The translations under genes and the position numbers were made by a program. A stretch of 64,000 nt of DNA from contig JAFGQN010000222.1 of assembly GCA_016935665.1 (NCBI GenBank), forward strand, positions 1-64,000, in the 5' to 3' direction. Below are positions 1 through 64,000 of this stretch, piece after piece; the stretch's first letter is position 1; every line of letters starts with the position of its first letter. Under the pieces are notes generated by a model. That model had not been told where the DNA came from. It worked only from the letters and a program-made list of their open reading frames with translations, and did not search any database. Source of the stretch: Deltaproteobacteria bacterium (GTDB taxonomy: Bacteria > Myxococcota_A > Polyangia > JAAYKL01).

Positions 1-162
1 CTTTCCAACCATCTGCTCCAAATCATCTTCGCTGAATTCATCCCGAGACACGGTCACCAGCTCTATTAGAGTTACCTGGTTTATCCCTTCCTGAATATAC
101 CCGTTCACAATACCCAGGTGGGGGGATGGCGCTTTGCCTTCTATCAGAAATTCTAACTTCAT
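1..162 (-). CDS. Partial VgrG / phage late-control D-like protein (N-terminus only)
   Basis: Reading the minus strand from an ATG at 162 gives 54 codons without a stop that run off the window edge. The peptide starts MKLEFLIEGKAPSPHLGIV and continues with alternating hydrophobic/acidic strands ending in DDLEQMVGK. This layout (an F-x-I-x-G strand, a short linker, a strand, then an acidic D-x-L-x-x-x-V/L-G-K segment) resembles the first beta-domain of type VI secretion VgrG spikes and phage gpD proteins. Only the first strands are visible, so the family call is tentative; that the frame is coding is more secure. Upstream (163-390) is an A+T-rich stretch that could hold its promoter. Confidence 0.5.
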   Translation of the reverse strand, partial: MKLEFLIEGKAPSPHLGIVNGYIQEGINQVTLIELVTVSRDEFSEDDLEQMVGK

Positions 163-390
163 GGTTCACCAGTGGTTGGAAACACATATTTTGTCTATGG
201 TTTTTTTATGATAACAACTGATTTTATAAGCTATTCAAATTGCACATGTCAATGAGGCGAGTTGTAAACCATCGCGATGCACGATTCGCTATTCACCGTG
301 TCACCGCTTTGGGAACAGAATCTGGAGGCTTGATTCTCACAGGGAGGTTTTGAATGATGTGGCGCAAACTGCTGGTGATTCCAGCTGCAG

Positions 391-584
391 CGGCAATGTC
401 GGCCCAGTCGTCCCAGAAGAGGCAGCTTTTATAGCAAGTCGGGTTTACAGGGGGCGACGGCATTGCATTTTGGGCGCACACAGCCGGTTGCGCCGCTGTT
501 GCCGCTGTTACGGCGTCATTGCAGGAACCATCCAATGTAGGGTTCACCCCAATCGGTCAATCCCCATTGGGTGGTGGTGCAGGC
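391..584 (-). pseudogene. Decayed C-terminal fragment of a GH45 cellulase
   Basis: Minus-strand translation gives ACTTTQWGLTDWGEPYIGWF then, after an in-frame TGA, RRNSGNSGATGCVRPKCNA and, after a one-base shift, SCLFWDDWADIA. This matches, segment by segment, the C-terminal part of the intact GH45 at 2678-3712 ([45 protein letters not shown]). A Cys codon TGC has become TGA, and an extra T before the SCLFW segment shifts the frame. No catalytic domain start is present upstream: the fragment begins about 60 bp after the stop codon of the beta-helix gene. It is a remnant of a third GH45 copy in this cluster. Confidence 0.77.
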
Positions 585-645
585 TGGAAGTATTCGATGG
601 AACCGCTTAATGCGTTGGAATAGTGATGATGCAGATTGAGAGAGG

Positions 646-2454
646 TTATGGCATAAATTCGTACGCGCCCATATCCACAGTGGCGGTGCCATTCCCATCT
701 CCATCCACAATCCGTGGATTTTCTGCCAAATCCAATTCATCACTGGCTACATTGGAATTGTCTCCCGCATCAATCGCGGGCGACGTCACCTTTAAACGAA
801 AATCACCACTGACAGCATCGACAAACTGCGGGTCTGTGTTGAGAACAGTCGAATCACATATTAGATTGGCATCTGGTGCGCAGTTTCCTTCAATAATAGA
901 ATCGGATACAGTGACTTTTGAAGGGGAATAATATCCATAAATCTGAGTGTCTGTGCCTGCCTGATTGCTGTTTTCAAAGAAAATACTGTTTGAAATACTA
1001 GCATTGCCAATCAAGTAAACAGAATTGTTTTCTCCATCTGTGAAATTGTTTGTGACTGTACAAGACTCGATTTGGGCGGATTCAGATGGATCATCTATCT
1101 GAATCGAGATTGCGCCGCTTGATGCTGCATCGTTACCAGTGAACAGGGAATTGTTGATTAGTATGCTATTGCTGCCGCCTCTGGAGTATAATCCACCTCC
1201 CACAGCTGCATGGTTTTCCAGAAAGCTGCAGCCATCAATTTTCAGAGAGCCGCCTGCTACAGAGATAGCTCCACCGTGTCCACCATAAGAATTATCACCC
1301 GCAGCAGTGTTGTTAAAAAAAGTGCAGTTTATGATTTGGTAATTTCCTGAGCCAAACCCGATGCCACCGCCGTCGTTTTGTGAGAAATTTCGTTCAATAT
1401 GGCAATTTCGAACATAACCGTCTGCTTGTCGGATATGGAGCGCGCCTCCAAAGTCAGCTGAATTTTCTATGATTGTGCAGTTGGCAACCGTGATTGAAAC
1501 ACCAGTTGCGTAAATGCCGCCCCCTTCGGCAACATTGGGTTGCACTGAGCTGTCTGCATTTCCTCCCCGAATGGTAAAACCATCAATTGTTGCTCCCTCA
1601 GCTCCAGTTACCACATGGTAAACATTTTCATTGTGCATATCAAACGAGCTGGAGCTGTCATTTCCGTCAATATCGCCATCAAGCAGTGTCTTATTGGTAA
1701 CAATATCCCGCTCTTGCAGCAGTCTTTCGGAACCGTTAAAGCCACCGTAGAGGCGGACGTTATTAATCAGTTGAAAAGTGGCGTTCCGGGTACTCCCTGG
1801 GACATAACGTCCCTTCGCCACCCAGATTTCCACTTGTGCGCCGCTTGATGCAGTAGTCAATGCCGACTGCAGGTCTTTGTATGCCTGTGGCCATGAACGG
1901 CCATTGTGTCCAGTGTCATCGGCAATAGCGGCATTTACATAGAGAACTGGTACCAAACAGCTGTCACCGGTCCAGCCGATGGGGCAGACACACGCGCCGC
2001 CAACACATTCTTTGCTTTGTAGAGCGCAGTTGGTTTCTTCTGATAAAATAGTGCCACAATCATCTTTTGAGACCACGTTGCTTTGTTCGCAAAACAAACC
2101 AATCGACACATTTGGTGTACACACATCGGAAGTATCGCTGTCGTCGGTGTCCGCTGTTTCTGAATCGATTGTTTCTGAATCGATTGAATTTGTGTCAGGT
2201 GCGGTGCCGGTATCCGTACTGTCTGAAGATATCGTGTTTGTATCACTGTCTGTGGCAACGACTGAATCTGTAGGTACTTCGGTGTCTATGGCTGTTGCAC
2301 TATCCGAGTTGCTATCGTTGACAGCGACGTCGTCAGAGCTGTTGACTGCTGATGTGTTACTATCTTTCTCTTTAAATTTCAGATCATCTAATCCCGTTAT
2401 CTGATTACATGCTCCAAACGTTAGAAAAAAGATAACAACAACGGTTTGTTTCAT
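646..2454 (-). CDS. Secreted lipoprotein with Ser/Thr/Asp linker, EGF-like segment and right-handed beta-helix
   Basis: About 602 aa. The chosen ATG (2454) sits just downstream of GGAGGA; a TTG four codons earlier overlaps that Shine-Dalgarno and is less likely. Residues 1-16 form a lipoprotein signal (FGAC lipobox). Roughly residues 25-110 are a low-complexity D/S/T linker. A Cys-rich segment follows, ending in a C-x-C-x-x-G-W-T-G-x-x-C EGF-like pattern. The remainder begins LYVNAAIADDTGHNGRSW and carries repeated inscriptions (DGFTIRGGNAD, GGGIYATG, INCTFFNNTA, NSLFTGNDA) typical of Pmp-like/choice-of-anchor Q parallel beta-helix proteins, closing with the common A-I-D-A-G-D and D-M-G-A-Y-E motifs. 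Such folds are often polysaccharide-binding, polysaccharide-cleaving or adhesive; no catalytic residues can be assigned. It lies among GH45 genes on the same strand. Confidence 0.85.
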   Translation of the reverse strand: MKQTVVVIFFLTFGACNQITGLDDLKFKEKDSNTSAVNSSDDVAVNDSNSDSATAIDTEVPTDSVVATDSDTNTISSDSTDTGTAPDTNSIDSETIDSETADTDDSDTSDVCTPNVSIGLFCEQSNVVSKDDCGTILSEETNCALQSKECVGGACVCPIGWTGDSCLVPVLYVNAAIADDTGHNGRSWPQAYKDLQSALTTASSGAQVEIWVAKGRYVPGSTRNATFQLINNVRLYGGFNGSERLLQERDIVTNKTLLDGDIDGNDSSSSFDMHNENVYHVVTGAEGATIDGFTIRGGNADSSVQPNVAEGGGIYATGVSITVANCTIIENSADFGGALHIRQADGYVRNCHIERNFSQNDGGGIGFGSGNYQIINCTFFNNTAAGDNSYGGHGGAISVAGGSLKIDGCSFLENHAAVGGGLYSRGGSNSILINNSLFTGNDAASSGAISIQIDDPSESAQIESCTVTNNFTDGENNSVYLIGNASISNSIFFENSNQAGTDTQIYGYYSPSKVTVSDSIIEGNCAPDANLICDSTVLNTDPQFVDAVSGDFRLKVTSPAIDAGDNSNVASDELDLAENPRIVDGDGNGTATVDMGAYEFMP

Positions 2455-2677
2455 TGGTTCCTCCAAATATGGTTTTTACAGAATTAATTGTATTGTTTTG
2501 CGACGATACAATTAATAAAGCATCATATCATTCTACAAAAGCAATTTAAACGTATTTGAAAAAAATTCAGATAGAACGGATGAGTAGTCCCAGCGTAAGG
2601 TTGCTCATGGCATGTGCGTACGACATCGAACCAACGGGTAATTTTATAATGAATGTGAAAAGGGGGAAACCGCCTGC

Positions 2678-3712
2678 TTAGATGCCTGATATAGCAGTAA
2701 TTTCAGCTGGACAGCTCACTTCTTTGAATTTGAATTTGGGGTTGTCGGCATTGTCTGCCCAATCCGCCCAGAAAAGACAGCCTTTTAACAGGTCGGGTTT
2801 GCTGGAGAAGGCCGCATTGCATTTTTGACGCACACAGTCGGTGGCACCACCACCGCCACTGTTGCGGCGACATTGCAAAAACCATCCGCCGTATTGTTCG
2901 CCCAAATCAGAGAGTCCCCATTGGTTGGAGCAGGCATTAAACGCCCCAACTCCGCCGCCTGGGACAAGAAGATCCAACTGATTTCCACCAACGTCACCAC
3001 CAATGTTTAATATCTGAACAATCATACTTTTTCCGGAAACAGATCCCGGATGACCGTTGTTGCTGTTGCTTTGCCCTGTGAAGTCCAGTTGAAAACACTT
3101 TCCGCATTCTCCGTCGTGATGGGCCGCGGCAAAACCGATGGCGTATTTGTCGTTCATTGCACGGGGGTAGTAGCCCCAGCACTGATACGCCGGGCCGCCA
3201 TCCATACATTGGTTCACCTGACCAAAGTCACCGCCAAAACTGTTGTTGTTAATATCGCAACTTTCGAATGTTTTGTCGAATTTGCCGGTCCATCCACACG
3301 ACGGTTTGCAGCAATCCCAGTAGTGAGTGGCAAATCCATCCTGCCCGCCCTGCACAGGATCAGGGACCCAAGTGCTGCCGGTATCAGTGTCGGTGTCGAA
3401 ATCGGAATCGCTGTCACCATCAGAATCGCTGTCGCCATCGGAATCGCTGTCACCATCGGAATCACTGTCGCCGTCTGTGTCACTGTCGCCGTCCGAATCG
3501 CTGTCGCCGTCCGAATCGCTATCACCATCGCTGTCACTGTCACCATCACTGTCGCCATCGCTATCGCTATCCGAGTCTCCGTCGGAATCACCATCCGAAT
3601 CTGAATCGCTGTCTGCATCAGAAAGGTCGCTGGTTTCCCCGTCGCCGTCATCGGATGTGCCGCAGGCGGACAGCGGAATTGATAAGAGTACCATCAGCAG
3701 GTATTTGCACAT
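2678..3712 (-). CDS. GH45 endoglucanase, lipoprotein-anchored
   Basis: 344 aa; AAGGAG lies about 8 bases before the ATG. Residues 1-17 are a lipoprotein signal (PLSAC). Residues 33-111 are an acidic D/S/G linker. The catalytic domain (about 125-344) opens with [13 protein letters not shown], the GH45 signature; D133 in YWDCC corresponds to the catalytic base and D247 in [10 protein letters not shown] to the catalytic acid of fungal family members. The C-terminus ([19 protein letters not shown], then CPAEI) also follows the family. GH45 enzymes are inverting beta-1,4-glucanases found mostly in fungi, molluscs, insects and protists; bacterial cases are uncommon. Expected location is the outer membrane, facing outwards, with the linker extending the enzyme to cellulose. 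It is followed by the beta-helix gene on the same strand. Confidence 0.92.
3380..3616 (-). repeat. 18-bp tandem repeats coding the Asp/Ser/Gly linker
   Basis: This stretch is made of degenerate 18-bp units of the type GAATCGCTGTCGCCATCG (plus strand), each coding a DSDGDS-like hexapeptide. All units keep a multiple of three, so copy-number change alters linker length without frameshift. The same bias leaves long spurious open frames on both strands. Confidence 0.8.
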
Positions 3713-3817
3713 TTTTAGCTCCTTAAGTAGAAGTGGTTAAATTGAGTTCGTCATATAGAACACAAAAGAGTGCCGGTTTCTCCAGCGGAAAATGGAACAC
3801 TTTCAAATCGTATTAAA

Positions 3818-5284
3818 TCAGATACCGGAGGGGCAGGGTACTTTCGCGTAAGTCATATTGGGATTGTCTGCGGACTGGAACCAGTTGGCGTACCACAAAC
3901 ATCCCTTTTTCATATCGGGCCAGTTAGCATACGCCTGCTCACATTTTTGTCGAATACACCCCGGATCATTATTGCACGCTGTGGGAATACCACCACGGTC
4001 CGGGCCAATGTCGATTCCCGCAAACTGTTGACTGCACCCGTCGGGGAAAGCGCCTTCGCCCCCCCCCGGAATGAGAAGGTCGAAATGGTTAGCGCCAATG
4101 TCGCCAATATTAATCACTTTTACAATCATGTGTTTGCCGGAAAGGGAACCCTGGAAATCAAGTTGGTAGCATTCGCCACAGCTGGAACCGTTAAACGCCG
4201 CATATCCATATGACGCATTGGGGCCCACTTGCCTGGGATACATGTACGTGCACTGAGTGGCTGGGCCACCCAAACATGTACTCTGGGCGTTCCAGTCACC
4301 AAGCGGATTGCCGCTCATGTCGCAACTCTGAATGTCCTCGCCGGGTTTGTCGCGCCATCCACAGGACGGTTTGCAGCAGTCCCAGTAACGGGTGGTATTG
4401 CCGCCCTGTCCATTGATGGGATTGAGCTGCACATCGCAGGGACCGGAATCGCAGTCGGTAACGTCGACGTCGGAATCAGAGTCCCCATCGCTGTCGGAAT
4501 CGCCATCGCCGCCGCTGCCATCGTCAGGACCCATGTTTTCCACGCAGAACTCAAAATTGGCAGCGCCGTTTTGGTCGCCGGCAGCCTGAATTTTGATTTT
4601 GTCGATGCTGGCAGACGCACTAAACGCTTCGCCATTGCCGGTTTCCCAACATTCGGTATTGAAATCGCTCCAAGCGATGGTATTGGCACCATTGCTCAGC
4701 GTATAACAATAATCCTTGCTGCCGGATACCAGCACCAGTCGCATCGGCAGGCTGGTAGTGGCATCAAGTGTCGCCTTTACGCCTTTATAGCTGCCGGCAT
4801 CGTCCCATGAGTCACCATCCGGGGTGGCGTCCATTTCGATGTAACCCACAGATTCGTAGCTGGCTGCCGCGGAGCCCGACGCACACACCTGAGTGCTGCT
4901 CAGGTCATATACTTTTTCGTCCAGAGAAGAAATGTTACCGCCTTCGGTGGCGTTTGAGCGTGCCGGGCCATCCCATTTGCCCGCGATTATCCAGACGCCG
5001 TCTCTGTCAATGTCGTCGGAGTCACCGTCTGAATCGCCGTCGGCGTCTGAATCGCCATCGGTGTCTGAATCGCCATCGGTGTCTGAATCACTGTCTGAAT
5101 CGCCATCGGTGTCGCTGTCGCTGTCGGAATCGCCGTCTCCGTCACTGTCGGAATCGCTGTCCCCGTCACTGTCGCCATCACTATCACCATCAGATTTGTC
5201 GGATTCGTCAATAGTCGCTCTTTCAGTTCCGCCGCAGGCGAGAATTAAAAAAGATGACATAAGTATTAGAAGTAACCGTTTCAT
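3818..5284 (-). CDS. GH45 endoglucanase with an N-terminal CBM-like domain, lipoprotein
   Basis: 488 aa; AAGGAG precedes the ATG by 7 bases. Order of parts: lipoprotein signal (LILAC, C17); acidic D/S/G linker (29-91); a beta-rich domain (about 95-252) with four Cys, ending in an N-F-E-F-C-V strand; a second short D/S/G linker (257-273); and a GH45 catalytic domain from about 290. The signature is [13 protein letters not shown] with D302 as predicted base and D402 (NHFDLLIPGGG) as predicted acid. The middle domain looks like a jelly-roll carbohydrate-binding module of the CIA30/CBM11-like type, but I cannot name the family. It is the first gene of the GH45 run and may share substrates with the single-domain enzyme downstream; the two catalytic domains are clearly diverged, so this is not a recent duplication. 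Confidence 0.92.
   Translation of the reverse strand: MKRLLLILMSSFLILACGGTERATIDESDKSDGDSDGDSDGDSDSDSDGDGDSDSDSDTDGDSDSDSDTDGDSDTDGDSDADGDSDGDSDDIDRDGVWIIAGKWDGPARSNATEGGNISSLDEKVYDLSSTQVCASGSAAASYESVGYIEMDATPDGDSWDDAGSYKGVKATLDATTSLPMRLVLVSGSKDYCYTLSNGANTIAWSDFNTECWETGNGEAFSASASIDKIKIQAAGDQNGAANFEFCVENMGPDDGSGGDGDSDSDGDSDSDVDVTDCDSGPCDVQLNPINGQGGNTTRYWDCCKPSCGWRDKPGEDIQSCDMSGNPLGDWNAQSTCLGGPATQCTYMYPRQVGPNASYGYAAFNGSSCGECYQLDFQGSLSGKHMIVKVINIGDIGANHFDLLIPGGGEGAFPDGCSQQFAGIDIGPDRGGIPTACNNDPGCIRQKCEQAYANWPDMKKGCLWYANWFQSADNPNMTYAKVPCPSGI
5012..5200 (-). repeat. 18-bp tandem repeats coding the second GH45 linker
   Basis: Degenerate units such as TCTGAATCGCCATCGGTG (plus strand) code [12 protein letters not shown] hexapeptides. 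They belong to the same repeat type as 3380-3616 but lie in a different gene, so they offer substrate for recombination between the two GH45 genes. Confidence 0.75.
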
Positions 5285-5745
5285 TAAAAACTCCTTGGGT
5301 CTAAGTCAATCCAGTATTACTTTAATCCGGATGGCCATCGTGACGCAATTAGTTTTTCCGGACTGCAATAATGTAAAAACAACATATTAGGGGGTTATCC
5401 AATATCGAACATAGGGAAAAAACACGGGAAACTGCTGTAATCGCAGGCAGTTACAGCTCTCGCAATACAGCATCTACATTTGAGTTTCGCCAGATGGCTA
5501 TTTACGAATGTTTGAAAATTGTACATTTCAATGAAGTAAAAAAAACATTGCGACATTTCTGTGAAATCTATTTGGCGTGAGCAGTAGTCCAGTCCTTTTG
5601 AAATGTTGCAGTTTTGCGGTTTTGCTTTGATAGTACCGGCATTCAATGTGCCCTGGTGGTGAGGTGGTTTTTGTGACAATCCTTTAACGCAGATGCTGCG
5701 ACATCAAAAAACGCTCTGCAAACAATGATGGATTTAGGGTAAACC

Positions 5746-5789
5746 ATGAATAATTAATGGGGTTTTGCCTGTTTATTATGAATAATTAA
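5746..5789. repeat. Direct repeat ATGAATAATTAA, two copies 32 bp apart
   Basis: The 12-mer occurs exactly at 5746-5757 and 5778-5789. The 32-bp period is about three helical turns, as expected of a binding site pair on one DNA face, and it lies upstream of the por operon. A role as an operator is only a guess. Confidence 0.4.
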
Positions 5790-5831
5790 AATGTATTTAT
5801 GAATATCCTCTGAATACGACGACATTTGCGG

Positions 5832-5846
5832 TTTTTGTCACAAAAA
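5832..5846. promoter_or_regulatory. Perfect interrupted palindrome upstream of the por operon
   Basis: TTTTTGT-C-ACAAAAA is a 7-1-7 palindrome centred at 5839. Its core TTGTCACAA is the reverse complement of TTGTGACAA at 5671-5679. The half-site recalls Rex/CRP-type half-sites (TTGTGA/TCACAA), yet the spacing is not that of either regulator. Redox control of a pyruvate/NADH operon would make sense, but this is inference. Confidence 0.25.
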
Positions 5847-6055
5847 TGTGCCGTGAAAAACTTTGAAATGTAAGCAGTTTTTTCTTGATAGCAACCCCCG
5901 TTGTGATAACACCAATACCGTTTTTCTATGGGTGGCTCGAGAATATACGCGTTTGGTGCTCGTGCCGTTAATTTTCATTGAAACTTGCGTGCGTTTTCTG
6001 TTGCAAGATTGCAGAAAACTTCAGCAATTTTCATAAGTTGTCGCTAGGAGGATAC

Positions 6056-6604
6056 ATGCTAGAACTTCGTTTCCATGGACGAGGAGGTCAGGGTGGGGTA
6101 ACCTCGGCAGAACTGCTGGCTCTCGCTGCCATCGCTGATGGGAAATTCGCTCAGGCGTTCCCGAGCTTTGGTCCCGAGAGACGAGGGGCCCCGGTAAAGG
6201 CCTTCGCTCGCATCAGTGAAGCTCAAATCAGAAACAGAACCGCGGTTACTACTCCCAACATCGCAATTGTGTTGGACCCATCGCTTCTGACCATCGTAAA
6301 CACATCCGAGGGCCTGGTGGAGGGTGGAATTCAGGTTGTGAATTCCACACACTCTGCCAAAGCACTGCGCGAAGAAATTGGACTCAAGGGCAAACTCGTT
6401 GTTGTTGACGCCAACAAAATCGCTGCAGAGGAAATCGGACGCGTAATCACCAACACCACGATGCTTGGCGCGCTCATTAAAGCCACCGGAATCGTAAGCA
6501 CTGACCTGCTCATCGAACAGCTGAAAAAGCGTTTTGGTCGTATTGCCGAAGGCAACATCAAAGCGTTTAATCGCGCGTACGAAGAAGCAGTGGTCGCCGA
6601 ATAG
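6056..6604 (+). CDS. porG: Pyruvate:ferredoxin oxidoreductase, gamma subunit
   Basis: 182 aa, the usual size for a separate gamma subunit. The ATG at 6056 follows AGGAGG; an in-frame ATG 26 codons earlier has no ribosome site. The N-terminus LRFHGRGGQGGVTSAELLA is the classic glycine-rich start of the 2-oxoacid:acceptor oxidoreductase gamma domain, followed by FPSFGPERRGAPV. In the assembled enzyme this subunit helps form the CoA/substrate cavity for oxidative decarboxylation of pyruvate to acetyl-CoA and CO2. First gene of a seven-gene run in the order gamma, delta, alpha, beta, as in other four-subunit pyruvate enzymes. Pyruvate is favoured over other 2-oxoacids because the beta subunit looks PorB-like. 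Confidence 0.9.
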   Translation: MLELRFHGRGGQGGVTSAELLALAAIADGKFAQAFPSFGPERRGAPVKAFARISEAQIRNRTAVTTPNIAIVLDPSLLTIVNTSEGLVEGGIQVVNSTHSAKALREEIGLKGKLVVVDANKIAAEEIGRVITNTTMLGALIKATGIVSTDLLIEQLKKRFGRIAEGNIKAFNRAYEEAVVAE

Positions 6605-6615
6605 GAGGGACGAAT

Positions 6616-6909
6616 ATGGCAAAACAGAGTCCTGCCCCAAACTGGCAAGATCTGGCGCTCGGTTGCGCAACCCTGGAGGCCGGTTCTTCCAGATATCAGA
6701 AAACCGGTGACTGGCGTTCCAGCCGCCCGATTTGGAACTTTGAGCAATGCGTAAAATGCGGCGTTTGCACCGTTTTCTGCCCCGAGGGGTGTCTGAAAAT
6801 GAATGCGGATGGCTACCCGCAAGTTGACCTGGATTACTGCAAAGGCTGTGCAATCTGTGTAACGGAATGCTGGACCGGCTGCATTTCCATGGAAGAGGAG
6901 AAGGACTGA
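6616..6909 (+). CDS. porD: Pyruvate:ferredoxin oxidoreductase, delta subunit (2[4Fe-4S])
   Basis: 97 aa with GGAGGG before the ATG. Two ferredoxin motifs are visible: CVKCGVCTVFCPEGC and CKGCAICVTECWTGC, enough for two [4Fe-4S] clusters that carry electrons from the beta-subunit cluster to ferredoxin or to the partner subunits encoded downstream. The N-terminal 40 residues (ending SSRPIWNFEQC) match the usual extension of PorD that packs against the core. Its stop codon overlaps the start of porA (TGATG), a sign of translational coupling. Confidence 0.9.
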   Translation: MAKQSPAPNWQDLALGCATLEAGSSRYQKTGDWRSSRPIWNFEQCVKCGVCTVFCPEGCLKMNADGYPQVDLDYCKGCAICVTECWTGCISMEEEKD

Positions 6910-8102
6910 TGGCTGTACGCAAAGGTATTGAAAGTTCTTTGGCGATTGCGGAAGCCGCTGCAGCATGCAATGTGGATTGCATCGCAGCGTATCCCATTAC
7001 GCCCCAGACACATATTGTTGAACACTTGTCCGAATTGGTAAACGATGGTGTGCTGGATGCGGAATTTATTCCGGTTGAATCCGAGCACTCTGCAATGAGT
7101 TGCTGCTGTGGCACCGCTGCTGCCGGCGCCAGAACGTTTACCGCAACCTCCAGCCAGGGACTGGCGCTGATGCATGAAATCATGTTCATTGCCGCCAATC
7201 TTCGGTTGCCCATCGTGATGACCGTTGCCAACCGCGCACTTTCGGCTCCCATCAACATCTGGAACGATCATTCCGATGTGATGACCGAACGGGATTGCGG
7301 CTGGTTGCAGATTTTTGGTGAGAACGGCCAGGAATCCACGGACCTCGTTCCCATCTGCCACAAAATCGCAGAGGACAAGCGAGTGCTTCTTCCCATCATG
7401 CTGAACTTCGATGGTTTTATCGTTTCTCACGTGGTTGAACCTATTGAGATGCTGACCAGAGAAGAAATCGCCACATTCCTGCCCGACTATGAGCCGCAAC
7501 AACGTCTCGATGTGGATAATCCCATCACCATGGGCCCCGTGGGAATGCCGGAAGTATATACCGAAGCCAAAATGGCCCACGAAGCCGCCGTTCGCAATGC
7601 CTACGGTCCGATTTGTGAAATTCTCGAAGAATTTGGCCAAAAATTCGGCCGAACCTACAAGCCCGTTGAAACATACAAAACCGAAGATGCGGACATTGTG
7701 TTTGTGATGATGGGTGCTGCTTCGGAAACCTGCATGAGCTGGGTGGACAAAGTGCGCGAACAAGGTAAAAAAGTGGGTATCGTTCGGTTCCGTCTTTGGA
7801 GACCACTGCCTGTCGAAGCGTTCAAAGAAGCCGTACAGGGAAAAAAAGTGCTTGGTATCATTGACCGTCACTTCTCCCCCGGCGGCGCAGGTGGTCCAGT
7901 GGCTCAGGAAGTTAAATACACACTCTACGGCGAAAAAGATGCTCCCAAAGCAGTGGAAGTGGTTGCCGGTCTCGGTGGTCGCGACATCGATTTCGATACT
8001 TTCGACAAAATTTTCGATAGATGCCAGAAAGTTCTGGATGGTGGAGAAGTGCCGCCGTTCGAATTAATTCAGGCACGAGGAGGACACTATGGAAAAATTT
8101 AA
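6909..8102 (+). CDS. porA: Pyruvate:ferredoxin oxidoreductase, alpha subunit
   Basis: 397 aa. The ATG overlaps the porD stop, with GAGGAG just upstream; an in-frame earlier start inside porD is not needed. The ThDP-enzyme pyrimidine-binding domain is shown by AAYPITPQTHIVEHL (residues 26-40) and the acidic EFIPVESEHSAM that contacts ThDP. A C-terminal transketolase-like domain ends with the VLGIIDRHFSPGGAGGPV segment. Together with beta it forms the ThDP active site. The first 14 bases of porB lie inside its 3' end, so alpha and beta are probably made in equal amounts. Confidence 0.92.
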   Translation: MAVRKGIESSLAIAEAAAACNVDCIAAYPITPQTHIVEHLSELVNDGVLDAEFIPVESEHSAMSCCCGTAAAGARTFTATSSQGLALMHEIMFIAANLRLPIVMTVANRALSAPINIWNDHSDVMTERDCGWLQIFGENGQESTDLVPICHKIAEDKRVLLPIMLNFDGFIVSHVVEPIEMLTREEIATFLPDYEPQQRLDVDNPITMGPVGMPEVYTEAKMAHEAAVRNAYGPICEILEEFGQKFGRTYKPVETYKTEDADIVFVMMGAASETCMSWVDKVREQGKKVGIVRFRLWRPLPVEAFKEAVQGKKVLGIIDRHFSPGGAGGPVAQEVKYTLYGEKDAPKAVEVVAGLGGRDIDFDTFDKIFDRCQKVLDGGEVPPFELIQARGGHYGKI

Positions 8103-9027
8103 TGTATTCGCCTCCCGTCTGATTCCAAAAGAAGACTACGTATGCTCCGGGCATCGTGCATGTCAGGGCTGCGCAGAAGCGCTGGCCATGCGTCTGGTGC
8201 ACAAAGTTCTCGGTCGCAATACCATTGCTGCTTCTGCGACGGGATGCATGGAAATTATCTCTTCTCCCTATCCTGAAACCGCATGGGCGATTCCATGGCT
8301 GCATGTGGCGTTCGAGAACTCGGCATCGGTCGGATCGGGTATTGAAGCTGGGCTTAAAGCGTTGATGCGGAAAGGCAAAATTCCGAAACGCAAAATCAAT
8401 GTAATTGCCTACGGCGGTGACGGCGCGACTGTGGACATCGGTCTGCAGTGGGTGTCCGGCGCCATGGAACGGGGGCATGACATGATTTATGTGTGTTATG
8501 ACAATGAAGCGTACATGAACACCGGTATTCAGCGCTCCAGTTCCACTCCGCTGCATGCGGCCACGACCACCAGTCCGGCCGGGAAAGCCATTGGCGGTCA
8601 GCAGACATGGAAAAAGAACATGACAGAAATCATGGTTGCCCACAACATTCCATACGTGGCGACGATCAATCCAAGTTATCCCTTCGACTTCATGCGCAAA
8701 GTGAAAAAAGCGGCCGAAATCGAAGGACCGGCCTATCTGCACGCATATTCCTGCTGTCCCACCGGTTGGGGCTCCAGACCGGAACTGGGCATTCAGCTCG
8801 GCCGTCTGGCAGTTGAAACAGGCGCCTTCCCGCTTTATGAAGTGGAATACGGGAAGTATAGCGTTCAGGAAAAAGTCGAGGATTTCAGACCTCTGAAAGA
8901 CTATGTGAAACTTCAGCGGCGTTTCCGCCACCTGACCGACGATCAGATTGCCGCGTCACAGGAACGCCTGATTAAGGAATACAAACTCCTCTTGAAAAAA
9001 GAGCAAATGACCAGGGAGGGGGATTGA
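8089..9027 (+). CDS. porB: Pyruvate:ferredoxin oxidoreductase, beta subunit
   Basis: 312 aa, preceded by GAGGAGG. The ThDP/Mg motif is GGDGATVDIG (GDG at 109-111) with N138 in CYDNEAYMNTG. Cys residues suitable for the proximal [4Fe-4S] cluster are C25 and C28 (RACQGC), C52 (ATGCMEI) and C221/C222 (YSCCPTGWG). The strings ETAWAIPWLHVAFENSAS and NEAYMNTGIQRSS are typical of pyruvate-specific PorB, which is why I prefer pyruvate over 2-oxoglutarate or branched 2-oxoacids. The stop overlaps the next ATG, linking the enzyme to NADH-module subunits. Confidence 0.92.
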   Translation: MEKFNVFASRLIPKEDYVCSGHRACQGCAEALAMRLVHKVLGRNTIAASATGCMEIISSPYPETAWAIPWLHVAFENSASVGSGIEAGLKALMRKGKIPKRKINVIAYGGDGATVDIGLQWVSGAMERGHDMIYVCYDNEAYMNTGIQRSSSTPLHAATTTSPAGKAIGGQQTWKKNMTEIMVAHNIPYVATINPSYPFDFMRKVKKAAEIEGPAYLHAYSCCPTGWGSRPELGIQLGRLAVETGAFPLYEVEYGKYSVQEKVEDFRPLKDYVKLQRRFRHLTDDQIAASQERLIKEYKLLLKKEQMTREGD

Positions 9028-9497
9028 TGGATACTGCAAAAGTAGAAGCCATTATTAAGAAACACAATGGCGATGCAACAGCCCTTCTTGCAATTATGCA
9101 GGATGTGCAGGCTGAAGAAAATTATCTGCCACGGGAAGCTGTGGAACATATTGCAAAGAAACTGGAAATTCCGATTTCCAGAATTTACTCCATGGCCACT
9201 TTTTTCGAGTCATTCCATCTGGAACCGCGTGGTAAACATATCTGCACGGTTTGCATGGGAACCGCCTGCCATGTGCGTGGTGCCCAGCGTTTGGTTGAAC
9301 AGCTCGAAAGAGATCTGAAAGTGAAATCCGGCGGAACGAGCGAAGACGGTCTGTTTACGCTGGAAGAAGTTAACTGCGTTGGTGCATGCGCACTTGGACC
9401 GTTGGTGATTGTTGACGGTAAGTATCATGGTAACACCACCTCCGCCAAAATTTCCAAAGTTGTCACGGAAATTCAAAAAGTGGAAGGGGGTAAGTGA
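9027..9497 (+). CDS. NuoE/HydC-like [2Fe-2S] thioredoxin-fold subunit
   Basis: 156 aa, the normal size of the 24-kDa-type subunit. The ATG at 9027 overlaps the porB stop and follows GGGAGGGGG. The N-terminal helical bundle contains YLPREAVEHIAKKL and IPISRIYSMATFF, as in NuoE. The thioredoxin-like half carries the four ligands in CTVCMGTACHVRG and CVGACALGP. In complex I and in bifurcating hydrogenases this subunit binds the off-path N1a cluster and pairs with the FMN subunit, which is the next gene. Its position directly behind porB suggests a complex linking pyruvate oxidation with NAD(H). Confidence 0.9.
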   Translation: MDTAKVEAIIKKHNGDATALLAIMQDVQAEENYLPREAVEHIAKKLEIPISRIYSMATFFESFHLEPRGKHICTVCMGTACHVRGAQRLVEQLERDLKVKSGGTSEDGLFTLEEVNCVGACALGPLVIVDGKYHGNTTSAKISKVVTEIQKVEGGK

Positions 9498-11347
9498 TGG
9501 CCAAAATCAACAGTGCAAAAGAGCTGCAGGCATATAAAGATGAAGTGGTGAAAAAGGTTGAAGCCGCAGGCAAAAAGGAAGTAGCGGTTTGCTGCGGTAC
9601 CGGTTGTCAGGCTTACGGCGCCAAAGATGTAGTGGCAGCGTTTCAGGAAGAAATAAAGAAACAGGGTTTGGACGACAAAGTGGAGATTAAACCCACTGGA
9701 TGTCACGGATTTTGCGAACGCGGCACACTTGTATTGATGCACCCGGAAAAACAGCTGTATCAGAGAGTAAAACCCGATGCTGTTGCCGAAATCGTTGAGA
9801 AAACTCTTAAAAACGGTGAAATCATCGAAGCGCATCTGTATGACAATCCCGCCACTGGTGAGAAACATAAACTGGAGAGTGAGATTCCCTTCTACGCCAA
9901 TCAGAAGCGTCTTATCCTTAGTAACAACGGTGAAATCGATCCCACCAGTATCGATGACTACATTGCCCATGGCGGATATCTCGGGCTGGCAAAGAGCATC
10001 GAAATGGGTCCGGAAAAAACCATTGCGGAAGTTAAGGAAGCCAAGCTTCGCGGTCGTGGCGGTGGCGGATTCCCCGCAGGCGTTAAATGGGAATTGGCTG
10101 CCAAACAGGAAGCGGACCAGAAATACATTATCTGCAACGCGGACGAAGGTGACCCCGGCGCATTTATGGACCGTTCCATCCTCGAGGGAAATCCGCAGGC
10201 GGTTATCGAAGGGATGACCATCGCTGCGTTGGCCACTGGCGCTGATACTGCTTACGTTTACGTACGCTACGAATATCCTCTGGCCATTGAACGTTTGACC
10301 ATCGCATTGGAGCAGGCGCGCGAAAAAGGGTTCATTGGCGAGAATATCCTCGGCTCCGGTAAAAACTTCGAAATTAAAATCAACAAGGGTGGCGGCGCGT
10401 TCGTTTGCGGTGAGGAAACCGCTCTGATTCGCAGCATCGAAGGTAAAACCGGTATTCCCAAGCCCAAGCCACCATTCCCCGCAGAGAGCGGCGTATTTGG
10501 GAAACCCACGAATATTAACAACGTGGAAACCTACGCCAATGTTCCCGGCATCCTTCGTGAAGGCGCCAAATGGTTTACCAGCATGGGAACCGAAAATTCA
10601 GCCGGAACGAAAATCTTCTCCCTGGTGGGCAAAGTAAACAACACCGGTCTGGTGGAAGTTGAAATGGGCATGACGCTCAGAGACATCATCTTCAAAATCG
10701 GCGGTGGCGTACCCAATGGCCGCAAATTCAAAGCGGTTCAGACGGGCGGTCCTTCCGGCGGTTGTCTGCCTGAGTCTAAACTGGACCTCAAAGTGGACTT
10801 CGACAGTCTGACACAGGAAGGTTCCATGATGGGATCCGGCGGTATGATCGTCATGGACGATCAAACGTGCATGGTGGATGTGTGTAAGTATTTCCTTGGA
10901 TTTCTCAAGTTTGAATCCTGTGGTAACTGCACCACCTGCCGTGAAGGTCTGCGCAGATTGCACGAGCTGGTGTCGCTGGTTGCTGACGGCAAGGGCGACG
11001 AAAACACCATTCCTCTGATTGAGGAACTGTGTGAGACGGTTGAAAAGGGCAGTCTGTGTGCTCTTGGAACAACGGGTGTAAATCCGGTTCGCTCCACATT
11101 GAAATACTTCCGCGATGAATACGAGGCGCACATCAAGGATAAAAAATGCCCCGCGGGTGTTTGTACTGAGCTCATTACTTACGAAATCACCGACGCATGT
11201 ACCGGTTGCCTGGTGTGCAAGAAGCGTTGTCCCGAAAACTGCATTTCGGGCGACAAGAAGCAGAAGCACGTCATTGATACCGATAAATGCATTAAGTGCG
11301 GTATCTGCAAAGACGCTTGTAAGTTTGATGCCGTAAGGATTTTTTAG
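9497..11347 (+). CDS. NuoF/HydB-like NADH-binding FMN flavoprotein with extra Fe-S domains
   Basis: 616 aa; starts at the ATG overlapping the previous stop (a GTG one codon earlier is less likely). Domain order: N-terminal thioredoxin-like [2Fe-2S] domain (VAVCCGTGC, C69 and C73 in GCHGFC); NuoF core with the FMN/NADH loop LRGRGGGGFPAGVKWE (about 185-199) and the ADEGDPGAFMDR segment; SLBB region; the N3 cluster motif ESCGNCTTCREG (about 474); and a C-terminal 2[4Fe-4S] ferredoxin (about 565-612; CTGCLVCKKRCPENC, CIKCGICKDAC). This extended build is that of HydB from electron-bifurcating hydrogenases and of NADP/NAD-dependent formate dehydrogenases, rather than plain complex I NuoF. It should exchange electrons between NADH and ferredoxin-type carriers. 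Confidence 0.92.
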   Translation: MAKINSAKELQAYKDEVVKKVEAAGKKEVAVCCGTGCQAYGAKDVVAAFQEEIKKQGLDDKVEIKPTGCHGFCERGTLVLMHPEKQLYQRVKPDAVAEIVEKTLKNGEIIEAHLYDNPATGEKHKLESEIPFYANQKRLILSNNGEIDPTSIDDYIAHGGYLGLAKSIEMGPEKTIAEVKEAKLRGRGGGGFPAGVKWELAAKQEADQKYIICNADEGDPGAFMDRSILEGNPQAVIEGMTIAALATGADTAYVYVRYEYPLAIERLTIALEQAREKGFIGENILGSGKNFEIKINKGGGAFVCGEETALIRSIEGKTGIPKPKPPFPAESGVFGKPTNINNVETYANVPGILREGAKWFTSMGTENSAGTKIFSLVGKVNNTGLVEVEMGMTLRDIIFKIGGGVPNGRKFKAVQTGGPSGGCLPESKLDLKVDFDSLTQEGSMMGSGGMIVMDDQTCMVDVCKYFLGFLKFESCGNCTTCREGLRRLHELVSLVADGKGDENTIPLIEELCETVEKGSLCALGTTGVNPVRSTLKYFRDEYEAHIKDKKCPAGVCTELITYEITDACTGCLVCKKRCPENCISGDKKQKHVIDTDKCIKCGICKDACKFDAVRIF

Positions 11348-11356
11348 GAGGTTCCC

Positions 11357-12091
11357 ATGACAGTTGAAATCACCATCAACGGTGTAAAAGCGAAAGCCGA
11401 AAAAGGAGAGAGCCTTCTTGAAGTAATCCGCAAATACGGTTTTGTTGTGCCCTCTCTGTGTCATCATCATGCAGTGGAGCCCTGTGGTTCCTGCCGCGTA
11501 TGTTTGGTTTCGGTAACAGATAACGGCCGAACCAAACTGGCTGCCAGCTGCAATTACAAAGTTCGCGAAGGGTTGGACGTCACCACCGATTCGGAAGAAA
11601 TCCGTCGCAATCGCGCCATGGTTCTCGAATTGATGCTGGCGGAGTCCAATGCGCCTCAAGTGCAAAAACTCGCTGCGGAGTACGGTGTTACCAGCTCCAG
11701 ATTTTCAACCGAAGAAACCAAAGCATTGGCTGCAGAACGCGATGGTTGCATTTTGTGTGGTCTTTGTGTGCGGGTTTGCGAAGAGGTGGTTGAAGTGGCA
11801 GCTCTCAACTTCGAAGGTCGCGGCGACAAAAGGGATGTAGGAACGCCTTACCAGGAAGCCCCGCAGAACTGCATCGCCTGCGGCGCCTGTGCGTATGTCT
11901 GCCCCACGGACTGCATTGGATTTGTGGAAGAAGACGGCGTGCGCAAGCTTAAAAAATGGAAGCGCGAACTGCCCATGGCCAAAGACCCGAGTGGTCGTCC
12001 CATTGCACCGCAATTCCAGCTGTACTATTTCACACAAAAAGCTGGACTGCCCGCAGACTTCTACAAAAAGGGCGGCCCTGGCAGCCGTTAG
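11357..12091 (+). CDS. HoxU/NuoG N-terminus-like iron-sulfur subunit
   Basis: 244 aa; AGGAGG precedes the ATG. The N-terminus is a plant-type [2Fe-2S] domain with C35, C46, C49 and C65 (SLCHHHAVEPCGSCRVC). Two [4Fe-4S] motifs follow, CILCGLCVRVCEE (131 onward) and CIACGACAYVCPTDC (172 onward). Between them and the [2Fe-2S] domain, where NuoG, HoxU and HydA carry a His/Cys3-ligated cluster, the sequence reads LELMLAESNAPQVQKL with no Cys or His, so that cluster is missing. There is no hydrogenase H-cluster domain or molybdopterin domain. The protein therefore looks like an electron relay joining the NADH module to PorD or ferredoxin. Last gene of the operon. Confidence 0.88.
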   Translation: MTVEITINGVKAKAEKGESLLEVIRKYGFVVPSLCHHHAVEPCGSCRVCLVSVTDNGRTKLAASCNYKVREGLDVTTDSEEIRRNRAMVLELMLAESNAPQVQKLAAEYGVTSSRFSTEETKALAAERDGCILCGLCVRVCEEVVEVAALNFEGRGDKRDVGTPYQEAPQNCIACGACAYVCPTDCIGFVEEDGVRKLKKWKRELPMAKDPSGRPIAPQFQLYYFTQKAGLPADFYKKGGPGSR

Positions 12092-12110
12092 TCTGATTTC
12101 TTAGTCTTTT

Positions 12111-12154
12111 CACGGGGAAGCACAGTATTATGATGTGTTTCCCCGTGGTTTCTT
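12111..12154 (+). terminator. Rho-independent terminator of the por-nuo operon
   Basis: CACGGGGAAGCACA (12111-12124) pairs with TGTGTTTCCCCGTG (12134-12147) over 14 positions, with one G-T wobble, around a 9-base loop; GGTTTCTTTT follows. It lies 20 bases after the stop codon of the last gene. Confidence 0.85.
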
Positions 12155-12361
12155 TTCACAAAGTCAAACATTCCATGGTAAACTCGGTTTATAAGCCGAG
12201 CGCCACCTGTCATGTGCAGGCTATCTGTCACCTTCAGGTTTATGCCCGTCGAAGAAATTTTTGTGCCGGAAGGGCGAAAAAACTGTCCTTTCCACCAATT
12301 CATCCTAAAACGTAAGTTGTGGATTTATCTTATTGACTACGGAAAAATCAGGAGAGAAACA

Positions 12362-12841
12362 ATGCCAAAACAGCTCAATTCCAGTGTCGCACCTATTCAA
12401 TCTTTTTTCAAACATCATCAATGGACGTTTAAATATTGGTTTTTGAGTTCGACCCAGGACTCGTTTGTTCAGTTTTTCAGATATTTGTTTGTCGCGGGAC
12501 TAGCTTTTGTAGTCGATTTTTCAAGCCTGTTCGCTTTCACGCACTGGGCAGGATTCCACTACCTGCTGTCAGCGGCACTCGCGTTTATACTCGGGCTCAT
12601 AACAAACTATTCATTGAGCATCATCTGGGTTTTCACGGAACGCACCATGAAAAGCGCCAAACTGGAGTTCCTGATTTTTACGGGTATCGGAATCGCTGGT
12701 CTTGGCCTCAATGAACTCGTCATATGGCTATGCACGGAATTTATTGGTACGCATTACCTTGTGTCAAAAATTATTTCTACAGGGCTAGTCTTCTCGTTTA
12801 ATTTCATCCTCCGGAAAATCCTGTTGTTTAAAGCGAAATGA
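12362..12841 (+). CDS. GtrA-family membrane protein
   Basis: 159 aa; AGGAGAG is placed just upstream of the ATG at 12362. Four hydrophobic segments (about 38-58, 64-86, 98-118, 128-148) and the pattern FFRYLFVAGLAFVVDFSSLF near the N-terminus, plus a C-terminal F-N-F-I-L-R-K-x-x-L-F, are characteristic of GtrA proteins, which are thought to move polyprenyl-linked sugars across the inner membrane. No GtrB-type partner is adjacent; a GtrA/GtrB pair occurs separately at 20378-21716. It stands between the por-nuo operon and a remnant of that operon. Confidence 0.85.
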   Translation: MPKQLNSSVAPIQSFFKHHQWTFKYWFLSSTQDSFVQFFRYLFVAGLAFVVDFSSLFAFTHWAGFHYLLSAALAFILGLITNYSLSIIWVFTERTMKSAKLEFLIFTGIGIAGLGLNELVIWLCTEFIGTHYLVSKIISTGLVFSFNFILRKILLFKAK

Positions 12842-12872
12842 ATTCATGGATATGTGCATTGGATAGTAGCTG

Positions 12873-12941
12873 CTTTGGTACTACTTCTGGATTTTCAACA
12901 GAAGAAATCAAAAGTTGGCTGAAGAACGCGATGGCTGCATG
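12873..12941 (+). pseudogene. Remnant of a second HoxU-like gene
   Basis: About 69 bases closely match the part of the 11357-12091 gene that codes SRFSTEETKALAAERDGCI: both contain GATTTTCAAC, GAAGAAA, and GAACGCGATGG in the same order and near-equal spacing. The copy has lost frame (one-base differences after GAAGAAATC) and breaks off at the ferredoxin motif. Weaker likeness to the second ferredoxin motif may continue to about 13060. It marks a former duplicate of the NADH-module gene, now separated from the intact one by gtrA. Confidence 0.72.
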
Positions 12942-13067
12942 TCGTCTTTATTGAGAACAACTTGTGCAAAGGCAGATTGACTCGTCCATGCGAAACTGCC
13001 CCGAAATGCGGAATTGTGGCGCAGGTGGATTGCGCACCGAGATCTCTTTGAGAAAGACGGTGGAAGG

Positions 13068-13448
13068 TTACATGTTTTTTTTTATGATTTCCTGCATTTT
13101 TTTTTCCTCTGAAAGAATATGTATATCGTTTGGGTACTCCTTGAGACCCATTTTTAACCAGATAAGATTTTCTCGAATCATAGAACGTTTGCGGTACATG
13201 GTGACCAGTTGGCCAATAGCCCTGGCGCGCTCAGAAGGCACATCGCTTTGGCTCTGACGGATTAGGCTTTGTTCCATGTGATGCATTTCTTCATATGAAA
13301 AAGAACCCAGTCTGTTTTCTCTATTGTCTTCCGGAATGAATGTGCCCTGAATCATTACCGGGTCCTCTGAAAATGGCATGAAGAGGGCCACCAGGCACAT
13401 TAAGAGAATGATTCCACTGATTATCTTCTTTTCAATGGTGAAAATCAA
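13068..13448 (-). CDS. Small membrane-anchored protein of unknown function
   Basis: 126 aa starting at a TTG that overlaps the stop of the upstream GT-C gene (TTGA), with AAGGA about 10 bases ahead. One membrane segment (about 9-26, IISGIILLMCLVALFM) is followed by a soluble, charged, probably helical domain (FSYEEMHHMEQSLIRQSQ, ERARAIGQLVTMYRKR). The C-terminal part, with its alternating helices and the NLIWLKMGLKEYPNDIHIL segment, resembles a single TPR-like hairpin. Translational coupling suggests a role with the GT-C protein, but I do not recognise a family. Confidence 0.6.
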   Translation of the reverse strand: MIFTIEKKIISGIILLMCLVALFMPFSEDPVMIQGTFIPEDNRENRLGSFSYEEMHHMEQSLIRQSQSDVPSERARAIGQLVTMYRKRSMIRENLIWLKMGLKEYPNDIHILSEEKKMQEIIKKNM

Positions 13449-14986
13449 AGGGGATTCCTTATATGTTTTTTTTCAAGTACTATCCAATAGAAGTTGTTTT
13501 CAACAGGGATGTTTGTCAATTGATATTCAGGGTGCGAATTCATTCTGTTTATTAGTACATGCTCCATTGCAAATCGAACAGGAACTTCGGAGATATGCGT
13601 CGCCGGTACACTTGTAAATCCGTTGATGGGAACAAAAATCCGGGGTTTTCTCGACAACGCATACTCAATATCGAATCGCTCATGTCCAACGTCCTTTTGG
13701 GGATACTCCCTGTATACCTCCGGATTGGGAGTGCTGTTGGCTATGTGTTTGTCCGTAAGCCCCAACATGTCCAGCATCGGTAATTTTGAGTAGTAACCCA
13801 GCGCGCCAATATGGGGCGCTGCAATTAACGTGTTTTCAGGATACTGAAGGCGCAGAGCATTTCCCAGTTTTCCGCTGGCGACAATCCAATCTATACCATA
13901 TTGCCTTCGAACAAGCGATTGATTGAGAGATGGTATGAGCAGCAGTAAGAAGATTGTGGCCGTGGCAATGTACACAATCCATTTCATTCTGTTCGTTCTA
14001 ACGAGAGCGATGAGGTGATGTATCGCGTAGGTGGATAATAGAACAAACCAGGGAAACAGTGGGACGAAGAAACGGTGATATTGAAAAAAATCGCCGCCTA
14101 TTGTCAGAAAGTAAACGATAAAGATCAGAAGTGTGACATGTAACGTTCGGATCAGCTTCTGTTCGTGATTGCAATTGTGTATGCGGGGAAAAAAAGCGAA
14201 TATTGCAGGAAGAAATCCGACAAGAGAAATTGGGACGTTCGCAAAAAACTGGAGAACATATCTTCGTCCCATTTCGAGATGGTTTGAATCCAGCATTATT
14301 TTTGCCGTTGCCGTGTTTGGCACCAGTGAATTGAAATAAGTCATTCGAAATATTTGGTAAGCAAGAATCAACGGCAGTAGTCCCTCCAGAAAACCTTTTT
14401 TCTTCGAATTCGGCATTCCCAGAAAAAGCAATGGTGCCAGGAAAACTCCTTCCGGTCGAGTGAGAATTGTCAGTGCTATTAACCCGCCGCTTATGAAATG
14501 AGATTTATCAGTCTGTTTTTCTGATAGATATACATGCACTGCGAAAAGCGCCAGAAACGTGAAAAGCATTGTTTCCATCCCTGATGTCACCCAGAACATG
14601 AACCAGGGCTGGACGCAGATTGTAGCAGAAGCGATGGCGCGCAGAACGGGGGAAGAGTTCAACCCCGGAAATGTGAGAACCAGCAAAATGGCGCCTATCC
14701 CCAGCAGCATACCAATAATTGTGGCGGCATGGAGTATATTTATATCCAGTAGCTGGCAAAGAGTGAGAATTCCCAGCCAGAGAGGACTGGTAAATCCCTC
14801 AACGCGTTCACCATGGTTAAAAACGGGCCCATTACCGGCGACAATGTTGTCGGCGTATCGAAAAAATATAAAAGCATCATCGGCGAAGGTGTAATGATGT
14901 AGCCATGTGTAGACCGCAAACCATAATATGGTACAGATAGCAGTAACCAAAGATACGACGTTTATCGTGTGTTGCTGATGGGGCAT
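13445..14986 (-). CDS. GT-C-type polytopic glycosyltransferase
   Basis: 513 aa with about ten hydrophobic segments. The first extracytoplasmic loop has FADDAFIFFRYADN (34-47) followed by NGPVFNHGERVEGFTSPLW, a pattern seen in AftB-like and related GT-C enzymes that use polyprenyl-phosphate sugars; D36/D37 are the likely catalytic acidic pair. The C-terminal part (about 380-513) is a soluble periplasmic domain. Expected to act at the periplasmic face of the inner membrane on a glycan, lipid A or protein acceptor. The ribosome site is weak. It heads a two-gene unit with the small protein at 13068-13448. Confidence 0.8.
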   Translation of the reverse strand: MPHQQHTINVVSLVTAICTILWFAVYTWLHHYTFADDAFIFFRYADNIVAGNGPVFNHGERVEGFTSPLWLGILTLCQLLDINILHAATIIGMLLGIGAILLVLTFPGLNSSPVLRAIASATICVQPWFMFWVTSGMETMLFTFLALFAVHVYLSEKQTDKSHFISGGLIALTILTRPEGVFLAPLLFLGMPNSKKKGFLEGLLPLILAYQIFRMTYFNSLVPNTATAKIMLDSNHLEMGRRYVLQFFANVPISLVGFLPAIFAFFPRIHNCNHEQKLIRTLHVTLLIFIVYFLTIGGDFFQYHRFFVPLFPWFVLLSTYAIHHLIALVRTNRMKWIVYIATATIFLLLLIPSLNQSLVRRQYGIDWIVASGKLGNALRLQYPENTLIAAPHIGALGYYSKLPMLDMLGLTDKHIANSTPNPEVYREYPQKDVGHERFDIEYALSRKPRIFVPINGFTSVPATHISEVPVRFAMEHVLINRMNSHPEYQLTNIPVENNFYWIVLEKKHIRNPL

Positions 14987-15528
14987 ATATCTCTATATAT
15001 TCTTTAACCGCGGTACGGCAAAAAAACATAGCCCTGTAGAGCTACTGTGTCGAACCCAAAAACGTTTAAACACGAACGGAAAAACATGGCGCAATGACAA
15101 ATTTGAAAGCTGAAAAAATTGATACTCATGTGTCCCGAGGTTGATTGCAACATGCTCAATATCGCGCGCCCAAAGCATCCCAAACACCCCACTTCACCAG
15201 CACCGTTGTGGAATCGTGCCGGATTTCGCCTGTTTGTGCTCGTTGTGATATCTCGTGGCATTCGAATGATTTATCTGGAGCAAATGAATACAACCAGTAA
15301 ACTGGTGGTATTCATTTGCAAATCGCGACGACGCTTTTGGGCGTAGGCGGACGATAACGGCGCCTAAGCTGATTGGACATTTTTTTGAGGATATAGATTC
15401 TCAGAACAGCGTATTGTCGCGCCTTCAGCTCAGTGAAGAGCAAATTATTTCATTCAAACTGAACAATATTTACAATTTTTGATTATGTTTTAACTGGATG
15501 AATGTTATTTGTGGGCATAAATTCACAT
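14987..15528. other. Intergenic region, no gene recognised
   Basis: Short open frames occur on both strands here but none has a plausible start or family likeness. The promoter for the GT-C gene (minus) should lie near 14990-15100. Base composition becomes G+C-richer from about 15560 on, entering the next gene. Confidence 0.4.
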
Positions 15529-15999
15529 ATGAACGAAAAATCGGCAATTGCGCTACACAACATGGAAGCTACAACCGAAATGGCGTTTGAAATTTCTGAG
15601 AACAAGGGAACGGCTCGCCTCGCAAGGGTGGGAGAGCTGGTGCTCGAACCAGCGGCGGTTTACCGGCGGTGGTGCGTGGATTCTCAGGGGCAGGTTTTGC
15701 TGCGCTCTAGTGAATTACGGATGCGGGCAGGGAAGTTCGAGCAGGCGCAGAAGGAACAGCAGTTGACAATGGCGACGTGTCCGCGATGCACGAACGTCGC
15801 AGGCATGGGGCGACAAATCGATCGTCTCCTCATCGAGCGACCTCCCGCAATGGTTTTTGACCAGGCAAGTCGCCAGGTTTCCGAGTCTTTGCGTGAGCAG
15901 ACTCGACGGGAGACCATGGCGCCCGCCGAGACGTACGACCTGGAGGTGCCTGGAAAATTCCTGTCTGGTGGTTGTGATGAGGAAAGCGAGCTGTGGTGA
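15529..15999 (+). CDS. Hypothetical protein upstream of the YfhO-like gene
   Basis: 156 aa from the ATG at 15529; another ATG at 15562 is possible and neither has a clear ribosome site. Codon use from about 15600 on (many CTG, GAG, GCG, CGC) resembles that of the following G+C-rich gene, which supports coding. No family recognised; the GKFEQAQKEQQ segment is TPR-like, and a lone C-P-R-C motif follows. It may be the surviving C-terminal part of a larger TPR protein brought in with the next gene. Its end overlaps or abuts the start of the YfhO-like gene. Confidence 0.42.
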   Translation: MNEKSAIALHNMEATTEMAFEISENKGTARLARVGELVLEPAAVYRRWCVDSQGQVLLRSSELRMRAGKFEQAQKEQQLTMATCPRCTNVAGMGRQIDRLLIERPPAMVFDQASRQVSESLREQTRRETMAPAETYDLEVPGKFLSGGCDEESELW

Positions 16000-16012
16000 A
16001 TTGGGGCTGGGC

Positions 16013-18343
16013 ATGATGGAAGACTCGCCGAATGACTGTGGTGACGGCAGTAGAGCTGTGAGAGGGGCGAACCGACTGCGACGTTTGCGGGATTATCTTA
16101 TCTCGTCGGATGGGCGAGCGCGCCTTCTGCTACTCTTCACGTCGCTGGTGGCGTTTCCCGAGCTACTAACCTTCTCGCGCGTTTTAGTTGCCGATGACGG
16201 TGGCACTTCGGATGCCTTCAACGGAGAACTCGCAGGGCGAGTTCTATTGGGCAGGATGTTGGCTTCGGGAGATTGTCCGCACTGGACCAGCACATTGGGG
16301 GCCGGTTACCCCATCGGCGCCGGGCTTCTTGGTGATCCGTTTGGTGTTCTGTACTTCTCGCTGTTTTCACCGGCAGTCGCACTAAGCGCGTTCCTTCTTA
16401 CGGTTATTTGGATCGCCGCTCAGGGAACCTATGGGTTTAGCCGTCATTTGGGCGCGAGTCGTTGGGGAGCGGTCTTCGCCGGGACGGCTTTTGCCAGCGG
16501 TGGTTATTTTGTGTCGCAGCTTCGCCATCTCTCCGTGTTGGCTACTGTCGCCTGGCTGCCGCTCGTGTTGCTGCTGCTCGACCAGGCCTTGGCAGGGAGG
16601 AGCAGAGGCATCGGCGAACAAGACAAGAGTCTTCGGTACCGATTGGGGCGGCTTCTGCTTCTGGGTTTCGTCGTGGCTATTCAGGCTAACGCCGGGTTTC
16701 CGCAGTCAACCTATATCTGTTTGTTGGCAGCGGTGATTTACGCTGTCCCTCTGTGGTTCTGGCGTACGTGGAAAAGGAGACGCTGGCCAGAAGCACTTAC
16801 CCTTGGTGGGAGCGCAGTGTGGGTGGTGAGCCTCGGAATTCTCTCTGCGGGGCTTACCTTGCTGTCTCTTGCCGAGCTCGCCGCGCAATCGGGGCGTGAT
16901 GCGAGCTTTGCATCGAGCTGGGTCCATGCCTATGATTTTCAGTTCAAGTACCTGCTTAACTTCTTCTCCCCTGACTTGTATGGAAACGCGGCAGTGGGCA
17001 CTTATCAGGGGACCATACCCTATTGGGAGGCCTACGCTTATTCTGGGCTGCTGACCGCCGTGTTGGGGGTGAGCTTCGCGTTTACGGGGTTTCGGCACCC
17101 AAGGCATTTACCATTGATCCTGGTAGGGGCCTTTGGACTGGTTTGCGTGCTTGGGTTCAAAACGCCGCTATTTGGCGTCCTCTGGGACACGCTGCCAGGG
17201 TTCAACCGCTTTCGTTTTCCCACGCGATTTCTGGTCGTGGTCGTTCTCGCGTTGTGTGTCTTTGCAGGCTTGCAGCTTTCGACGCTCGAGGCTTGGCTCA
17301 GTCGTAGAGCACATGGGCGGCATCGGTTTTGGGGTAAGCTTCCTCCTGGTTGGGTCAGCAGTTACGCTTTCACAGTTGCGCTGCTCGTCGATTTAGGCCT
17401 GCATCAGCCGATGCAGAACCCTTTGGAGCCAGCATCGGAGTGGTTGAGCCCGCCGTCCAGCGTCCGGTACCTGAAGACGCAGGGCAAGGTGCGGATTCAC
17501 AGCATGGCCTACGGTGCATATCATTTCATGGCCTACAATCGTGCCCAGGGCTGGAAGTACCCCAGTGTCCTGAGGCGACTCTTGCCTGCGCTCGCACCGA
17601 ATCTGCCTGCATTCTTCGACATCCAGAGTATCGACGTTTACAGCGGTGCAGCTCCGGCCGGATGGGCCGAGATGTGGAGCATCCATGCGAATCCGTCGCC
17701 ATTTCCCCTCCTGTCGGATGTCTCTGAGGTCGGTGCGGTTCTTGACGCTCGCTACTTCAAAGTGATGCGTATTTTCGGGGTAACACACCTGCTGAGCCCA
17801 GTGCCGCTCCGGGGAGTGCCGAGTGGTACTTTAGTGCATTCCAGGGACCATATTTATGTATATGCTGTAGACGGGCACAGAGCGCGATGCGTGAGGCGTG
17901 CGCAGAGCGTCGCGAATACTCAGGAGGCATTTCGTCGGTTGTTTGGGGCCTCCTTTGATCCTGACGACGTCGTGCTGCTGCACCCCGATCCCGATGCTGA
18001 GTTTTCCATGGAAAGGGGCTCGGAACGGTCGACGAGCCCTGTCTACCTTGAGGTCGAAGACATCGACTCGAATCGCATATCCCTGGACGTAAGCACCTGT
18101 CAGGGGAGGTATGTTTTTGTTGCGGATACCTGGTTTCCAGGTTGGTCGGCGTTGGTCGATGGCCAGCCTGAGCGCATCTTCCGAGCCAATATTGCTGGTC
18201 GGGCAGTTGCTGTGCCGCCTGGAGCGAAGCGTTTGACGATGGCCTTCGAACCTCCGAGTTGGAAGCCCGGACTGTGGCTCAGCCTGACTGGATTACTGCT
18301 ACTGGCTTTGACCGCGTTTGTGGTTCTGAGGTTCGTACGCTGA
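16013..18343 (+). CDS. YfhO-like large polytopic membrane protein
   Basis: About 776 aa. Start uncertain: ATGs at 16013/16016 are preferred, with one at 15977 as alternative. Roughly a dozen membrane segments (for example LLLLFTSLVAFPELL, FRFPTRFLVVVVLALCVFAG) precede a large soluble C-terminal domain and a last membrane segment. The loop GTLGAGYPIG-like stretch (TSTLGAGYPIGAGLLGDP) and PYWEAYAYSG fit the YfhO/GT-C superfamily; YfhO in Gram-positives modifies lipoteichoic acid. The near-C-terminal VADTWFPGWSALVDGQPERI is a hallmark of this family. Base composition is much richer in G+C than neighbours (a hand count of 16261-16320 gives 40 of 60), pointing to horizontal acquisition. Confidence 0.83.
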   Translation: MMEDSPNDCGDGSRAVRGANRLRRLRDYLISSDGRARLLLLFTSLVAFPELLTFSRVLVADDGGTSDAFNGELAGRVLLGRMLASGDCPHWTSTLGAGYPIGAGLLGDPFGVLYFSLFSPAVALSAFLLTVIWIAAQGTYGFSRHLGASRWGAVFAGTAFASGGYFVSQLRHLSVLATVAWLPLVLLLLDQALAGRSRGIGEQDKSLRYRLGRLLLLGFVVAIQANAGFPQSTYICLLAAVIYAVPLWFWRTWKRRRWPEALTLGGSAVWVVSLGILSAGLTLLSLAELAAQSGRDASFASSWVHAYDFQFKYLLNFFSPDLYGNAAVGTYQGTIPYWEAYAYSGLLTAVLGVSFAFTGFRHPRHLPLILVGAFGLVCVLGFKTPLFGVLWDTLPGFNRFRFPTRFLVVVVLALCVFAGLQLSTLEAWLSRRAHGRHRFWGKLPPGWVSSYAFTVALLVDLGLHQPMQNPLEPASEWLSPPSSVRYLKTQGKVRIHSMAYGAYHFMAYNRAQGWKYPSVLRRLLPALAPNLPAFFDIQSIDVYSGAAPAGWAEMWSIHANPSPFPLLSDVSEVGAVLDARYFKVMRIFGVTHLLSPVPLRGVPSGTLVHSRDHIYVYAVDGHRARCVRRAQSVANTQEAFRRLFGASFDPDDVVLLHPDPDAEFSMERGSERSTSPVYLEVEDIDSNRISLDVSTCQGRYVFVADTWFPGWSALVDGQPERIFRANIAGRAVAVPPGAKRLTMAFEPPSWKPGLWLSLTGLLLLALTAFVVLRFVR

Positions 18344-18381
18344 TCAGGGGCAACACCACGAGTCGACAATTTCGATTACAA

Positions 18382-19362
18382 TTACTCGGCTTTTGTTTTT
18401 CCTGCACTCGATTCGTTGTCGCTTGTCGTTTGCATTGTATTTTTCTTCTTTGCCAGCAATCTAATGTTCCCATCTTGCGTTGAGATATTCTTTGAATGGT
18501 CATGGCCCAAATGAATCACATCCAAATTGCACTTTGCAGCCAGTTCAATTAGTGATTTTTCATTGTAAAAATTGATGTGCTCATGAATTTTTATAACGTT
18601 AAAAAACATAACTTTGTTAAACATTGCTCGAGCTACTATTGAAAAAAAATCCCAAACGATTCTCGTGACAGACCATGATGTAAGTGTTTTCAAATTTTTT
18701 TCATAAAAAGTTGTTTTAAGGAAGTTGGAAATTTCCCATTGTTCTGCAGGAACTTCAATATATAAAAGGGTTCTGTCTGTAAAACCATCGCTGCCAACGA
18801 GATCGCATAACATTTGATACATGTCCGGAATATGTTCAAGCACATGAGCACAAATTATCAGGTCCACCGATGAACCGATATCAGACAGTTCAGCAATAGA
18901 CGTAACCCCCTCAACAGGGGAAACCTGTGAAACATCCAGTAAATACTTCTGCGTCCCAACAGATTTGGGAATAAATTGGCCTCTATCTCCACCAAAATCG
19001 ACAACAATATTCAATTGGCTAAGATCAGTATGCGTCCTAAGATATTCTTCCAATAAATGTTTCCGTCTTTCGATTACTTCTGAAGAAAGATTGGAGTCAT
19101 TCAGCTTTTTTGTATACCAGGGTTCATATCTTCGTCGTGCCTGAAAATACGCCTCTCCCCTGTAATTGGAATAAAGTCTTTCAAGCTCCTTATCATTATA
19201 TCTGTTTTTGAAAAATCTTAATTGACAGTGGTTACAAATACAAAACTCACAAATGTGCTGCTTGCTTTTCAGCACATATTTCTGAATAAAATCTGGTATC
19301 ATCGCCGGAATTGTTAGGTATTCAGCGCTGTCACAAATGGGGCATTTGTTCACTACATACAT
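18382..19362 (-). CDS. SAM-dependent methyltransferase with N-terminal zinc-ribbon-like segment
   Basis: 326 aa. The N-terminus has four Cys in C-P-I-C and C-x-x-C-x-x-C-pattern (NKCPICDSAEYL; CEFCICNHCQLRFF), a zinc-ribbon layout common in sugar and O-antigen methyltransferases. The class I methyltransferase core follows: VVDFGGDRGQFIP (motif I, about 130), DLIICAHVLEHIPDM (about 174), then a late NFYNEKSLIELAAKCN. Motif I reads DFGGDRG rather than D-x-G-x-G-x-G. Probably methylates a sugar in the surface glycan assembled by this minus-strand cluster. Ribosome site AGGA about 10 bases before the ATG. Confidence 0.82.
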   Translation of the reverse strand: MYVVNKCPICDSAEYLTIPAMIPDFIQKYVLKSKQHICEFCICNHCQLRFFKNRYNDKELERLYSNYRGEAYFQARRRYEPWYTKKLNDSNLSSEVIERRKHLLEEYLRTHTDLSQLNIVVDFGGDRGQFIPKSVGTQKYLLDVSQVSPVEGVTSIAELSDIGSSVDLIICAHVLEHIPDMYQMLCDLVGSDGFTDRTLLYIEVPAEQWEISNFLKTTFYEKNLKTLTSWSVTRIVWDFFSIVARAMFNKVMFFNVIKIHEHINFYNEKSLIELAAKCNLDVIHLGHDHSKNISTQDGNIRLLAKKKNTMQTTSDNESSAGKTKAE

Positions 19363-19426
19363 AATTGCACATCCTGACCAAAGCGGATTTTAATACCTGA
19401 ACGATGTCAGATTGATAATCTTAACT

Positions 19427-20344
19427 TTATTTTTTTGCCATAAGTGTCCGGATTATTTCTTCTGTTCCACTTTCAAACGAGTTTTGGGGAATCCACCCTG
19501 TATCCTTTGTCACTTGAGAAATATCCGCGCAAAGATACATAACCTGATTTTGAGAATATGGAATAGCGCCAAAGTTGAGCACCGCATTTGGAGCAACCTG
19601 GTCACGAATAATATTGACGTATTCCTTGAGCTGCCTCCCATTTCCGCTTCCAAGAACATAAGTTTTACCGTCAATTCCCTTTTCGCCCAGCAATCTTAAC
19701 GCGGCTGCAGCATCGCGGCTAAACAGGAAATCCCATATTTGTTCGCCTTTCGTGAGCTGTGGTGTAATTCCGGTTTTGAGCTGAATGACAGCCGACATAA
19801 CCATGCTTTTGGGATTATCATTTATGCCGTATACACTTAAAATACGTACCCATAAATGCTTCATTCCTAATTTGTGTGCATCCAATTTTGTCATCTGTCC
19901 GGCGCAAAGCTTGGACATGCCGTATCCGTTTTCAGGAAAAGTTGGCGTTTCGGGTGTCAATGCCTCATTAACCCTACCATACTCTGCCTGCGACCCCGCG
20001 CCGATGAACATGTCACAGCCAAATCTTTTAGCTGCTCTTACTGCGTCAAGAGCGTACTGGACATTTTGAATCTGCAGATACATGTCATTTCGCGCTTCCC
20101 CCGTAGTGCCTTCCCATGCAAAATGATAAAACGCATCATATTTTTGGTTTGTATCATTTTCAATTCTGCCAAGCTCATCCAGTGCACAATACTTAACTGT
20201 GACAAGAGGGTGAGAAGGTATTTGGGAAATGCGTTTTGAGTTTTTACGACAAAATACAAGAACTTCGATCTCATGATTTAGCATTTCTTGTATGAGCGCT
20301 GTCCCTATCGCACCGGTCGCACCTGTAACAATGATTCGTTTCAT
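19427..20344 (-). CDS. NAD-dependent epimerase/dehydratase (extended SDR)
   Basis: 305 aa. Rossmann motif TGATGAIG (7-14) at the N-terminus, NVQYALDA helix, catalytic YGMSK (Y-x-x-x-K, about 147) and a FLFSRDAAAA loop near 215, all as in extended short-chain dehydrogenases acting on nucleotide-sugars. The substrate cannot be told from sequence; epimerisation, dehydration or 4-keto reduction of an NDP-sugar are all possible. Located between a methyltransferase and the GtrA/GtrB pair on one strand, so it likely supplies a glycan precursor. Confidence 0.85.
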   Translation of the reverse strand: MKRIIVTGATGAIGTALIQEMLNHEIEVLVFCRKNSKRISQIPSHPLVTVKYCALDELGRIENDTNQKYDAFYHFAWEGTTGEARNDMYLQIQNVQYALDAVRAAKRFGCDMFIGAGSQAEYGRVNEALTPETPTFPENGYGMSKLCAGQMTKLDAHKLGMKHLWVRILSVYGINDNPKSMVMSAVIQLKTGITPQLTKGEQIWDFLFSRDAAAALRLLGEKGIDGKTYVLGSGNGRQLKEYVNIIRDQVAPNAVLNFGAIPYSQNQVMYLCADISQVTKDTGWIPQNSFESGTEEIIRTLMAKK

Positions 20345-20377
20345 AAATAGTTGCCTTTAGTTCCAACCGTAGTGAAT

Positions 20378-20791
20378 TCACCTCAAATTCTGTTTTGGGC
20401 TATAGTGAGAGAATACATAAAACCTATTCAACAGGTAAGTGACAATGGATATGGGAAGTATCAATATAAACCCGGCAATGTACTCACTGTGAATAAAGTT
20501 GAGCATTATTCGCATTCCCGCAAGATTTAACAGAATCCCGATGGTGTATACACTAATGAATTTGAGCAGTAGAACTAATTTAAATCCTTTATCTCCAAAA
20601 ACGTATTTTCGCATTGTCTTGAAGTTAAATAAAACGCAGAGAATAGTACCAAACACAATGGCTAACTGATAGTTAAGTCCAATAAAAATTAAAAAAGCAA
20701 ACATCCCGTAACCGAAAAGTGTATTAACACCTCCTATTATAAGAAATCTGACAAACTTAATTTCAAGAATTCGCTTGACCCAATCAATCAA
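20378..20791 (-). CDS. GtrA-family flippase-like protein
   Basis: 137 aa with four membrane segments. FVRFLIIGGVNTLFGYGMF near the start and a late L-L-N-R-F-Y-V-F are typical of GtrA. The only usable start is a TTG that overlaps the stop of the GtrB-like gene (8 bp overlap), with AGGGAAAG upstream; this is consistent with coupled translation. Probable role: moving the polyprenyl-phosphate sugar made by the GtrB partner to the periplasmic face. Confidence 0.85.
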   Translation of the reverse strand: MIDWVKRILEIKFVRFLIIGGVNTLFGYGMFAFLIFIGLNYQLAIVFGTILCVLFNFKTMRKYVFGDKGFKLVLLLKFISVYTIGILLNLAGMRIMLNFIHSEYIAGFILILPISIVTYLLNRFYVFSHYSPKQNLR

Positions 20792-21716
20792 AATTAATTC
20801 TTTCCCTCTCTATAACCAGAGGTTTGTCTTTTGTTTGAGTGTATATTGCCCCAATATACTCTCCTAAAATCCCGATAAACATCATCTGAACAGATCCGAG
20901 GAAAAATAGCCCAATCACCAGAGGGGCTGTACCTGCTGAGAAAGTATCCCAATAGGCAAGTTTATATATGAAATAGATAACGGCGACCAGCAGACTTAGA
21001 CCGCTGCATATGAATCCCAGAAGGGTGGCGATTCGCAAGGGAAGCTTTGTATTATTAACAAATCCCAGCATTGCCATATCAAAGAGAGTATAAAAATTAT
21101 TCTTGGTTTTGCCAGCATTTCTCTTAGGCTGAGTATATTCGATAATCTCTTTCTTGAAGCCAATTTGAGCAATGATACCCCTAAAATATGGATATGGGTC
21201 TTTAAACTGTTTCAACGCTTCAATTACTTTTCTGTCATACAGCCCAAATCCTGTAAAATTGCTAATCAAGTCTTCTTCAGAAACCATTTTGACCAATCCG
21301 TAGTATAGTCTCCTGATTGAAAACATAAGTGGAGATTCTCTACTTTTATTCTTTATGGCCATAACAATTTCGGTACCGCTTTCCCATTTTGCAATCAATT
21401 TGGGAATTATTTCCGGTGGATCCTGTAAATCTGCTACAAATGGTATTATTGCATCCCCCGTTGCCTGAAGTAGACCGTAATACGGTGACCTGATATGACC
21501 ATAATTCCCAGCATTAAAAATCACTTTAATGTGTTTGTCATTACTGGCGGCAGCTCGCAAGATATGTGCTGTCTGGTCAGTAGATGCATTGTCAATAAAA
21601 ATGTGCTCATATGTATAATTTTCAAGATGCTTAAAAATCTCTTTAACGCTATCAATTACTGTTTGGATGTTATCTTCTTCGTTGTAGCAAGGGGTCATAA
21701 TCGATATTTTTTTCAT
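20784..21716 (-). CDS. GtrB-like family 2 polyprenyl-phosphate glycosyltransferase
   Basis: 310 aa. GT2 start MKKISIMTPCYNEEDNIQTV, a D-N-A-S-T-D segment, and VADLQDPP (about 95-101), the dolichyl/undecaprenyl-phosphate glycosyltransferase signature. Two C-terminal membrane helices (about 228-255 and 265-290) carry the GEYIGAIYTQTKDKPLVI end typical of GtrB/ArnC-like enzymes. It should transfer a sugar from a nucleotide donor to undecaprenyl phosphate on the cytoplasmic face; the overlapping gtrA gene would flip it and one of the GT-C enzymes nearby could use it. Confidence 0.9.
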   Translation of the reverse strand: MKKISIMTPCYNEEDNIQTVIDSVKEIFKHLENYTYEHIFIDNASTDQTAHILRAAASNDKHIKVIFNAGNYGHIRSPYYGLLQATGDAIIPFVADLQDPPEIIPKLIAKWESGTEIVMAIKNKSRESPLMFSIRRLYYGLVKMVSEEDLISNFTGFGLYDRKVIEALKQFKDPYPYFRGIIAQIGFKKEIIEYTQPKRNAGKTKNNFYTLFDMAMLGFVNNTKLPLRIATLLGFICSGLSLLVAVIYFIYKLAYWDTFSAGTAPLVIGLFFLGSVQMMFIGILGEYIGAIYTQTKDKPLVIERERINFD

Positions 21717-21870
21717 TGAGCAGTTCTCCCAAATACTTAACTGTTTGGAACAGTGTATTAAACAGTTACAAGTAAGTTTCTACCTTATTGCCTGAGATAG
21801 AACAGATACGACAAATCAAGATCACCAACGCTCATCTCAACACCTGTTTTCAGACATTTTTCGGTCCAAT

Positions 21871-22908
21871 TCAAATTGCGTACAATACGGTGTCAAAAAG
21901 GTTGAATTCATATTGCCGCAGGTAAAACTTATACTCTGGATTCAGTTTATGAATATAAAGCGGGATGTCCCAAAGATCTTCAGGTTTATGATAAACGCAT
22001 ATGGCAAGTGCAGGTTTTGTCTCACGAATTATCTTTTCCGCTCCTTGAAGCGCAAATAGTTCTGCTCCTTCAACATCCATTTTTATGTAGTTAGGCGTTT
22101 TTCCAAAAAAAACATTATCCAGTGCGACACACTGTATAGTCACATCTCCGTCGGTGGCGATTGTCCCGGATGCAGAATCACTACAAAATTTAAGAACTTT
22201 ATTTTTGCTCCATACCCCACAAGGCATCAGAATGAAATTTACACTTTTTTCGAGAGCTGTTTTCGCCGCCTCTATCTGCAATCCTTTGAAATTCTCATAA
22301 TCGGGTTCGAAACAAAAGTAAGAGTCCGTAGAAAAATGTGACACGACAGCTGCAATCGAATCGCCTGTGAATGCGCCACAATCTGCAAATTGAATTACAT
22401 CATAGGGAAAATCTATATCCTGCGGGCAATATTGCGGACATTCGTCTGGCAAGGGAAGCGAATCGAAGGAATATGTCGTCCGGACATTCAATATGCAATC
22501 GAACAGATCAATACTCTTCTGATCCGCGAAAAGTTTTCGCACGGTTGTGGTAGAGACGGCGTTCAACATCTTCTCTGATGTACTCAGCCAATATAATGTA
22601 CCAATATCTTCACCGTACTGCTTATAAAATGCGTAAAAATCAATAACATTCTCAAATCCAGATTCCGAAATTTTTTCTACAATCTCCCGCATATCGGCTT
22701 TCGGATTGAATACAGAGACAATAACCGGATACTCTAAATATTCAGTTTTATCTTTAGCCTCTGATAGCCTGAGAACGGGAATCCCCTGTATTTGTGTCTG
22801 ATTTGAATACTCATCGATAAACGCAGCCACAGTTGAATCATATGAAGAGATCGCTTGTAGCACCTTTTGACCCGTTTTGCCCGCACCGTATATTAAACAT
22901 TTTTGCAT
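21871..22908 (-). CDS. FkbM-type methyltransferase with N-terminal PglD-like Rossmann domain
   Basis: 345 aa. The first 70 residues (CLIYGAGKTGQKVLQAI, FIDE) look like the nucleotide-binding start of sugar acyltransferase/epimerase-type proteins. From about 165 the FkbM methyltransferase core follows: FADCGAFTGDSIAAV, FCFEPDYENF, and YIKMDVEGAELFALQGAEK (about 265). FkbM domains O-methylate sugars. The start lies within the end of the upstream ThDP gene behind a GAGGAGGAGG ribosome site, a 16-bp overlap that indicates coupling. Likely tailors a surface-glycan sugar. Confidence 0.87.
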   Translation of the reverse strand: MQKCLIYGAGKTGQKVLQAISSYDSTVAAFIDEYSNQTQIQGIPVLRLSEAKDKTEYLEYPVIVSVFNPKADMREIVEKISESGFENVIDFYAFYKQYGEDIGTLYWLSTSEKMLNAVSTTTVRKLFADQKSIDLFDCILNVRTTYSFDSLPLPDECPQYCPQDIDFPYDVIQFADCGAFTGDSIAAVVSHFSTDSYFCFEPDYENFKGLQIEAAKTALEKSVNFILMPCGVWSKNKVLKFCSDSASGTIATDGDVTIQCVALDNVFFGKTPNYIKMDVEGAELFALQGAEKIIRETKPALAICVYHKPEDLWDIPLYIHKLNPEYKFYLRQYEFNLFDTVLYAI

Positions 22909-24710
22909 ACCTCCTCCTCGTTACTTTCTACGAGCATATTCTTCTGCAACTCATCTTTGTTCAGATACGGAAACATGTCTTCCAAAGAAGAGGAGACCAT
23001 AGTGCCGTCTTCGAGTTTTTTTGAAGATACTTTGGGTGAAAAAATATAGTTTTTAACAATCATTACCTCGCAAAGCACCGGTCCTTTCATATTCAGCACT
23101 TTCGCGATGTTCAGTTCAATATCCGCATGGCTTTCTATTCGTTCCGTCTGTAATCCATACGCTTTACCGATCTTGATGATATCTGGAAATGTTACTCCCG
23201 ACGACTTATCACAGCCGATCAGTTCTCCACCAAAGAAATTATTCTGAGTTTGTCGTATCGAATGGTATCCATTGTTATTAAAATAAAATATTTTTATCGG
23301 CAAATCATGCTGCTTGACAGTTTGCAGTTCCTGAATGTTCATTTGAAGGCTTCCATCCCCTGCAAGACAAATAACCTGACCTTTTTTCAAGGCAAAAGCA
23401 GCCCCTATGGCAGCCGGTAAGTCATACCCCATAGCGGCACAGCCGGAATTTCCGAATAAATGTTGGCCCTCCTTCACTACCGCAGCCTGCATCATAGTTA
23501 CCGAAACAGTACCATTCCCTGAAACAAAAACATCCTGTGCGCTGGATATTGATGTTATTTTTTCAAGGAAATAATACGGATGTACTTTTTCGTTGATGTC
23601 TCTATATTCTGCAAGGACAACGGGATAGGCATTCTTTATGCCCTGGCACCAACTGGTCCATTCTGTTGCGTGGGTAACTGTTTCATCGAATTCTTTGAAC
23701 AGCGCTTTTATGAACACTTTGGCATCCATATGTACAGCCATATCAGGCTTTAACGTCGGCTTTCCCAATTCCGCTTCATCGATATCAACAACAATCTTAT
23801 ACGCGTTTTTCCCAAAATTCTCCCAGTTATAACTTGTTTGACGGATGTTGTTTCTTGTTCCTATCTCTACCAGGACATCAGCGTTCTGTAGGGCGAAATT
23901 GCCAGCTCTCGTTCCCTGTATGCCAATTCGACCGATATACATTGGGTGACTACTCGCGATAACATCTAATCCATTGAACGTTGTTACCACTGGAATTTGA
24001 AGTCTATCGACGAGGTGAATTAATTCTTTTCTTGCCCCGCTAATATTGATTCCATTTCCTGCAACTAAAAGTGGGCGTTTCGAGTTTTCAAGTAATTTGG
24101 CAACGTCCGGTACTTTCGCTATTGATGACAGATATCCGGTTGTATCTTCGTCCGGAATGTATGTTCGCAGGTCGTCGGCTTCGACAACCGCCGCCTGCAC
24201 ATCGATTGGAATATCAAGCCAAACCGGGCCGGGGCGCCCACTTAGAGCAATGTGTATGGCCTTTTGCAGTTGATAAAGAATATCATTGCTCTGTGTCACT
24301 GAAACAGCATACTTTGTAATCGGTTCAACGATCCTGACAATATCTACTTCCTGATCTCCAAGCTGCCGTAATTTAGATTTCGGATAATGTGTGATAGTCG
24401 TCGACGTTTTTACCTGGCCCGACAAGTAAAGAACTGGCACCGAATCAGTCCACTGCCCCAAAACCCCTGTAAGTGTATTTAATCCCCCAGGACCAGTGGT
24501 TACGTTGACAACACCGAGTTTACCCGAAGTTCTCGCATATCCTTCCGCCGCTATTGCGCATGCCTGTTCGTGATGGCAGCAAATATAATTAAGGCGCGTT
24601 CCCAATGAATTGTTCAAATGCATAGCTCCGCCGCCTGTAACCATAAAAAATTTTTCTATACCGACGGAATGCAGGTAATGGGCAATAATGTCAGAAACTT
24701 TTGTCTTCAT
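22893..24710 (-). CDS. ThDP-dependent acetolactate synthase-like enzyme in a sugar cluster
   Basis: 605 aa from the ATG at 24710, five bases after the previous stop; an upstream ATG at 24737 is possible. Three ThDP-enzyme domains are present: catalytic Glu in CHHEQACAIAAEGYAR (E48), a central nucleotide-fold domain, and the C-terminal GDGSLQMNIQEL...NNNGYHSI motif (about 450-478). Because it sits between a NeuB-like gene and FkbM, rather than with ilv genes, a role in making a branched or 2-keto sugar is plausible; YerE, which adds a two-carbon unit from pyruvate to a CDP-keto-sugar, is a known precedent. No acetolactate synthase small subunit is nearby. Confidence 0.85.
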   Translation of the reverse strand: MKTKVSDIIAHYLHSVGIEKFFMVTGGGAMHLNNSLGTRLNYICCHHEQACAIAAEGYARTSGKLGVVNVTTGPGGLNTLTGVLGQWTDSVPVLYLSGQVKTSTTITHYPKSKLRQLGDQEVDIVRIVEPITKYAVSVTQSNDILYQLQKAIHIALSGRPGPVWLDIPIDVQAAVVEADDLRTYIPDEDTTGYLSSIAKVPDVAKLLENSKRPLLVAGNGINISGARKELIHLVDRLQIPVVTTFNGLDVIASSHPMYIGRIGIQGTRAGNFALQNADVLVEIGTRNNIRQTSYNWENFGKNAYKIVVDIDEAELGKPTLKPDMAVHMDAKVFIKALFKEFDETVTHATEWTSWCQGIKNAYPVVLAEYRDINEKVHPYYFLEKITSISSAQDVFVSGNGTVSVTMMQAAVVKEGQHLFGNSGCAAMGYDLPAAIGAAFALKKGQVICLAGDGSLQMNIQELQTVKQHDLPIKIFYFNNNGYHSIRQTQNNFFGGELIGCDKSSGVTFPDIIKIGKAYGLQTERIESHADIELNIAKVLNMKGPVLCEVMIVKNYIFSPKVSSKKLEDGTMVSSSLEDMFPYLNKDELQKNMLVESNEEEVCKNV

Positions 24711-24714
24711 CTTT

Positions 24715-25845
24715 TTATTCTTCGTCTTCTCTGTCATTGGTGAGATCATCAACTGTGATACCCCTGTCATATATATATGAACGTAAAATTGGTTCGGTAG
24801 CATAAGGGCTATCTACGGAATCGATAAAAATGGGATCGTCTTTTTTTATAGGCTTCAGGATTTTCTCTCCGGAAATCAACTCCCGGCAGGAAAGTTGACC
24901 TTTCAATAACGGTATGGCCATGTAGACATCCTGATCTATTGTGCCATGTTCAAACACTTGACCTTTACATAAATCGCGTTTCGCATATACGCCTCGCACT
25001 AATCCTTCCAGATATTGTAATTCTTTTTTCGAACACACCCGTTTATGTGAGCCGCTTCCTCCGCACATTTCTTTTGCTTTAAAAAACGCTTTAAACCAGG
25101 TGTCGATCTGATGCGGTAATGAGCAGTATTTTGCAATTTCCTTATCATCGGCATTGACATCTATATGCCGTTCGAACGTTCTAGCGCCTTTTGCATATGA
25201 AATCAGCATCGACGAAGTCCAATCATGATATTCATGTGTCGAAAAACCGATCACGTGGTCCGGATAACGGTTCCTTAAAAAATCTATCTGGTTCAATTCA
25301 AGTTCTCCATCTTCAGATGGATAAAGGGAAACGCAGTGATTAATTGCCATGGGAATATTGCGACTGCTGAAAAAACGCACTAAATCATCAAGCTCTTTTA
25401 GCGAAGAACCACCTGTTGAAACGATTGTTGGCTTTTTAGCGGCAGCGATTTTTTCCAACAGCGGCCAATCATTCAAGTCTGAGCTGGCAACTTTTATAAT
25501 TTCGACTCCAAATTCGATGCATTTGTCCACCGACTTTTCATCGAAAGGTGTTGCCATAGTCAAACATCCAGACTTTTTAATTGTATCAACCAGGTGTCGC
25601 AATTGATTCCATGGCATTTCGGTCACTGTGGTTTTCCAAATGTACCGAATTTCGTCATGCTTTCGATGTTTTTTATGTATGAAAGAATTGACATCTCTAA
25701 ATTGAAGTTTTATTGCCGCCTTTACTCCGTTAACACGTACGATTTTTGCATAATCGTTAATGATTCTTAGCCCTCTATCCAAACTACCCCAATGATTGTT
25801 CGCCAATTCGAGAACGAATAATTCATTAAAAATATCCCGCAACAT
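24715..25845 (-). CDS. NeuB-family nonulosonate (sialic acid-type) synthase-like protein
   Basis: 376 aa, with GAGGGAG before the ATG. The N-terminal TIM barrel has ELANNHWGSLDRGL, AIKLQF, MATPFDEKSVD, KVASSDLNDWPLL, STGGSS and VIGFSTHEYHD, corresponding to the NeuB/SpsE order of strands that bind phosphoenolpyruvate and the sugar. A C-terminal SAF (antifreeze-like) domain (about 290-350; VYAKRDLCKGQVF) closes the active site. Family members condense PEP with an N-acyl sugar to give a nonulosonic acid. No CMP-nonulosonate synthetase, epimerase or aminotransferase is seen next to it, so the product is not certain. Confidence 0.87.
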   Translation of the reverse strand: MLRDIFNELFVLELANNHWGSLDRGLRIINDYAKIVRVNGVKAAIKLQFRDVNSFIHKKHRKHDEIRYIWKTTVTEMPWNQLRHLVDTIKKSGCLTMATPFDEKSVDKCIEFGVEIIKVASSDLNDWPLLEKIAAAKKPTIVSTGGSSLKELDDLVRFFSSRNIPMAINHCVSLYPSEDGELELNQIDFLRNRYPDHVIGFSTHEYHDWTSSMLISYAKGARTFERHIDVNADDKEIAKYCSLPHQIDTWFKAFFKAKEMCGGSGSHKRVCSKKELQYLEGLVRGVYAKRDLCKGQVFEHGTIDQDVYMAIPLLKGQLSCRELISGEKILKPIKKDDPIFIDSVDSPYATEPILRSYIYDRGITVDDLTNDREDEE

Positions 25846-25847
25846 TT

Positions 25848-26507
25848 CTACTCCCTCGTCTCTAAAAAATTTTTCAACATGAGAAAATTATCAACAATAT
25901 GTTCGGGATTTCGCTTCAGTATTTCGCATTTGCTTCCATACCCACCCAGTATGATGCAACAGGGAATTCCACTCGAATGGGCGGCTTCGATGTCATTTTC
26001 ATGGTCGCCAATATACATGCAATGGTCCTGTTTAACATTTTTAGTGGACAGAAAATGAATGAGCATTTCTGTCTTTGACATTACTTTTCCTCCAATTGTA
26101 TCCGGACTGATTACTTCAATGAAATAAACGGAAAGATTTTTGTTTTGGAGAATTTTCAACGTCGGCTTTAACGGCTTATTGGTAACACAGTAATTACCTT
26201 TCCCGGCTGCCACCAGGTATTCCAGCACTTTACATGCGCCGTCGATGACTTGAGTTTCATTATATTCGATACTGTCATAAATTTCTCTGAAACGGAAAAT
26301 AATCCTGTCAATCTCCTCTTGTGAAAGCGCAGCGTTACTCCGGGAAAGCATCATCTGCAAAGGAAGTCCAATTACATTCCTGGGTATATCAAAACGTTTG
26401 AATCCGCAGTCATCAATACTTTTTTCTATCGACGCAATGATGTCCGGTGAAGAATCAATCAGTGTGCCATCCAGATCCCAAATGAAGTGCTCAATATTAT
26501 TTATCAT
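25848..26507 (-). CDS. HAD-superfamily sugar phosphatase
   Basis: 219 aa from the ATG at 26507 (a TTG three codons earlier has weaker support). HAD motifs are visible: FIWDLDGTLIDSS (motif I, D10/D12), VTNKPLKP (motif II Thr), and YIGDHENDIEAA (motifs III/IV) with a C1 cap in between. Closest in layout to phosphoglycolate phosphatases. It is the first gene of the minus-strand unit and only two bases separate it from the NeuB-like gene, so it may dephosphorylate the nonulosonate phosphate or its precursor. Confidence 0.85.
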   Translation of the reverse strand: MINNIEHFIWDLDGTLIDSSPDIIASIEKSIDDCGFKRFDIPRNVIGLPLQMMLSRSNAALSQEEIDRIIFRFREIYDSIEYNETQVIDGACKVLEYLVAAGKGNYCVTNKPLKPTLKILQNKNLSVYFIEVISPDTIGGKVMSKTEMLIHFLSTKNVKQDHCMYIGDHENDIEAAHSSGIPCCIILGGYGSKCEILKRNPEHIVDNFLMLKNFLETRE

Positions 26508-26901
26508 GAATTCCAATGCGCCATCCTTAAATCGAGAGTCTGTTTACGGGAGAAACCAGTCTGATAACGCCAATGAGTAACTTTCTGGCAATGTATCCAC
26601 TGTCTCGATTACAAAACCACTGTTTCAATAGTCCGTGATTTCTACAATAAATTTTGTTTACACTATCCGTCATTTTTTTTGGCATTCGCTGTTTTGAAGC
26701 TGCAAAAACCGTATGCTTTTTTGATAATGAGTTTTGATTTGTTGTTTAAAACCTCCACCGATGTCGAAGTTTTCTGTATCAGTTTGTGTAGAATTAGCAT
26801 TATGACACATTATTGGTTTTAATCGATGGTGTTGAGAATAAATTTATAAGATTTTACCTTCTGGTTCTTCAGCCCCATCGCTTTAAACTTCGTGCGAGCC
26901 A
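26508..26901. other. Intergenic region, probable promoter of the HAD-NeuB unit
   Basis: No gene recognised. The A+T-rich part (about 26640-26860) probably contains the promoter of the minus-strand glycan genes and the 3' end of the preceding TMTC unit. I see no clear terminator hairpin or operator. Confidence 0.35.
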
Positions 26902-28650
26902 TCATTTGTTGTTTGAGCTGCCGAGATGGGTTTCGTATTCGAGAATTTCATTGCGTCTTTGTTTTGCCTCGCGTTTTTGTTCTTCTGAATAAGAACCCAA
27001 ACGTTCCGCCAGGTCCAGATATGCGCGTGCCTCTTCAAATCTTTTAAGGCCTCCCAATGCCCCTGCGATTGCGAGACAAATTGGGAAGCTATTGCTTTTT
27101 AGTTTTTCAGCTGATTTAAATGCTGAAAGTGCGGCAGCATAGTTTCTGTCCTGCTCAGCGTATATCAGCCCGAGGCTATACCATGCTGAAAAAGTTGGAA
27201 AAACAGCAACACTTAATTTTAGATTCCTTTTTGCTCGTTCCGGGTCATTGTACTTGTGCAAAAGAACTGAGGCGATTCTTTCCAGTGCAATCGCCTGAAT
27301 AGGAGCCAGTCTTCTCTTTTTCGCTTTGTCATGTGCTTTGAGGTAAAGCGCAAGTGCCTTTGAGTAGTTGCCTTGGTTTTCGTAAGCGAATCCTGTATTG
27401 AAAACCGTATGCGGATGGTTGGGGTTTATTTGATATTCGGCTTGCCACAGGGAAAGCTCTGATTTCCATGCCTGAATGCGAATAAAAGATAGAAGGGCAA
27501 AAGTAAGAACTATTCCCGCAAAAAAAAATTTACTGTATTTGGGGTACTTTAGCAGCAGAAAGGCGCCAGCCAATGCCAGACCCACAGAGGGGATGTACAA
27601 ATATCTCGATGCAAATTCTCCCGACGTTTGTAAAAGGAGCAGAGAAGGTGCGACAGCGACACTCCAGAAGACAAGTCCTGCGGCGATGACAGACGAGACC
27701 CTTAGTTTCACTGCAATTAATATCAACAAGGGGAATAACAGCCAAAAATATGGAGCGCCCGCATATACTGACATTGATGTGATTAAAGATAGCGAACATG
27801 GAAATATTGAAAGGAACAGTGCTGTAAAAAAATCGGCAGGGAAACGAATGACTGCAGTTTGCAGGTGTATGTCCATGCTTCCCTGCAGAACCTTCGCCCT
27901 TATGGCGATGTAAATTCCCAAAACAACCACACTGACAGCGAGTGATAGTAAAGACTTGCGATTTCTAAAACGACGGCTTATCAGCGTGAAAAGTAAAAAA
28001 ACTGGAATCAGAACGCCAGTCTCCTTGCTGAAAATGGCTATTATTGTGAAGAAAATTATTGCCGCAAGGTATTTGACTTTTCCTGATTCGGTCCAGCGTG
28101 CATGGGCGCCGATAGTCGCTATCAGGCAGGGAAGAACAATGATGTCTCCAAGATTGGAGATGAATAGAACTGAGTCAATGCAATATGGCGTTGTTGTAAA
28201 CAGCAGGGCTGCTGCGGCGGAAGCGAATGGGATGCCACCTTCTTGCGAATGATCTGATTCTGATTCAGCCGGATGGAGGAACCAGTGGAGAATGCGTTTA
28301 AATGCAATGAAAACAAGTAAGACGGTTATGCAATGAAGCAGATACTGAAATATTCTATATCCTCTTACGTTAGTTCCAAACAGCTGATATTCAAAATACA
28401 GTATGGCAGTATTTATGGGTCGGTAAAAGGGGATGTCGCGGTTGTCATTGGTAATCGCGTGGAGGTAATTTCGGCTCAGCGAATCTTTTAGCGTGTCAAT
28501 GTTGTGCAGTGCCGGATTGTTTACAATCAGTTCCTTGTCGTCCCAGACGAAAGGATAATTCAGTGTGGGGGCAAACAGCGAGGCAGTTATCGCAACCAGA
28601 GCAATATGATACTTGAATTTCTTTAGCTTTGATTGGACGAGAGTTTTCAT
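26902..28650 (-). CDS. TMTC-like GT-C membrane protein with C-terminal TPRs (third of three)
   Basis: 582 aa; AGGAGC ahead of the ATG. The first loop after membrane segment 1 has the TMTC/GT-C signature FVWDDKELIVNNP (about 34-46) and a later FYRPINTAILYF. About ten membrane segments follow, then a C-terminal domain (about 425-575) with TPR-like repeats (NTGFAYENQGNYSKALALYL, YSLGLIYAEQ, ARAYLDLAERLG). TMTC enzymes are protein O-mannosyltransferases. The ATG overlaps the previous stop by 4 bp. Downstream of pilin genes on the same strand, it is a candidate pilin glycosyltransferase or polymer-handling partner. Confidence 0.83.
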   Translation of the reverse strand: MKTLVQSKLKKFKYHIALVAITASLFAPTLNYPFVWDDKELIVNNPALHNIDTLKDSLSRNYLHAITNDNRDIPFYRPINTAILYFEYQLFGTNVRGYRIFQYLLHCITVLLVFIAFKRILHWFLHPAESESDHSQEGGIPFASAAAALLFTTTPYCIDSVLFISNLGDIIVLPCLIATIGAHARWTESGKVKYLAAIIFFTIIAIFSKETGVLIPVFLLFTLISRRFRNRKSLLSLAVSVVVLGIYIAIRAKVLQGSMDIHLQTAVIRFPADFFTALFLSIFPCSLSLITSMSVYAGAPYFWLLFPLLILIAVKLRVSSVIAAGLVFWSVAVAPSLLLLQTSGEFASRYLYIPSVGLALAGAFLLLKYPKYSKFFFAGIVLTFALLSFIRIQAWKSELSLWQAEYQINPNHPHTVFNTGFAYENQGNYSKALALYLKAHDKAKKRRLAPIQAIALERIASVLLHKYNDPERAKRNLKLSVAVFPTFSAWYSLGLIYAEQDRNYAAALSAFKSAEKLKSNSFPICLAIAGALGGLKRFEEARAYLDLAERLGSYSEEQKREAKQRRNEILEYETHLGSSNNK

Positions 28651-30359
28651 TGCGCTTGCTCCTGAAAGTGAATTTCATCATCGCCATTTTCTGATTTCAG
28701 ATAACTCGAATAGTTTTTGATGCGATTTCGAATTACGTTTTTTTGCTTTTTTGTATGCCAGCGGGCAGTCAATGCCTGTCGCAGAACCCAAATTGCCTCT
28801 TCGGGATGGCCAGCATGGAGGCGGATTTGCGCAAGATTAAAAACGTATTGCAATTCATACTGATTATACCAAAGCGCTTTTTGTATATAATGGGTGGCAA
28901 GGTTGATGTCACCATCTCGACGCAGGACAATCTTACTCAAAATGGCATACTTCATAGCTGCTCTTCGGCCGTACAAAGGACGGTTGTTTTGTTCGAACTC
29001 GATAATCGTTTTCTCTGCCTCGTTGAATTTTTTTCTGCGAATGAGTGCTTCGCAGAGATTTGCCGCATCGACAGCCGAGTGTGGATGATAGAAGTACTCC
29101 GCTGTGTATAGACTTAAGCTGTTATTCCAATCTGATATTCTTATGAACGATAACAATGCCAGAGATACCACGGCAATTGGCAATGCAAAATGGAGTTTTG
29201 TGGTCGCGGCTCGTGAAAAAAATGGAAGGACAGCGATGAGCATCGTAGTCAATGGTATGTTGAAGTAACGAATGGGGATAAAAATGCTTCCCCAATGGCT
29301 GTCTGCTCCCGGCAATGACGGGATAATGACCAGTGCGCTCAGGTACCAGGATAGCATTGAAAAATATCGGATGTTTTTGTTCCCGTGTTTGACTGTCAGC
29401 AACAACAGCGGGAGCAGGACGTATAAAATGCCCCATACCCATGCCGCAATATCTGTATCATGAAGCATAAGATGTGCACCTGCCGGCACAGGCAAAAAAG
29501 TGTGTTTTAGTAATTGTCCCCAGGCAAAAAGCAATAGAATTGGGTCAATCTGGAAGGCTTTGTTAACAAGAGGCGTGAGCTCTCCGGCATTGGTGAGCGT
29601 AATGTTTCGCAGTATTAAAAAAGTTAACACTGGAAGAATTGTTACTGGAAAAAGTATAGCAATGGAACGTTTCGGAATCCTTCCGGCAAATGAGTGTGGT
29701 CGACAGAGTCGAACGGTAAGAATGGCCAATGGTAAAATACCAATACAAAGTATGCCCAATTCCTTTGATGCACATGAAAAAAAAGTTGCCATTGCAATGG
29801 CAGCCGGCAACCCCCTTTTGGGGCAAAGAAGATATTGTATGGATAATGTTAGCGACAGGACCATGAAAAGCAGCGACAGATGGTCTGAGATATTCGAAGC
29901 CATGCACAACACTTCAACGGACAATGGATGGATACAAAAAATCATGCAAACCCAAATTGCCGCGATTTTTTGGGAGGGGCAAATGGTTACAAGGAGCAGG
30001 GCGATAGCAATTCCCGTTGCCAGCAGGGCTATTAGAGACACAGTGTGATAAATCCAGGTCGAACCGCCAATGTTGGCCAGAAGCCAAAGGACGAAACTGG
30101 TCAATGGGCGCCAATAGCCGGGAAGAGGGGCAGTGTTGTAAGATGAATTTTCCCAAAATGGTACGGTTAAAATTTCCCATGGACTTTTGCTAATCATTGT
30201 TTGTTGAAAATCGCGAATGAGAAATACATCATCCCAAACGAGTTCGTTATGAACAACCATTGCACTTGCTGCCACCGTCATAAGTCCCGAAATTATCAGC
30301 GGTGGCAGCTTGCTGTCTGACAAAAGGCGTGATTCAAGTATAGATTTAAAAAAATTCAT
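28647..30359 (-). CDS. TMTC-like GT-C membrane protein (second of three)
   Basis: 570 aa. Signature LVWDDVFLIRDF (about 40-51), then WENSSYNTAPLPGYWRPLTSF. Strongly similar in plan to the upstream 30356 gene, sharing PFWENSS and YWRPxTSFxLW. About ten membrane segments; C-terminal region (about 420-570) is helical and TPR-like (AANLCEALIRRKKFNEAEKT, FNLAQIRLHAGHPEEAI). Overlaps both neighbours by 4 bp, so the three proteins are probably made together. Probably uses a polyprenyl-phosphate sugar in the periplasm. Confidence 0.83.
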   Translation of the reverse strand: MNFFKSILESRLLSDSKLPPLIISGLMTVAASAMVVHNELVWDDVFLIRDFQQTMISKSPWEILTVPFWENSSYNTAPLPGYWRPLTSFVLWLLANIGGSTWIYHTVSLIALLATGIAIALLLVTICPSQKIAAIWVCMIFCIHPLSVEVLCMASNISDHLSLLFMVLSLTLSIQYLLCPKRGLPAAIAMATFFSCASKELGILCIGILPLAILTVRLCRPHSFAGRIPKRSIAILFPVTILPVLTFLILRNITLTNAGELTPLVNKAFQIDPILLLFAWGQLLKHTFLPVPAGAHLMLHDTDIAAWVWGILYVLLPLLLLTVKHGNKNIRYFSMLSWYLSALVIIPSLPGADSHWGSIFIPIRYFNIPLTTMLIAVLPFFSRAATTKLHFALPIAVVSLALLSFIRISDWNNSLSLYTAEYFYHPHSAVDAANLCEALIRRKKFNEAEKTIIEFEQNNRPLYGRRAAMKYAILSKIVLRRDGDINLATHYIQKALWYNQYELQYVFNLAQIRLHAGHPEEAIWVLRQALTARWHTKKQKNVIRNRIKNYSSYLKSENGDDEIHFQEQAQ

Positions 30360-32023
30360 TTTTCACCAACATTTTTGCTGGCGTCAATTTGCATTATTTC
30401 ATTTCTTAAATTTAACAGGTATTTCTTTTGCTGAGTAGAAAACTGACGGTTGCCAACTGCGGACTTCAGCAGTATCGCCGCATCATCCCTGCGTCCTTCA
30501 GCGGCGAGAATTATGGCAAACCTTTCTATGAATTTGATTTTGTTGGGATTAATTGAAATAGATTTTTGGGCCAGCATATGGGCCGTTTGCAGATCGCCAT
30601 CTCTTCCAAATGATATTTCTGATCTGATAGAGGAAATATCCGCTTCCATCAATCTGCGTTGCGCTTGATATTTTTTTTCAAAATCGTTCAACAGTTTTTC
30701 GGCATCTGTGAACGCATGAATCCCTATGAGTGCTTCAGCCAGATTGATGGTTCGGTCGGGTGAATCCGGAGAAGCCGCCACTTCTGATGAAAAAAGCGAT
30801 ATACTGTCTTTCCACTGGGAAATCCTGATGTAGGCATTTGATGCCAGCGTTGCTGTAATCAACGGTAGCAAATAGAAAAGTTTTGACGATGACAGGCGGC
30901 GAGATACGATTGGCGTAAGCGCAATTAAATATCCGGGCAATGCCAGGTGAAAATATCTGACAGGAATTTCGACAAATTTGTCGGAGGGAAGGACGGCGAA
31001 AAGGGAGGGAATGAGTAAAAGATGTGCTGCACATAACCCAAAAACTATTTGCGCGAATTTTGACGATTTTTTATGTGCTATGACAATTGTGACGATGGTT
31101 GTCAGAATAGCAACTGAAGAAAGTAGAATATGCAGGACGTGTGCTTCCATTGCACCAGCAGTGGTACCGGATGGTGCAAAACACACGATTTTTTCTATGG
31201 CAAGCCCAATTCCAAAAAAGATCGACGTCAAGAATGTCGCGTCCATGGATTTCGAGATCACTGCGTCGCTACTTGCCAATACAAAATGGCGCAAGATAAG
31301 AAAGGCGATAGCGGGCACGATACATGAACACCACAATTCTGTTTTTTGTTTTGCTGTCAGCTTTACCCAATCGAGATGCTGAGGCAGTTTCCTAAGTAGT
31401 GCAAACCCTGTTGGAATGATTGCCGCAATGAGACCAAATTCTTTTGACGAGCACGAAAGAAATACCAGAGTACTGATAATAAACAAGCGGATTCCACCCG
31501 GGTTTTTAATGTATTTCAAAATATGATAGAATGCGCTCCAGAAAAAAATCAAGGCAAGATGGTCAGAAATGTTCGCTGCCATGCAGGTTACTTCTGCCGT
31601 TAAAGGATGTGACAGATACAGCAGACCCGCCCATTTTGCGAAATGGGTAATCTCGGGAGGAGAGAGAAATGTTTTTGCAAAAAAATATATAGTAATAGAT
31701 GCCAGTATCGCTGCGAGCAGGGATACCCCATGGAACATCCAGGGGGCTTGATGAATCAGGCTTACCCCCCAGAGGATAAACGACGTCATGGGGCGCCAGT
31801 AGTTCATTAGAGGTTCTTCGACAAACGACGAATTTTCCCAGAAGGGACGTGTGAGTATTTCCGACAATGTCGTCCATTTTCCAAGAAGTGGGTTATTGTC
31901 GATGATATATATATCATCCCATGTGAGTTGGTTGAAGACCACCGGAAAGATTGCAAGGAGCGTGACCGTTGTGGATACTGAAAATATGATTTGGCGCTTG
32001 TTAAGAAACGAATTTTCGTTCAT
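30356..32023 (-). CDS. TMTC-like GT-C membrane protein (first of three)
   Basis: 555 aa from the ATG at 32023; an in-frame ATG at 32068 would add 15 residues but paralogue alignment (about 35-40 residues before the W-D-D motif) and odd composition argue against it. Neither start has a good ribosome site. Signature LTWDDIYIIDNNPLLG, then PFWENSS and YWRPMTSFILW. Membrane segments fill the middle and a TPR-like tail closes it (TINLAEALIGIHAFTDAEKL, RFAIILAAEGRRDDAAIL). Same family as the two downstream genes. It comes 61 bases after the TPR-like gene at 32084. Confidence 0.8.
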   Translation of the reverse strand: MNENSFLNKRQIIFSVSTTVTLLAIFPVVFNQLTWDDIYIIDNNPLLGKWTTLSEILTRPFWENSSFVEEPLMNYWRPMTSFILWGVSLIHQAPWMFHGVSLLAAILASITIYFFAKTFLSPPEITHFAKWAGLLYLSHPLTAEVTCMAANISDHLALIFFWSAFYHILKYIKNPGGIRLFIISTLVFLSCSSKEFGLIAAIIPTGFALLRKLPQHLDWVKLTAKQKTELWCSCIVPAIAFLILRHFVLASSDAVISKSMDATFLTSIFFGIGLAIEKIVCFAPSGTTAGAMEAHVLHILLSSVAILTTIVTIVIAHKKSSKFAQIVFGLCAAHLLLIPSLFAVLPSDKFVEIPVRYFHLALPGYLIALTPIVSRRLSSSKLFYLLPLITATLASNAYIRISQWKDSISLFSSEVAASPDSPDRTINLAEALIGIHAFTDAEKLLNDFEKKYQAQRRLMEADISSIRSEISFGRDGDLQTAHMLAQKSISINPNKIKFIERFAIILAAEGRRDDAAILLKSAVGNRQFSTQQKKYLLNLRNEIMQIDASKNVGEK

Positions 32024-32083
32024 GAGTCTGCTTGTCTTCTGGTGCCACATCACTGAATAAAAATGCATGGTGCATTGGCATTT

Positions 32084-32962
32084 TCAGGGGGCCAGAATCA
32101 TAAAGAGGTCAAAGGGGATAAAGTTCATATCTTTTTGCCAACGATCGTATAGCTCGTTATATTTTAAAAAATCCTTTTGCGCCTGGTCGTCAAGTAGAAC
32201 AGATAGCTCCCTGGTGAGATTGTCTCTGATTTCGGGCGGTTGTTCCTGGACGAGCATTGCCTGGAGGTGTTGTATGACCAGTTCATCCATCCCTTCCTTT
32301 TCAAGAAGGCCCGAAGCGAGCATTGAAGCATAACCGGGGGCATTGCTCATATTGGATGCCTTTTGAATGATCATTGTGCCCTTTCTTTTAAACTTTCTTT
32401 TTTCGGTTTCATTTTTTACGAATGGCAGCATTTCGTAATAGTATAGAAAGCCCAGGTGGAACATCAGTTCACCATCGGCTGGAAAATACTGTAGCCCCTT
32501 TTGCAGGATTGCAGCTGACATCTCAACCGTTTCCCGACTGATGATGCCCTTGTGATAAAGCGTCAATCTGGCACCGTGGAGATAAGCCGCATGAAAGTGC
32601 GTATCGAGGGATGTCACTGCCTGTATGTAATCCACGCTGTTGTTTTTGTCGCCGCTGGCGATGACTTTGGGATTCGGCAATTCCGTCGCTTGTGATTTGT
32701 CGGGTACGGCCTTTTTGGAACTGGTAGCAAAGTAGAGAATAAATTTGACCCACAGTGCACTGGCCAAGGCTTCATTGTATCCCATACAAAACGCCTGTAG
32801 CCATCCCGAAGAGGGAAGGTAATAGATTTCTGATTCTTTTTGCGAAGTCTCGAAAGCCTTCCGGGCATGTGGCTGCACCAGCAATGCACAAATAAAACAA
32901 ACGACAAGTGCTGCACCGAAAAAAAACTGATTCTTGCTGGACATGAACACAATGTAGCGCAT
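32084..32962 (-). CDS. Membrane-anchored TPR-like protein
   Basis: About 292 aa from the ATG at 32962; a TTG at 32980 and ATG at 32944 are alternatives and none has a strong ribosome site. One N-terminal membrane segment (QFFFGAALVVCFICALLV) precedes a periplasmic helical domain with TPR-like hairpins (AVTSLDTHFHAAYLHGARL, GLQYFPADGELMFHLGFLYY). No enzymatic motif seen. It lies between the pilins and three TMTC-like genes and may act as assembly or docking factor for that system. Function not assigned. Confidence 0.68.
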   Translation of the reverse strand: MRYIVFMSSKNQFFFGAALVVCFICALLVQPHARKAFETSQKESEIYYLPSSGWLQAFCMGYNEALASALWVKFILYFATSSKKAVPDKSQATELPNPKVIASGDKNNSVDYIQAVTSLDTHFHAAYLHGARLTLYHKGIISRETVEMSAAILQKGLQYFPADGELMFHLGFLYYYEMLPFVKNETEKRKFKRKGTMIIQKASNMSNAPGYASMLASGLLEKEGMDELVIQHLQAMLVQEQPPEIRDNLTRELSVLLDDQAQKDFLKYNELYDRWQKDMNFIPFDLFMILAP

Positions 32963-33022
32963 TGCGACAAACTCGACCAATAAATGTTTGGATATAATGG
33001 ATTTATTATGTTGGAAGAGGGG

Positions 33023-33577
33023 TTACTCGAGAGGATCGACTTTATAGATACCGGAAGAGCCGTGAATTTCGCCACCAACCACTTCCGCATCGCGACGGAA
33101 TTCGGAATAGTTCGCGTCTCCGTCCAGATTTCCCCTCGCCGCCGCAGTGAATACCGCAGTGGAAATCGCACAGCCATTCGTCCCTGCAGTGACATTTACA
33201 CCGAATGAATAAGCATACAGATGGTTATCGGACATCGCGAAATCCAGAGCCTCCCATGTTTTTTCGCCATACCATGCCGATGGTGTTGCAATGTACTCAC
33301 CGTCGCCGGGGGTGGCACTCGGATACCAGGTATGCGCAGAAGGCAGACATCGGGTTGTGGATTGGGCACTCACGCCGCTGGCCACATGTTTCTTCTCGAA
33401 GTACGCCACAGCTCCCTCATACATCCGGTCCACATTCACCGTCGCTTCGGATGTTTTGGCGCGTTTCATGTAGTTAATGAAGGCTGGGATGGCCACCGCG
33501 GCAAGGATACCGAGTATTGCAACCACAATCATCAACTCAATGAGGGTGAACCCACGTTTTTTCAATAGATTTCTCAT
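33023..33577 (-). CDS. pilA: Type IV pilin (class III signal), PilA-like
   Basis: 184 aa; AGGAGG precedes the ATG. The class III leader MRNLLKKRG is cut before F10, giving [20 protein letters not shown] with the conserved Glu at mature position 5. The rest is a globular head with two Cys ([15 protein letters not shown]) that may form the pilin disulfide. The head is Ser/Thr/Ala-rich, as suits an O-glycosylated pilin. It follows a second pilin on the same strand by 85 bp and precedes the TPR-like and TMTC-like genes. Cleavage and methylation would need PilD, not present in this window. Confidence 0.92.
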
Positions 33578-33662
33578 TTTCTCACCTCCTGCGACGGCAC
33601 CTTCTCTATGCCGGTCGTTTTGTTAACCCTCCCGGGGGGAAGGGAAAATTGATTTTTTTAAA

Positions 33663-34181
33663 TCAGGGACATGCCACTGTGTCCAGTGCAACGATGCTTG
33701 CCTTGCCATGATAAATTTCGAAGCCACCGCATGTGCCGTCGCCGTTTAAATCTTCTGCGGCACGGGCGGCGAACCAGAAATCACTGGCAGTATTGATTCC
33801 TGTGCCATCGAAGATGCCCAGATCTGCATCGTCCGATGGAATCCCCGCCAAAATGTAATACGAGTAAAACAAATCATTGTCCGGGCGCACACCCAATTGA
33901 TCCCAGTTGTCGTTGCGCGTCCAGAGTCGGCCAATAGCACCGGGGTTGTCGTCCGGACGCCAGGCGCCATCGGTTGCATATTGTCTGAAGGTAGCGCGAT
34001 AGGCTTCCTGTTTGATTCGAATATCAGAAAGGACACTGGTGGCCTCCGCGGCGTGGGCGCGAGCTACATAGCGTCGATACGCAACCATGGCAACGGATGC
34101 CAGAATGCCCAGGATGCCCACCACAATCATGAGCTCTATTAATGTGAATCCTGAATTTTTAATGGTTGTTTTTTTTATCAT
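33663..34181 (-). CDS. Second type IV pilin-like protein
   Basis: 172 aa from the ATG at 34181 (a GTG four codons earlier overlaps the GAGGA ribosome site). Leader MIKKTTIKNSG is followed by [20 protein letters not shown], with Glu5 of the mature form. The head differs from the first pilin: many aromatic and charged residues (WTRNDNWDQLG, ASDFWFAARAAEDLNGDG), Cys in GTCGGF and a C-terminal ACP. It is a pilin by signal and size; whether major or minor cannot be told. An exact sigma-54-type promoter lies immediately upstream. Confidence 0.9.
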   Translation of the reverse strand: MIKKTTIKNSGFTLIELMIVVGILGILASVAMVAYRRYVARAHAAEATSVLSDIRIKQEAYRATFRQYATDGAWRPDDNPGAIGRLWTRNDNWDQLGVRPDNDLFYSYYILAGIPSDDADLGIFDGTGINTASDFWFAARAAEDLNGDGTCGGFEIYHGKASIVALDTVACP

Positions 34182-34198
34182 GCTGTTCCTCACTCAGA

Positions 34199-34213
34199 GC
34201 AAGTTGGGTGCCA
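34199..34213 (-). promoter_or_regulatory. Sigma-54 (-24/-12) promoter of the pilin operon
   Basis: On the minus strand the sequence is TGGCAC-CCAAC-TTGC followed by T, an exact match to TGGCAC-N5-TTGCW. It is directed at the pilin gene starting at 34181 and sits beside a PilR-like sigma-54 activator gene. With start expected about 12 bases after the GC element (near 34187), the mRNA leader would be only around 6 bases, so the visible GAGGA would be largely outside the transcript. Confidence 0.82.
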
Positions 34214-34364
34214 ATTATGCGAAAACGATTATTTTTTCACAAATATGGCAAAAGCCCCGGGTGAAATCCAGAATTTTCGAAAAATTATTTCTTGTTGTGA
34301 TACTCATTTTCAATAACTGTCGTTCGCAAGTTTCATAAATGGTCATTTTGTATCGTTGTTAGGA

Positions 34365-35741
34365 CTAATCGTCCCGATTTAACCGGTATCTAAGCGAGCG
34401 AACAGTAATTCCAAGCAGCTTTGCTGCGGCCGACTGCACTCCGCCGGTTTGATCCAATGCTTTCTTTATATACTGAGATTCAACTTTGGCCAGGGTGGCA
34501 TCCAAATCAATTCCGTCTCCGGTCATTTTATTGGGGGCGGGGATGATGCTTTCGGCGGTATGTTTGGTGAGTCGGGGCGGCAAATCCACAGGTGTAATCA
34601 AGTCGCCGCTGGCTAGAGCCACCGCTCTTTCGAGGATGTTTTTCAGTTCACGAACGTTTCCGGGGTACCGGTGTTCCATCAGGTAGCGCATGGCAGCAGG
34701 GTGAACATCCCTGGCCTGACTTTTGGCTTCGGACGCAATTTGGGGCAAAAAATAATCAATGAGCGGTTTGATGTCCTCTTTTCGCCTTCGCAACGGCGGA
34801 ATCTCAATACTGATCACATTGAGCCTGTAATACAAATCTGTGCGAAACGCCCCATTTTCGATGAGGCTTTGCAGGTTCTGATTGGTGGCAGAGATAATTC
34901 GGACATCCACGGGAACTTCCATCTGCCCTCCCACCGGTCGCACCGTTTTTTCCTGCAACGCGCGTAACAGCTTCACCTGCAACGTCACGGGCAACTCTCC
35001 CACTTCGTCGAGAAACAGTGTGCCGCCCTCCGCTGCCTGGACCAGCCCCGTCTTGTTTTCTGTGGCGCCGGTAAATGCGCCTTTCATGTGGCCAAACAGT
35101 TCAGATTCCATCAATTGTTCAGGGAGCGCACCGCAATTCACAGGGATAAACGGAGCCGACTTTCTGTTGCTGTTAAAGTGAATGGCGCGTGCGATGACTT
35201 CCTTGCCGGTGCCGGATTCACCTGTCAGCAGAACAGCGGCGGGTGAATTTGAAATTTTTTCGCAAAGGAAAATGATTTGTTTGATGGCCTCCGAATGACC
35301 AATGATATCATTAATGCGTTTTTCGCCCTTTACCCGGGACCGCAAATCGATATTTTCCCGAACGAGTTTGCGGTGCTCCAGCGCCTGCGCCACCACCACC
35401 TTGAATTCTTCAATGTTAAACGGTTTGTTAACGTAGTCAAAGGCACCCTTTTTCATGGCTTTCACTGCGCTGTCGGTAGTGCCGAAAGCCGTAATCATAA
35501 TCACAGGACAGTGCGGATCACGGGTCTTTACCTGGCTGAGAACCTGCAGTCCATCACCGCGATCCATGGCGAGATCTGTGATAACAAGGTCGAACCGATT
35601 GCCTTCCTGGAGTAATTTCATCGCCTTGTTGCCGTTCGAGGCCGTTGTGACATCGAACCCCTGCCGTTTCATGAGGATGGACAGCATTTCACGGACAGAA
35701 AGTTCATCGTCTATAATTAGAATGTGACAATTTTCGTTCAT
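34365..35741 (-). CDS. pilR: NtrC/PilR-type sigma-54 response regulator
   Basis: 458 aa. Receiver domain 1-120 with D11, D12, phospho-acceptor D56 (LVITDLAMD) and K106. AAA+ domain with Walker A GESGTGKE (174-181), GAFTGA (221-226, the sigma-54 contact loop), Walker B TLFLDEVGEL (241-250) and LYYRLNVISIEIPPLRRR. A Fis-type helix-turn-helix ends the protein (AAAKLLGITVRSLRYRLNR). Orientation and position immediately upstream of the pilins make pilin transcription its likeliest target. No PilS-like histidine kinase is seen in the window. Confidence 0.9.
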   Translation of the reverse strand: MNENCHILIIDDELSVREMLSILMKRQGFDVTTASNGNKAMKLLQEGNRFDLVITDLAMDRGDGLQVLSQVKTRDPHCPVIMITAFGTTDSAVKAMKKGAFDYVNKPFNIEEFKVVVAQALEHRKLVRENIDLRSRVKGEKRINDIIGHSEAIKQIIFLCEKISNSPAAVLLTGESGTGKEVIARAIHFNSNRKSAPFIPVNCGALPEQLMESELFGHMKGAFTGATENKTGLVQAAEGGTLFLDEVGELPVTLQVKLLRALQEKTVRPVGGQMEVPVDVRIISATNQNLQSLIENGAFRTDLYYRLNVISIEIPPLRRRKEDIKPLIDYFLPQIASEAKSQARDVHPAAMRYLMEHRYPGNVRELKNILERAVALASGDLITPVDLPPRLTKHTAESIIPAPNKMTGDGIDLDATLAKVESQYIKKALDQTGGVQSAAAKLLGITVRSLRYRLNRDD

Positions 35742-35824
35742 TGCGGAAGTGTACTCCAGAAATATGGCTGTATCTAAAAAAGTGTGAAATAAAGCGGAGA
35801 TTTATAGGGGTATTGGCGCCTGAA

Positions 35825-36535
35825 TCAGCATTTTTTGCAGACAGCGACCAGAAACCCGCCAAATCGGGCCAGCGGCGAATTGAGCGCCCATTTTTCGGCT
35901 TTCTGCAAGACTGATTTCACCCCCACAATATCGTGGATTTTGGCTATGGGAGTGAAAACTCGAACTCCTTTAAATCCCTGAAATACCATGCCGTGGGGAA
36001 GGTAGCTGCGCACTTCCCGGGGAGTGTCCCAGCGGCAGAATACATCTGCTTCTGTTCTGCTGGCGCTGATGTTTCCCGGCCCCCCCAGCACTTTGGCCAG
36101 GTGCCGGATACTGAGTGTGTTGTAAAACTCCGCCACCATGTATCCGCCGGGACGCAGCACCCGCTGCATCTCCTGGAGCGCCTCTTTAATGTGTTCCACA
36201 TGAGCCAGCACCTTGAATGAATATGTCAAATCGAAGCTGTTGTCTGGCCAGGGCAGCGTCTCGGCCACTCCCTGACAGACGTCCAGTCCGCGTGCGCGGG
36301 CTTTTTCGAGCATCTGTTCAGAAATATCAATTCCCTTTACAGACCTGGCCATTTGCTGGATTTCTTTCATAATGAGCCCAGTGCCACATCCCACTTCGAG
36401 TACGTCCCCATCTTTTGCCAGCGGGCGGATGATGTCCAGTTCCAACTGGTCAATCAGCGCATGGTATCCTTTTTCCCGGTTATTTTCGTACCAGCCGGCA
36501 AAATCGTCGTAATAGCTTTCATTGTTGTGCGTCAT
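35825..36535 (-). CDS. SAM-dependent methyltransferase
   Basis: 236 aa from the ATG at 36535, preceded by AAGGAT (an ATG 11 codons earlier lacks a ribosome site). Class I methyltransferase motifs: DVLEVGCGTGLIM (motif I), KGIDISEQML, a WPDNSFDLTYSFKVLAHV segment and LRPGGYMVAEFY. Type-11 methyltransferase family; substrate unknown. It follows a GT4 gene on the same strand, so a glycan or lipid substrate is plausible but not shown. Confidence 0.85.
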   Translation of the reverse strand: MTHNNESYYDDFAGWYENNREKGYHALIDQLELDIIRPLAKDGDVLEVGCGTGLIMKEIQQMARSVKGIDISEQMLEKARARGLDVCQGVAETLPWPDNSFDLTYSFKVLAHVEHIKEALQEMQRVLRPGGYMVAEFYNTLSIRHLAKVLGGPGNISASRTEADVFCRWDTPREVRSYLPHGMVFQGFKGVRVFTPIAKIHDIVGVKSVLQKAEKWALNSPLARFGGFLVAVCKKC

Positions 36536-36580
36536 CTTACAATCCTTGTCCCCCCGCAGCATCTTCAACTCGCGTCGTTA

Positions 36581-37690
36581 TTATTCGAGCAACTCGTCAT
36601 ACAGGTTTTCCACGGCTTTGGCCATGCTCAATGCGTTATATGTGGTATGGACCAGTGCGTGGCCAATTCGTCCCAAAGCACCAGCCTCTGCAGGAGAATG
36701 CAGCAGGCGAAGCGCGGCTGCCGCAACATCTGCCGAGGTACAGGCGCCAATGGCCGCGTTTTGAGCGATCAACTCGTTTAGCGGCCCGGTATCCGCGAGC
36801 ACCAGTGGAATTCCATGTGCCATGGCTTCCAACAGTATCAGGGGAATGTCCATTTTGGCGTAGAGATTGTTTTGCGGGAGCAGCAGTACATCGACCAGTC
36901 CCACAAATCGGTGCATTTCTTCAATTTCATCCAGGAAACGCACGCGGTGTCCCAGCGAACTCAGTTCCTTTTGAATTTGTTGCTTGCGGGATTTCGAACG
37001 CTCGGTTTTGGCACGACAGGCAAATATAACGCTAACGTTCCTGGCGCCGGCAAGAATCGCTGGTGCGGCCTGTGCCACCAGACTGGCCGCATTGGAAAAT
37101 TCAAAATCACCGGGAAACAATACGATTCGATTGTTTTTCAGGTCGAACCTGTCTCTCAATTTTGTTTTTTCATCTTCCGCAAGCGGGGCAGGGGGCGTAA
37201 TTCCCGGGGGGATGTGGACCACGCGCTTTGGCGAAATGCCAACACTGAGCAGCTTGTCCCTTGAGTCTTTCGAGAGAACAATGACTTTATCAGTAAAAAT
37301 GAATCTGTTCACGTCATTGTAATCAAGGGGCCTCGATGAGAACGTCTGCACCGTTTTCACCCGCGTCGCCGCCCGCTGCAAACGTCCCGCAGTGGCACTG
37401 AGCCGGTTGGGTGCAAAAAAATAATGGTAAATTTGAGAGTGTTTTTTTTGGAGACCGCGGAACATCACTTTGATGTTCTGTTTCAGCCCAGCTTTAAAAT
37501 GGCCTCCTGAGGGGTATATGCGCTCGTAGCTGACGTGGCTGTGTTCCGGGAAAGCAAAATCCCGTGTGGTCAGTATTCGGTATGAATAGCGGTCACCATG
37601 GCAAATCTGTTCTTTGGCGATGTTTTTACCGGAATCATTCCACGGAGGAACAATGGGTTTGGATATAACAAAAACTTCTTTTTGAGGCAT
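36581..37690 (-). CDS. GT4-family glycosyltransferase
   Basis: 369 aa from the ATG at 37690. Two Rossmann-like halves; the C-terminal one shows IVLFPGDFEFSN, a VDVLLLPQNNLYAKMDIPLILLEAMAHGIPLV donor-binding segment and GPLNELI. The E-x-x-x-x-x-x-x-E arrangement of retaining GT-B enzymes appears as DIPLILLEAMAHG. N-terminal motif PPWNDSGKNIAK replaces the common G-G-x-x-x-x-x-x-L loop. Acceptor and donor unknown. Confidence 0.82.
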   Translation of the reverse strand: MPQKEVFVISKPIVPPWNDSGKNIAKEQICHGDRYSYRILTTRDFAFPEHSHVSYERIYPSGGHFKAGLKQNIKVMFRGLQKKHSQIYHYFFAPNRLSATAGRLQRAATRVKTVQTFSSRPLDYNDVNRFIFTDKVIVLSKDSRDKLLSVGISPKRVVHIPPGITPPAPLAEDEKTKLRDRFDLKNNRIVLFPGDFEFSNAASLVAQAAPAILAGARNVSVIFACRAKTERSKSRKQQIQKELSSLGHRVRFLDEIEEMHRFVGLVDVLLLPQNNLYAKMDIPLILLEAMAHGIPLVLADTGPLNELIAQNAAIGACTSADVAAAALRLLHSPAEAGALGRIGHALVHTTYNALSMAKAVENLYDELLE

Positions 37691-37707
37691 CACGTCCGCT
37701 CTGGAGA

Positions 37708-38895
37708 TTAAATAAGGTTGAGAATCAAATCGGCCAATTCCGCTTTGGTAATAATGCCGGTTTCCTGGAAATCGCCGTTGGATTCAAAGATGGTCACTTT
37801 GGTCATATCTCCTTCAAGGGCATCAGCGGCCAGATTCGAAACGATGACATCCGCGCCTTTTTGCTGCAATTTGGCGGTGGCGTTTTGTTTGAGATTTTCA
37901 GTTTCCAGGGCAAAGCCTATCAATTTGGGCGTTGATGCATTTCGATATTTTTCGCCCAGCCCCGCCAGTATGTCCGGATTGGGCACCAGTTGAATTTGAT
38001 TGAGTTGCGGCTTCTTGATTTTTTCGTCCGCTTTCGAAGCGGGGCGGTAATCGGCAACAGCTGCGCACATTACCACCGCATCCGCATCATCGCAATGAGC
38101 CAGAACAGCCGCCTCCATTTCCAGGGCCGAGCGCACGTGAATGATTTGGCAGTTGGATGGTGGCGCCAGCGAAACCGGACCGGATATCAGCACCACATCT
38201 GCGCCGCGCAACTGGGCTCTTTTTGCCAGCGCATAGCCGGTTTTACCACTGGAGCGATTCGAAATATAGCGAACCGGGTCAATATCCTCCACCGTGGGAC
38301 CGGCGGTAATGACGATTTTTTTTTGGGCCAAGTCTCTGTGCGTGAATGCGAGCACTTCGGCCATAATATCTTGCGGGGAGGCCATGCGACCCTGACCAAC
38401 GGTGCCGCACGCAAGTTCTCCCGACGTGGGCTCCACAAAGTGCCAGCCATGGTAATGGCGAAGGGTTTCAAGGTTTCGCCTTGTGGCGGGATTGGTGTAC
38501 ATGTTGGTATTCATGGCCGGGGCCGCTATCACCGGACCAGCAAATGCAAGGGTCACTGACGAAATCAGATCACTGGCTCTGCCTGTGGCGCATCGGGCCA
38601 GGTAGTCAGCGGTCGCCGGAGCGATGAGCATTAAATCCGCCTCGGTGGGCATATCAATATGTTCCAGAGCGCCCTGTGTTCGTCCAAACATCTGCACCGC
38701 CACCGGTCTCCCACTCAATGCTTCCAGTGTGAGGGGCGTGATGAACTGACAGGCGGCCTCGCTCATCACGATTTGTACCGTGGCGCCCGATTTTTTTAAC
38801 AGTCTGCACAGTTCCGCGCTTTTGTAGGCGGCGATACCGCCGGTGACGCCCATCAGCACGTGCATTCCCTTTAATGATTTCATAGTAACTGTCAT
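37708..38895 (-). CDS. coaBC: Bifunctional phosphopantothenoylcysteine decarboxylase / synthetase
   Basis: 395 aa; start at 38895, with ATG 38883 as alternative. N-terminal flavoprotein CoaC half: GVTGGIAAYKSAEL, IDMPTEADLMLIAPATADYL, and PAMNTNMY with the substrate-recognition loop (A-C-G-x-x-G-x-G-R-M-A). C-terminal CoaB half: VITAGPTVEDIDPVRYISN(R), SSGKTGYALA, and KKPQ-type K-I-K-K loop, NPDIL. It carries out two steps of coenzyme A synthesis from 4'-phosphopantothenate. Housekeeping gene with normal length and all expected motifs. Confidence 0.95.
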   Translation of the reverse strand: MTVTMKSLKGMHVLMGVTGGIAAYKSAELCRLLKKSGATVQIVMSEAACQFITPLTLEALSGRPVAVQMFGRTQGALEHIDMPTEADLMLIAPATADYLARCATGRASDLISSVTLAFAGPVIAAPAMNTNMYTNPATRRNLETLRHYHGWHFVEPTSGELACGTVGQGRMASPQDIMAEVLAFTHRDLAQKKIVITAGPTVEDIDPVRYISNRSSGKTGYALAKRAQLRGADVVLISGPVSLAPPSNCQIIHVRSALEMEAAVLAHCDDADAVVMCAAVADYRPASKADEKIKKPQLNQIQLVPNPDILAGLGEKYRNASTPKLIGFALETENLKQNATAKLQQKGADVIVSNLAADALEGDMTKVTIFESNGDFQETGIITKAELADLILNLI

Positions 38896-39025
38896 AGCGA
38901 AACGTATGTATCGCGAATTCTCGTAAAACGCATCAGAAAATTTGTGTAGTTTTTTTGCCTACATAAAACTACCATGGTATACACGGGGTACATGGTTCCA
39001 TATACAACCGTTTTTGGAGGCAAAA

Positions 39026-40561
39026 ATGAGCAACTATAACGAAGAAACCGGCATCACCAACGACGTTCACGATGACTTGAATGAAAGATTGAACGATGGC
39101 CAGAGCGACAATATTGTAAAGCTTCAGGTGGATGGGGCGTCGCGGGTGGTGAATACCATTCAGGATCAGAAAACGGCGATGGGCAGGTCTCTGGTGTGTC
39201 CATTCCCTGCGCTTGAGGTGGATATTCCCATTCGATTCACCGACGCTGGTGGAGAGGAATGCGAAGGACGGATTCATCGTATTGGCGTGGAGGATGATCC
39301 GGAAACCGGATTACCGAAACTCAGGCTCTCCGTTCGCACCGTTAAAGATGATCGTGAAACCATGCTGAGGGCCCCGGCGGAAGAGTTGTTGGCAGAAGCC
39401 AGCGCATTGACAGCCGTGCCGCAGGAAGTGGTGACCGCAACCCATTCGACGATGGATGATTTCGCCGAAATGGGCGTGACTGACACCGGGATTGATGTAG
39501 TGGTGGATTTCCCCGAAGATCGCCGCGTGACGGCGGAATCTCTGGAGGCAGCGGTATCGGCATCGTTGTCTTCTGTTGATATTCCACGCCCCAATACACA
39601 GATAAGCGAAGAGATTGAACTGGGTGACAACGTGCTGATGGACAGACTCTTCGACGACTTGCAGGAGACCACTACCGCGGAGTTGCTGTCACTGGAGGAT
39701 GTGGATGCCTGCAAACTTCAGGAACACAAAGGGGATCCGCAGTGGGTATGTTACTCTGATATGCCCATTCCATCCGCGATTAAGGAACGGGCTCAGACAC
39801 GTCGGCGCAGGCGCGCTGTAGCCATCGCAGCGTGGATGATGGTGCTTGGGATTGCCGCAGGTGGTGTGTATGTTCTTGGTAAAGCAGGGGTGGTCAACGT
39901 GGACAAAGCGAAGCAGTATGTGTCGATGGACGACAGCACTCCCAAAGCAACCGACTCGCTGGCACAGTTGAGCGATAAAAGTGAGGCCACCGAAGCTGCG
40001 CAAACCAGAGCGCTGACAGATGCCGTTGTAACCGATGAAAGACCAGAGCTGGTTGAAGCGGCTGCCGAAGAAATGGCCGAGATTGAAGCCACAGACGGAA
40101 AGATGGTGGATGCAGGCGATGCCGAAGCGTCAGAAGTCGCCGTAAATGAAGAGGTTGCTGAGAACGACGATGTGGTTGTATCGTCCGAGAGTGAAATGAA
40201 TGCAGAAGAAGAAAAGGACGCCGTCTCCGCGCTGTCAACAGACGTGGTATTGCCTACACGCTGGCCGGCCGAATTTGCCACCTCATACCGGTTGCAGAAT
40301 CCAAATGGTGTTGTCGTGGATGTTCCAGGCGGTCTTGTAAAAAGAGAGGGCTGGCTGACTCTGAAAGAAGGCGATAAGATTATCCGGTCCATTAAGGCCG
40401 TACAGCGGGAAAACGGCGCCCGTTTCATCGTATATGTTCACGGCAATCTTCCCAATTTTAAAACCAGTCCAAGAAACGGCGGCATTCGGCTGAGCCTTTA
40501 TTACGATGCGCGGGAGCAGAAATCCAGTGACACCCAGCAGGTAGCCATGCTGGATAACTAA
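39026..40561 (+). CDS. Membrane protein with acidic linker and C-terminal AMIN-like domain
   Basis: 511 aa; GGAGG lies just upstream of the ATG at 39026. The cytoplasmic N-terminal domain (about 1-120) includes VCPFPALEVDIPIRF and EGRIHRIGVEDD, PilZ-like strands but without a clear R-x-x-x-R or D/N-x-S-x-x-G motif. A membrane helix is near 267-287, just after RRRRR. A long acidic, Glu/Ala-rich stretch follows (about 300-400). The end (about 408-500), WPAEFATSYRLQNPNGVVVDVPG, resembles AMIN domains of PilQ/AmiC that bind peptidoglycan or pilus secretin regions. Role probably in envelope or pilus machinery; unproven. Confidence 0.7.
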   Translation: MSNYNEETGITNDVHDDLNERLNDGQSDNIVKLQVDGASRVVNTIQDQKTAMGRSLVCPFPALEVDIPIRFTDAGGEECEGRIHRIGVEDDPETGLPKLRLSVRTVKDDRETMLRAPAEELLAEASALTAVPQEVVTATHSTMDDFAEMGVTDTGIDVVVDFPEDRRVTAESLEAAVSASLSSVDIPRPNTQISEEIELGDNVLMDRLFDDLQETTTAELLSLEDVDACKLQEHKGDPQWVCYSDMPIPSAIKERAQTRRRRRAVAIAAWMMVLGIAAGGVYVLGKAGVVNVDKAKQYVSMDDSTPKATDSLAQLSDKSEATEAAQTRALTDAVVTDERPELVEAAAEEMAEIEATDGKMVDAGDAEASEVAVNEEVAENDDVVVSSESEMNAEEEKDAVSALSTDVVLPTRWPAEFATSYRLQNPNGVVVDVPGGLVKREGWLTLKEGDKIIRSIKAVQRENGARFIVYVHGNLPNFKTSPRNGGIRLSLYYDAREQKSSDTQQVAMLDN

Positions 40562-40684
40562 GCATGATCCTGTTTTATCCCATCCTTCATCAACCCTCCG
40601 CGTGTGGCGCGTGTCCGGTGGTGCAGCCGCCGCATTCTGAACCTCTTATAACGAAAACATGGTCTGAACCGGCGCCGCTTAAAG

Positions 40685-42187
40685 ATGCATTGGACGCATA
40701 AAAAAACCTTTCGGGCGATTGCCCTGTCCATGGTTCTGGCGCGATTTGTCATTGGTATTGTGCTCGTTTATACGTTGAACCCCGTATCTATCGATGATTA
40801 CTTTCGCCTTTTTCACGCGGTTTGGTGGTGGGAACACCCCAGCTTCACCAGCTCGTTTGTCTGGCTTCCGGGGCATCAATACATATATGGTTGCGTTATC
40901 GGATTGACCGGGGACACGCTTTTTGCGCCGCGCGTATTCACGTTGGTGCTGCACCTTCTAACGGGGGTGACGTTTCTTTTTTATATGGGCGTTGGATATG
41001 AATCCCGTTTGTGGGCAATGGCAGTGGTGTATTTCTCTCCGTTGTCCTTTATTCTTGGGACATCGCCCATTACCGAAACACTTGCTATGTTTTATCTGGC
41101 GCTGCACGGTCTTTTTCTGACTCGATATATCGAGAAACCAGGGATAACCCGGTTGCTGTGGTCTTCCCTGTTTCTGTTTTGTGCATGTACCGTTCGATAC
41201 GAAATGTGGCTGTTGATTCCCGTGTATTGGTGGCAGCTGCGACAGATATCGCCCGTTGACGCGTCAATACCCATTAAGTGGCTTGTTTTGGCGCTGCCCG
41301 TGTTGTTTCCAATTGTCTGGATATTGCATGGATTTGCCAATCCGGATGGGTGGCTGGAATTTTTAAAGGGGCCCCAAGACGACCACCTGGGACCGGGACG
41401 CATCTGGCAGGCGCTTCAAAGCGTTTATGGCTGGGGCGCACTATTATTTCTCGCATGGGCGGGAACGTTTTTCATTGTCAAACATCGTTCCATGCCTGAA
41501 CAACGTTTTTGGCCCTTCGCGGTGTATCTGGCAACGTTCGTTTTTGCGTTGGGTTCACTGGCGACGGCTGATTCTCTGCCGTCTCAATTTACCGAGCGGG
41601 TGTTTTTTGGGGCGGTTATTATGTCGGCCATATTCGTTGGGGATATTTTGAAGGGGCAGGGGATTATGGTGCGCCGTGTTACAATTGCCGCCATGGCGCT
41701 GCTGGCGACTGCCGCACTGGCGCAATCATTGCGACATCCGCTGGGAGTCCGACAGGATAGCCATGATGTTGCTCTCTGGATTAACGAACAGTACAAGACC
41801 GGGACGCTGACCAGCCATGATCATGTTGTTGTTTCGAAATATTTGCCGGATAGCGCAGCAATCTTGATTTTCAGCAATCATTTAGACAAAGTTCATATTG
41901 ACGGATTGAAAAAGGGATGCGTGTTTGAACTTCTATCTGAATACGCACCGTCGTGCGAATTGGAGGGATGGTCTAAAAAGGTTCAGCGAATTGTGGTGTG
42001 GAAAAGAAGTGGTGAAATGAAATATGTGAAACGACTCAAGTGGCCCGTTGTTCTGGATACATCCCGCTGGCTGGTGGTGGCTCGTCCAAGGGGAGCTGTC
42101 TTTCCCCAGGAAGGAAAGAAAGTGCATCCTTTTTTTGAAAACCAGTCGGCAGGACTGTTGATGGGAAAAGCAGGGGCGAATGATTGA
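40685..42187 (+). CDS. GT39-like polytopic glycosyltransferase
   Basis: 500 aa, about ten to eleven membrane segments. First loop NPVSIDDYFRLFHAVWWW has the GT-C acidic pair (D-D), and FVWLPGHQYIYG and ITETLAMFYL follow, as in PMT/ArnT-like enzymes. A soluble C-terminal region (about 380-500) faces the periplasm. Ribosome site weak. The 3' end overlaps the start of the MlaF-like gene by 8 bp. Substrate unknown; may modify a lipid or protein in the envelope. Confidence 0.78.
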   Translation: MHWTHKKTFRAIALSMVLARFVIGIVLVYTLNPVSIDDYFRLFHAVWWWEHPSFTSSFVWLPGHQYIYGCVIGLTGDTLFAPRVFTLVLHLLTGVTFLFYMGVGYESRLWAMAVVYFSPLSFILGTSPITETLAMFYLALHGLFLTRYIEKPGITRLLWSSLFLFCACTVRYEMWLLIPVYWWQLRQISPVDASIPIKWLVLALPVLFPIVWILHGFANPDGWLEFLKGPQDDHLGPGRIWQALQSVYGWGALLFLAWAGTFFIVKHRSMPEQRFWPFAVYLATFVFALGSLATADSLPSQFTERVFFGAVIMSAIFVGDILKGQGIMVRRVTIAAMALLATAALAQSLRHPLGVRQDSHDVALWINEQYKTGTLTSHDHVVVSKYLPDSAAILIFSNHLDKVHIDGLKKGCVFELLSEYAPSCELEGWSKKVQRIVVWKRSGEMKYVKRLKWPVVLDTSRWLVVARPRGAVFPQEGKKVHPFFENQSAGLLMGKAGAND

Positions 42188-42932
42188 TTTGCTGGATGTT
42201 CATGTGGCGTTTGGCGAGCAGGACGCGCTCAATGGGCTGTCTCTGCACGTTAGTGATGGCGCCCTGCTGGGCATCATTGGGCCCGGTGGCTGTGGCAAAT
42301 CCACCCTTTGCAGAGTGATTTCCGGTCTGGTGCAACCGGACTTTGGCGAAGTTTTTGTCCATCAAACCAACTTGCGTCAATGCAGCCGTCAGCAATTGCA
42401 TGTGGTGCAGCGTGATATTGGTGTGCAGTTTCAAAACGATGCTCTTTTTGAACATTTGACGGTTCTGGAAAATGTATCCTACCCGCTGACGCGTTTGACG
42501 ACGCTATCGTGCTCCGAGATGGAGGGACGCTCTGTGGAAGCACTGGCAACGGTGGGACTTGCCGGTTTCGAGAATCGGCTTCCCAATCGACTGTCGGGGG
42601 GACAGCGTCGTCGTGTGGCGCTGGCACGGGCCTGTATTACGAAACCCCGGATTCTGGTTTGTGATGAGCCCACCGCCGGACTTGACCCGCAAACATCCAG
42701 AACAATATTGGACATGATTGCGGGGATCCGCTACCAGACAAAAAACACGGTGATTGTAGTGTCATCGGATGTGGTGGGATTGTTTTCCATCTCATCCAGA
42801 ATTGCACTGGTATGGAATGGTCAGATCATTGAAGAAGATACCACCACAAAGGTGCGACAAAGCGAACGGGCAGAAGTGAAGCGTTTTCTGGATGACGCCA
42901 GACTTCCTTTTGCAGGATGGACGTGGGACTGA
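42180..42932 (+). CDS. mlaF: MlaF-like ABC transporter ATPase
   Basis: 250 aa. Walker A GPGGCGKST (34-42), Q-loop (VQFQNDALFEHLTVLENVSYP), ABC signature LSGGQRRRVALARA, Walker B RILVCDEPTAGLDPQT. The FEHLTVLENVSYPL stretch is the MlaF/Ttg2A hallmark for phospholipid transport ATPases. It is coupled with the permease gene by stop/start overlap. The system keeps outer-membrane lipid asymmetry in Gram-negatives. Confidence 0.9.
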   Translation: MIDLLDVHVAFGEQDALNGLSLHVSDGALLGIIGPGGCGKSTLCRVISGLVQPDFGEVFVHQTNLRQCSRQQLHVVQRDIGVQFQNDALFEHLTVLENVSYPLTRLTTLSCSEMEGRSVEALATVGLAGFENRLPNRLSGGQRRRVALARACITKPRILVCDEPTAGLDPQTSRTILDMIAGIRYQTKNTVIVVSSDVVGLFSISSRIALVWNGQIIEEDTTTKVRQSERAEVKRFLDDARLPFAGWTWD

Positions 42933-43699
42933 TGCAGGCACTGGCACAATTTGGCAGTATTATAATCCAACTATCGACGCAAATTGGCGGCACTGCGATG
43001 TTGCTGGCACAGATTTTTCGCCGGTTGGCGCCACCGCGATTCGACGGGGCAGAGTTTCGCAAATGTCTTTTTACCATGGGGTACAAGTCCCTTTCCATTA
43101 TGATCGCCACCGCATTTGTTGTGGGTGTTATTCTCGTGATTCAATCGTTTGTTTTTGTGGAACGCTACGGAATGCGATCTCAGCTGGGTTGGGGGGCCGG
43201 ATTCGTTATTATCAGGGAGCTGGGACCGGTGCTGCTGGCGCTGATGTTTTCGGGACGGGTGGGGGCGTTCACGGCGGCGGAGCTGGGAACCATGACGGTG
43301 ACGGAGCAGGTGGACGGATTGCGCTGCCTGGCGATTGATCCCATTTCCTATCTGGTGGTTCCCCGCTTTGTGGCCATGATTATTTCGTTGACGTCATTAA
43401 CGTTAATCGGCAACACGGTGGCGCTGTTCAGTGCGTCCATCATGGGTGATTTGATGCTGGAGGTGGACCATCACACCTTTTGGAGTTCGCTGTTTTCGAT
43501 GCTGACCCCAGCGGATTTCATGCTGAGTGTCACCAAATCCGCTTTGTTTGGAGGGATAATTGCCGTTAACAGTTGTTTTTTTGGATTGTCCACTACTGGT
43601 GGAGCCCCTGGTGTGGGTGTTTCTGTGAACAAAACAGTTGTGTTTTCGGCCATCGCCGTTTTTGTAGTGGATTTTTACTCCACATTTGTTTTGGGATAA
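42932..43699 (+). CDS. mlaE: MlaE-family lipid ABC transporter permease
   Basis: 255 aa from the ATG that overlaps the mlaF stop; another ATG at 42917 would add five residues but has poor spacing to its purine-rich sequence. Several membrane segments. Family motifs include GYKSLSIMIATAFVVGVILV, IIRELGPVLLALMFSGRVGA(F) and GTMTVTEQVDGLRCLAIDP. Works with MlaF as the inner-membrane pump. The periplasmic MlaD component does not follow: the next gene is a lytic transglycosylase. Confidence 0.9.
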   Translation: MQALAQFGSIIIQLSTQIGGTAMLLAQIFRRLAPPRFDGAEFRKCLFTMGYKSLSIMIATAFVVGVILVIQSFVFVERYGMRSQLGWGAGFVIIRELGPVLLALMFSGRVGAFTAAELGTMTVTEQVDGLRCLAIDPISYLVVPRFVAMIISLTSLTLIGNTVALFSASIMGDLMLEVDHHTFWSSLFSMLTPADFMLSVTKSALFGGIIAVNSCFFGLSTTGGAPGVGVSVNKTVVFSAIAVFVVDFYSTFVLG

Positions 43700-43702
43700 A
43701 AG

Positions 43703-44326
43703 ATGGCAAATCGACGCAGGAAACGCAAAGGCTTCGGTCCGGCAAGAAAAATGAAAGCGTTCCTTGGTAACTGGCTTGTACAGCGCACTGCGTTGGTTCT
43801 GTTGGTGTTTGTTCTTGTGGTCAACGGCATCATTGCGCTATTGGGGGCCAGCGGCAGTCATCTGTTGTCGCCATTCCATCTTGAAAACAAAGTACGCGCC
43901 ATTGGTTTTTTTGCATGTCATGTTGTCTCGCAGGCCGGTCAACCGCCACTGCCCAAAGCGGAAGACGCATTGATGCAGGCGGTGCAACGGTACAGAGTGC
44001 CCAGACGCGTCGTTTTTGCGTTTGCCAAAGTGGAATCCGGTCTCGTGCCGCATCGTGTTAGCCATACAGGGGCCATGGGGTTGATGCAGCTGATGCCGGA
44101 TACGGCGCTGGATTTGGGTGTCGATGATCCGTTTCATCCCTTGGACAATGCATTCGGTGGTGTTAAATATCTGTCGCATTTGTGGACAAGGTACAAAGGT
44201 GACTTGCCGCGAATTGCTGCGGCATACAACTACGGTCCTGGGCGTGTTCCTCGCACAGGGGCATATCGTCTGCCGGCGGAAACACGCAGATACGTGAAGC
44301 GAGTGATGACGTATGCGAAAATGTGA
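43703..44326 (+). CDS. Membrane-anchored lytic transglycosylase (SLT domain)
   Basis: 207 aa. A basic N-terminus and one membrane helix (about 30-48) precede an SLT-type catalytic domain from about 85. Catalytic Glu E111 lies in FAKVESGLVP; AMGLMQLMPDTA (124-135) and AAYNYGPGRV (about 172) are the other hallmark motifs. It would cleave peptidoglycan glycan strands with formation of 1,6-anhydroMurNAc in the periplasm. Starts four bases after the mlaE stop, so likely cotranscribed. Confidence 0.9.
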   Translation: MANRRRKRKGFGPARKMKAFLGNWLVQRTALVLLVFVLVVNGIIALLGASGSHLLSPFHLENKVRAIGFFACHVVSQAGQPPLPKAEDALMQAVQRYRVPRRVVFAFAKVESGLVPHRVSHTGAMGLMQLMPDTALDLGVDDPFHPLDNAFGGVKYLSHLWTRYKGDLPRIAAAYNYGPGRVPRTGAYRLPAETRRYVKRVMTYAKM

Positions 44327-44406
44327 AAATCGATTTAAATGTTTGCAAAGCAAAAACCATACAGAAATGCGGAACGATTCTGAATTGACGGAGGCGATGA
44401 CAGACG

Positions 44407-45081
44407 ATGTTTGAGTCTCTGGTTGATGCGGCGGCGATTCAGGTTTTTGAATCGCAGATTCATCCCGCCTTGCCGCTTGTTTCCACCTTTGAGGATGAAA
44501 ACGCGATTGTGCAAAAAGCAGTGGACAAACGCAAACGGGAGTTCATTCTGGGGCGCCAGCTTGCCCGAACCGCCTTGAAGGAATTGGGCGTTGCCCCAGG
44601 GGCGATTTTGTCGGCGAAAGATAGAACTCCACGTTGGCCCAGTGGCGTCATTGGATCTATTTCACACTGCAACAGCTGGTGCGCCGCAGCTGTTGGACTT
44701 GCACAGGACGTGGATTTTCTGGGTATAGATATTGAGGAATACAGTGCCAGAACCATGAGCGACTCAATGATCCAGTCTGTCTGTGTGTCCGACGAGTTGG
44801 AATGGTTGTCCCGATTACCGGCCCATGATTATCATCGGGGAGCCATGGCCGTGTTTTCTGCAAAGGAAGCCTGGTACAAGGCGATGTATCCAATCACTGG
44901 ACAATTTTTGGGATTTCATGGCGCACAGATAAAATTTGTTGAATTTCAGGCGGATTTCGCGGTCTGGACCGGTCGTTTGCTTGAATCGTGGCAGCCTTTT
45001 TTGCGCGGTGCAGAATTTTCCTGTGGAAAGAGTCGTTTCTCTGCGGAATATGTGGCATCGGCATTTATAAAATATACGTAG
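44407..45081 (+). CDS. EntD/Sfp-type 4'-phosphopantetheinyl transferase
   Basis: 224 aa; GGAGG lies 12 bases before the ATG. EntD-type motifs: KREFILGRQLAR (about 42), TPRWPSGVIGSISHC (74-88), the Mg-binding GIDIE (106-110) and FSAKEAWYK (150-158), where E154 and K158 contact Mg and CoA. It attaches phosphopantetheine to carrier proteins. No polyketide or nonribosomal synthetase is in the window, so the target carrier lies elsewhere. Confidence 0.9.
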   Translation: MFESLVDAAAIQVFESQIHPALPLVSTFEDENAIVQKAVDKRKREFILGRQLARTALKELGVAPGAILSAKDRTPRWPSGVIGSISHCNSWCAAAVGLAQDVDFLGIDIEEYSARTMSDSMIQSVCVSDELEWLSRLPAHDYHRGAMAVFSAKEAWYKAMYPITGQFLGFHGAQIKFVEFQADFAVWTGRLLESWQPFLRGAEFSCGKSRFSAEYVASAFIKYT

Positions 45082-45172
45082 TTGTTTTATGAATCTCGAC
45101 TTGAATTTTCAGCTGATTTTTAACCTGCCTGGAAATTTGTTTTTGTTTTAATGGGGTGTTGGAAAACAGTTG

Positions 45173-45805
45173 ATGTGGAACCGCTTGTGGTCTATCAATG
45201 TGCCAATGGAATTAATGCGGCGGTTGTCAGAAATCAAGTGGGAAGCAAAGGTTGGAGATCCTTATCTGTTGGCCTGGTTGGTCGTCGCCGCATACCTGTT
45301 CGCTGCCTTTGGCTGTATCGCCTGCGCCATAAGAGCGGAGCAAATATTTGGAAGGCACAAGCTGAATTTTCATCGTACGGTGTGGGGGGGACTTGGCGCA
45401 GTAATGCTTTTTCTGGCAATCAACAAACAACTGGATTTGCAGACACTATTCACCCAAATCATGAAAGTGCTGGCCAAAAACTGGGACATTTATGAGCTTG
45501 GACGTCGCAGTCGAAAGTACTTTGTTTTTGGATTGGGATTATTCAGCGCCGGCGTAATGGCGTGGATTATGTGGAACGTTAGACGTCAATGGCGTCGATA
45601 CGTTATTCTATTACTGGGAGTGATTTTCATTGTTCGGTTTATAATCGTGCGCGCCGGAACATTCTACGGTGTTCGTTTGCCGGAGTTGTCCAGATTTACC
45701 GGTGGAATACGGGTGAATGGGATGCTGGAGCTTACAGGGGCTCTGGTGGTGGCCGCATCGGCGTATCTGAATCTGTGGACGGCCCAAAAGGCGCGGCGGA
45801 AATGA
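45173..45805 (+). CDS. Four-helix membrane protein, INKQ-type, first of a pair
   Basis: 210 aa from the ATG at 45173 with GGAAAA upstream. Four or five hydrophobic segments: about 32-52, 72-88, 115-138, 143-163, 185-203. The second holds AVMLFLAINKQLDLQTLFTQ, and a basic/aromatic helix follows. The INKQ-D/N-L motif is repeated in the next gene, which has the same membrane layout, so the two are paralogues. I do not recognise the function. Stop and next ATG overlap (ATGA). Confidence 0.75.
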   Translation: MWNRLWSINVPMELMRRLSEIKWEAKVGDPYLLAWLVVAAYLFAAFGCIACAIRAEQIFGRHKLNFHRTVWGGLGAVMLFLAINKQLDLQTLFTQIMKVLAKNWDIYELGRRSRKYFVFGLGLFSAGVMAWIMWNVRRQWRRYVILLLGVIFIVRFIIVRAGTFYGVRLPELSRFTGGIRVNGMLELTGALVVAASAYLNLWTAQKARRK

Positions 45806-46332
45806 GTGAGGTAATGTGGTGGGTGACAGTATTTGTATACTGGACGACCTGTGCGCTGTGCATATTTTCAGCCTTGAAAGCGCCCGATAAACGATGGTGG
45901 CGGCTGCTGGGAATTGGTTTTGCTGTCCTTGCAATTAACAAACAACACAATCTGACAGGGTTGATAACGCGGATGCTGCGCAGAAATGCGTTTCACAATC
46001 ATTGGTACTTTGAGCGTGCTGATATTCAATACTGGACCATCGGATTTATTGGGGCGCTTCTCATATGCCTGATTGCTTTATTCTGGTTTGTTGCCAATAA
46101 ACAGAAAGCGTCCGGAATTCAGCGATTCGTCCTGTCAATACTGTTGATTCTTGGATGTTATTCGCTGATGCGTTCCATTTCCCTGCATGCCCTTGATTAT
46201 TTTCTGTATCGGGATTTCCACGGTTTGCAAATAAACTGGGTTTTCGAACTGGGGATGTTGATTCTGGCGGTGGCCATGGTGGCCGGGGGGATAATCAGGT
46301 TGCTTCGGGAGCAGGGGCAAGAGGGCAAATGA
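45802..46332 (+). CDS. Four-helix membrane protein, INKQ-type, second of a pair
   Basis: 176 aa; start at 45802 overlaps the preceding stop by 4 bp. Four hydrophobic segments (about 5-23, 33-47, 73-95, 108-123) and a last one near 140-165. GFAVLAINKQHNLTGLITR matches the INKQ motif of the preceding gene; a late FHGLQINWVFELGMLI also corresponds to RVNGMLELTGAL there. Probably a heteromeric membrane pair. No function assigned. Confidence 0.73.
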   Translation: MSEVMWWVTVFVYWTTCALCIFSALKAPDKRWWRLLGIGFAVLAINKQHNLTGLITRMLRRNAFHNHWYFERADIQYWTIGFIGALLICLIALFWFVANKQKASGIQRFVLSILLILGCYSLMRSISLHALDYFLYRDFHGLQINWVFELGMLILAVAMVAGGIIRLLREQGQEGK

Positions 46333-46544
46333 TGGCTTGCAGCGGTATCGGCAGAAACTTGAGCCCAAAGTATAACAGGTTATGGCGTCGGGGCCAGTGG
46401 CTGGTAGAGATTGTGTAAAATAATAGCCAGATGTGGCTTTTATAAATGTTTAGGTGGAAATCGTCTCCTTTTCGTTATAATGATGAAAATCAAATAGCAA
46501 ACTGGAAACGAACGTACAGAATAAATTTTTTGAGTGCGCATTAA

Positions 46545-47408
46545 ATGAATAGCAAAAGTTTAAAGGAATTGTCGCTGAAGAATCTGGTTACATCTGTTGG
46601 TTCAGTGTCCAATTCCGTTCGAAATACTGTGAAGGCTTTGGGGGTTCTGAAATCTGCCGATGCCAATGAAGATGTGCCAACATCTTCGCGGGGGACAGAT
46701 TCATCCCTCATCAACCGATTTGAAACCTTATCCAATCCGCAACGAAAGTTAATGGCGGAGATGAACCTGCATCTGAGACGTGCGATGTGGTGGGGCGCTC
46801 GCAACGGCACACTTAAAATCAAGCGGCTTGTGGATGTAGCTGGAGCAACCACTGGAATTATTGTTCTTTCGCCTGTGCTGTTGTCGGTGATGGCGGCAAT
46901 TAAAATTGAGGATGGCGGCTCCATTATTTACACATCGAAAAGGGTTGGACGTCACGGAAATGAATTTGATTTCTATAAGTTTCGTTCCATGGTGGAAAAT
47001 GCTGAGAAAATAAAGGACGAATTGCTGAATCAGAATGAGTCGGAGGCCGGGGTTATTTTCAAGATGAAGAATGATCCCCGAATTACAAAAGTCGGCCGGA
47101 TATTGCGCAGGACGTCTCTTGACGAGTTGCCGCAACTGTTCAATGTGTTGCGGGGGGATATGTCACTGGTGGGGCCCAGACCGCCGCTCCCCAGGGAAGT
47201 TGAGCAGTACAGGGTTGGCGATCGATATCGACTGGAGGTCATACCCGGTTTGACGTGCCTGTGGCAGGTAAGTGGACGAAGTGAACTGGATTTTCATCAA
47301 CAGGTTGAACTTGATCGCGCATATATTCATGAACAGACATTGTTAAATGATATTATCCTCATTTTACGGACAATTCCCGCTGTTCTCGGCGGACAGGGGT
47401 CATACTGA
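46545..47408 (+). CDS. Undecaprenyl-phosphate sugar phosphotransferase (WcaJ/bacterial sugar transferase)
   Basis: 287 aa. An N-terminal variable region (about 1-90) is followed by one membrane helix (about 95-117; GATTGIIVLSPVLLSVMA), then the bacterial sugar transferase core: IIYTSKRVGRHGNEFDFYKF(RSM), ITKVGRILRRTSLDELPQLF, NVLRGDMSLVGPRP, and IPGLTCLWQVSGR. The D-E in SLDELPQ is the catalytic dyad of monotopic phosphoglycosyl transferases. It starts synthesis of a surface polysaccharide repeat by moving a sugar-1-phosphate to undecaprenyl phosphate. Followed by the nucleotidyltransferase-like fusion gene. Confidence 0.92.
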   Translation: MNSKSLKELSLKNLVTSVGSVSNSVRNTVKALGVLKSADANEDVPTSSRGTDSSLINRFETLSNPQRKLMAEMNLHLRRAMWWGARNGTLKIKRLVDVAGATTGIIVLSPVLLSVMAAIKIEDGGSIIYTSKRVGRHGNEFDFYKFRSMVENAEKIKDELLNQNESEAGVIFKMKNDPRITKVGRILRRTSLDELPQLFNVLRGDMSLVGPRPPLPREVEQYRVGDRYRLEVIPGLTCLWQVSGRSELDFHQQVELDRAYIHEQTLLNDIILILRTIPAVLGGQGSY

Positions 47409-47435
47409 TGAACATGCGTATTGGCTGGTAAACAT

Positions 47436-48917
47436 ATGGAACTGGTGCTGATATATTCCGATACAAATTCCTTTGAACCATTGCAATCGATTTTGCCAGT
47501 GTCGCTTATTTCGATAATGGGAAAGCCCCTGATTCAACATCAATTGGAGCTATGTTCCGGGCAGGGAATTCGGTCCTGTACGATTATTGCTTCCGACAAT
47601 CTAACTAAAATTCGGAATTTCTGCGGTGATGGCAGTCGCTTTGGTGTGCAGTTGAACCTGGTAACTGCCGCCCCATCGGGCAACGAGGTGGAAAGTCTTT
47701 TGCGCCATCGCAACCTGCTTGGGGACTACAGTCTGATTTTGGCAGGGCGCACGCTGGCGAATTTGCCAATCGAGAAATTGCGAAAAAGCCATGTGGAAGC
47801 CCAAAAACGAATTTCGATTATTCGGCATCGTGAGTCGAAGGATATTGTGGGACTTTTAACGGCCCCTCCCAGTCCAGGAGAATTGCTTCAAGGGCTTGAT
47901 GGCAGCTTAAAGCAGGCAGCCGAATACCTGTTGCTGAATTGTTCGGATGATGTTCACGTCATTGACTCGGATTTCCCCTATTTTGGTTGTCGTGCACTGC
48001 CAGAGGTGCTTCAGTTAACGGCCAAAGTCTTGCAGAATCCATCCGACTATATTCATGACACTCATTTTGCTCAGCAGGACAGAGGTATCCACCTGGGGCA
48101 TCACACATTGATTCACCCAACGGCGGTACTTCATCCTCCTGTGGCAATCGGTGATTTCTGCCAGATAATGGCCGGTGCTGAAGTAGGCCCGAACACTACG
48201 GTGTCCTCCGGATCCATCGTCGCCAAAGGCGCCACTGTAAAAAATTCGATTGTTTCTCCAGGGACATATGTGGGGGAGATGATGGAAGTGAAGGATGCCA
48301 TAGTGGTTGGCGCCACTCTGGTACAGCCGCGTTCGGGGACCAAAGTGCTCGTGAGCGATTCATTGTTGCTGGATAGTATTGACGGTGGTTCGCTGGTTGA
48401 AATATCCAATTCCATTCTTCATCGTGCTGCTGCCCTGGGGATGTTAACGGCTCTTTTTCCATTGGGCGCATCGATGGCAGCGATATCCAAATTGCGAACA
48501 AACCGGGCCATCTCCAAAACGCCGACGCTTGGGCACGGTGATGTGGAAGATATCCGAGATATTGGATGGTTGCCCCGATTTAACCGATTGGAATTGGCGG
48601 ACAAGGATTTACCCCTTTCCTGGTATCCAACATTGATTAATATTCTGAGGGGACAAATGCGTTTTACGGGACCTGGACCGGTTGGTTCCAGCGACGGCAG
48701 CGCAGACGTTATTGTACCCAACACTGTTCGATATACTGTTCCGCCGGGGTTGCTTCCGATTGATAAACTGTTTGAACCAGACTCGGACGAAGCGGAATTT
48801 GCAAATGTAATATATAGTAAAAAACATAGTTTGATTCAGGATTTACGTTGCGTGGCGGCATCTCTGACACGCGGGATTATTGGAAAACGAAATGCAAGGC
48901 GCCTGGCGGGGCTTTGA
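47436..48917 (+). CDS. Nucleotidyltransferase-like/left-handed beta-helix protein with a sugar-transferase-like tail
   Basis: 493 aa from the ATG at 47436; a TTG at 47421 is possible. Residues 1-200 resemble the GT-A nucleotidyltransferase fold (LVLIYSDTNSFEPLQSILPV, SIMGKPLIQHQLEL) but without the G-x-G-T-R motif of true pyrophosphorylases. Residues 216-325 are hexapeptide repeats (IHPTAVLHPPVAIGDFCQIM, GATVKNSIVSPGTYVG). The last 115 residues contain WLPRFNRLELADKDLPLSW and LINILRGQMRFTGPGPVG, matching the end of the upstream sugar transferase (LFNVLRGDMSLVGPRP), with no membrane helix or D-E dyad. May be a regulatory or scaffold partner of that enzyme. Confidence 0.77.
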   Translation: MELVLIYSDTNSFEPLQSILPVSLISIMGKPLIQHQLELCSGQGIRSCTIIASDNLTKIRNFCGDGSRFGVQLNLVTAAPSGNEVESLLRHRNLLGDYSLILAGRTLANLPIEKLRKSHVEAQKRISIIRHRESKDIVGLLTAPPSPGELLQGLDGSLKQAAEYLLLNCSDDVHVIDSDFPYFGCRALPEVLQLTAKVLQNPSDYIHDTHFAQQDRGIHLGHHTLIHPTAVLHPPVAIGDFCQIMAGAEVGPNTTVSSGSIVAKGATVKNSIVSPGTYVGEMMEVKDAIVVGATLVQPRSGTKVLVSDSLLLDSIDGGSLVEISNSILHRAAALGMLTALFPLGASMAAISKLRTNRAISKTPTLGHGDVEDIRDIGWLPRFNRLELADKDLPLSWYPTLINILRGQMRFTGPGPVGSSDGSADVIVPNTVRYTVPPGLLPIDKLFEPDSDEAEFANVIYSKKHSLIQDLRCVAASLTRGIIGKRNARRLAGL

Positions 48918-48957
48918 TAGCTCACTTAGGTAGTGTGAAACAGGAGAGAAGTCAGAA

Positions 48958-49287
48958 ATGATTTTTATTCACGAAGAGCGTTCTGGATGTACCGTCATCA
49001 GATTCGAGGAGCAACGGCTTGATGTGTTGGTTGCTCAGGAGATGAAATCGGAGCTTCTCAAAATACTGGACAACGGCTCATCTCAGATCGGACTGGATTT
49101 GAGTAAAGTGGCTTTTGTCGATTCAAGTGGACTTGGTGCACTTGTGGCAGTTCTGAAGAATATCGGGCCAGAAGGCAGTCTGCGATTATGGGGGCTCACT
49201 CCGGAAGTGAAGTCCGTTTTTGAACTGACGCAACTTTACAAGGTTTTTGATATTTATGAACTCGAACAGGATGCTTTATCGAGATGA
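48958..49287 (+). CDS. STAS-domain anti-anti-sigma factor (SpoIIAA-like)
   Basis: 109 aa, a lone STAS domain; AGGAGAG precedes the ATG. The phosphorylation site is VAFVDSSGLGAL with S56/S57, matching the Ser of SpoIIAA/RsbV. GSLRLWGLTPEVKSVFELT forms the closing part of the fold. Its stop overlaps a tiny open frame and the anti-sigma kinase gene follows, giving the usual partner-switching pair. It probably controls a sigma factor or an envelope function tied to the polysaccharide locus; no sigma factor or phosphatase gene is seen here. Confidence 0.9.
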   Translation: MIFIHEERSGCTVIRFEEQRLDVLVAQEMKSELLKILDNGSSQIGLDLSKVAFVDSSGLGALVAVLKNIGPEGSLRLWGLTPEVKSVFELTQLYKVFDIYELEQDALSR

Positions 49288-49448
49288 GTTTAAATAGGCG
49301 GGTTATAGTTGAGCTTCCTCTGAGCAGATTCAGCGGAGTGCGTATGGGATGTATGGGGGGGACAAAGCCTGTTTTTGACGATTTGTGGCATAGCATTGCC
49401 ATGAATATTGGCCAATTGGCGAGATACGAACATGTCCTTTACCATTGA
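49284..49448 (+). CDS. Possible 54-aa open frame between STAS and kinase genes
   Basis: The ATG overlaps the STAS stop (ATGA). The peptide starts MSLNRRVIVELPLSRFSGVR and ends about 17 bases inside the kinase start. No family seen. It may be a true small protein, or only a translation bridge coupling the two genes. Weak support. Confidence 0.3.
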   Translation: MSLNRRVIVELPLSRFSGVRMGCMGGTKPVFDDLWHSIAMNIGQLARYEHVLYH

Positions 49449-49866
49449 ATATCGCGTAGCTGCAACGGCGTTGAGCATCCGCGCTATTTCCATGAGTCTA
49501 AAAGCATTTTTCAGTAATTTTGAAAGTGTCGCAGATTCTGCTTCCATGTTGGAACTTGCAATAGCAGAAGGCATGAACAATGTGTTCGAACACGCGTATG
49601 ACGGTCGAACTGAAGGTGAAATGCGAATTGTTGTTCAACTGGAAGGCAAAAAGTTGAGTGTTTCCATTTTCGATCAGGGGGAGGAGCCCAACCCGGATCG
49701 TGTCAGTGCGATTCCGTTTATGTCGGAATTTACCGATGATTTGCCCGAGAGGGAGAGTCTGTTGTGCGAAGGGCGCGGCGTCTACATCATGGAGACTCTG
49801 ATGGATTCTCTTGATTATCAGCGTGTTGGAGATGAAAACTGTCTGATAATGAAAAAAACGTTTTAA
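49432..49866 (+). CDS. RsbW-like anti-sigma serine kinase (HATPase)
   Basis: 144 aa from the ATG at 49432. GHKL ATPase motifs: N-box ELAIAEGMNNVFEHAY (41-56; E46, N50, H54), G1 box FDQGEEPNPD (about 80), and G2-like GRGVYIMETLMD near 118. This is the SpoIIAB/RsbW type that binds a sigma factor or phosphorylates a STAS partner, here surely the preceding gene. The kinase and the convergent GH44 gene are only 16 bases apart. Confidence 0.88.
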   Translation: MSFTIEYRVAATALSIRAISMSLKAFFSNFESVADSASMLELAIAEGMNNVFEHAYDGRTEGEMRIVVQLEGKKLSVSIFDQGEEPNPDRVSAIPFMSEFTDDLPERESLLCEGRGVYIMETLMDSLDYQRVGDENCLIMKKTF

Positions 49867-49882
49867 GAATTGGCAGTTGCTG

Positions 49883-51754
49883 CTACTGAGCGTTCAGTTC
49901 AATTGTAGTGACACTCAGCGCAGGTAGCGTGTGAGTGAACGCATTGCCGGTAATGCTCACAGAACCCGCCGCGGCTGGCGATGCATTCTGTTCGGTGAGT
50001 TGGTAAACGGAGCCGCTGGTGAAAACTGTATCGTCTGTAATTGAGATATTCGCCGACAATGGCTGCGTCGTTTTGTTTATCGCGACAAGTACCATGCGAT
50101 TGGGATCTGTGCTGTCGAGGCTCGCGTATATCGAAGTGCCCGCTATGTTTGTGGTAGTGGCTGCGATATGCGTGTCACCGAAGGTTGAATTGGCGCCATC
50201 GTAGTTTCTGTACATGTCAATGGCTCCGAATACATACTCTTTTTCAAACACCCATACGTTGGCAATATATGTTTCTTCTCTGCCAAAGATACCCAGCACA
50301 TCCGCCTCTGCGACGCCGCCTGAAATGTGTTCTCCGCCACCATAATAATATTCAGTAAAAGCAAGTTTGGTACCTGGATAATGATCGGCGATCTGTTGTT
50401 TCAGTCGAGGTAAGAGTCGAATCGGTTCTCCCATATAATTGGCAATCCAGCTCTTTTCGGTATATGTGGGGTCCCACAGGGAACGTGGCGCCTGGACCCT
50501 CGCTTCGACCATTGCTGCTGACGTGTCGTCATTCAGTATTCGCTTGGAATTTGCCTGGGCTTCCGGATACCAGTGGAGATCCAGCACATCCACCAGGCGG
50601 TGTCCCGCAGTTGCCTCAGCTGCTTTTAATCCGTCCAGGAAGTAGTTGATAAAGTCACCATTGCTGCCTGCGTCGGGCGCGGACTGCAGATTTACGAACC
50701 CGTTGAAGCCATAGCTGACAAATCCCAGGATGGTCGCATCGGCATTGACGTTCTTAATGGCAGTTGCATACTCTATCGTTTTTGCCAGCAGCTCGGCATA
50801 AGTAACGGCATTCGGGTGCACTTCACGATGGGTGGAAGACCAAAGATCCGGCTCATTATCCAGGCTGTAAAACAACCTGTTCACTGGATCTGTGTCGGCG
50901 TTTGGAAATTGCCCGGATACATAATTTACAAACTCGTCCTGATAAACAACCCCGTCACTGATATTTGGCGGATATTCAAAAGCAGCACCTTTGGTCGATT
51001 TTGATTCAACGAATCGATTGGCGAGGTAATTCGGATCGCCAAGGTCCACTTTTCCGGATTTGTCCGCGGCGACATAGTCAACAAGAGGCACCGTTATAAT
51101 ACACGCCGCACCACCATCAAATGCATCCTGTACATACAATCTGGTTGCTTCACCCGCCGTGTCTCCCCCCCCCAGCAGGGAGTCGCTGGAATAGCTGGCA
51201 TCAGAGCCGGCATTGGATGCATTGTTTTCCCAGTTGAAGGCTGTGTACCGGTTTCCACCAGCTCTGTCTATTGTAATGCTGTTTCCAAGGCCATCCCAGT
51301 CGACACTATTGGCGCCATAGATATATGGAGAAATGGGATGCACATTTTCGGATGAATTGATGGTGAATTGAACAGTGCCGGCAGCAGATGTGTCAGTAGT
51401 GCTGGTACCCGTGTCAGTGGTGCCTGTTCCCGTGTCGGGTGTGCCCGTACCTGTGCCCGTGTCAGTAGTACCTGTGGCGGTGGCGGTATCTGAATCGTTG
51501 GTGCTGACCGTATTCGAGTCGCTGTTGGTGTCTTCGATTGACGCGGTGCCATCACTGGTACATACGGGACTCCCGCTGCAATCCGGATCATCACAGTCAA
51601 AAAGGCGGTCGTTATCGTTGTCAATATCGTCGCCACATTCCCCCGCTGCATTACCTTCGTAATTATCGTTGTTTGGATTATCGGCGCTGTTCTTGTCTGA
51701 ACACGCACATATCAGTATCACCAAAGCGATAAGAATATCTTTTTTCAAATTCAT
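49883..51754 (-). CDS. GH44 endoglucanase/xyloglucanase, lipoprotein
   Basis: 623 aa; AAGGAGGGG precedes the ATG. Lipoprotein signal with lipobox Cys at C18 (ICAC). Residues 38-66 are the Asp/Cys motif shared with neighbours (GECGDDIDNDNDRLFDC). A T/D/G linker runs from about 70 to 125. The GH44 catalytic domain starts near 130: ISPYIYGANS, DRAGGNRYTAFNWENNASNA, SLDNEPDLWSSTHREVHP (acid/base E301) and LAFTEYYYGGGEH (nucleophile E468). A C-terminal beta domain follows (about 545-623). GH44 enzymes are retaining beta-1,4-glucanases, often active on xyloglucan. Predicted surface location. Confidence 0.93.
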   Translation of the reverse strand: MNLKKDILIALVILICACSDKNSADNPNNDNYEGNAAGECGDDIDNDNDRLFDCDDPDCSGSPVCTSDGTASIEDTNSDSNTVSTNDSDTATATGTTDTGTGTGTPDTGTGTTDTGTSTTDTSAAGTVQFTINSSENVHPISPYIYGANSVDWDGLGNSITIDRAGGNRYTAFNWENNASNAGSDASYSSDSLLGGGDTAGEATRLYVQDAFDGGAACIITVPLVDYVAADKSGKVDLGDPNYLANRFVESKSTKGAAFEYPPNISDGVVYQDEFVNYVSGQFPNADTDPVNRLFYSLDNEPDLWSSTHREVHPNAVTYAELLAKTIEYATAIKNVNADATILGFVSYGFNGFVNLQSAPDAGSNGDFINYFLDGLKAAEATAGHRLVDVLDLHWYPEAQANSKRILNDDTSAAMVEARVQAPRSLWDPTYTEKSWIANYMGEPIRLLPRLKQQIADHYPGTKLAFTEYYYGGGEHISGGVAEADVLGIFGREETYIANVWVFEKEYVFGAIDMYRNYDGANSTFGDTHIAATTTNIAGTSIYASLDSTDPNRMVLVAINKTTQPLSANISITDDTVFTSGSVYQLTEQNASPAAAGSVSITGNAFTHTLPALSVTTIELNAQ

Positions 51755-51992
51755 GTGACCCCTCCTTTAATTTTGGTCGTCAAGCCATATCTGTTCTTCT
51801 GGTATACTTTTGTTCGTATATCCTTACTTTACGGTTCGGTTCGACAAACATTTATAACCACTTTCACGAGCGGCGTAGAAAAAATATATTTGCGGGGATA
51901 TAATTGGGGGCTCGTGCACAGAACGGATACGTGTTTTGAAGGTATTTCAGGGCGCAAAATTCTTCTCCACGAAATTCCACGACATGACCAGG

Positions 51993-53234
51993 TCAGGGAA
52001 AGTGTATCTGATTCTCGATAGTTAAACCGGAAATAATTTCGGTAAATCGGGTTTGAAAATAGGACTCGGGATAAAACTCTGAAGCACATTGCACCGCAGT
52101 CTTTTGCAATTGAAGCAGTTTATCCCTGTTATTTAAAAGCTGGATGGCGTTACCTGTGAACTCGTCGTCATTTTGGGCGACAATGACAACCCCCCGGTCA
52201 ATCAGCTCCTTCGGCTGTCCTTTGGCGGCCTGTTGGGACGCCACAACAGGCACCCCATGGCAGATCGCTTCGGGCAGTATAACACTGCTGCCGGGATTAA
52301 ATTCCACAGGATAAATCAACAGACTTGCAGATGCATAGACGTCGGAAATATGTTCCACGTCACTTCTGAATTCAACACCGGGCAAGGACGAATGTAGCGG
52401 TGGGGTTAATGAACTCAGGCCACTTCCCGCCAGGAGGAGCTTACATTCCGGAACAAACGCGCGAATTTTGGGATAAATGTTTTGGAGTATCCGCCGCGCG
52501 CAATCCACGTTTGGCGGAGAATGAGTGAAATTACCAGCGAACACTATTGTTGGCGCACCGGAATCTGAACGACGGTTGAATTTTTGTGCGCGATTTAAAG
52601 GCATATTTCGCAGCTCGTGGGTATTCTGAGATGTCAAATCTTCGGCATCTTCATCCTTTACCAGGCACACCGCATCAACCCTGTTCGCCACTTTTTGTTC
52701 CAGATACTTGAAAAGACGGGATTGCAGTTGTTTTTGTCTGTTGAAGTTCTCGACTTTAAGTATTTCGGATTGTCGTTCGTCGAAATCCACAATTTGATAC
52801 CGAGTACATATCAACCGGCTTAAATACAGGTATTCCGGTACGGACCGATAAAAGACCACGTCAAATGTGTCGTGCTGCAGCTGGGATTTTTGTTTTTGCT
52901 GCTTCATAAAATCCCGGGCAAGAAACCCACGGGGGCGGGTCATCAGCACAGCGAGCAGTTCTGCCGAATTATTTATCAACCCATGATGTGCAAGGGAAAG
53001 CGTCCCCAACGAAATGGGCATAAAATTCACGTGATGGATGCGCTGGCGCATTTTTTCGACAGCAGCTTCGCTGTTTTCATTTCGAGTTGTTGTTATCAAC
53101 ACTTGCAGGTCACCGAGTTGATTCAGTGCGTCAACAATCATGTGAGAACGCTGGGCAAAGCCATCCATGACGGGGTTATCCGGCCATGGCAAAACGGCAA
53201 GAATCCTGAGCCGACGATTTGTTGCGGATGCCAT
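51993..53234 (-). CDS. GT4-family glycosyltransferase
   Basis: 413 aa; AAGGAG about 8 bases before the ATG. N-terminal ILAVLPWPDNPVMDGFAQR holds the nucleotide-sugar acceptor loop; the C-terminal Rossmann half has IVFAGNFTHSPPNVDCARR, LLLAGSGLSS, and ASLLIYPVEFNPGSSVILPE AICHG-type E-x(7)-E region. Retaining GT-B layout. A lone gene between the GH44 and GH18-type genes; not obviously part of a polysaccharide operon. Confidence 0.85.
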   Translation of the reverse strand: MASATNRRLRILAVLPWPDNPVMDGFAQRSHMIVDALNQLGDLQVLITTTRNENSEAAVEKMRQRIHHVNFMPISLGTLSLAHHGLINNSAELLAVLMTRPRGFLARDFMKQQKQKSQLQHDTFDVVFYRSVPEYLYLSRLICTRYQIVDFDERQSEILKVENFNRQKQLQSRLFKYLEQKVANRVDAVCLVKDEDAEDLTSQNTHELRNMPLNRAQKFNRRSDSGAPTIVFAGNFTHSPPNVDCARRILQNIYPKIRAFVPECKLLLAGSGLSSLTPPLHSSLPGVEFRSDVEHISDVYASASLLIYPVEFNPGSSVILPEAICHGVPVVASQQAAKGQPKELIDRGVVIVAQNDDEFTGNAIQLLNNRDKLLQLQKTAVQCASEFYPESYFQTRFTEIISGLTIENQIHFP

Positions 53235-53387
53235 TTTTCACTCCTTGAAATTTTTTAAGCATCATTACCATAACCGTTGGATTTTTCAATAGAAACTCCA
53301 CACCTATTCTCGTGGTGTGTTTTCAGAGGGGACCTTTTATTCATGGAGAGATTTTTTTCGTCCCGGATGGTGATGCGGATTTGAATT

Positions 53388-54725
53388 TCAGAATTGTTCC
53401 TCAATGGTTTTCATTAACGGGTCCTGCTGGCCGGCGGTTGCATTGGGGAGGTATCCCTGATTGATGGTCCATATCATTGCTCCTCCCAGTCGCGCCTGTT
53501 TGACAAATTGCGCTTTGCTTCGAATGGACCTTTCATTTTCAAAGGATATATAGGTGCACCCATTAATTGGAGGCTCCAGTGTCAGATACGGAACCTCCGC
53601 AAGCTCGTCATACGAATATTTGGAATGAGGCAGATAGTCGTGAATTATTTTGGTGTAACTCATGCTGTCTTCAGCGGCGATGATTCTGGACCCCCTGAGT
53701 TCCTCCCGCGGCGCCTGTACCGGCGCGGAATAACATATCCCAAAAAAACCAATACCTATCCCAATTTTCGCTGCTGGAATACCGCTTTTAATGTAAAGAT
53801 TCACTGTTTCTGATACAGACATGGGCGTTGATTCTGTTTCACCTTTTAAGGCAGCCGAATGCCAGCTGTGCAACTCGGAGGCCTCGAAGGCCGTAGCCAT
53901 GGAATATGACTTGATATTAATCTGGTCAAGTCTGGGCACGATTGCAGAAATGAATGAGTCTGCTTTCTGATAATTGGAGTTTAGTGGCGCAACGGGAAAG
54001 GTTAAAAGAACGTCTGGCCATTCGTACCGCAATGCGGCCACGAGCTCTTTAAACTGTTGATGATCTTCCACCATGAAAGGCTCCCACGCAAGGTCCAGTC
54101 CATCCATTTTGTGCAGGTCTCGAGCATATGTGACCAATTCAGCAACAAATCGACTCAGTGTTGCCGGAGAAGTTGCTGAAAGCAGCTTTTCCCTCATTCC
54201 CTTTCCCCCAAGCATTGCCAGTGTTTTAACATTTTTTTTTTGGGCAAGCGAGACCAACTGGTCAATCAGTTGGGCGCCATCTGTTTTACTGGGCTGATAT
54301 AGACTTGTATCAATGGAACCATCCTCGTTGGGCAGGATGGCTCCGACTGCCAAATGGGTCAATGCGTCAAAATTGATGTTTTCAGGTGGATACTGCTTCG
54401 TTTGAGAACCCATGTAATAGCCAAGTGTCCATAATGATTTTGAAGAACTGGAATTGTCGATTTTGTTTGTGGTTTGCTGTGCATTAATGTCGTTAACGGC
54501 CGCTGGCTTGTCAGATTCCTCTGGCGTATTCGAATCGGTGGATCTCTTGATGTGCGCATTTTCTTTTGCAGTGCCCGCATTGCCGTCGGCCTGAGTGGTT
54601 TTCGGGTTGCCTGCTTTGCATTTGAATCTGTTTTTCATACAGCCGCTGAGAGGTAGCGTAGCCATTCCGCAGACGAGCACCAGTTTGACAAATCTTAATG
54701 ATAGTCGAGACATTTCTGATTTCAT
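53388..54725 (-). CDS. GH18-type lipoprotein with altered catalytic motif (DGLDLAWE)
   Basis: 445 aa; GTGGAGT lies before the ATG. Lipoprotein signal ends at C29 (PLSGC). A Ser/Thr/Asn/Asp linker (about 35-95) lacks the Cys/Asp motif of neighbours. The TIM-barrel domain begins LGYYMGSQTKQYPPENINFD. The GH18 motif D-x-x-D-x-D-x-E reads D208-G-L-D211-L-A213-W-E215: the second-last acidic residue that positions the substrate acetamido group is Ala. The two homologues at 58214 and 59611 keep DGLDLDWE. The catalytic Glu is kept, so the protein may be weakly active or only bind sugar. Downstream strands match the homologues (SYTKIIHDYLPHSKY, INQGYLPNA). Confidence 0.9.
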   Translation of the reverse strand: MKSEMSRLSLRFVKLVLVCGMATLPLSGCMKNRFKCKAGNPKTTQADGNAGTAKENAHIKRSTDSNTPEESDKPAAVNDINAQQTTNKIDNSSSSKSLWTLGYYMGSQTKQYPPENINFDALTHLAVGAILPNEDGSIDTSLYQPSKTDGAQLIDQLVSLAQKKNVKTLAMLGGKGMREKLLSATSPATLSRFVAELVTYARDLHKMDGLDLAWEPFMVEDHQQFKELVAALRYEWPDVLLTFPVAPLNSNYQKADSFISAIVPRLDQINIKSYSMATAFEASELHSWHSAALKGETESTPMSVSETVNLYIKSGIPAAKIGIGIGFFGICYSAPVQAPREELRGSRIIAAEDSMSYTKIIHDYLPHSKYSYDELAEVPYLTLEPPINGCTYISFENERSIRSKAQFVKQARLGGAMIWTINQGYLPNATAGQQDPLMKTIEEQF

Positions 54726-55384
54726 TTTTTACTCCACAAAGCGGTTCAAGTGTGGTCATGAGCTGTTTGAGCTCGATTATATAAAACAGTATGTTTCAGT
54801 TGAACTCAAATTCCAATGACACCTCTGTAATTCCACGAAAATTATAAGTCGCCTTCTTTCCAACTCAATCAATATGGCGCGTTAATTCGGGATAGTCCGG
54901 TGTCCGACAAAAAAGGTGTCGGTTTTGCCTTCCATTGTGGTCCAATGTAGCTGGCGACTCCCGCCGAATCAGTGTGGGGTGCTGTTGTGACGAACCATCT
55001 GTTTGAAAAAAATTGAGAACCTTTTGCAGACTGTTTATCGTCTCGCAACAAAAATATACAAATCTTCAGACCAGATGTGGTATAAATCGTTTTCTCGTTC
55101 ATGGAACAGAACAACGCGCAACTGCTGATCATTCTTTGAAAATTATGATTTTTTTTTGGGAGAATAAGTTGTTGTATGAGCTGGTTAAATGTTGATAAAT
55201 AATTTAAATGAATCATAAATATAATAGCACGATTATTTGCGTTCAGCGCTAAAGATATTCGTGAAGTTGTCGACGTTGTTTTGCGTGGTTACTGATTGAA
55301 ACAAAACTATTGCGGTAAAGATTGTCAGCTGCTGATAGTTGTGCTGTAAGGAACAATACGTTTCTTAAGACAAGGAAGGATTCC
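54726..55384. other. Divergent intergenic region, no gene recognised
   Basis: 659 bp between the minus-strand GH18-type gene and the plus-strand fibro-slime gene. Both promoters must lie here. Open frames of 60-115 codons on both strands have no start site or family support. I see no strong hairpin or operator. Confidence 0.4.
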
Positions 55385-56374
55385 ATGAAACATAAAAATA
55401 ATTTTAAAAATATAATTTTAATCTCCCTTTCGCTTGCACTGACGATGGCATGTTCCGATGAAGACAAAAGCGGTGATGGGGGACAAGGGATGCGTGAAGG
55501 CGCCACTCCGGCAGAATGCAGCGACCAGATTGACAACGATGGAAACGGTCGTCGGGATTGCGCGGACGCCGGTTGCGCAGCGTCGGCGTTCTGCACCGGT
55601 GACACAACACCAGTGGGAACGGACAGCAACAATGACTCAGATAGTGGCAATTCAGATTCTTCGACGCTCACTGGGGACACCTCCGACCCGTCTTCAGATA
55701 ACACCGATACATCATCCACCACTAACGATAGCGACAGCGACGTTACCGACTGCGCCAACACCATTGTGGCCGTTATGCGCGATTTCAATTGGGATCATCC
55801 CGACTTCGAGTCTTATGCCGGGGGCGGAACGACCGGGTTGATTGAAGATTATCTGAGTGATGCCAGGAAACCAATATTTAAAAGCACTGGCGAGGATGGG
55901 AAGTGGGGGCAGCAAATCACCAGCGCTGAAACGTTTGCGCAATGGTACGAAACCATTCCAGGAATAAATGCCGAGTATGAGATAGATATTCCCCTGACAT
56001 CCATTGGTGGTGGACTTTACGAATACCGGAACGATGAATTTTTCCCGCTAATCGATGTGCCAACAGCGCAAGGTACACGCAACTTTTCGTTTACCACGGA
56101 AATCCATCTTGAGTTTACATATAAAAGCGGACAAACATTTACCTTCACCGGTGACGATGACCTTTGGCTCTTCATTGATGGCCAGCTTGAACTCGATCTT
56201 GGGGGACTCCATGGGGAACTGACCGGGGAAGTCGTTATGGATACACTTGGACTGGTGGAGGGGCAAAAATACAAAATGGATATCTTTCATGCGGAACGTC
56301 ATTCCAGTGAATCTAATTTTCACATTACAACATCCATCGAGTGTGTTGAAAGATATTTCCCCATCGTGGAATAA
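55385..56374 (+). CDS. Fibro-slime domain lipoprotein
   Basis: 329 aa; AAGGAAGGA precedes the ATG at 55385. Lipoprotein signal ends at C23 (LTMAC). Residues 41-70 hold the shared Asp/Cys motif ([19 protein letters not shown]). After a S/T/D linker (about 70-120) comes a PA14-like fibro-slime domain: [17 protein letters not shown] near the start, then [30 protein letters not shown], and [18 protein letters not shown] at the end. Fibro-slime domains occur in Fibrobacter and slime moulds and are thought to bind polysaccharides or matrix. It stands next to glycoside hydrolase lipoproteins with the same N-terminal motif. Confidence 0.9.
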
Positions 56375-56387
56375 TTGGGGGGTACTA

Positions 56388-56403
56388 CCCGCGAATTCGC
56401 GGG
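56388..56403. repeat. Perfect 16-bp palindrome after the fibro-slime gene
   Basis: CCCGCGAATTCGCGGG starts 14 bases after the stop codon. With no loop and no following T-tract it is not a typical terminator; it could be a transcription-end hairpin of the Rho-assisted type or a protein-binding site. Confidence 0.55.
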
Positions 56404-56496
56404 GCAAATGGGGCGCATCCAATGAAACTGCGATATCGTGACAATGGTGATTGCCTCACAACCTGATCTCTCACGAATGGCTACCCTAATCCTGGT

Positions 56497-57942
56497 ATGA
56501 ATCAATTCCAATCACGCAACGATTCCATAGGCACAAGGCCTCTGTGGCGAATAAAGTGCCCATTATTCTCTTTGCTCAGCACGAGGTTTCGGATCTGGTA
56601 TCAGGAAGAACCACTGAATTTTTTGCTGTTATTTTCGATTGTACTCTTTGCCGGCGCCAGAATGCTGATGGCAGATACATTCACAGATTGGGATGAAGAG
56701 CTATACCTGATTGTCGCCCGGGGATGGAAAAATGGATTGCTGCCATATCAGGATATCTTCGATCATAAACCGCCGTTTGTTTATCTGGTATACTACCTGA
56801 GTTCGTTTGGCGGAAAAACGATGTGGCTTGTGAGGCTGATTATTGCATTGGGGTTGTTCTATGCGGTATTTACCACGTCCAGATGTTTAAAAAAACTATT
56901 CAGCATGAATGATTCAGAGCTGTTGGTGTTCATATCCCTGGTAGTCGCAGCGCTCAGTTTTCGCGGCGGGATCACTGCGAACACTGAGAGTCTCTATATA
57001 CCCGCGCTTTTTATTGCCTTTGGCCAGCTGCATCAGAAACGAATAATGACCGCTGCCATTGCCGGCGCATTCGCATTATCAATTAAGTACACAACAATGT
57101 TTGATTTGCTCGGAATAGCGATAACGTATTGGGTTTGGCATCGGCCTCACCGTGTCTGTGCAGCACATTGCATTCGTTTTTTGTTGTTGTCTTTTTGTTT
57201 TGCAGGATTGCAGTATTTAATATTTGGACTTTACTTTTTTTCACAGAATGTGAGTCTCTTTAACCACATTGTCAGAGACAATCTGATACACTCCGGTGAC
57301 AGAGTTTCCCTTGTATCGCCAAGGTTGTTTTACTCACTGCGGTTTCCTGTCTATTTGACGCTCATTCCCTTCGTTGCATGGTTTCTCTCAAAACGAAAGG
57401 TTTTGCATGGGAATTTTGTTGTCGGAGCAATCGTCTGGGGTGGTCTTGTATTGGTCCAGGCGATGCTGACGGGCCAATACTATCCGCACTATTTTTTGCC
57501 CTTTGTTCTGCCTGCCATCATATCCGTGACCAACATAAGATTGTCACGCGCGGCAATAGCCGTCGCTGCTGTTTTTCTGCTACTGGTGAGCGTTTGGACA
57601 ATCTGGGACTCTCTGAAATATCAGCAGAGTTTCAAGCGGAAAGCAGAAGAGGTTATCGTCTATTGTCCATTGTTGCGGGATGGCCATTATGTTCTCGACG
57701 ATATCAGTCTCTACCGTCTCTGTGGTGTGTCCCGGTTTGACAAATATGTTTTTCCTCCATTCTACAGAATCGAACACTATGCATCGCTAAGTAATTCAGG
57801 AGGGTTGGCGTCTCTACGGAGTAAGGTTGAAACTGGTGTCCTGCCCGGAATCGTATTCATTTCCGCAAAAACGTCTTTGCCGGAACCATTAAAAAAACTT
57901 CCCAATTCGAAGGTTGTTCCGATGAAGCTATCCTCCTTTTAG
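56497..57942 (+). CDS. GT39/ArnT-like polytopic glycosyltransferase
   Basis: 481 aa, about ten membrane segments. First periplasmic loop: FTDWDEELYLIVARGWKNG and GLLPYQDIFDHKPPFVYLVY, the acidic D-x-D-E signature of the family 39-type GT-C enzymes. A soluble C-terminal part (about 395-481) has no motif I recognise. Ribosome site weak. It is flanked by secreted hydrolase genes; a role in glycosylating a surface protein or lipid is possible. Confidence 0.8.
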   Translation: MNQFQSRNDSIGTRPLWRIKCPLFSLLSTRFRIWYQEEPLNFLLLFSIVLFAGARMLMADTFTDWDEELYLIVARGWKNGLLPYQDIFDHKPPFVYLVYYLSSFGGKTMWLVRLIIALGLFYAVFTTSRCLKKLFSMNDSELLVFISLVVAALSFRGGITANTESLYIPALFIAFGQLHQKRIMTAAIAGAFALSIKYTTMFDLLGIAITYWVWHRPHRVCAAHCIRFLLLSFCFAGLQYLIFGLYFFSQNVSLFNHIVRDNLIHSGDRVSLVSPRLFYSLRFPVYLTLIPFVAWFLSKRKVLHGNFVVGAIVWGGLVLVQAMLTGQYYPHYFLPFVLPAIISVTNIRLSRAAIAVAAVFLLLVSVWTIWDSLKYQQSFKRKAEEVIVYCPLLRDGHYVLDDISLYRLCGVSRFDKYVFPPFYRIEHYASLSNSGGLASLRSKVETGVLPGIVFISAKTSLPEPLKKLPNSKVVPMKLSSF

Positions 57943-58030
57943 GGATTCCGCCCCCATCGCCCGGGATTTTCGGGCGCGCCCCTCCTGGAACAATACCTGC
58001 TAATGATTGCCCAGGGAATTTCCATACATT

Positions 58031-58050
58031 TATATGGAACTATATGGAAC
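58031..58050. repeat. Tandem TATATGGAAC, two exact copies
   Basis: Two adjacent 10-mers lie about 165 bases before the GH18 lipoprotein start. One-turn spacing would suit a repeated protein-binding site, but a role is unproven. Confidence 0.4.
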
Positions 58051-58213
58051 AATAGATTCCTGTTTTTCAACTGGAGCATAATATTGGTGATTGAGCTGTT
58101 GATTTGCGGAGCCTTAATGATTTCGTTTTACTTGTCTAACAGTGTTTTACTACTATATAAACTCTAGTTACATAAGCAGTTTAAGAGGACATTTTTTTGC
58201 ATTGGAGGCAGAA

Positions 58214-59560
58214 ATGCTACGATTACATGTATTGGGGCTGATATTATTGGCGAGCGTAATTGGTTGCGCTTCGAACGATGGCACCGATAAAGAGTGGGAA
58301 GGGGACTCTCCCGGAGAGTGTGCGGACGACATTGACAACGACATGGATCAATTGTTCGATTGCAATGATCCTGATTGTGCGAATAGTCCGGCGTGTGGTG
58401 GCACCGATGGAAGCACCGACACATCTTCGCAGGCAAATGATTCCAGCTCCAGCGAGACACAATCGTCTGACAGTGTCAATGACACGGGAACTGGTGTTGA
58501 GCCAATGGGGGAGGGCGAATATTGGGTAACCGGCTATTACGTTGGCTATCAGCGCAGCCTGTATCCTCCGGAGGTCGTCAATTATCAGGCGATGACTCAT
58601 CTGGCAATAGGCGCCATTCTTCCTAAAAGCGATGGTACGCTGGATACCAATTTTTATCTTACCGCAATGCAGGGGGCAGCTATGGTGGACGAGTTGGTGG
58701 AGAGGGCGCATGCCGTGGGGACAAAAGTGTTGGGGATGGTGGGAGGAGCGGGGGCCGACGCGGAGTTTGCCTCTGCGTCTTCGTCAGTAAATCTTAGTAA
58801 ATTTGTGCAGGAATTGGTGTCGTTTGCGAGGGATTCGCATCATATGGACGGGCTGGATCTGGACTGGGAACCATTGAACGATGAAGACCATGCACCTTTT
58901 GAGGCCCTGGTGGATGCCCTTCGTGCAGCCTGGCCGGAAGTGATTTTGACGTTACCCACTGGATTTCTAAATTCGAATTACGGCTCGCCTGACCCATTTC
59001 TTGCTCAGATTGCGCCAAAACTCGATCAGATTAATTTAATGTCATATGGCATGGCCGGAGGTTGGTCCGGATGGGAGAGCTGGCACTCGTCAGCATTGTA
59101 CGGTGACGGTCCAAGTTATCCAACATCCGTCAGTCAGTCAGCGGAGTCACTGATAGCAGCGAATATTCCTTCTAAAAAGGTGGGTGTTGGGATCGGTTTC
59201 TACGGTCTATGCTACTCAGAGCCAGTGACAGGACCGCGTCAGGCCCTCAACGGTGCAAGTGTGCTTAAAAGGGATAATAAAATGAGTTACACCAATATTA
59301 TGACTGATTATTATTCTGAAAGCAGCTATGTCTTTGATACCGAAGCGAAGGTTCCTTATCTGTCTCTCACACCAGCGAAAGATAGCTGTTCTTATGTTAC
59401 TTACGAAAATGAAGCCACAATCGAAGCAAAGGCAAGCTATGTGAAACAAAAGAATTTGGGAGGAGTCATTATCTGGACCATCAATCAAGGGTATTTGCCA
59501 AACGCTTCGGGAGCCAAAGACCCATTGATGGACACTTTGTTTACTTCCCTCAGGCAATAA
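58214..59560 (+). CDS. GH18-type chitinase-like lipoprotein (A)
   Basis: 448 aa; GGAGG precedes the ATG at 58214. Lipoprotein signal ends at C18 (VIGC). Residues 35-61 are the shared Asp/Cys motif (GECADDIDNDMDQLFDC). A short linker (about 62-98) follows. The GH18 TIM barrel begins TGYYVGYQRSLYPPE; active site MDGLDLDWEP places D212, D215, D217 and E219 as in D-x-x-D-x-D-x-E. GH18 enzymes cut chitin or GlcNAc-beta-1,4 linkages with substrate-assisted catalysis. It is followed by a close homologue, so the two arose by tandem duplication. Substrate (chitin, N-glycans or peptidoglycan) is not shown. Confidence 0.92.
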   Translation: MLRLHVLGLILLASVIGCASNDGTDKEWEGDSPGECADDIDNDMDQLFDCNDPDCANSPACGGTDGSTDTSSQANDSSSSETQSSDSVNDTGTGVEPMGEGEYWVTGYYVGYQRSLYPPEVVNYQAMTHLAIGAILPKSDGTLDTNFYLTAMQGAAMVDELVERAHAVGTKVLGMVGGAGADAEFASASSSVNLSKFVQELVSFARDSHHMDGLDLDWEPLNDEDHAPFEALVDALRAAWPEVILTLPTGFLNSNYGSPDPFLAQIAPKLDQINLMSYGMAGGWSGWESWHSSALYGDGPSYPTSVSQSAESLIAANIPSKKVGVGIGFYGLCYSEPVTGPRQALNGASVLKRDNKMSYTNIMTDYYSESSYVFDTEAKVPYLSLTPAKDSCSYVTYENEATIEAKASYVKQKNLGGVIIWTINQGYLPNASGAKDPLMDTLFTSLRQ

Positions 59561-59610
59561 TGCTTCACGCAAACAATTGTATTTGGTAGCATCCACCCTG
59601 GGAGGCTGCA

Positions 59611-61104
59611 ATGAGACGATTGTCATTCTATTTATCATTTTCAATGTTTGGGTTAATTGCCTGTTCTTCAGACAATAACGCACAAGGGAAATGGGAAGGC
59701 GATGATGCCGGTGAGTGTGAAGATCAGGCTGACAACGACATGGATGGTTTGTTTGATTGCAATGATCCGGACTGCTCAGGGAGTCCTGTATGCGCTGGAT
59801 CTGATTTGACCAATGACTCCTCTTCACAACAGACAAATGATACCAATACAAGCGGGATGCAATCATCCGGTAACGGTGGTGATACGCAAACGGGTCAACC
59901 GACAGACACCGGTACAGGTCAACCGAAAGATACGCAAACGGGTCAACCGACAGACACCGGCACAGATCAACCGACAGATACGCAAACGGGTCAACCGAGA
60001 GATACCGGCACAGATCAACCGACGGACACCGGCACAGGTGTGGAGCCGATACCGGATGGCAAGTACTGGGTAACCGGGTATTATGTTGGGTATCAGCAGA
60101 GCCAGTATCCCCCGGAAGTCGTTAATTATCAGGCGATGACTCATCTGGCAATAGGCGCCATTCTTCCCCGGAACAATGGATCTCTGGATACAACGTTTTA
60201 CCTCTCCGCGACAAAAGGGCCTGTACTGGTTGATGAACTGGTCGAGCGTGCGCATGCCGTGGGAACAAAGGTGTTGGGGATGGTTGGAGGCGCAGGTGCT
60301 GATTCTGCATTCATTTCCGCGTCGTCGTCAGCCAATCGCACTAATTTTGTGCAGGAGCTGGTCTCGTTTGCAAGAGATGAGCACAAAATGGATGGTCTGG
60401 ATTTGGACTGGGAACCACTGAACGATGAAGATCATGTACCTTTCGAGGCCCTGGTGGATGCGCTTCGCGCTGCGTGGCCGGAAGTGATATTGACGTTTCC
60501 CACTGGATTTTTCAATTCAAATTATGGTTCCGCTCATCCATTCCTCGCCCGGATTGCCCCCAAACTCGATCAGATCAATCTGATGTCCTATGGCATGGCT
60601 GGCGCCTGGTCAGGATGGGAAAGCTGGCACTCATCCGCCTTGTACGATGATGGTCCCGCACATCCGACATCGGTCAGTCAATCCGTTGAATCTCTTTTAG
60701 GTGTAAATGTGCCATCCAGAAAAGTGGGTGTTGGAATTGGTTTTTATGGACTTTGCTACTCAGCTCCGGTGACTGGACCACGTCAATCCCTGGATGGTGC
60801 AAGTGTGCTTAAGAGAGACAATAAGATGAGCTACACCAATATTATGACAGATTACTATTCCGCCAGCAGCTATATCTTTGATGCCGAAGCGCAGGTTCCA
60901 TATCTGTCACTTTCACCGGCTGTGAATGACTGTGCTTATGTCACCTACGAAGATAAAGCCTCCATCGAAGCAAAGGCTGACTATGTGAAGCAAAAGAATT
61001 TGGGAGGTGCCATCGTCTGGACCATCAATCAAGGGTACTTGCCAGACGCGGCTGGGGACAAAGACCCTTTGATGGACACGTTATTCACCTCGTTAATACA
61101 ATAA
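59611..61104 (+). CDS. GH18-type chitinase-like lipoprotein (B)
   Basis: 497 aa; GGGAGGC precedes the ATG. Lipoprotein signal ends at C18 (LIAC). Shared Asp/Cys motif at 35-61 (GECEDQADNDMDGLFDC). The linker is longer than in A: residues 91-143 are repeats of the type DTGTGQPKDTQTGQPTD. The GH18 barrel has D261-G-L-D-L-D-W-E268 intact. Identity to A is high throughout the catalytic domain, for example both keep HLAIGAILP and ERAHAVGTKVLGMVGGAGAD. A second copy with a longer, Gln/Pro-containing linker may reach further from the cell. Confidence 0.93.
   Translation: MRRLSFYLSFSMFGLIACSSDNNAQGKWEGDDAGECEDQADNDMDGLFDCNDPDCSGSPVCAGSDLTNDSSSQQTNDTNTSGMQSSGNGGDTQTGQPTDTGTGQPKDTQTGQPTDTGTDQPTDTQTGQPRDTGTDQPTDTGTGVEPIPDGKYWVTGYYVGYQQSQYPPEVVNYQAMTHLAIGAILPRNNGSLDTTFYLSATKGPVLVDELVERAHAVGTKVLGMVGGAGADSAFISASSSANRTNFVQELVSFARDEHKMDGLDLDWEPLNDEDHVPFEALVDALRAAWPEVILTFPTGFFNSNYGSAHPFLARIAPKLDQINLMSYGMAGAWSGWESWHSSALYDDGPAHPTSVSQSVESLLGVNVPSRKVGVGIGFYGLCYSAPVTGPRQSLDGASVLKRDNKMSYTNIMTDYYSASSYIFDAEAQVPYLSLSPAVNDCAYVTYEDKASIEAKADYVKQKNLGGAIVWTINQGYLPDAAGDKDPLMDTLFTSLIQ
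59881..60039 (+). repeat. Tandem repeats coding the T/G/Q/P/D linker of GH18 B
   Basis: Units of about 24-27 bp (ACGGGTCAACCGACAGATAC type) code QTGQPTDTGT-like stretches; all keep the reading frame. Linker A, in the neighbouring gene, has only one such unit, so expansion happened after duplication. Confidence 0.75.
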
Positions 61105-61137
61105 TGGGATGGGGCACTATGTTGCGCCTCACCCATT
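61103..61137. terminator. Possible bidirectional terminator between convergent genes
   Basis: AATGGG (61103-61108) can pair with CCCATT (61132-61137), and inner TG/GGC with GCC/CA, giving an imperfect stem between the convergent GH18 B and glycosyltransferase genes. The T-tract is poor. Confidence 0.4.
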
Positions 61138-61146
61138 CATTTATCC

Positions 61147-62136
61147 CTATTGTCCCATTTTATCCCATCCGTCCCAGGACGTTCTTTTAACTGGTTGAGA
61201 CCGACGCTTTGCCGCGCGCACAAGATCTATGAGCAATGTACCGGATCTGTCAACAATAAGATTGTGTAGCAAAAGCTTGTATTCTTTTGGAATAAAACCC
61301 AGACCGCTCATATAAAATGAGGCGTAGTCTTTTTTGTCATTGTAAAAAAACCAAAACAGCTTTTGCTTTAATGACAGAAAATGGAGATACATGATCTCAC
61401 AGGATGTTTGACGTGTCTTCAGAATTCCCCGTTTTCCATCCCAATGGAAAAGATATCCGGGGTTGTTTCTCTGGCCAGTTAACCCACGACAATCCCACGT
61501 TGATATTCCGACCATCGCTTTATCATTCTTCATTTCTTCCAACACATCTTTGGGATGCAGGTAGCGTATTTCAGGTCTGGATTTGATAACAGTTGTAATG
61601 CCTGTTTCATCCATAAATGTTGATTCACGAACCAGAGCTCTTTCCTTGTAATCCGGAATACTTCTGCATAACAAATTCATTTCTTCGTTATTGCGCAAAA
61701 TGGTACAATGCCCAACGCAATGCTGGACGCTAGGGGAAAAAACATCAACATTGGCCAGTGCTTCAGGATTAAGAGCCCATGAGAGATCTCCCCACAGCAA
61801 ATCTATATCGCAATACCCCCAGAATTGATATTCCTCGATGAACTCATGGAACCCCAGACCGCAAAAAGGCCTCAGGTCCGGGATTTTTCTGCCGTCCACG
61901 ACTGGCAATTCCATGTCCAATCCAGTTTCAAATCTCTTTTTAATATCGTCCGCATCCATTTGGATATTTTTCACGTTGGCCGGCAACGTTTCAGCGGGCT
62001 CGATCAGCGTGTCCGATAGAAAAAGAAAATCTATGTGAGGATTTGACTTGCAGGTTGCCAGAAACAGCTTCAGCCATGGAGGCCAGGGGCCCACATAAAT
62101 GATGACGAACACCAGGAATTTACTTTTATTACTCAT
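61147..62136 (-). CDS. DUF6625-like glycosyltransferase (GT-A fold)
   Basis: 329 aa from the ATG at 62136, with GGAAA about 8 bases upstream (a TTG at 62154 is less likely). The N-terminal segment VFVIIYVGPWPPWLKLFLAT and the central EEYQFWGYCDIDLLWGDLSW, with a D-x-D motif (metal/nucleotide-sugar site), match the DUF6625 glycosyltransferase group. No membrane segment. Expected to add a sugar in the cytoplasm to a capsule or O-antigen unit. Convergent with the GH18 B gene. Confidence 0.78.
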   Translation of the reverse strand: MSNKSKFLVFVIIYVGPWPPWLKLFLATCKSNPHIDFLFLSDTLIEPAETLPANVKNIQMDADDIKKRFETGLDMELPVVDGRKIPDLRPFCGLGFHEFIEEYQFWGYCDIDLLWGDLSWALNPEALANVDVFSPSVQHCVGHCTILRNNEEMNLLCRSIPDYKERALVRESTFMDETGITTVIKSRPEIRYLHPKDVLEEMKNDKAMVGISTWDCRGLTGQRNNPGYLFHWDGKRGILKTRQTSCEIMYLHFLSLKQKLFWFFYNDKKDYASFYMSGLGFIPKEYKLLLHNLIVDRSGTLLIDLVRAAKRRSQPVKRTSWDGWDKMGQ

Positions 62137-62699
62137 TTGCTTTTCCACTTTCAAGTAAATCGATCATCGATATGTAAATTGATATGTGGTTTCGATGTAT
62201 CGCAACCCATTCCCCATGTCAAGGTCAATCGAGGGAGCTGACAGAGGTGTCGAGTTCTGTTTTTTCTCCTTGGAACGCGGAGCTCCAAGCTCCGAAAATT
62301 ATGTGAATACGAATGGGCAAAGCAGGAGCTCCGCGTTCCCAGATTGGCAGAATTCCGGGGACCGCAAATATCCTTTCCAAAGTCATGGTGGTAACGGGTT
62401 GCTCTTTTTTATGGATAACAGAAAATATCAGTTTTCGTGTCGGAAATTCCTGAGTAGATAATGGATATTCTGATAATTGTATATTAGGTGAAAATATAGT
62501 GTAGCGCTAAAAAAACATGTGTTGCAGGAGGAGACTCAGGAAAAAGGACGCAATCTGGTCGAGATGTACTGCTGCAACATGTGGACTTGTTATGTGCTCG
62601 CGCCGTGCAGTTCAAAAAAACGAACTTATTATGGTGAATGCCCGAGACATTTCTTTTCTGGTAAAGTATGTGTTGGCAAATTCAGGAAAGGATTGAGAC
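62137..62699. other. Intergenic region with a REP/MITE-like inverted repeat
   Basis: 563 bp with no convincing gene. It contains the 15-bp perfect inverted repeat GGAACGCGGAGCTCC (62272-62286) and GGAGCTCCGCGTTCC (62325-62339), 38 bp apart. The left arm also forms a nested hairpin CGGAGCT-CCA-AGCTCCG. G+C-rich arms in an A+T-rich region look like a dispersed repetitive element. No target-site duplication was identified. Confidence 0.65.
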
Positions 62700-63785
62700 A
62701 TGTTGAAAATAGGGGTTGGCATTCTTGCATGTAACGAAGCTGAAAACATTGAAACCATTCTGGATAATGTTTTTTCGCAGAGTATCTTTCAAGCCTCTGG
62801 CGAACAATACGACATCGAGGTTGTTGTTGTGCCCAATGGATGCTCAGACAACACCGCTGAACTTGCTCGAAAACGGTTGGAAGGATTGGCCGAAGAGGAC
62901 TTTGTATCACCGGTATCCTGGAAAGTGACCGAACTGACCAAAGGCGACAAAGCCGGTGCGTGGAATCACTTTATCCACAGTGCGTCCAGACCGGATACCG
63001 ACTATTATATTCTTGTGGATGCCGATATTGAAATTGTCGTTGACCGAACTTTTGAACGTTTAATTGACGGACTTGTCAACAACTCCAGTGCAAAGATTTC
63101 ATATGGCAATTCGGTGAAGCATTCCATGCTTAAGGGAAATAAAACCCTTTATGATAGAGTTTCGCTGTTTCTGGCCGGTGGGATTAAAGAATCGGGGGTG
63201 GCGCACAAGGCATCGCGAGCTGATGACAAAATATATTATATGTCGGGCCAGCTGTATGGTGCCAGAGCTTCGGCGCTAAAAAGAATCTGGATGCCCTCGG
63301 GGTTGCCGGCGGAAGATGGTTTTCTGGCGACGTGCATCACCACAAATATGTTCAAGTCTGAAATGGCGGGTGACCAGATTATTCGCGTCGCAGACGCCCT
63401 GCACAAGTTTGTGGCTGAGAGTACCGTCAAAGGATGGCTGCATCATGAAAAGAGAATGACTATAGGCGCTGCCATTAACGGTGTTTTAAAAAAATATTTT
63501 GAAGCCAGACGCGACAGCATTCCGGATGTAGGGCAGTGGATACGTGAGCAGGGAGAAAATGATCCGAATTGGTTGGCGCGAATAATGGACGAGGCCGTTA
63601 AAGATGGTTCCGGTTTTGTCTCATTCAGTTGGGGCATTCGCCGTATACGGGAGCTGAAAAAAGTTCGGCCGTTAAAAGCGATGGCTTTTTTTCCCGTGTA
63701 TACTGCTTTTCTTCCTGTAGATTTTTATGTTCGCCACAAATCCAATAAAACAATTTCGGCCAGGAGTGGTGTTGGATTCTGGTAA
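62700..63785 (+). CDS. Family 2 glycosyltransferase
   Basis: 361 aa; GGATTGAG lies just before the ATG. GT2 fold start GVGILACNEAENIETILDNV, then VVVPNGCSDNTAELA, an ILVDADIEIV segment (D-x-D, about 103-107) and the late AEDGFLATCI (E-D). The C-terminal half (about 230-350) is helical, with FPVYTAFLPVDFYV near the end that could be membrane-associated. Inverting beta-type transferase expected; substrate unknown. 215 bases of A+T-rich sequence without a gene follow to the window end. Confidence 0.87.
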   Translation: MLKIGVGILACNEAENIETILDNVFSQSIFQASGEQYDIEVVVVPNGCSDNTAELARKRLEGLAEEDFVSPVSWKVTELTKGDKAGAWNHFIHSASRPDTDYYILVDADIEIVVDRTFERLIDGLVNNSSAKISYGNSVKHSMLKGNKTLYDRVSLFLAGGIKESGVAHKASRADDKIYYMSGQLYGARASALKRIWMPSGLPAEDGFLATCITTNMFKSEMAGDQIIRVADALHKFVAESTVKGWLHHEKRMTIGAAINGVLKKYFEARRDSIPDVGQWIREQGENDPNWLARIMDEAVKDGSGFVSFSWGIRRIRELKKVRPLKAMAFFPVYTAFLPVDFYVRHKSNKTISARSGVGFW

Positions 63786-64000
63786 GAGTACTTCCTTGTG
63801 CGAAGGATTGAGCCCCCAAAGACTGTGGCCAATCGATTCAAATCACCAATGGTCCTTCTGTTGGGTTTATTCCCTGAAATTTTCAAAACACTGTTTTTTT
63901 TTTAATTAAAATAAATGTATTTTCTTATGCGCAAAAGCTATAAGTGTTCGAAATAGATAGGGTCCGTTTTGTCTACCAAGCAAGAGATAATTGATGTCGC

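Follow-up and report, generated by a model that had tools for sequence, protein, structure and literature searches.

Glycan assembly is started by enzymes of the monotopic phosphoglycosyl transferase (monoPGT) type, which take sugar-1-phosphate from an NDP-sugar donor and place it on undecaprenyl phosphate. How this first committed step of surface-polysaccharide synthesis, which spends scarce undecaprenyl phosphate, is controlled is an open question, and proposed regulators of initiating PGTs appear to be few, among them the DUF of the large PGTs and EpsW. On the side of the NDP-sugar pyrophosphorylases, GlgD and eIF2B gamma/epsilon are non-catalytic relatives, and GMPPA has been described as a non-catalytic paralogue that regulates GMPPB (PMC11228364). 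The large PGT WbaP is reported to be a dimer, and its DUF has been linked to UMP regulation and to the binding of UMP or UDP-sugar (PMC10942596). In Myxococcus xanthus, EpsW has been proposed to activate the PGT EpsZ through binding (PMC12802240). In the small PGT PglC, a helix-breaking proline and the serine preceding it are reported to set the re-entrant topology; replacing the proline with alanine abolishes activity, and the proline is thought to aid the binding of polyprenol phosphate (PMC6133551). A DX12P motif has been described for WcaJ and EpsZ (PMC7484181).

Here, a window of 64,000 nucleotides from a Deltaproteobacteria bacterium (contig JAFGQN010000222.1) was analysed, in which an intact small monoPGT gene is followed by a gene that joins a nucleotidyltransferase-like head, a left-handed beta-helix and a degenerate PGT domain. 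We consider it reasonably probable that the product of this fusion gene is attached to the membrane and, itself non-catalytic, serves as a partner subunit of the small upstream monoPGT. The two genes and the parts of the fusion are arranged as follows.

46545 to 47408, forward strand: intact small monoPGT, 287 aa (Bac_transf E 2.7e-65; dyad Asp193-Glu194 in SLDELPQ)
47436 to 48917, forward strand: fusion protein gene, 493 aa (pseudo-nucleotidyltransferase, left-handed beta-helix and pseudo-PGT)
47436 to 48035, forward strand: nucleotidyltransferase-like head, residues ~1-200 (Pfam NTP_transferase; alignment with GxGTR-bearing rows)
48084 to 48335, forward strand: left-handed parallel beta-helix of hexapeptide repeats, residues ~217-300 (Pfam Hexapep)
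48408 to 48515, forward strand: degenerate, predicted re-entrant membrane helix of the pseudo-PGT, residues ~325-360 (profile alignment, hydropathy)
48549 to 48914, forward strand: globular part of the pseudo-PGT, residues ~372-493 (Bac_transf, profile alignment)

The same fusion, whose occurrence elsewhere the preliminary description of this DNA had proposed as a check, was found in several families and classes of one phylum. At least 18 members were counted, 13 belonging to the class of the window and 5 to other classes; the number is a minimum, as it rests on the candidates selected below from among the matches listed. Intact orthologues with 66-67% identity over the full length are present in two genomes of the same genus (MAGs Deltaproteobacteria bacterium isolate ZodW_Metabat.4 and ZodW_Metabat.284). 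In a sample of 377 genomes spanning the phylum, a genus profile matched 8 at E <= 1e-6, the window genome included, and all eight turned out to be members. From a nine-sequence profile run on the class (317 genomes), ten candidates were taken that covered both halves or scored strongly, one of which (G358) was already counted. Two ordinary pyrophosphorylases with GxGTR (G449, locus L123, and G263, locus L128) were rejected as members. A pattern scan of genome contigs with the genus alignment, which also covered genomes outside the phylum, yielded matches in the genus only.

The fusion frame opens with an ATG at 47436, 27 nt downstream of the stop of the transferase frame, and runs for 493 codons to a stop at 48915-48917. 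Its head exceeds the Pfam cut-off for NTP_transferase (PF00483; E 1.4e-7, 31.8 bits against 21.2), and its middle part exceeds that for Hexapep (PF00132; E 2.3e-8, 33.8 bits against 27), with an LbH_EIF2B match in the beta-helix region lying below its own Pfam cut-off. The heads of two relatives (G116 and G275) gave no NTP_transferase match in Pfam at E 0.01, and the beta-helix residues P235 and G239 are identical in 18/18 relatives. The tail falls below the cut-off of 27 bits for Bac_transf (PF02397; E 2.2e-4, 21.3 bits), which the tails of some relatives exceed (for example, 51.8 bits in G060). The tail similarity on which the preliminary description turned was found both by BLASTP against the upstream transferase (36 aa, 36% identity, E 3e-4) and by profile-profile alignment of the tails of nine relatives with nine intact transferases (E 6.6e-16). 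With 17 tails against 18 transferases, the score was 79.1 (E 1.1e-11), and none of 100 column shuffles scored above 22.9; tail counts here and below refer to 17 members, G536 being excluded as it has no alignable tail. The best 25 of 36 NCBIfam matches to the fusion all lie below their cut-offs, Arch_glmU being the first (E 8.9e-15), and the best 60 of 77 matches in a PDB sequence search of the fusion include no PGT and fall in the head or the beta-helix. An AlphaFold model from an alignment of three sequences, with a mean pLDDT of 44 and a tail below 40 and thus too low for use, has two helices with a break at 341-343. A promoter and terminator scan gave matches no commoner than in shuffled sequence.

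Active sugar nucleotidyltransferases carry GxGTR and PKP as catalytic signatures. In the window head, the corresponding positions read SDTNS (8-12) and PVS (21-23), and the GD position reads GR (104-105). GxG[TS]R and PKP were sought in the first 60 residues, and each was found in 0/18 relatives, the window included. Active pyrophosphorylases were aligned for comparison (13 GxGTR-bearing rows, 11 counted once duplicates were removed), and the PKP lysine is present in 11/11 of these versus 0/18 fusion members. Because these controls were picked by their GxGTR, which makes the comparison circular for that motif, the PKP lysine is the only independent control. In the tail, the Asp-Glu dyad that is kept in 18/18 cognate PGTs is represented by both residues in 0/17 members; the position holds no Glu, one Asp (G583) and seven gaps, with Trp at the Glu position in five, and in the window it reads Ser395-Trp396 (48618-48623). 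The stretch around the dyad is deleted in 7/12 same-class tails. None of the 17 tails retains the Lys of KFRSM or the Trp of WQVxGR, and all 17 have the Gly of VGPRP and the Tyr of the DxxYI block, TGPGP replacing VGPRP in the window tail. These counts bear out two earlier statements, that the N-terminal half lacks G-x-G-T-R and that the tail lacks the catalytic D-E; full catalytic residues were looked for by alignment and were absent. The alignments indicate that the catalytic signatures of both enzyme-derived domains of the fusion are gone.

Acyltransferases are common among hexapeptide proteins, and the fusion might still be an enzyme, either an acyltransferase acting via its beta-helix or a transferase whose catalytic residues have migrated. 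A sub-cut-off match to NeuD/PglB acetyltransferases (E 8e-8) would fit the former, and some polar residues are kept, with Q36, R90, D308, Y460 and D469 each present in at least 15/18 members. However, no histidine is widely kept, the best column reaching 10/18 immediately before the beta-helix, and, among the 26 columns in which 15/18 members or more agree, 19 hold Gly, Pro, Ala or Leu. Catalysis by the fusion protein is therefore regarded as quite improbable.

The extent of the tail required revision. According to the preliminary description, the C-terminal 115 residues match the end of the upstream transferase and lack its helix; the similarity stands, but it extends over approximately 169 residues, and the helix is included. 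The profile alignment of tails to PGTs begins at the membrane helix, with residues ~325-360 aligned to the re-entrant helix of the PGTs. When the helix columns alone were shuffled, the score was at most 69.3 in 100/100 shuffles, versus 79.1 unshuffled, and it was 65.9 when the helix was removed; the helix profile by itself (score 22.6, probability 18.6%) is too short to convince. The same residues show the highest 19-residue hydropathy of the fusion protein, and the helix segment is the most hydrophobic stretch in 16/17 tail-bearing members, the exception being G113. The helix-breaking Pro342 (48459-48461) has a counterpart in 15/17 tails and 18/18 PGTs, with hardly any other proline nearby. 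The Pro of the DX12P motif survives in the tails and its Asp does not (0/17 at the aligned column), and at the columns of the Arg and Asp that start the PGT helix, where the alignment is weak, Arg occurs in 1/17 tails and Asp in 0/17.

Given that a degenerate membrane helix is present together with its proline, the tail is best described as a whole, worn-down PGT domain, which would belong to the monoPGT superfamily by descent and is predicted to share the re-entrant topology. The relative in G536 (L125:4550-5482, forward strand) has lost its PGT tail except for a C-terminal hydrophobic segment, yet it keeps the dead nucleotidyltransferase and the beta-helix and still follows an intact PGT. 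Owing to this loss and to the dyad-region deletions, a complete PGT fold does not appear to be needed everywhere.

The tail and the neighbouring transferase are homologous and adjacent, as expected from the origin put forward in the preliminary description, in which a partial duplicate of the transferase was fused on, here taken as a recent event. The phylogenetic evidence contradicts this origin. In a maximum-likelihood tree, in which the program flags long branches among the tails, the 17 tails group as a single clade with support of 100/100, as do the 18 PGTs with 90/97, and a tree forcing the three genus tails onto their own PGTs was rejected (AU p 6.25e-6). The window tail shares 18.7% identity with the neighbouring PGT (best 23.6% among 17 PGTs compared) and 32-37% with the tails of two genomes from another class. 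The retained membrane helix and the presence of the same fusion in several families and classes also speak against a local partial copy, which we regard as highly improbable. The tail clade, the rejection by the AU test and the low identity to the neighbour thus place the fusion event far back, and an ancient duplication of some PGT is the likely origin of the tail. The PGTs of the window genus form a supported clade (98/98) with those of G060 and G065, which belong to another class, and the tails nearest to the window genus by path are those of G065 and G060, the tail fork being weakly placed in the tree; these placements hint that the PGT and the fusion may have moved together.

Each of the 18 fusion genes shares its strand with an intact PGT gene; 16 of them adjoin that gene and two (G240 and G116) lie one gene away, the intervening gene in both cases encoding a pseudoPGT-WecG protein. 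Distances in the head and beta-helix correlate with those of the cognate PGT (r 0.892; 0/2000 permutations as high), a correlation that linked genes would also show if they were simply inherited together. The window monoPGT has no hydrophobic segment ahead of its re-entrant helix, as is the case for 17/18 cognate PGTs, G518 having one. In the window genome (8.16 Mb, 95% complete), PF02397 has two matches, the weak one in the fusion and the upstream PGT, which is the only full-length match found. Since both same-genus genomes (G001 and G002) carry a second, longer PGT (open frames of 499 and 508 aa), one longer PGT may be missing from the window assembly. The cognate PGT is the sole full PF02397 protein found in 6/18 genomes (G000, G358, G480, G518, G517 and G536), although the completeness of two of these assemblies is no more than 73% and 81%. 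The 25 other full PF02397 proteins in member genomes comprise 19 frames of 408-832 aa, which by length would fit large PGTs, the other 6 measuring 211-343 aa. Immediately 5' of the window PGT (45170-46332, forward strand), two small proteins of hydrophobic appearance are encoded for which Pfam gave either nothing or sub-cut-off matches.

Pairs of genus members show pS of 0.70-0.90 and pN of 0.11-0.29 for the fusion gene and its three domains, with pN of up to 0.36 for the 36-codon helix alone. The gene is thus under purifying selection in its genus and, with pN well under pS, is not a decaying gene. Together, the lost signatures, the purifying selection and the PGT linkage in 18/18 members lend good support to the earlier suggestion that the fusion, without catalysis of its own, may regulate the initiating enzyme or act as its scaffold; the fusion probably helps to control or organise the start of sugar chains. 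From gene order only, we infer a contact between the fusion and the PGT. As a partner subunit, the fusion would place its pseudo-PGT tail in the membrane beside the active PGT and bind the enzyme there, and the beta-helix would make the head oligomeric. The dead nucleotidyltransferase head would still bind a nucleotide or NDP-sugar and relay a signal or, alternatively, would merely hold the complex together. The fusion would then provide externally what the DUF of large PGTs provides in-chain, that is, dimer contacts and a nucleotide-sensing site, and a second input may come from a switch protein of the STAS type whose gene lies close by. PglC, itself a small PGT, is reported to work as a monomer (PMC10942596), which speaks against a general need for a partner.

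Beyond the gene pair, the window contains no obvious polysaccharide cluster, as Pfam searches of 40 chosen ORFs gave no match to the Wzx, Wzy, Wzz or Poly_export families. Near the relatives, matches of the Wzz/tyrosine-kinase type are sub-cut-off (G065 and G480), and two further candidates (G159 and G358) gave no Pfam match. The window also holds three GH18 genes, one GH44 gene and two neighbouring GH45 genes, assigned by Pfam at the following positions.

53388 to 54725, reverse strand: glycoside hydrolase gene
58142 to 59560, forward strand: glycoside hydrolase gene
59611 to 61104, forward strand: glycoside hydrolase gene
49883 to 51754, reverse strand: glycoside hydrolase gene
2678 to 3712, reverse strand: glycoside hydrolase gene
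3818 to 5284, reverse strand: glycoside hydrolase gene

Three consecutive genes of 570-582 aa on the reverse strand (26902-32068) match PMT_2 and TPR, TPR only, and nothing at E 0.001, one each; they may form a divergent membrane-glycosyltransferase family whose tails carry TPRs. A row of genes on the reverse strand (20784-25845) encodes a NeuB-like protein, a thiamine-diphosphate enzyme, an FkbM methyltransferase with a sub-cut-off PglD_N-like start, and a GT2; this is perhaps a modified-sugar cassette.

Directly downstream of the fusion gene lie two genes of a type used in partner switching.

48958 to 49287, forward strand: STAS domain protein, anti-sigma-factor antagonist type (Pfam STAS E 4e-16)
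49408 to 49866, forward strand: HATPase_c_2 protein, anti-sigma serine-kinase type (Pfam E 1.9e-21)

The HATPase_c_2 protein is a neighbour in the genus. In stretches of 7-14 kb around the fusion, a STAS gene was found in 10/18 loci (the window, G001, G002, G065, G060, G275, G358, G480, G502 and G583), eight above the Pfam cut-off and two (G001 and G002) by model search only, and it shares the strand of the fusion in 8/10. The STAS model gave 0 matches on 77 control loci, which are shorter at ~3.3 kb each (254,577 bases). A HATPase is present in 6/18 loci, the G240 copy being fused to a SpoIIE phosphatase domain. Near the G240 relative, L041:3588-5711 (reverse strand) encodes a PAS-SpoIIE-HATPase protein, likely a phosphatase/kinase of a STAS switch. 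The STAS genes near PGT or pseudo-PGT loci are located as follows.

L043:3152-3520, forward strand: STAS gene
L118:8048-8632, reverse strand: STAS gene
L119:7422-7865, reverse strand: STAS gene
L120:208-1872, forward strand: STAS gene
L121:7732-8115, reverse strand: STAS gene
L038:4460-4840, forward strand: STAS gene
L039:7206-7598, reverse strand: STAS gene
L131:3284-4651, reverse strand: STAS gene

The recurrence of STAS genes in several families makes partner-switch control of glycan initiation possible. In its strongest form, the STAS/HATPase pair, with a SpoIIE-type phosphatase, would be the main input, the STAS protein binding the fusion or the PGT and toggling glycan initiation post-translationally. 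The excess of STAS genes over the control loci and the HATPase genes, one with a phosphatase domain, are consistent with such a switch, as is a STAS gene that adjoins the separate pseudoPGT-WecG gene of G309. The STAS protein SypA is reported to control syp-dependent biofilm formation, by a mechanism described in that 2015 report as not known (PMC4517449). Nevertheless, STAS was not found in 8/18 loci, some of which end at contig ends, whereas the PGT is present in 18/18; in 5/10 loci the STAS gene lies upstream of the PGT and does not adjoin it, and the STAS/HATPase pair could equally act on a sigma factor. A partner switch as the main input is accordingly considered unlikely, and the partner-subunit reading is retained with STAS as a possible second input.

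Further degenerate PGT domains are fused to WecG/TagA in 5/18 genomes, in four of them beside the fusion gene (G065, G060, G240 and G116) and in G309 on another contig.

L039:3266-5287, forward strand: pseudo-PGT N-terminal to WecG/TagA, the frame running on into an active PGT
L038:6763-8781, reverse strand: pseudo-PGT N-terminal to WecG/TagA, the frame running on into an active PGT
L041:7763-9163, reverse strand: pseudo-PGT N-terminal to WecG/TagA
L042:4511-5875, forward strand: pseudo-PGT N-terminal to WecG/TagA
L131:1651-3294, forward strand: pseudo-PGT N-terminal to WecG/TagA

A single reading frame thus carries pseudo-PGT, WecG and the active PGT in both G065 and G060 (assigned by Pfam for G060). 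Both dyad residues were found in none of the five WecG-linked domains, four judged by alignment and G309 by eye; in the tree, these domains lie apart from the tails and do not form one clade. They lend weight to a pure scaffold, in which the pseudo-PGT docks successive enzymes (the NDP-sugar side, the PGT and WecG/TagA) at the membrane and senses nothing. Searches with PF02397 at E<=0.01, however, revealed no pseudoPGT-WecG in the window genome or the other 12 same-class genomes, and a dead nucleotidyltransferase would contribute no catalytic step to a metabolon, a point in favour of sensing. We therefore find a pure scaffold rather doubtful and keep to a partner subunit whose head may sense.

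A broader proposal, which we offer as a tentative possibility, is that dead PGT domains constitute a general docking and sensing module carried on a dead pyrophosphorylase and on WecG/TagA. Together with a bare small PGT, they might form a STAS-controlled, nucleotide-sugar-sensing initiation complex that passes the first lipid-linked sugar to the second glycosyltransferase. Such a complex, if real, would be the large-PGT design divided over separate proteins, and it would bring a first pseudo-PGT family. A limited search of open-licence PMC literature found no description of a non-catalytic PGT domain. The 2021 PNAS survey of monoPGT architectures, reportedly the primary source for the Bi-PGT category, may include something similar. 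In any case, the fusion offers a testable handle on initiation, combining a dead initiating enzyme with a dead enzyme of the substrate-making type and being encoded with a live PGT in every member examined.

Each of the closest described systems shares part of this design. The large monoPGTs (WbaP, WcaJ and EpsZ) resemble the fusion in having a PGT domain, a re-entrant helix with a helix-breaking proline and an extra nucleotide-related module linked to the PGT; however, they carry a four-helix bundle and a DUF, whereas the fusion has a nucleotidyltransferase/beta-helix head and a dead PGT part, and its active PGT is a separate small protein. GMPPA, GlgD and eIF2B gamma/epsilon likewise combine a nucleotidyltransferase-like domain with a left-handed beta-helix, but the enzyme linked to the fusion is a PGT rather than a pyrophosphorylase, and a pseudo-PGT tail has been added. 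Bi-PGTs also join a second domain to a monoPGT domain (PMC10942596), yet their PGT domain is catalytic, whereas the catalytic residues of both tail and head are gone from the fusion; with the dyad absent, the fusion would not be classed as a Bifunctional monoPGT. EpsW offers a parallel to the proposed role, as a protein partner proposed to bind an initiating PGT directly and thereby regulate it (PMC12802240), although this single-domain response regulator acts on a large PGT and has no domain in common with the fusion.
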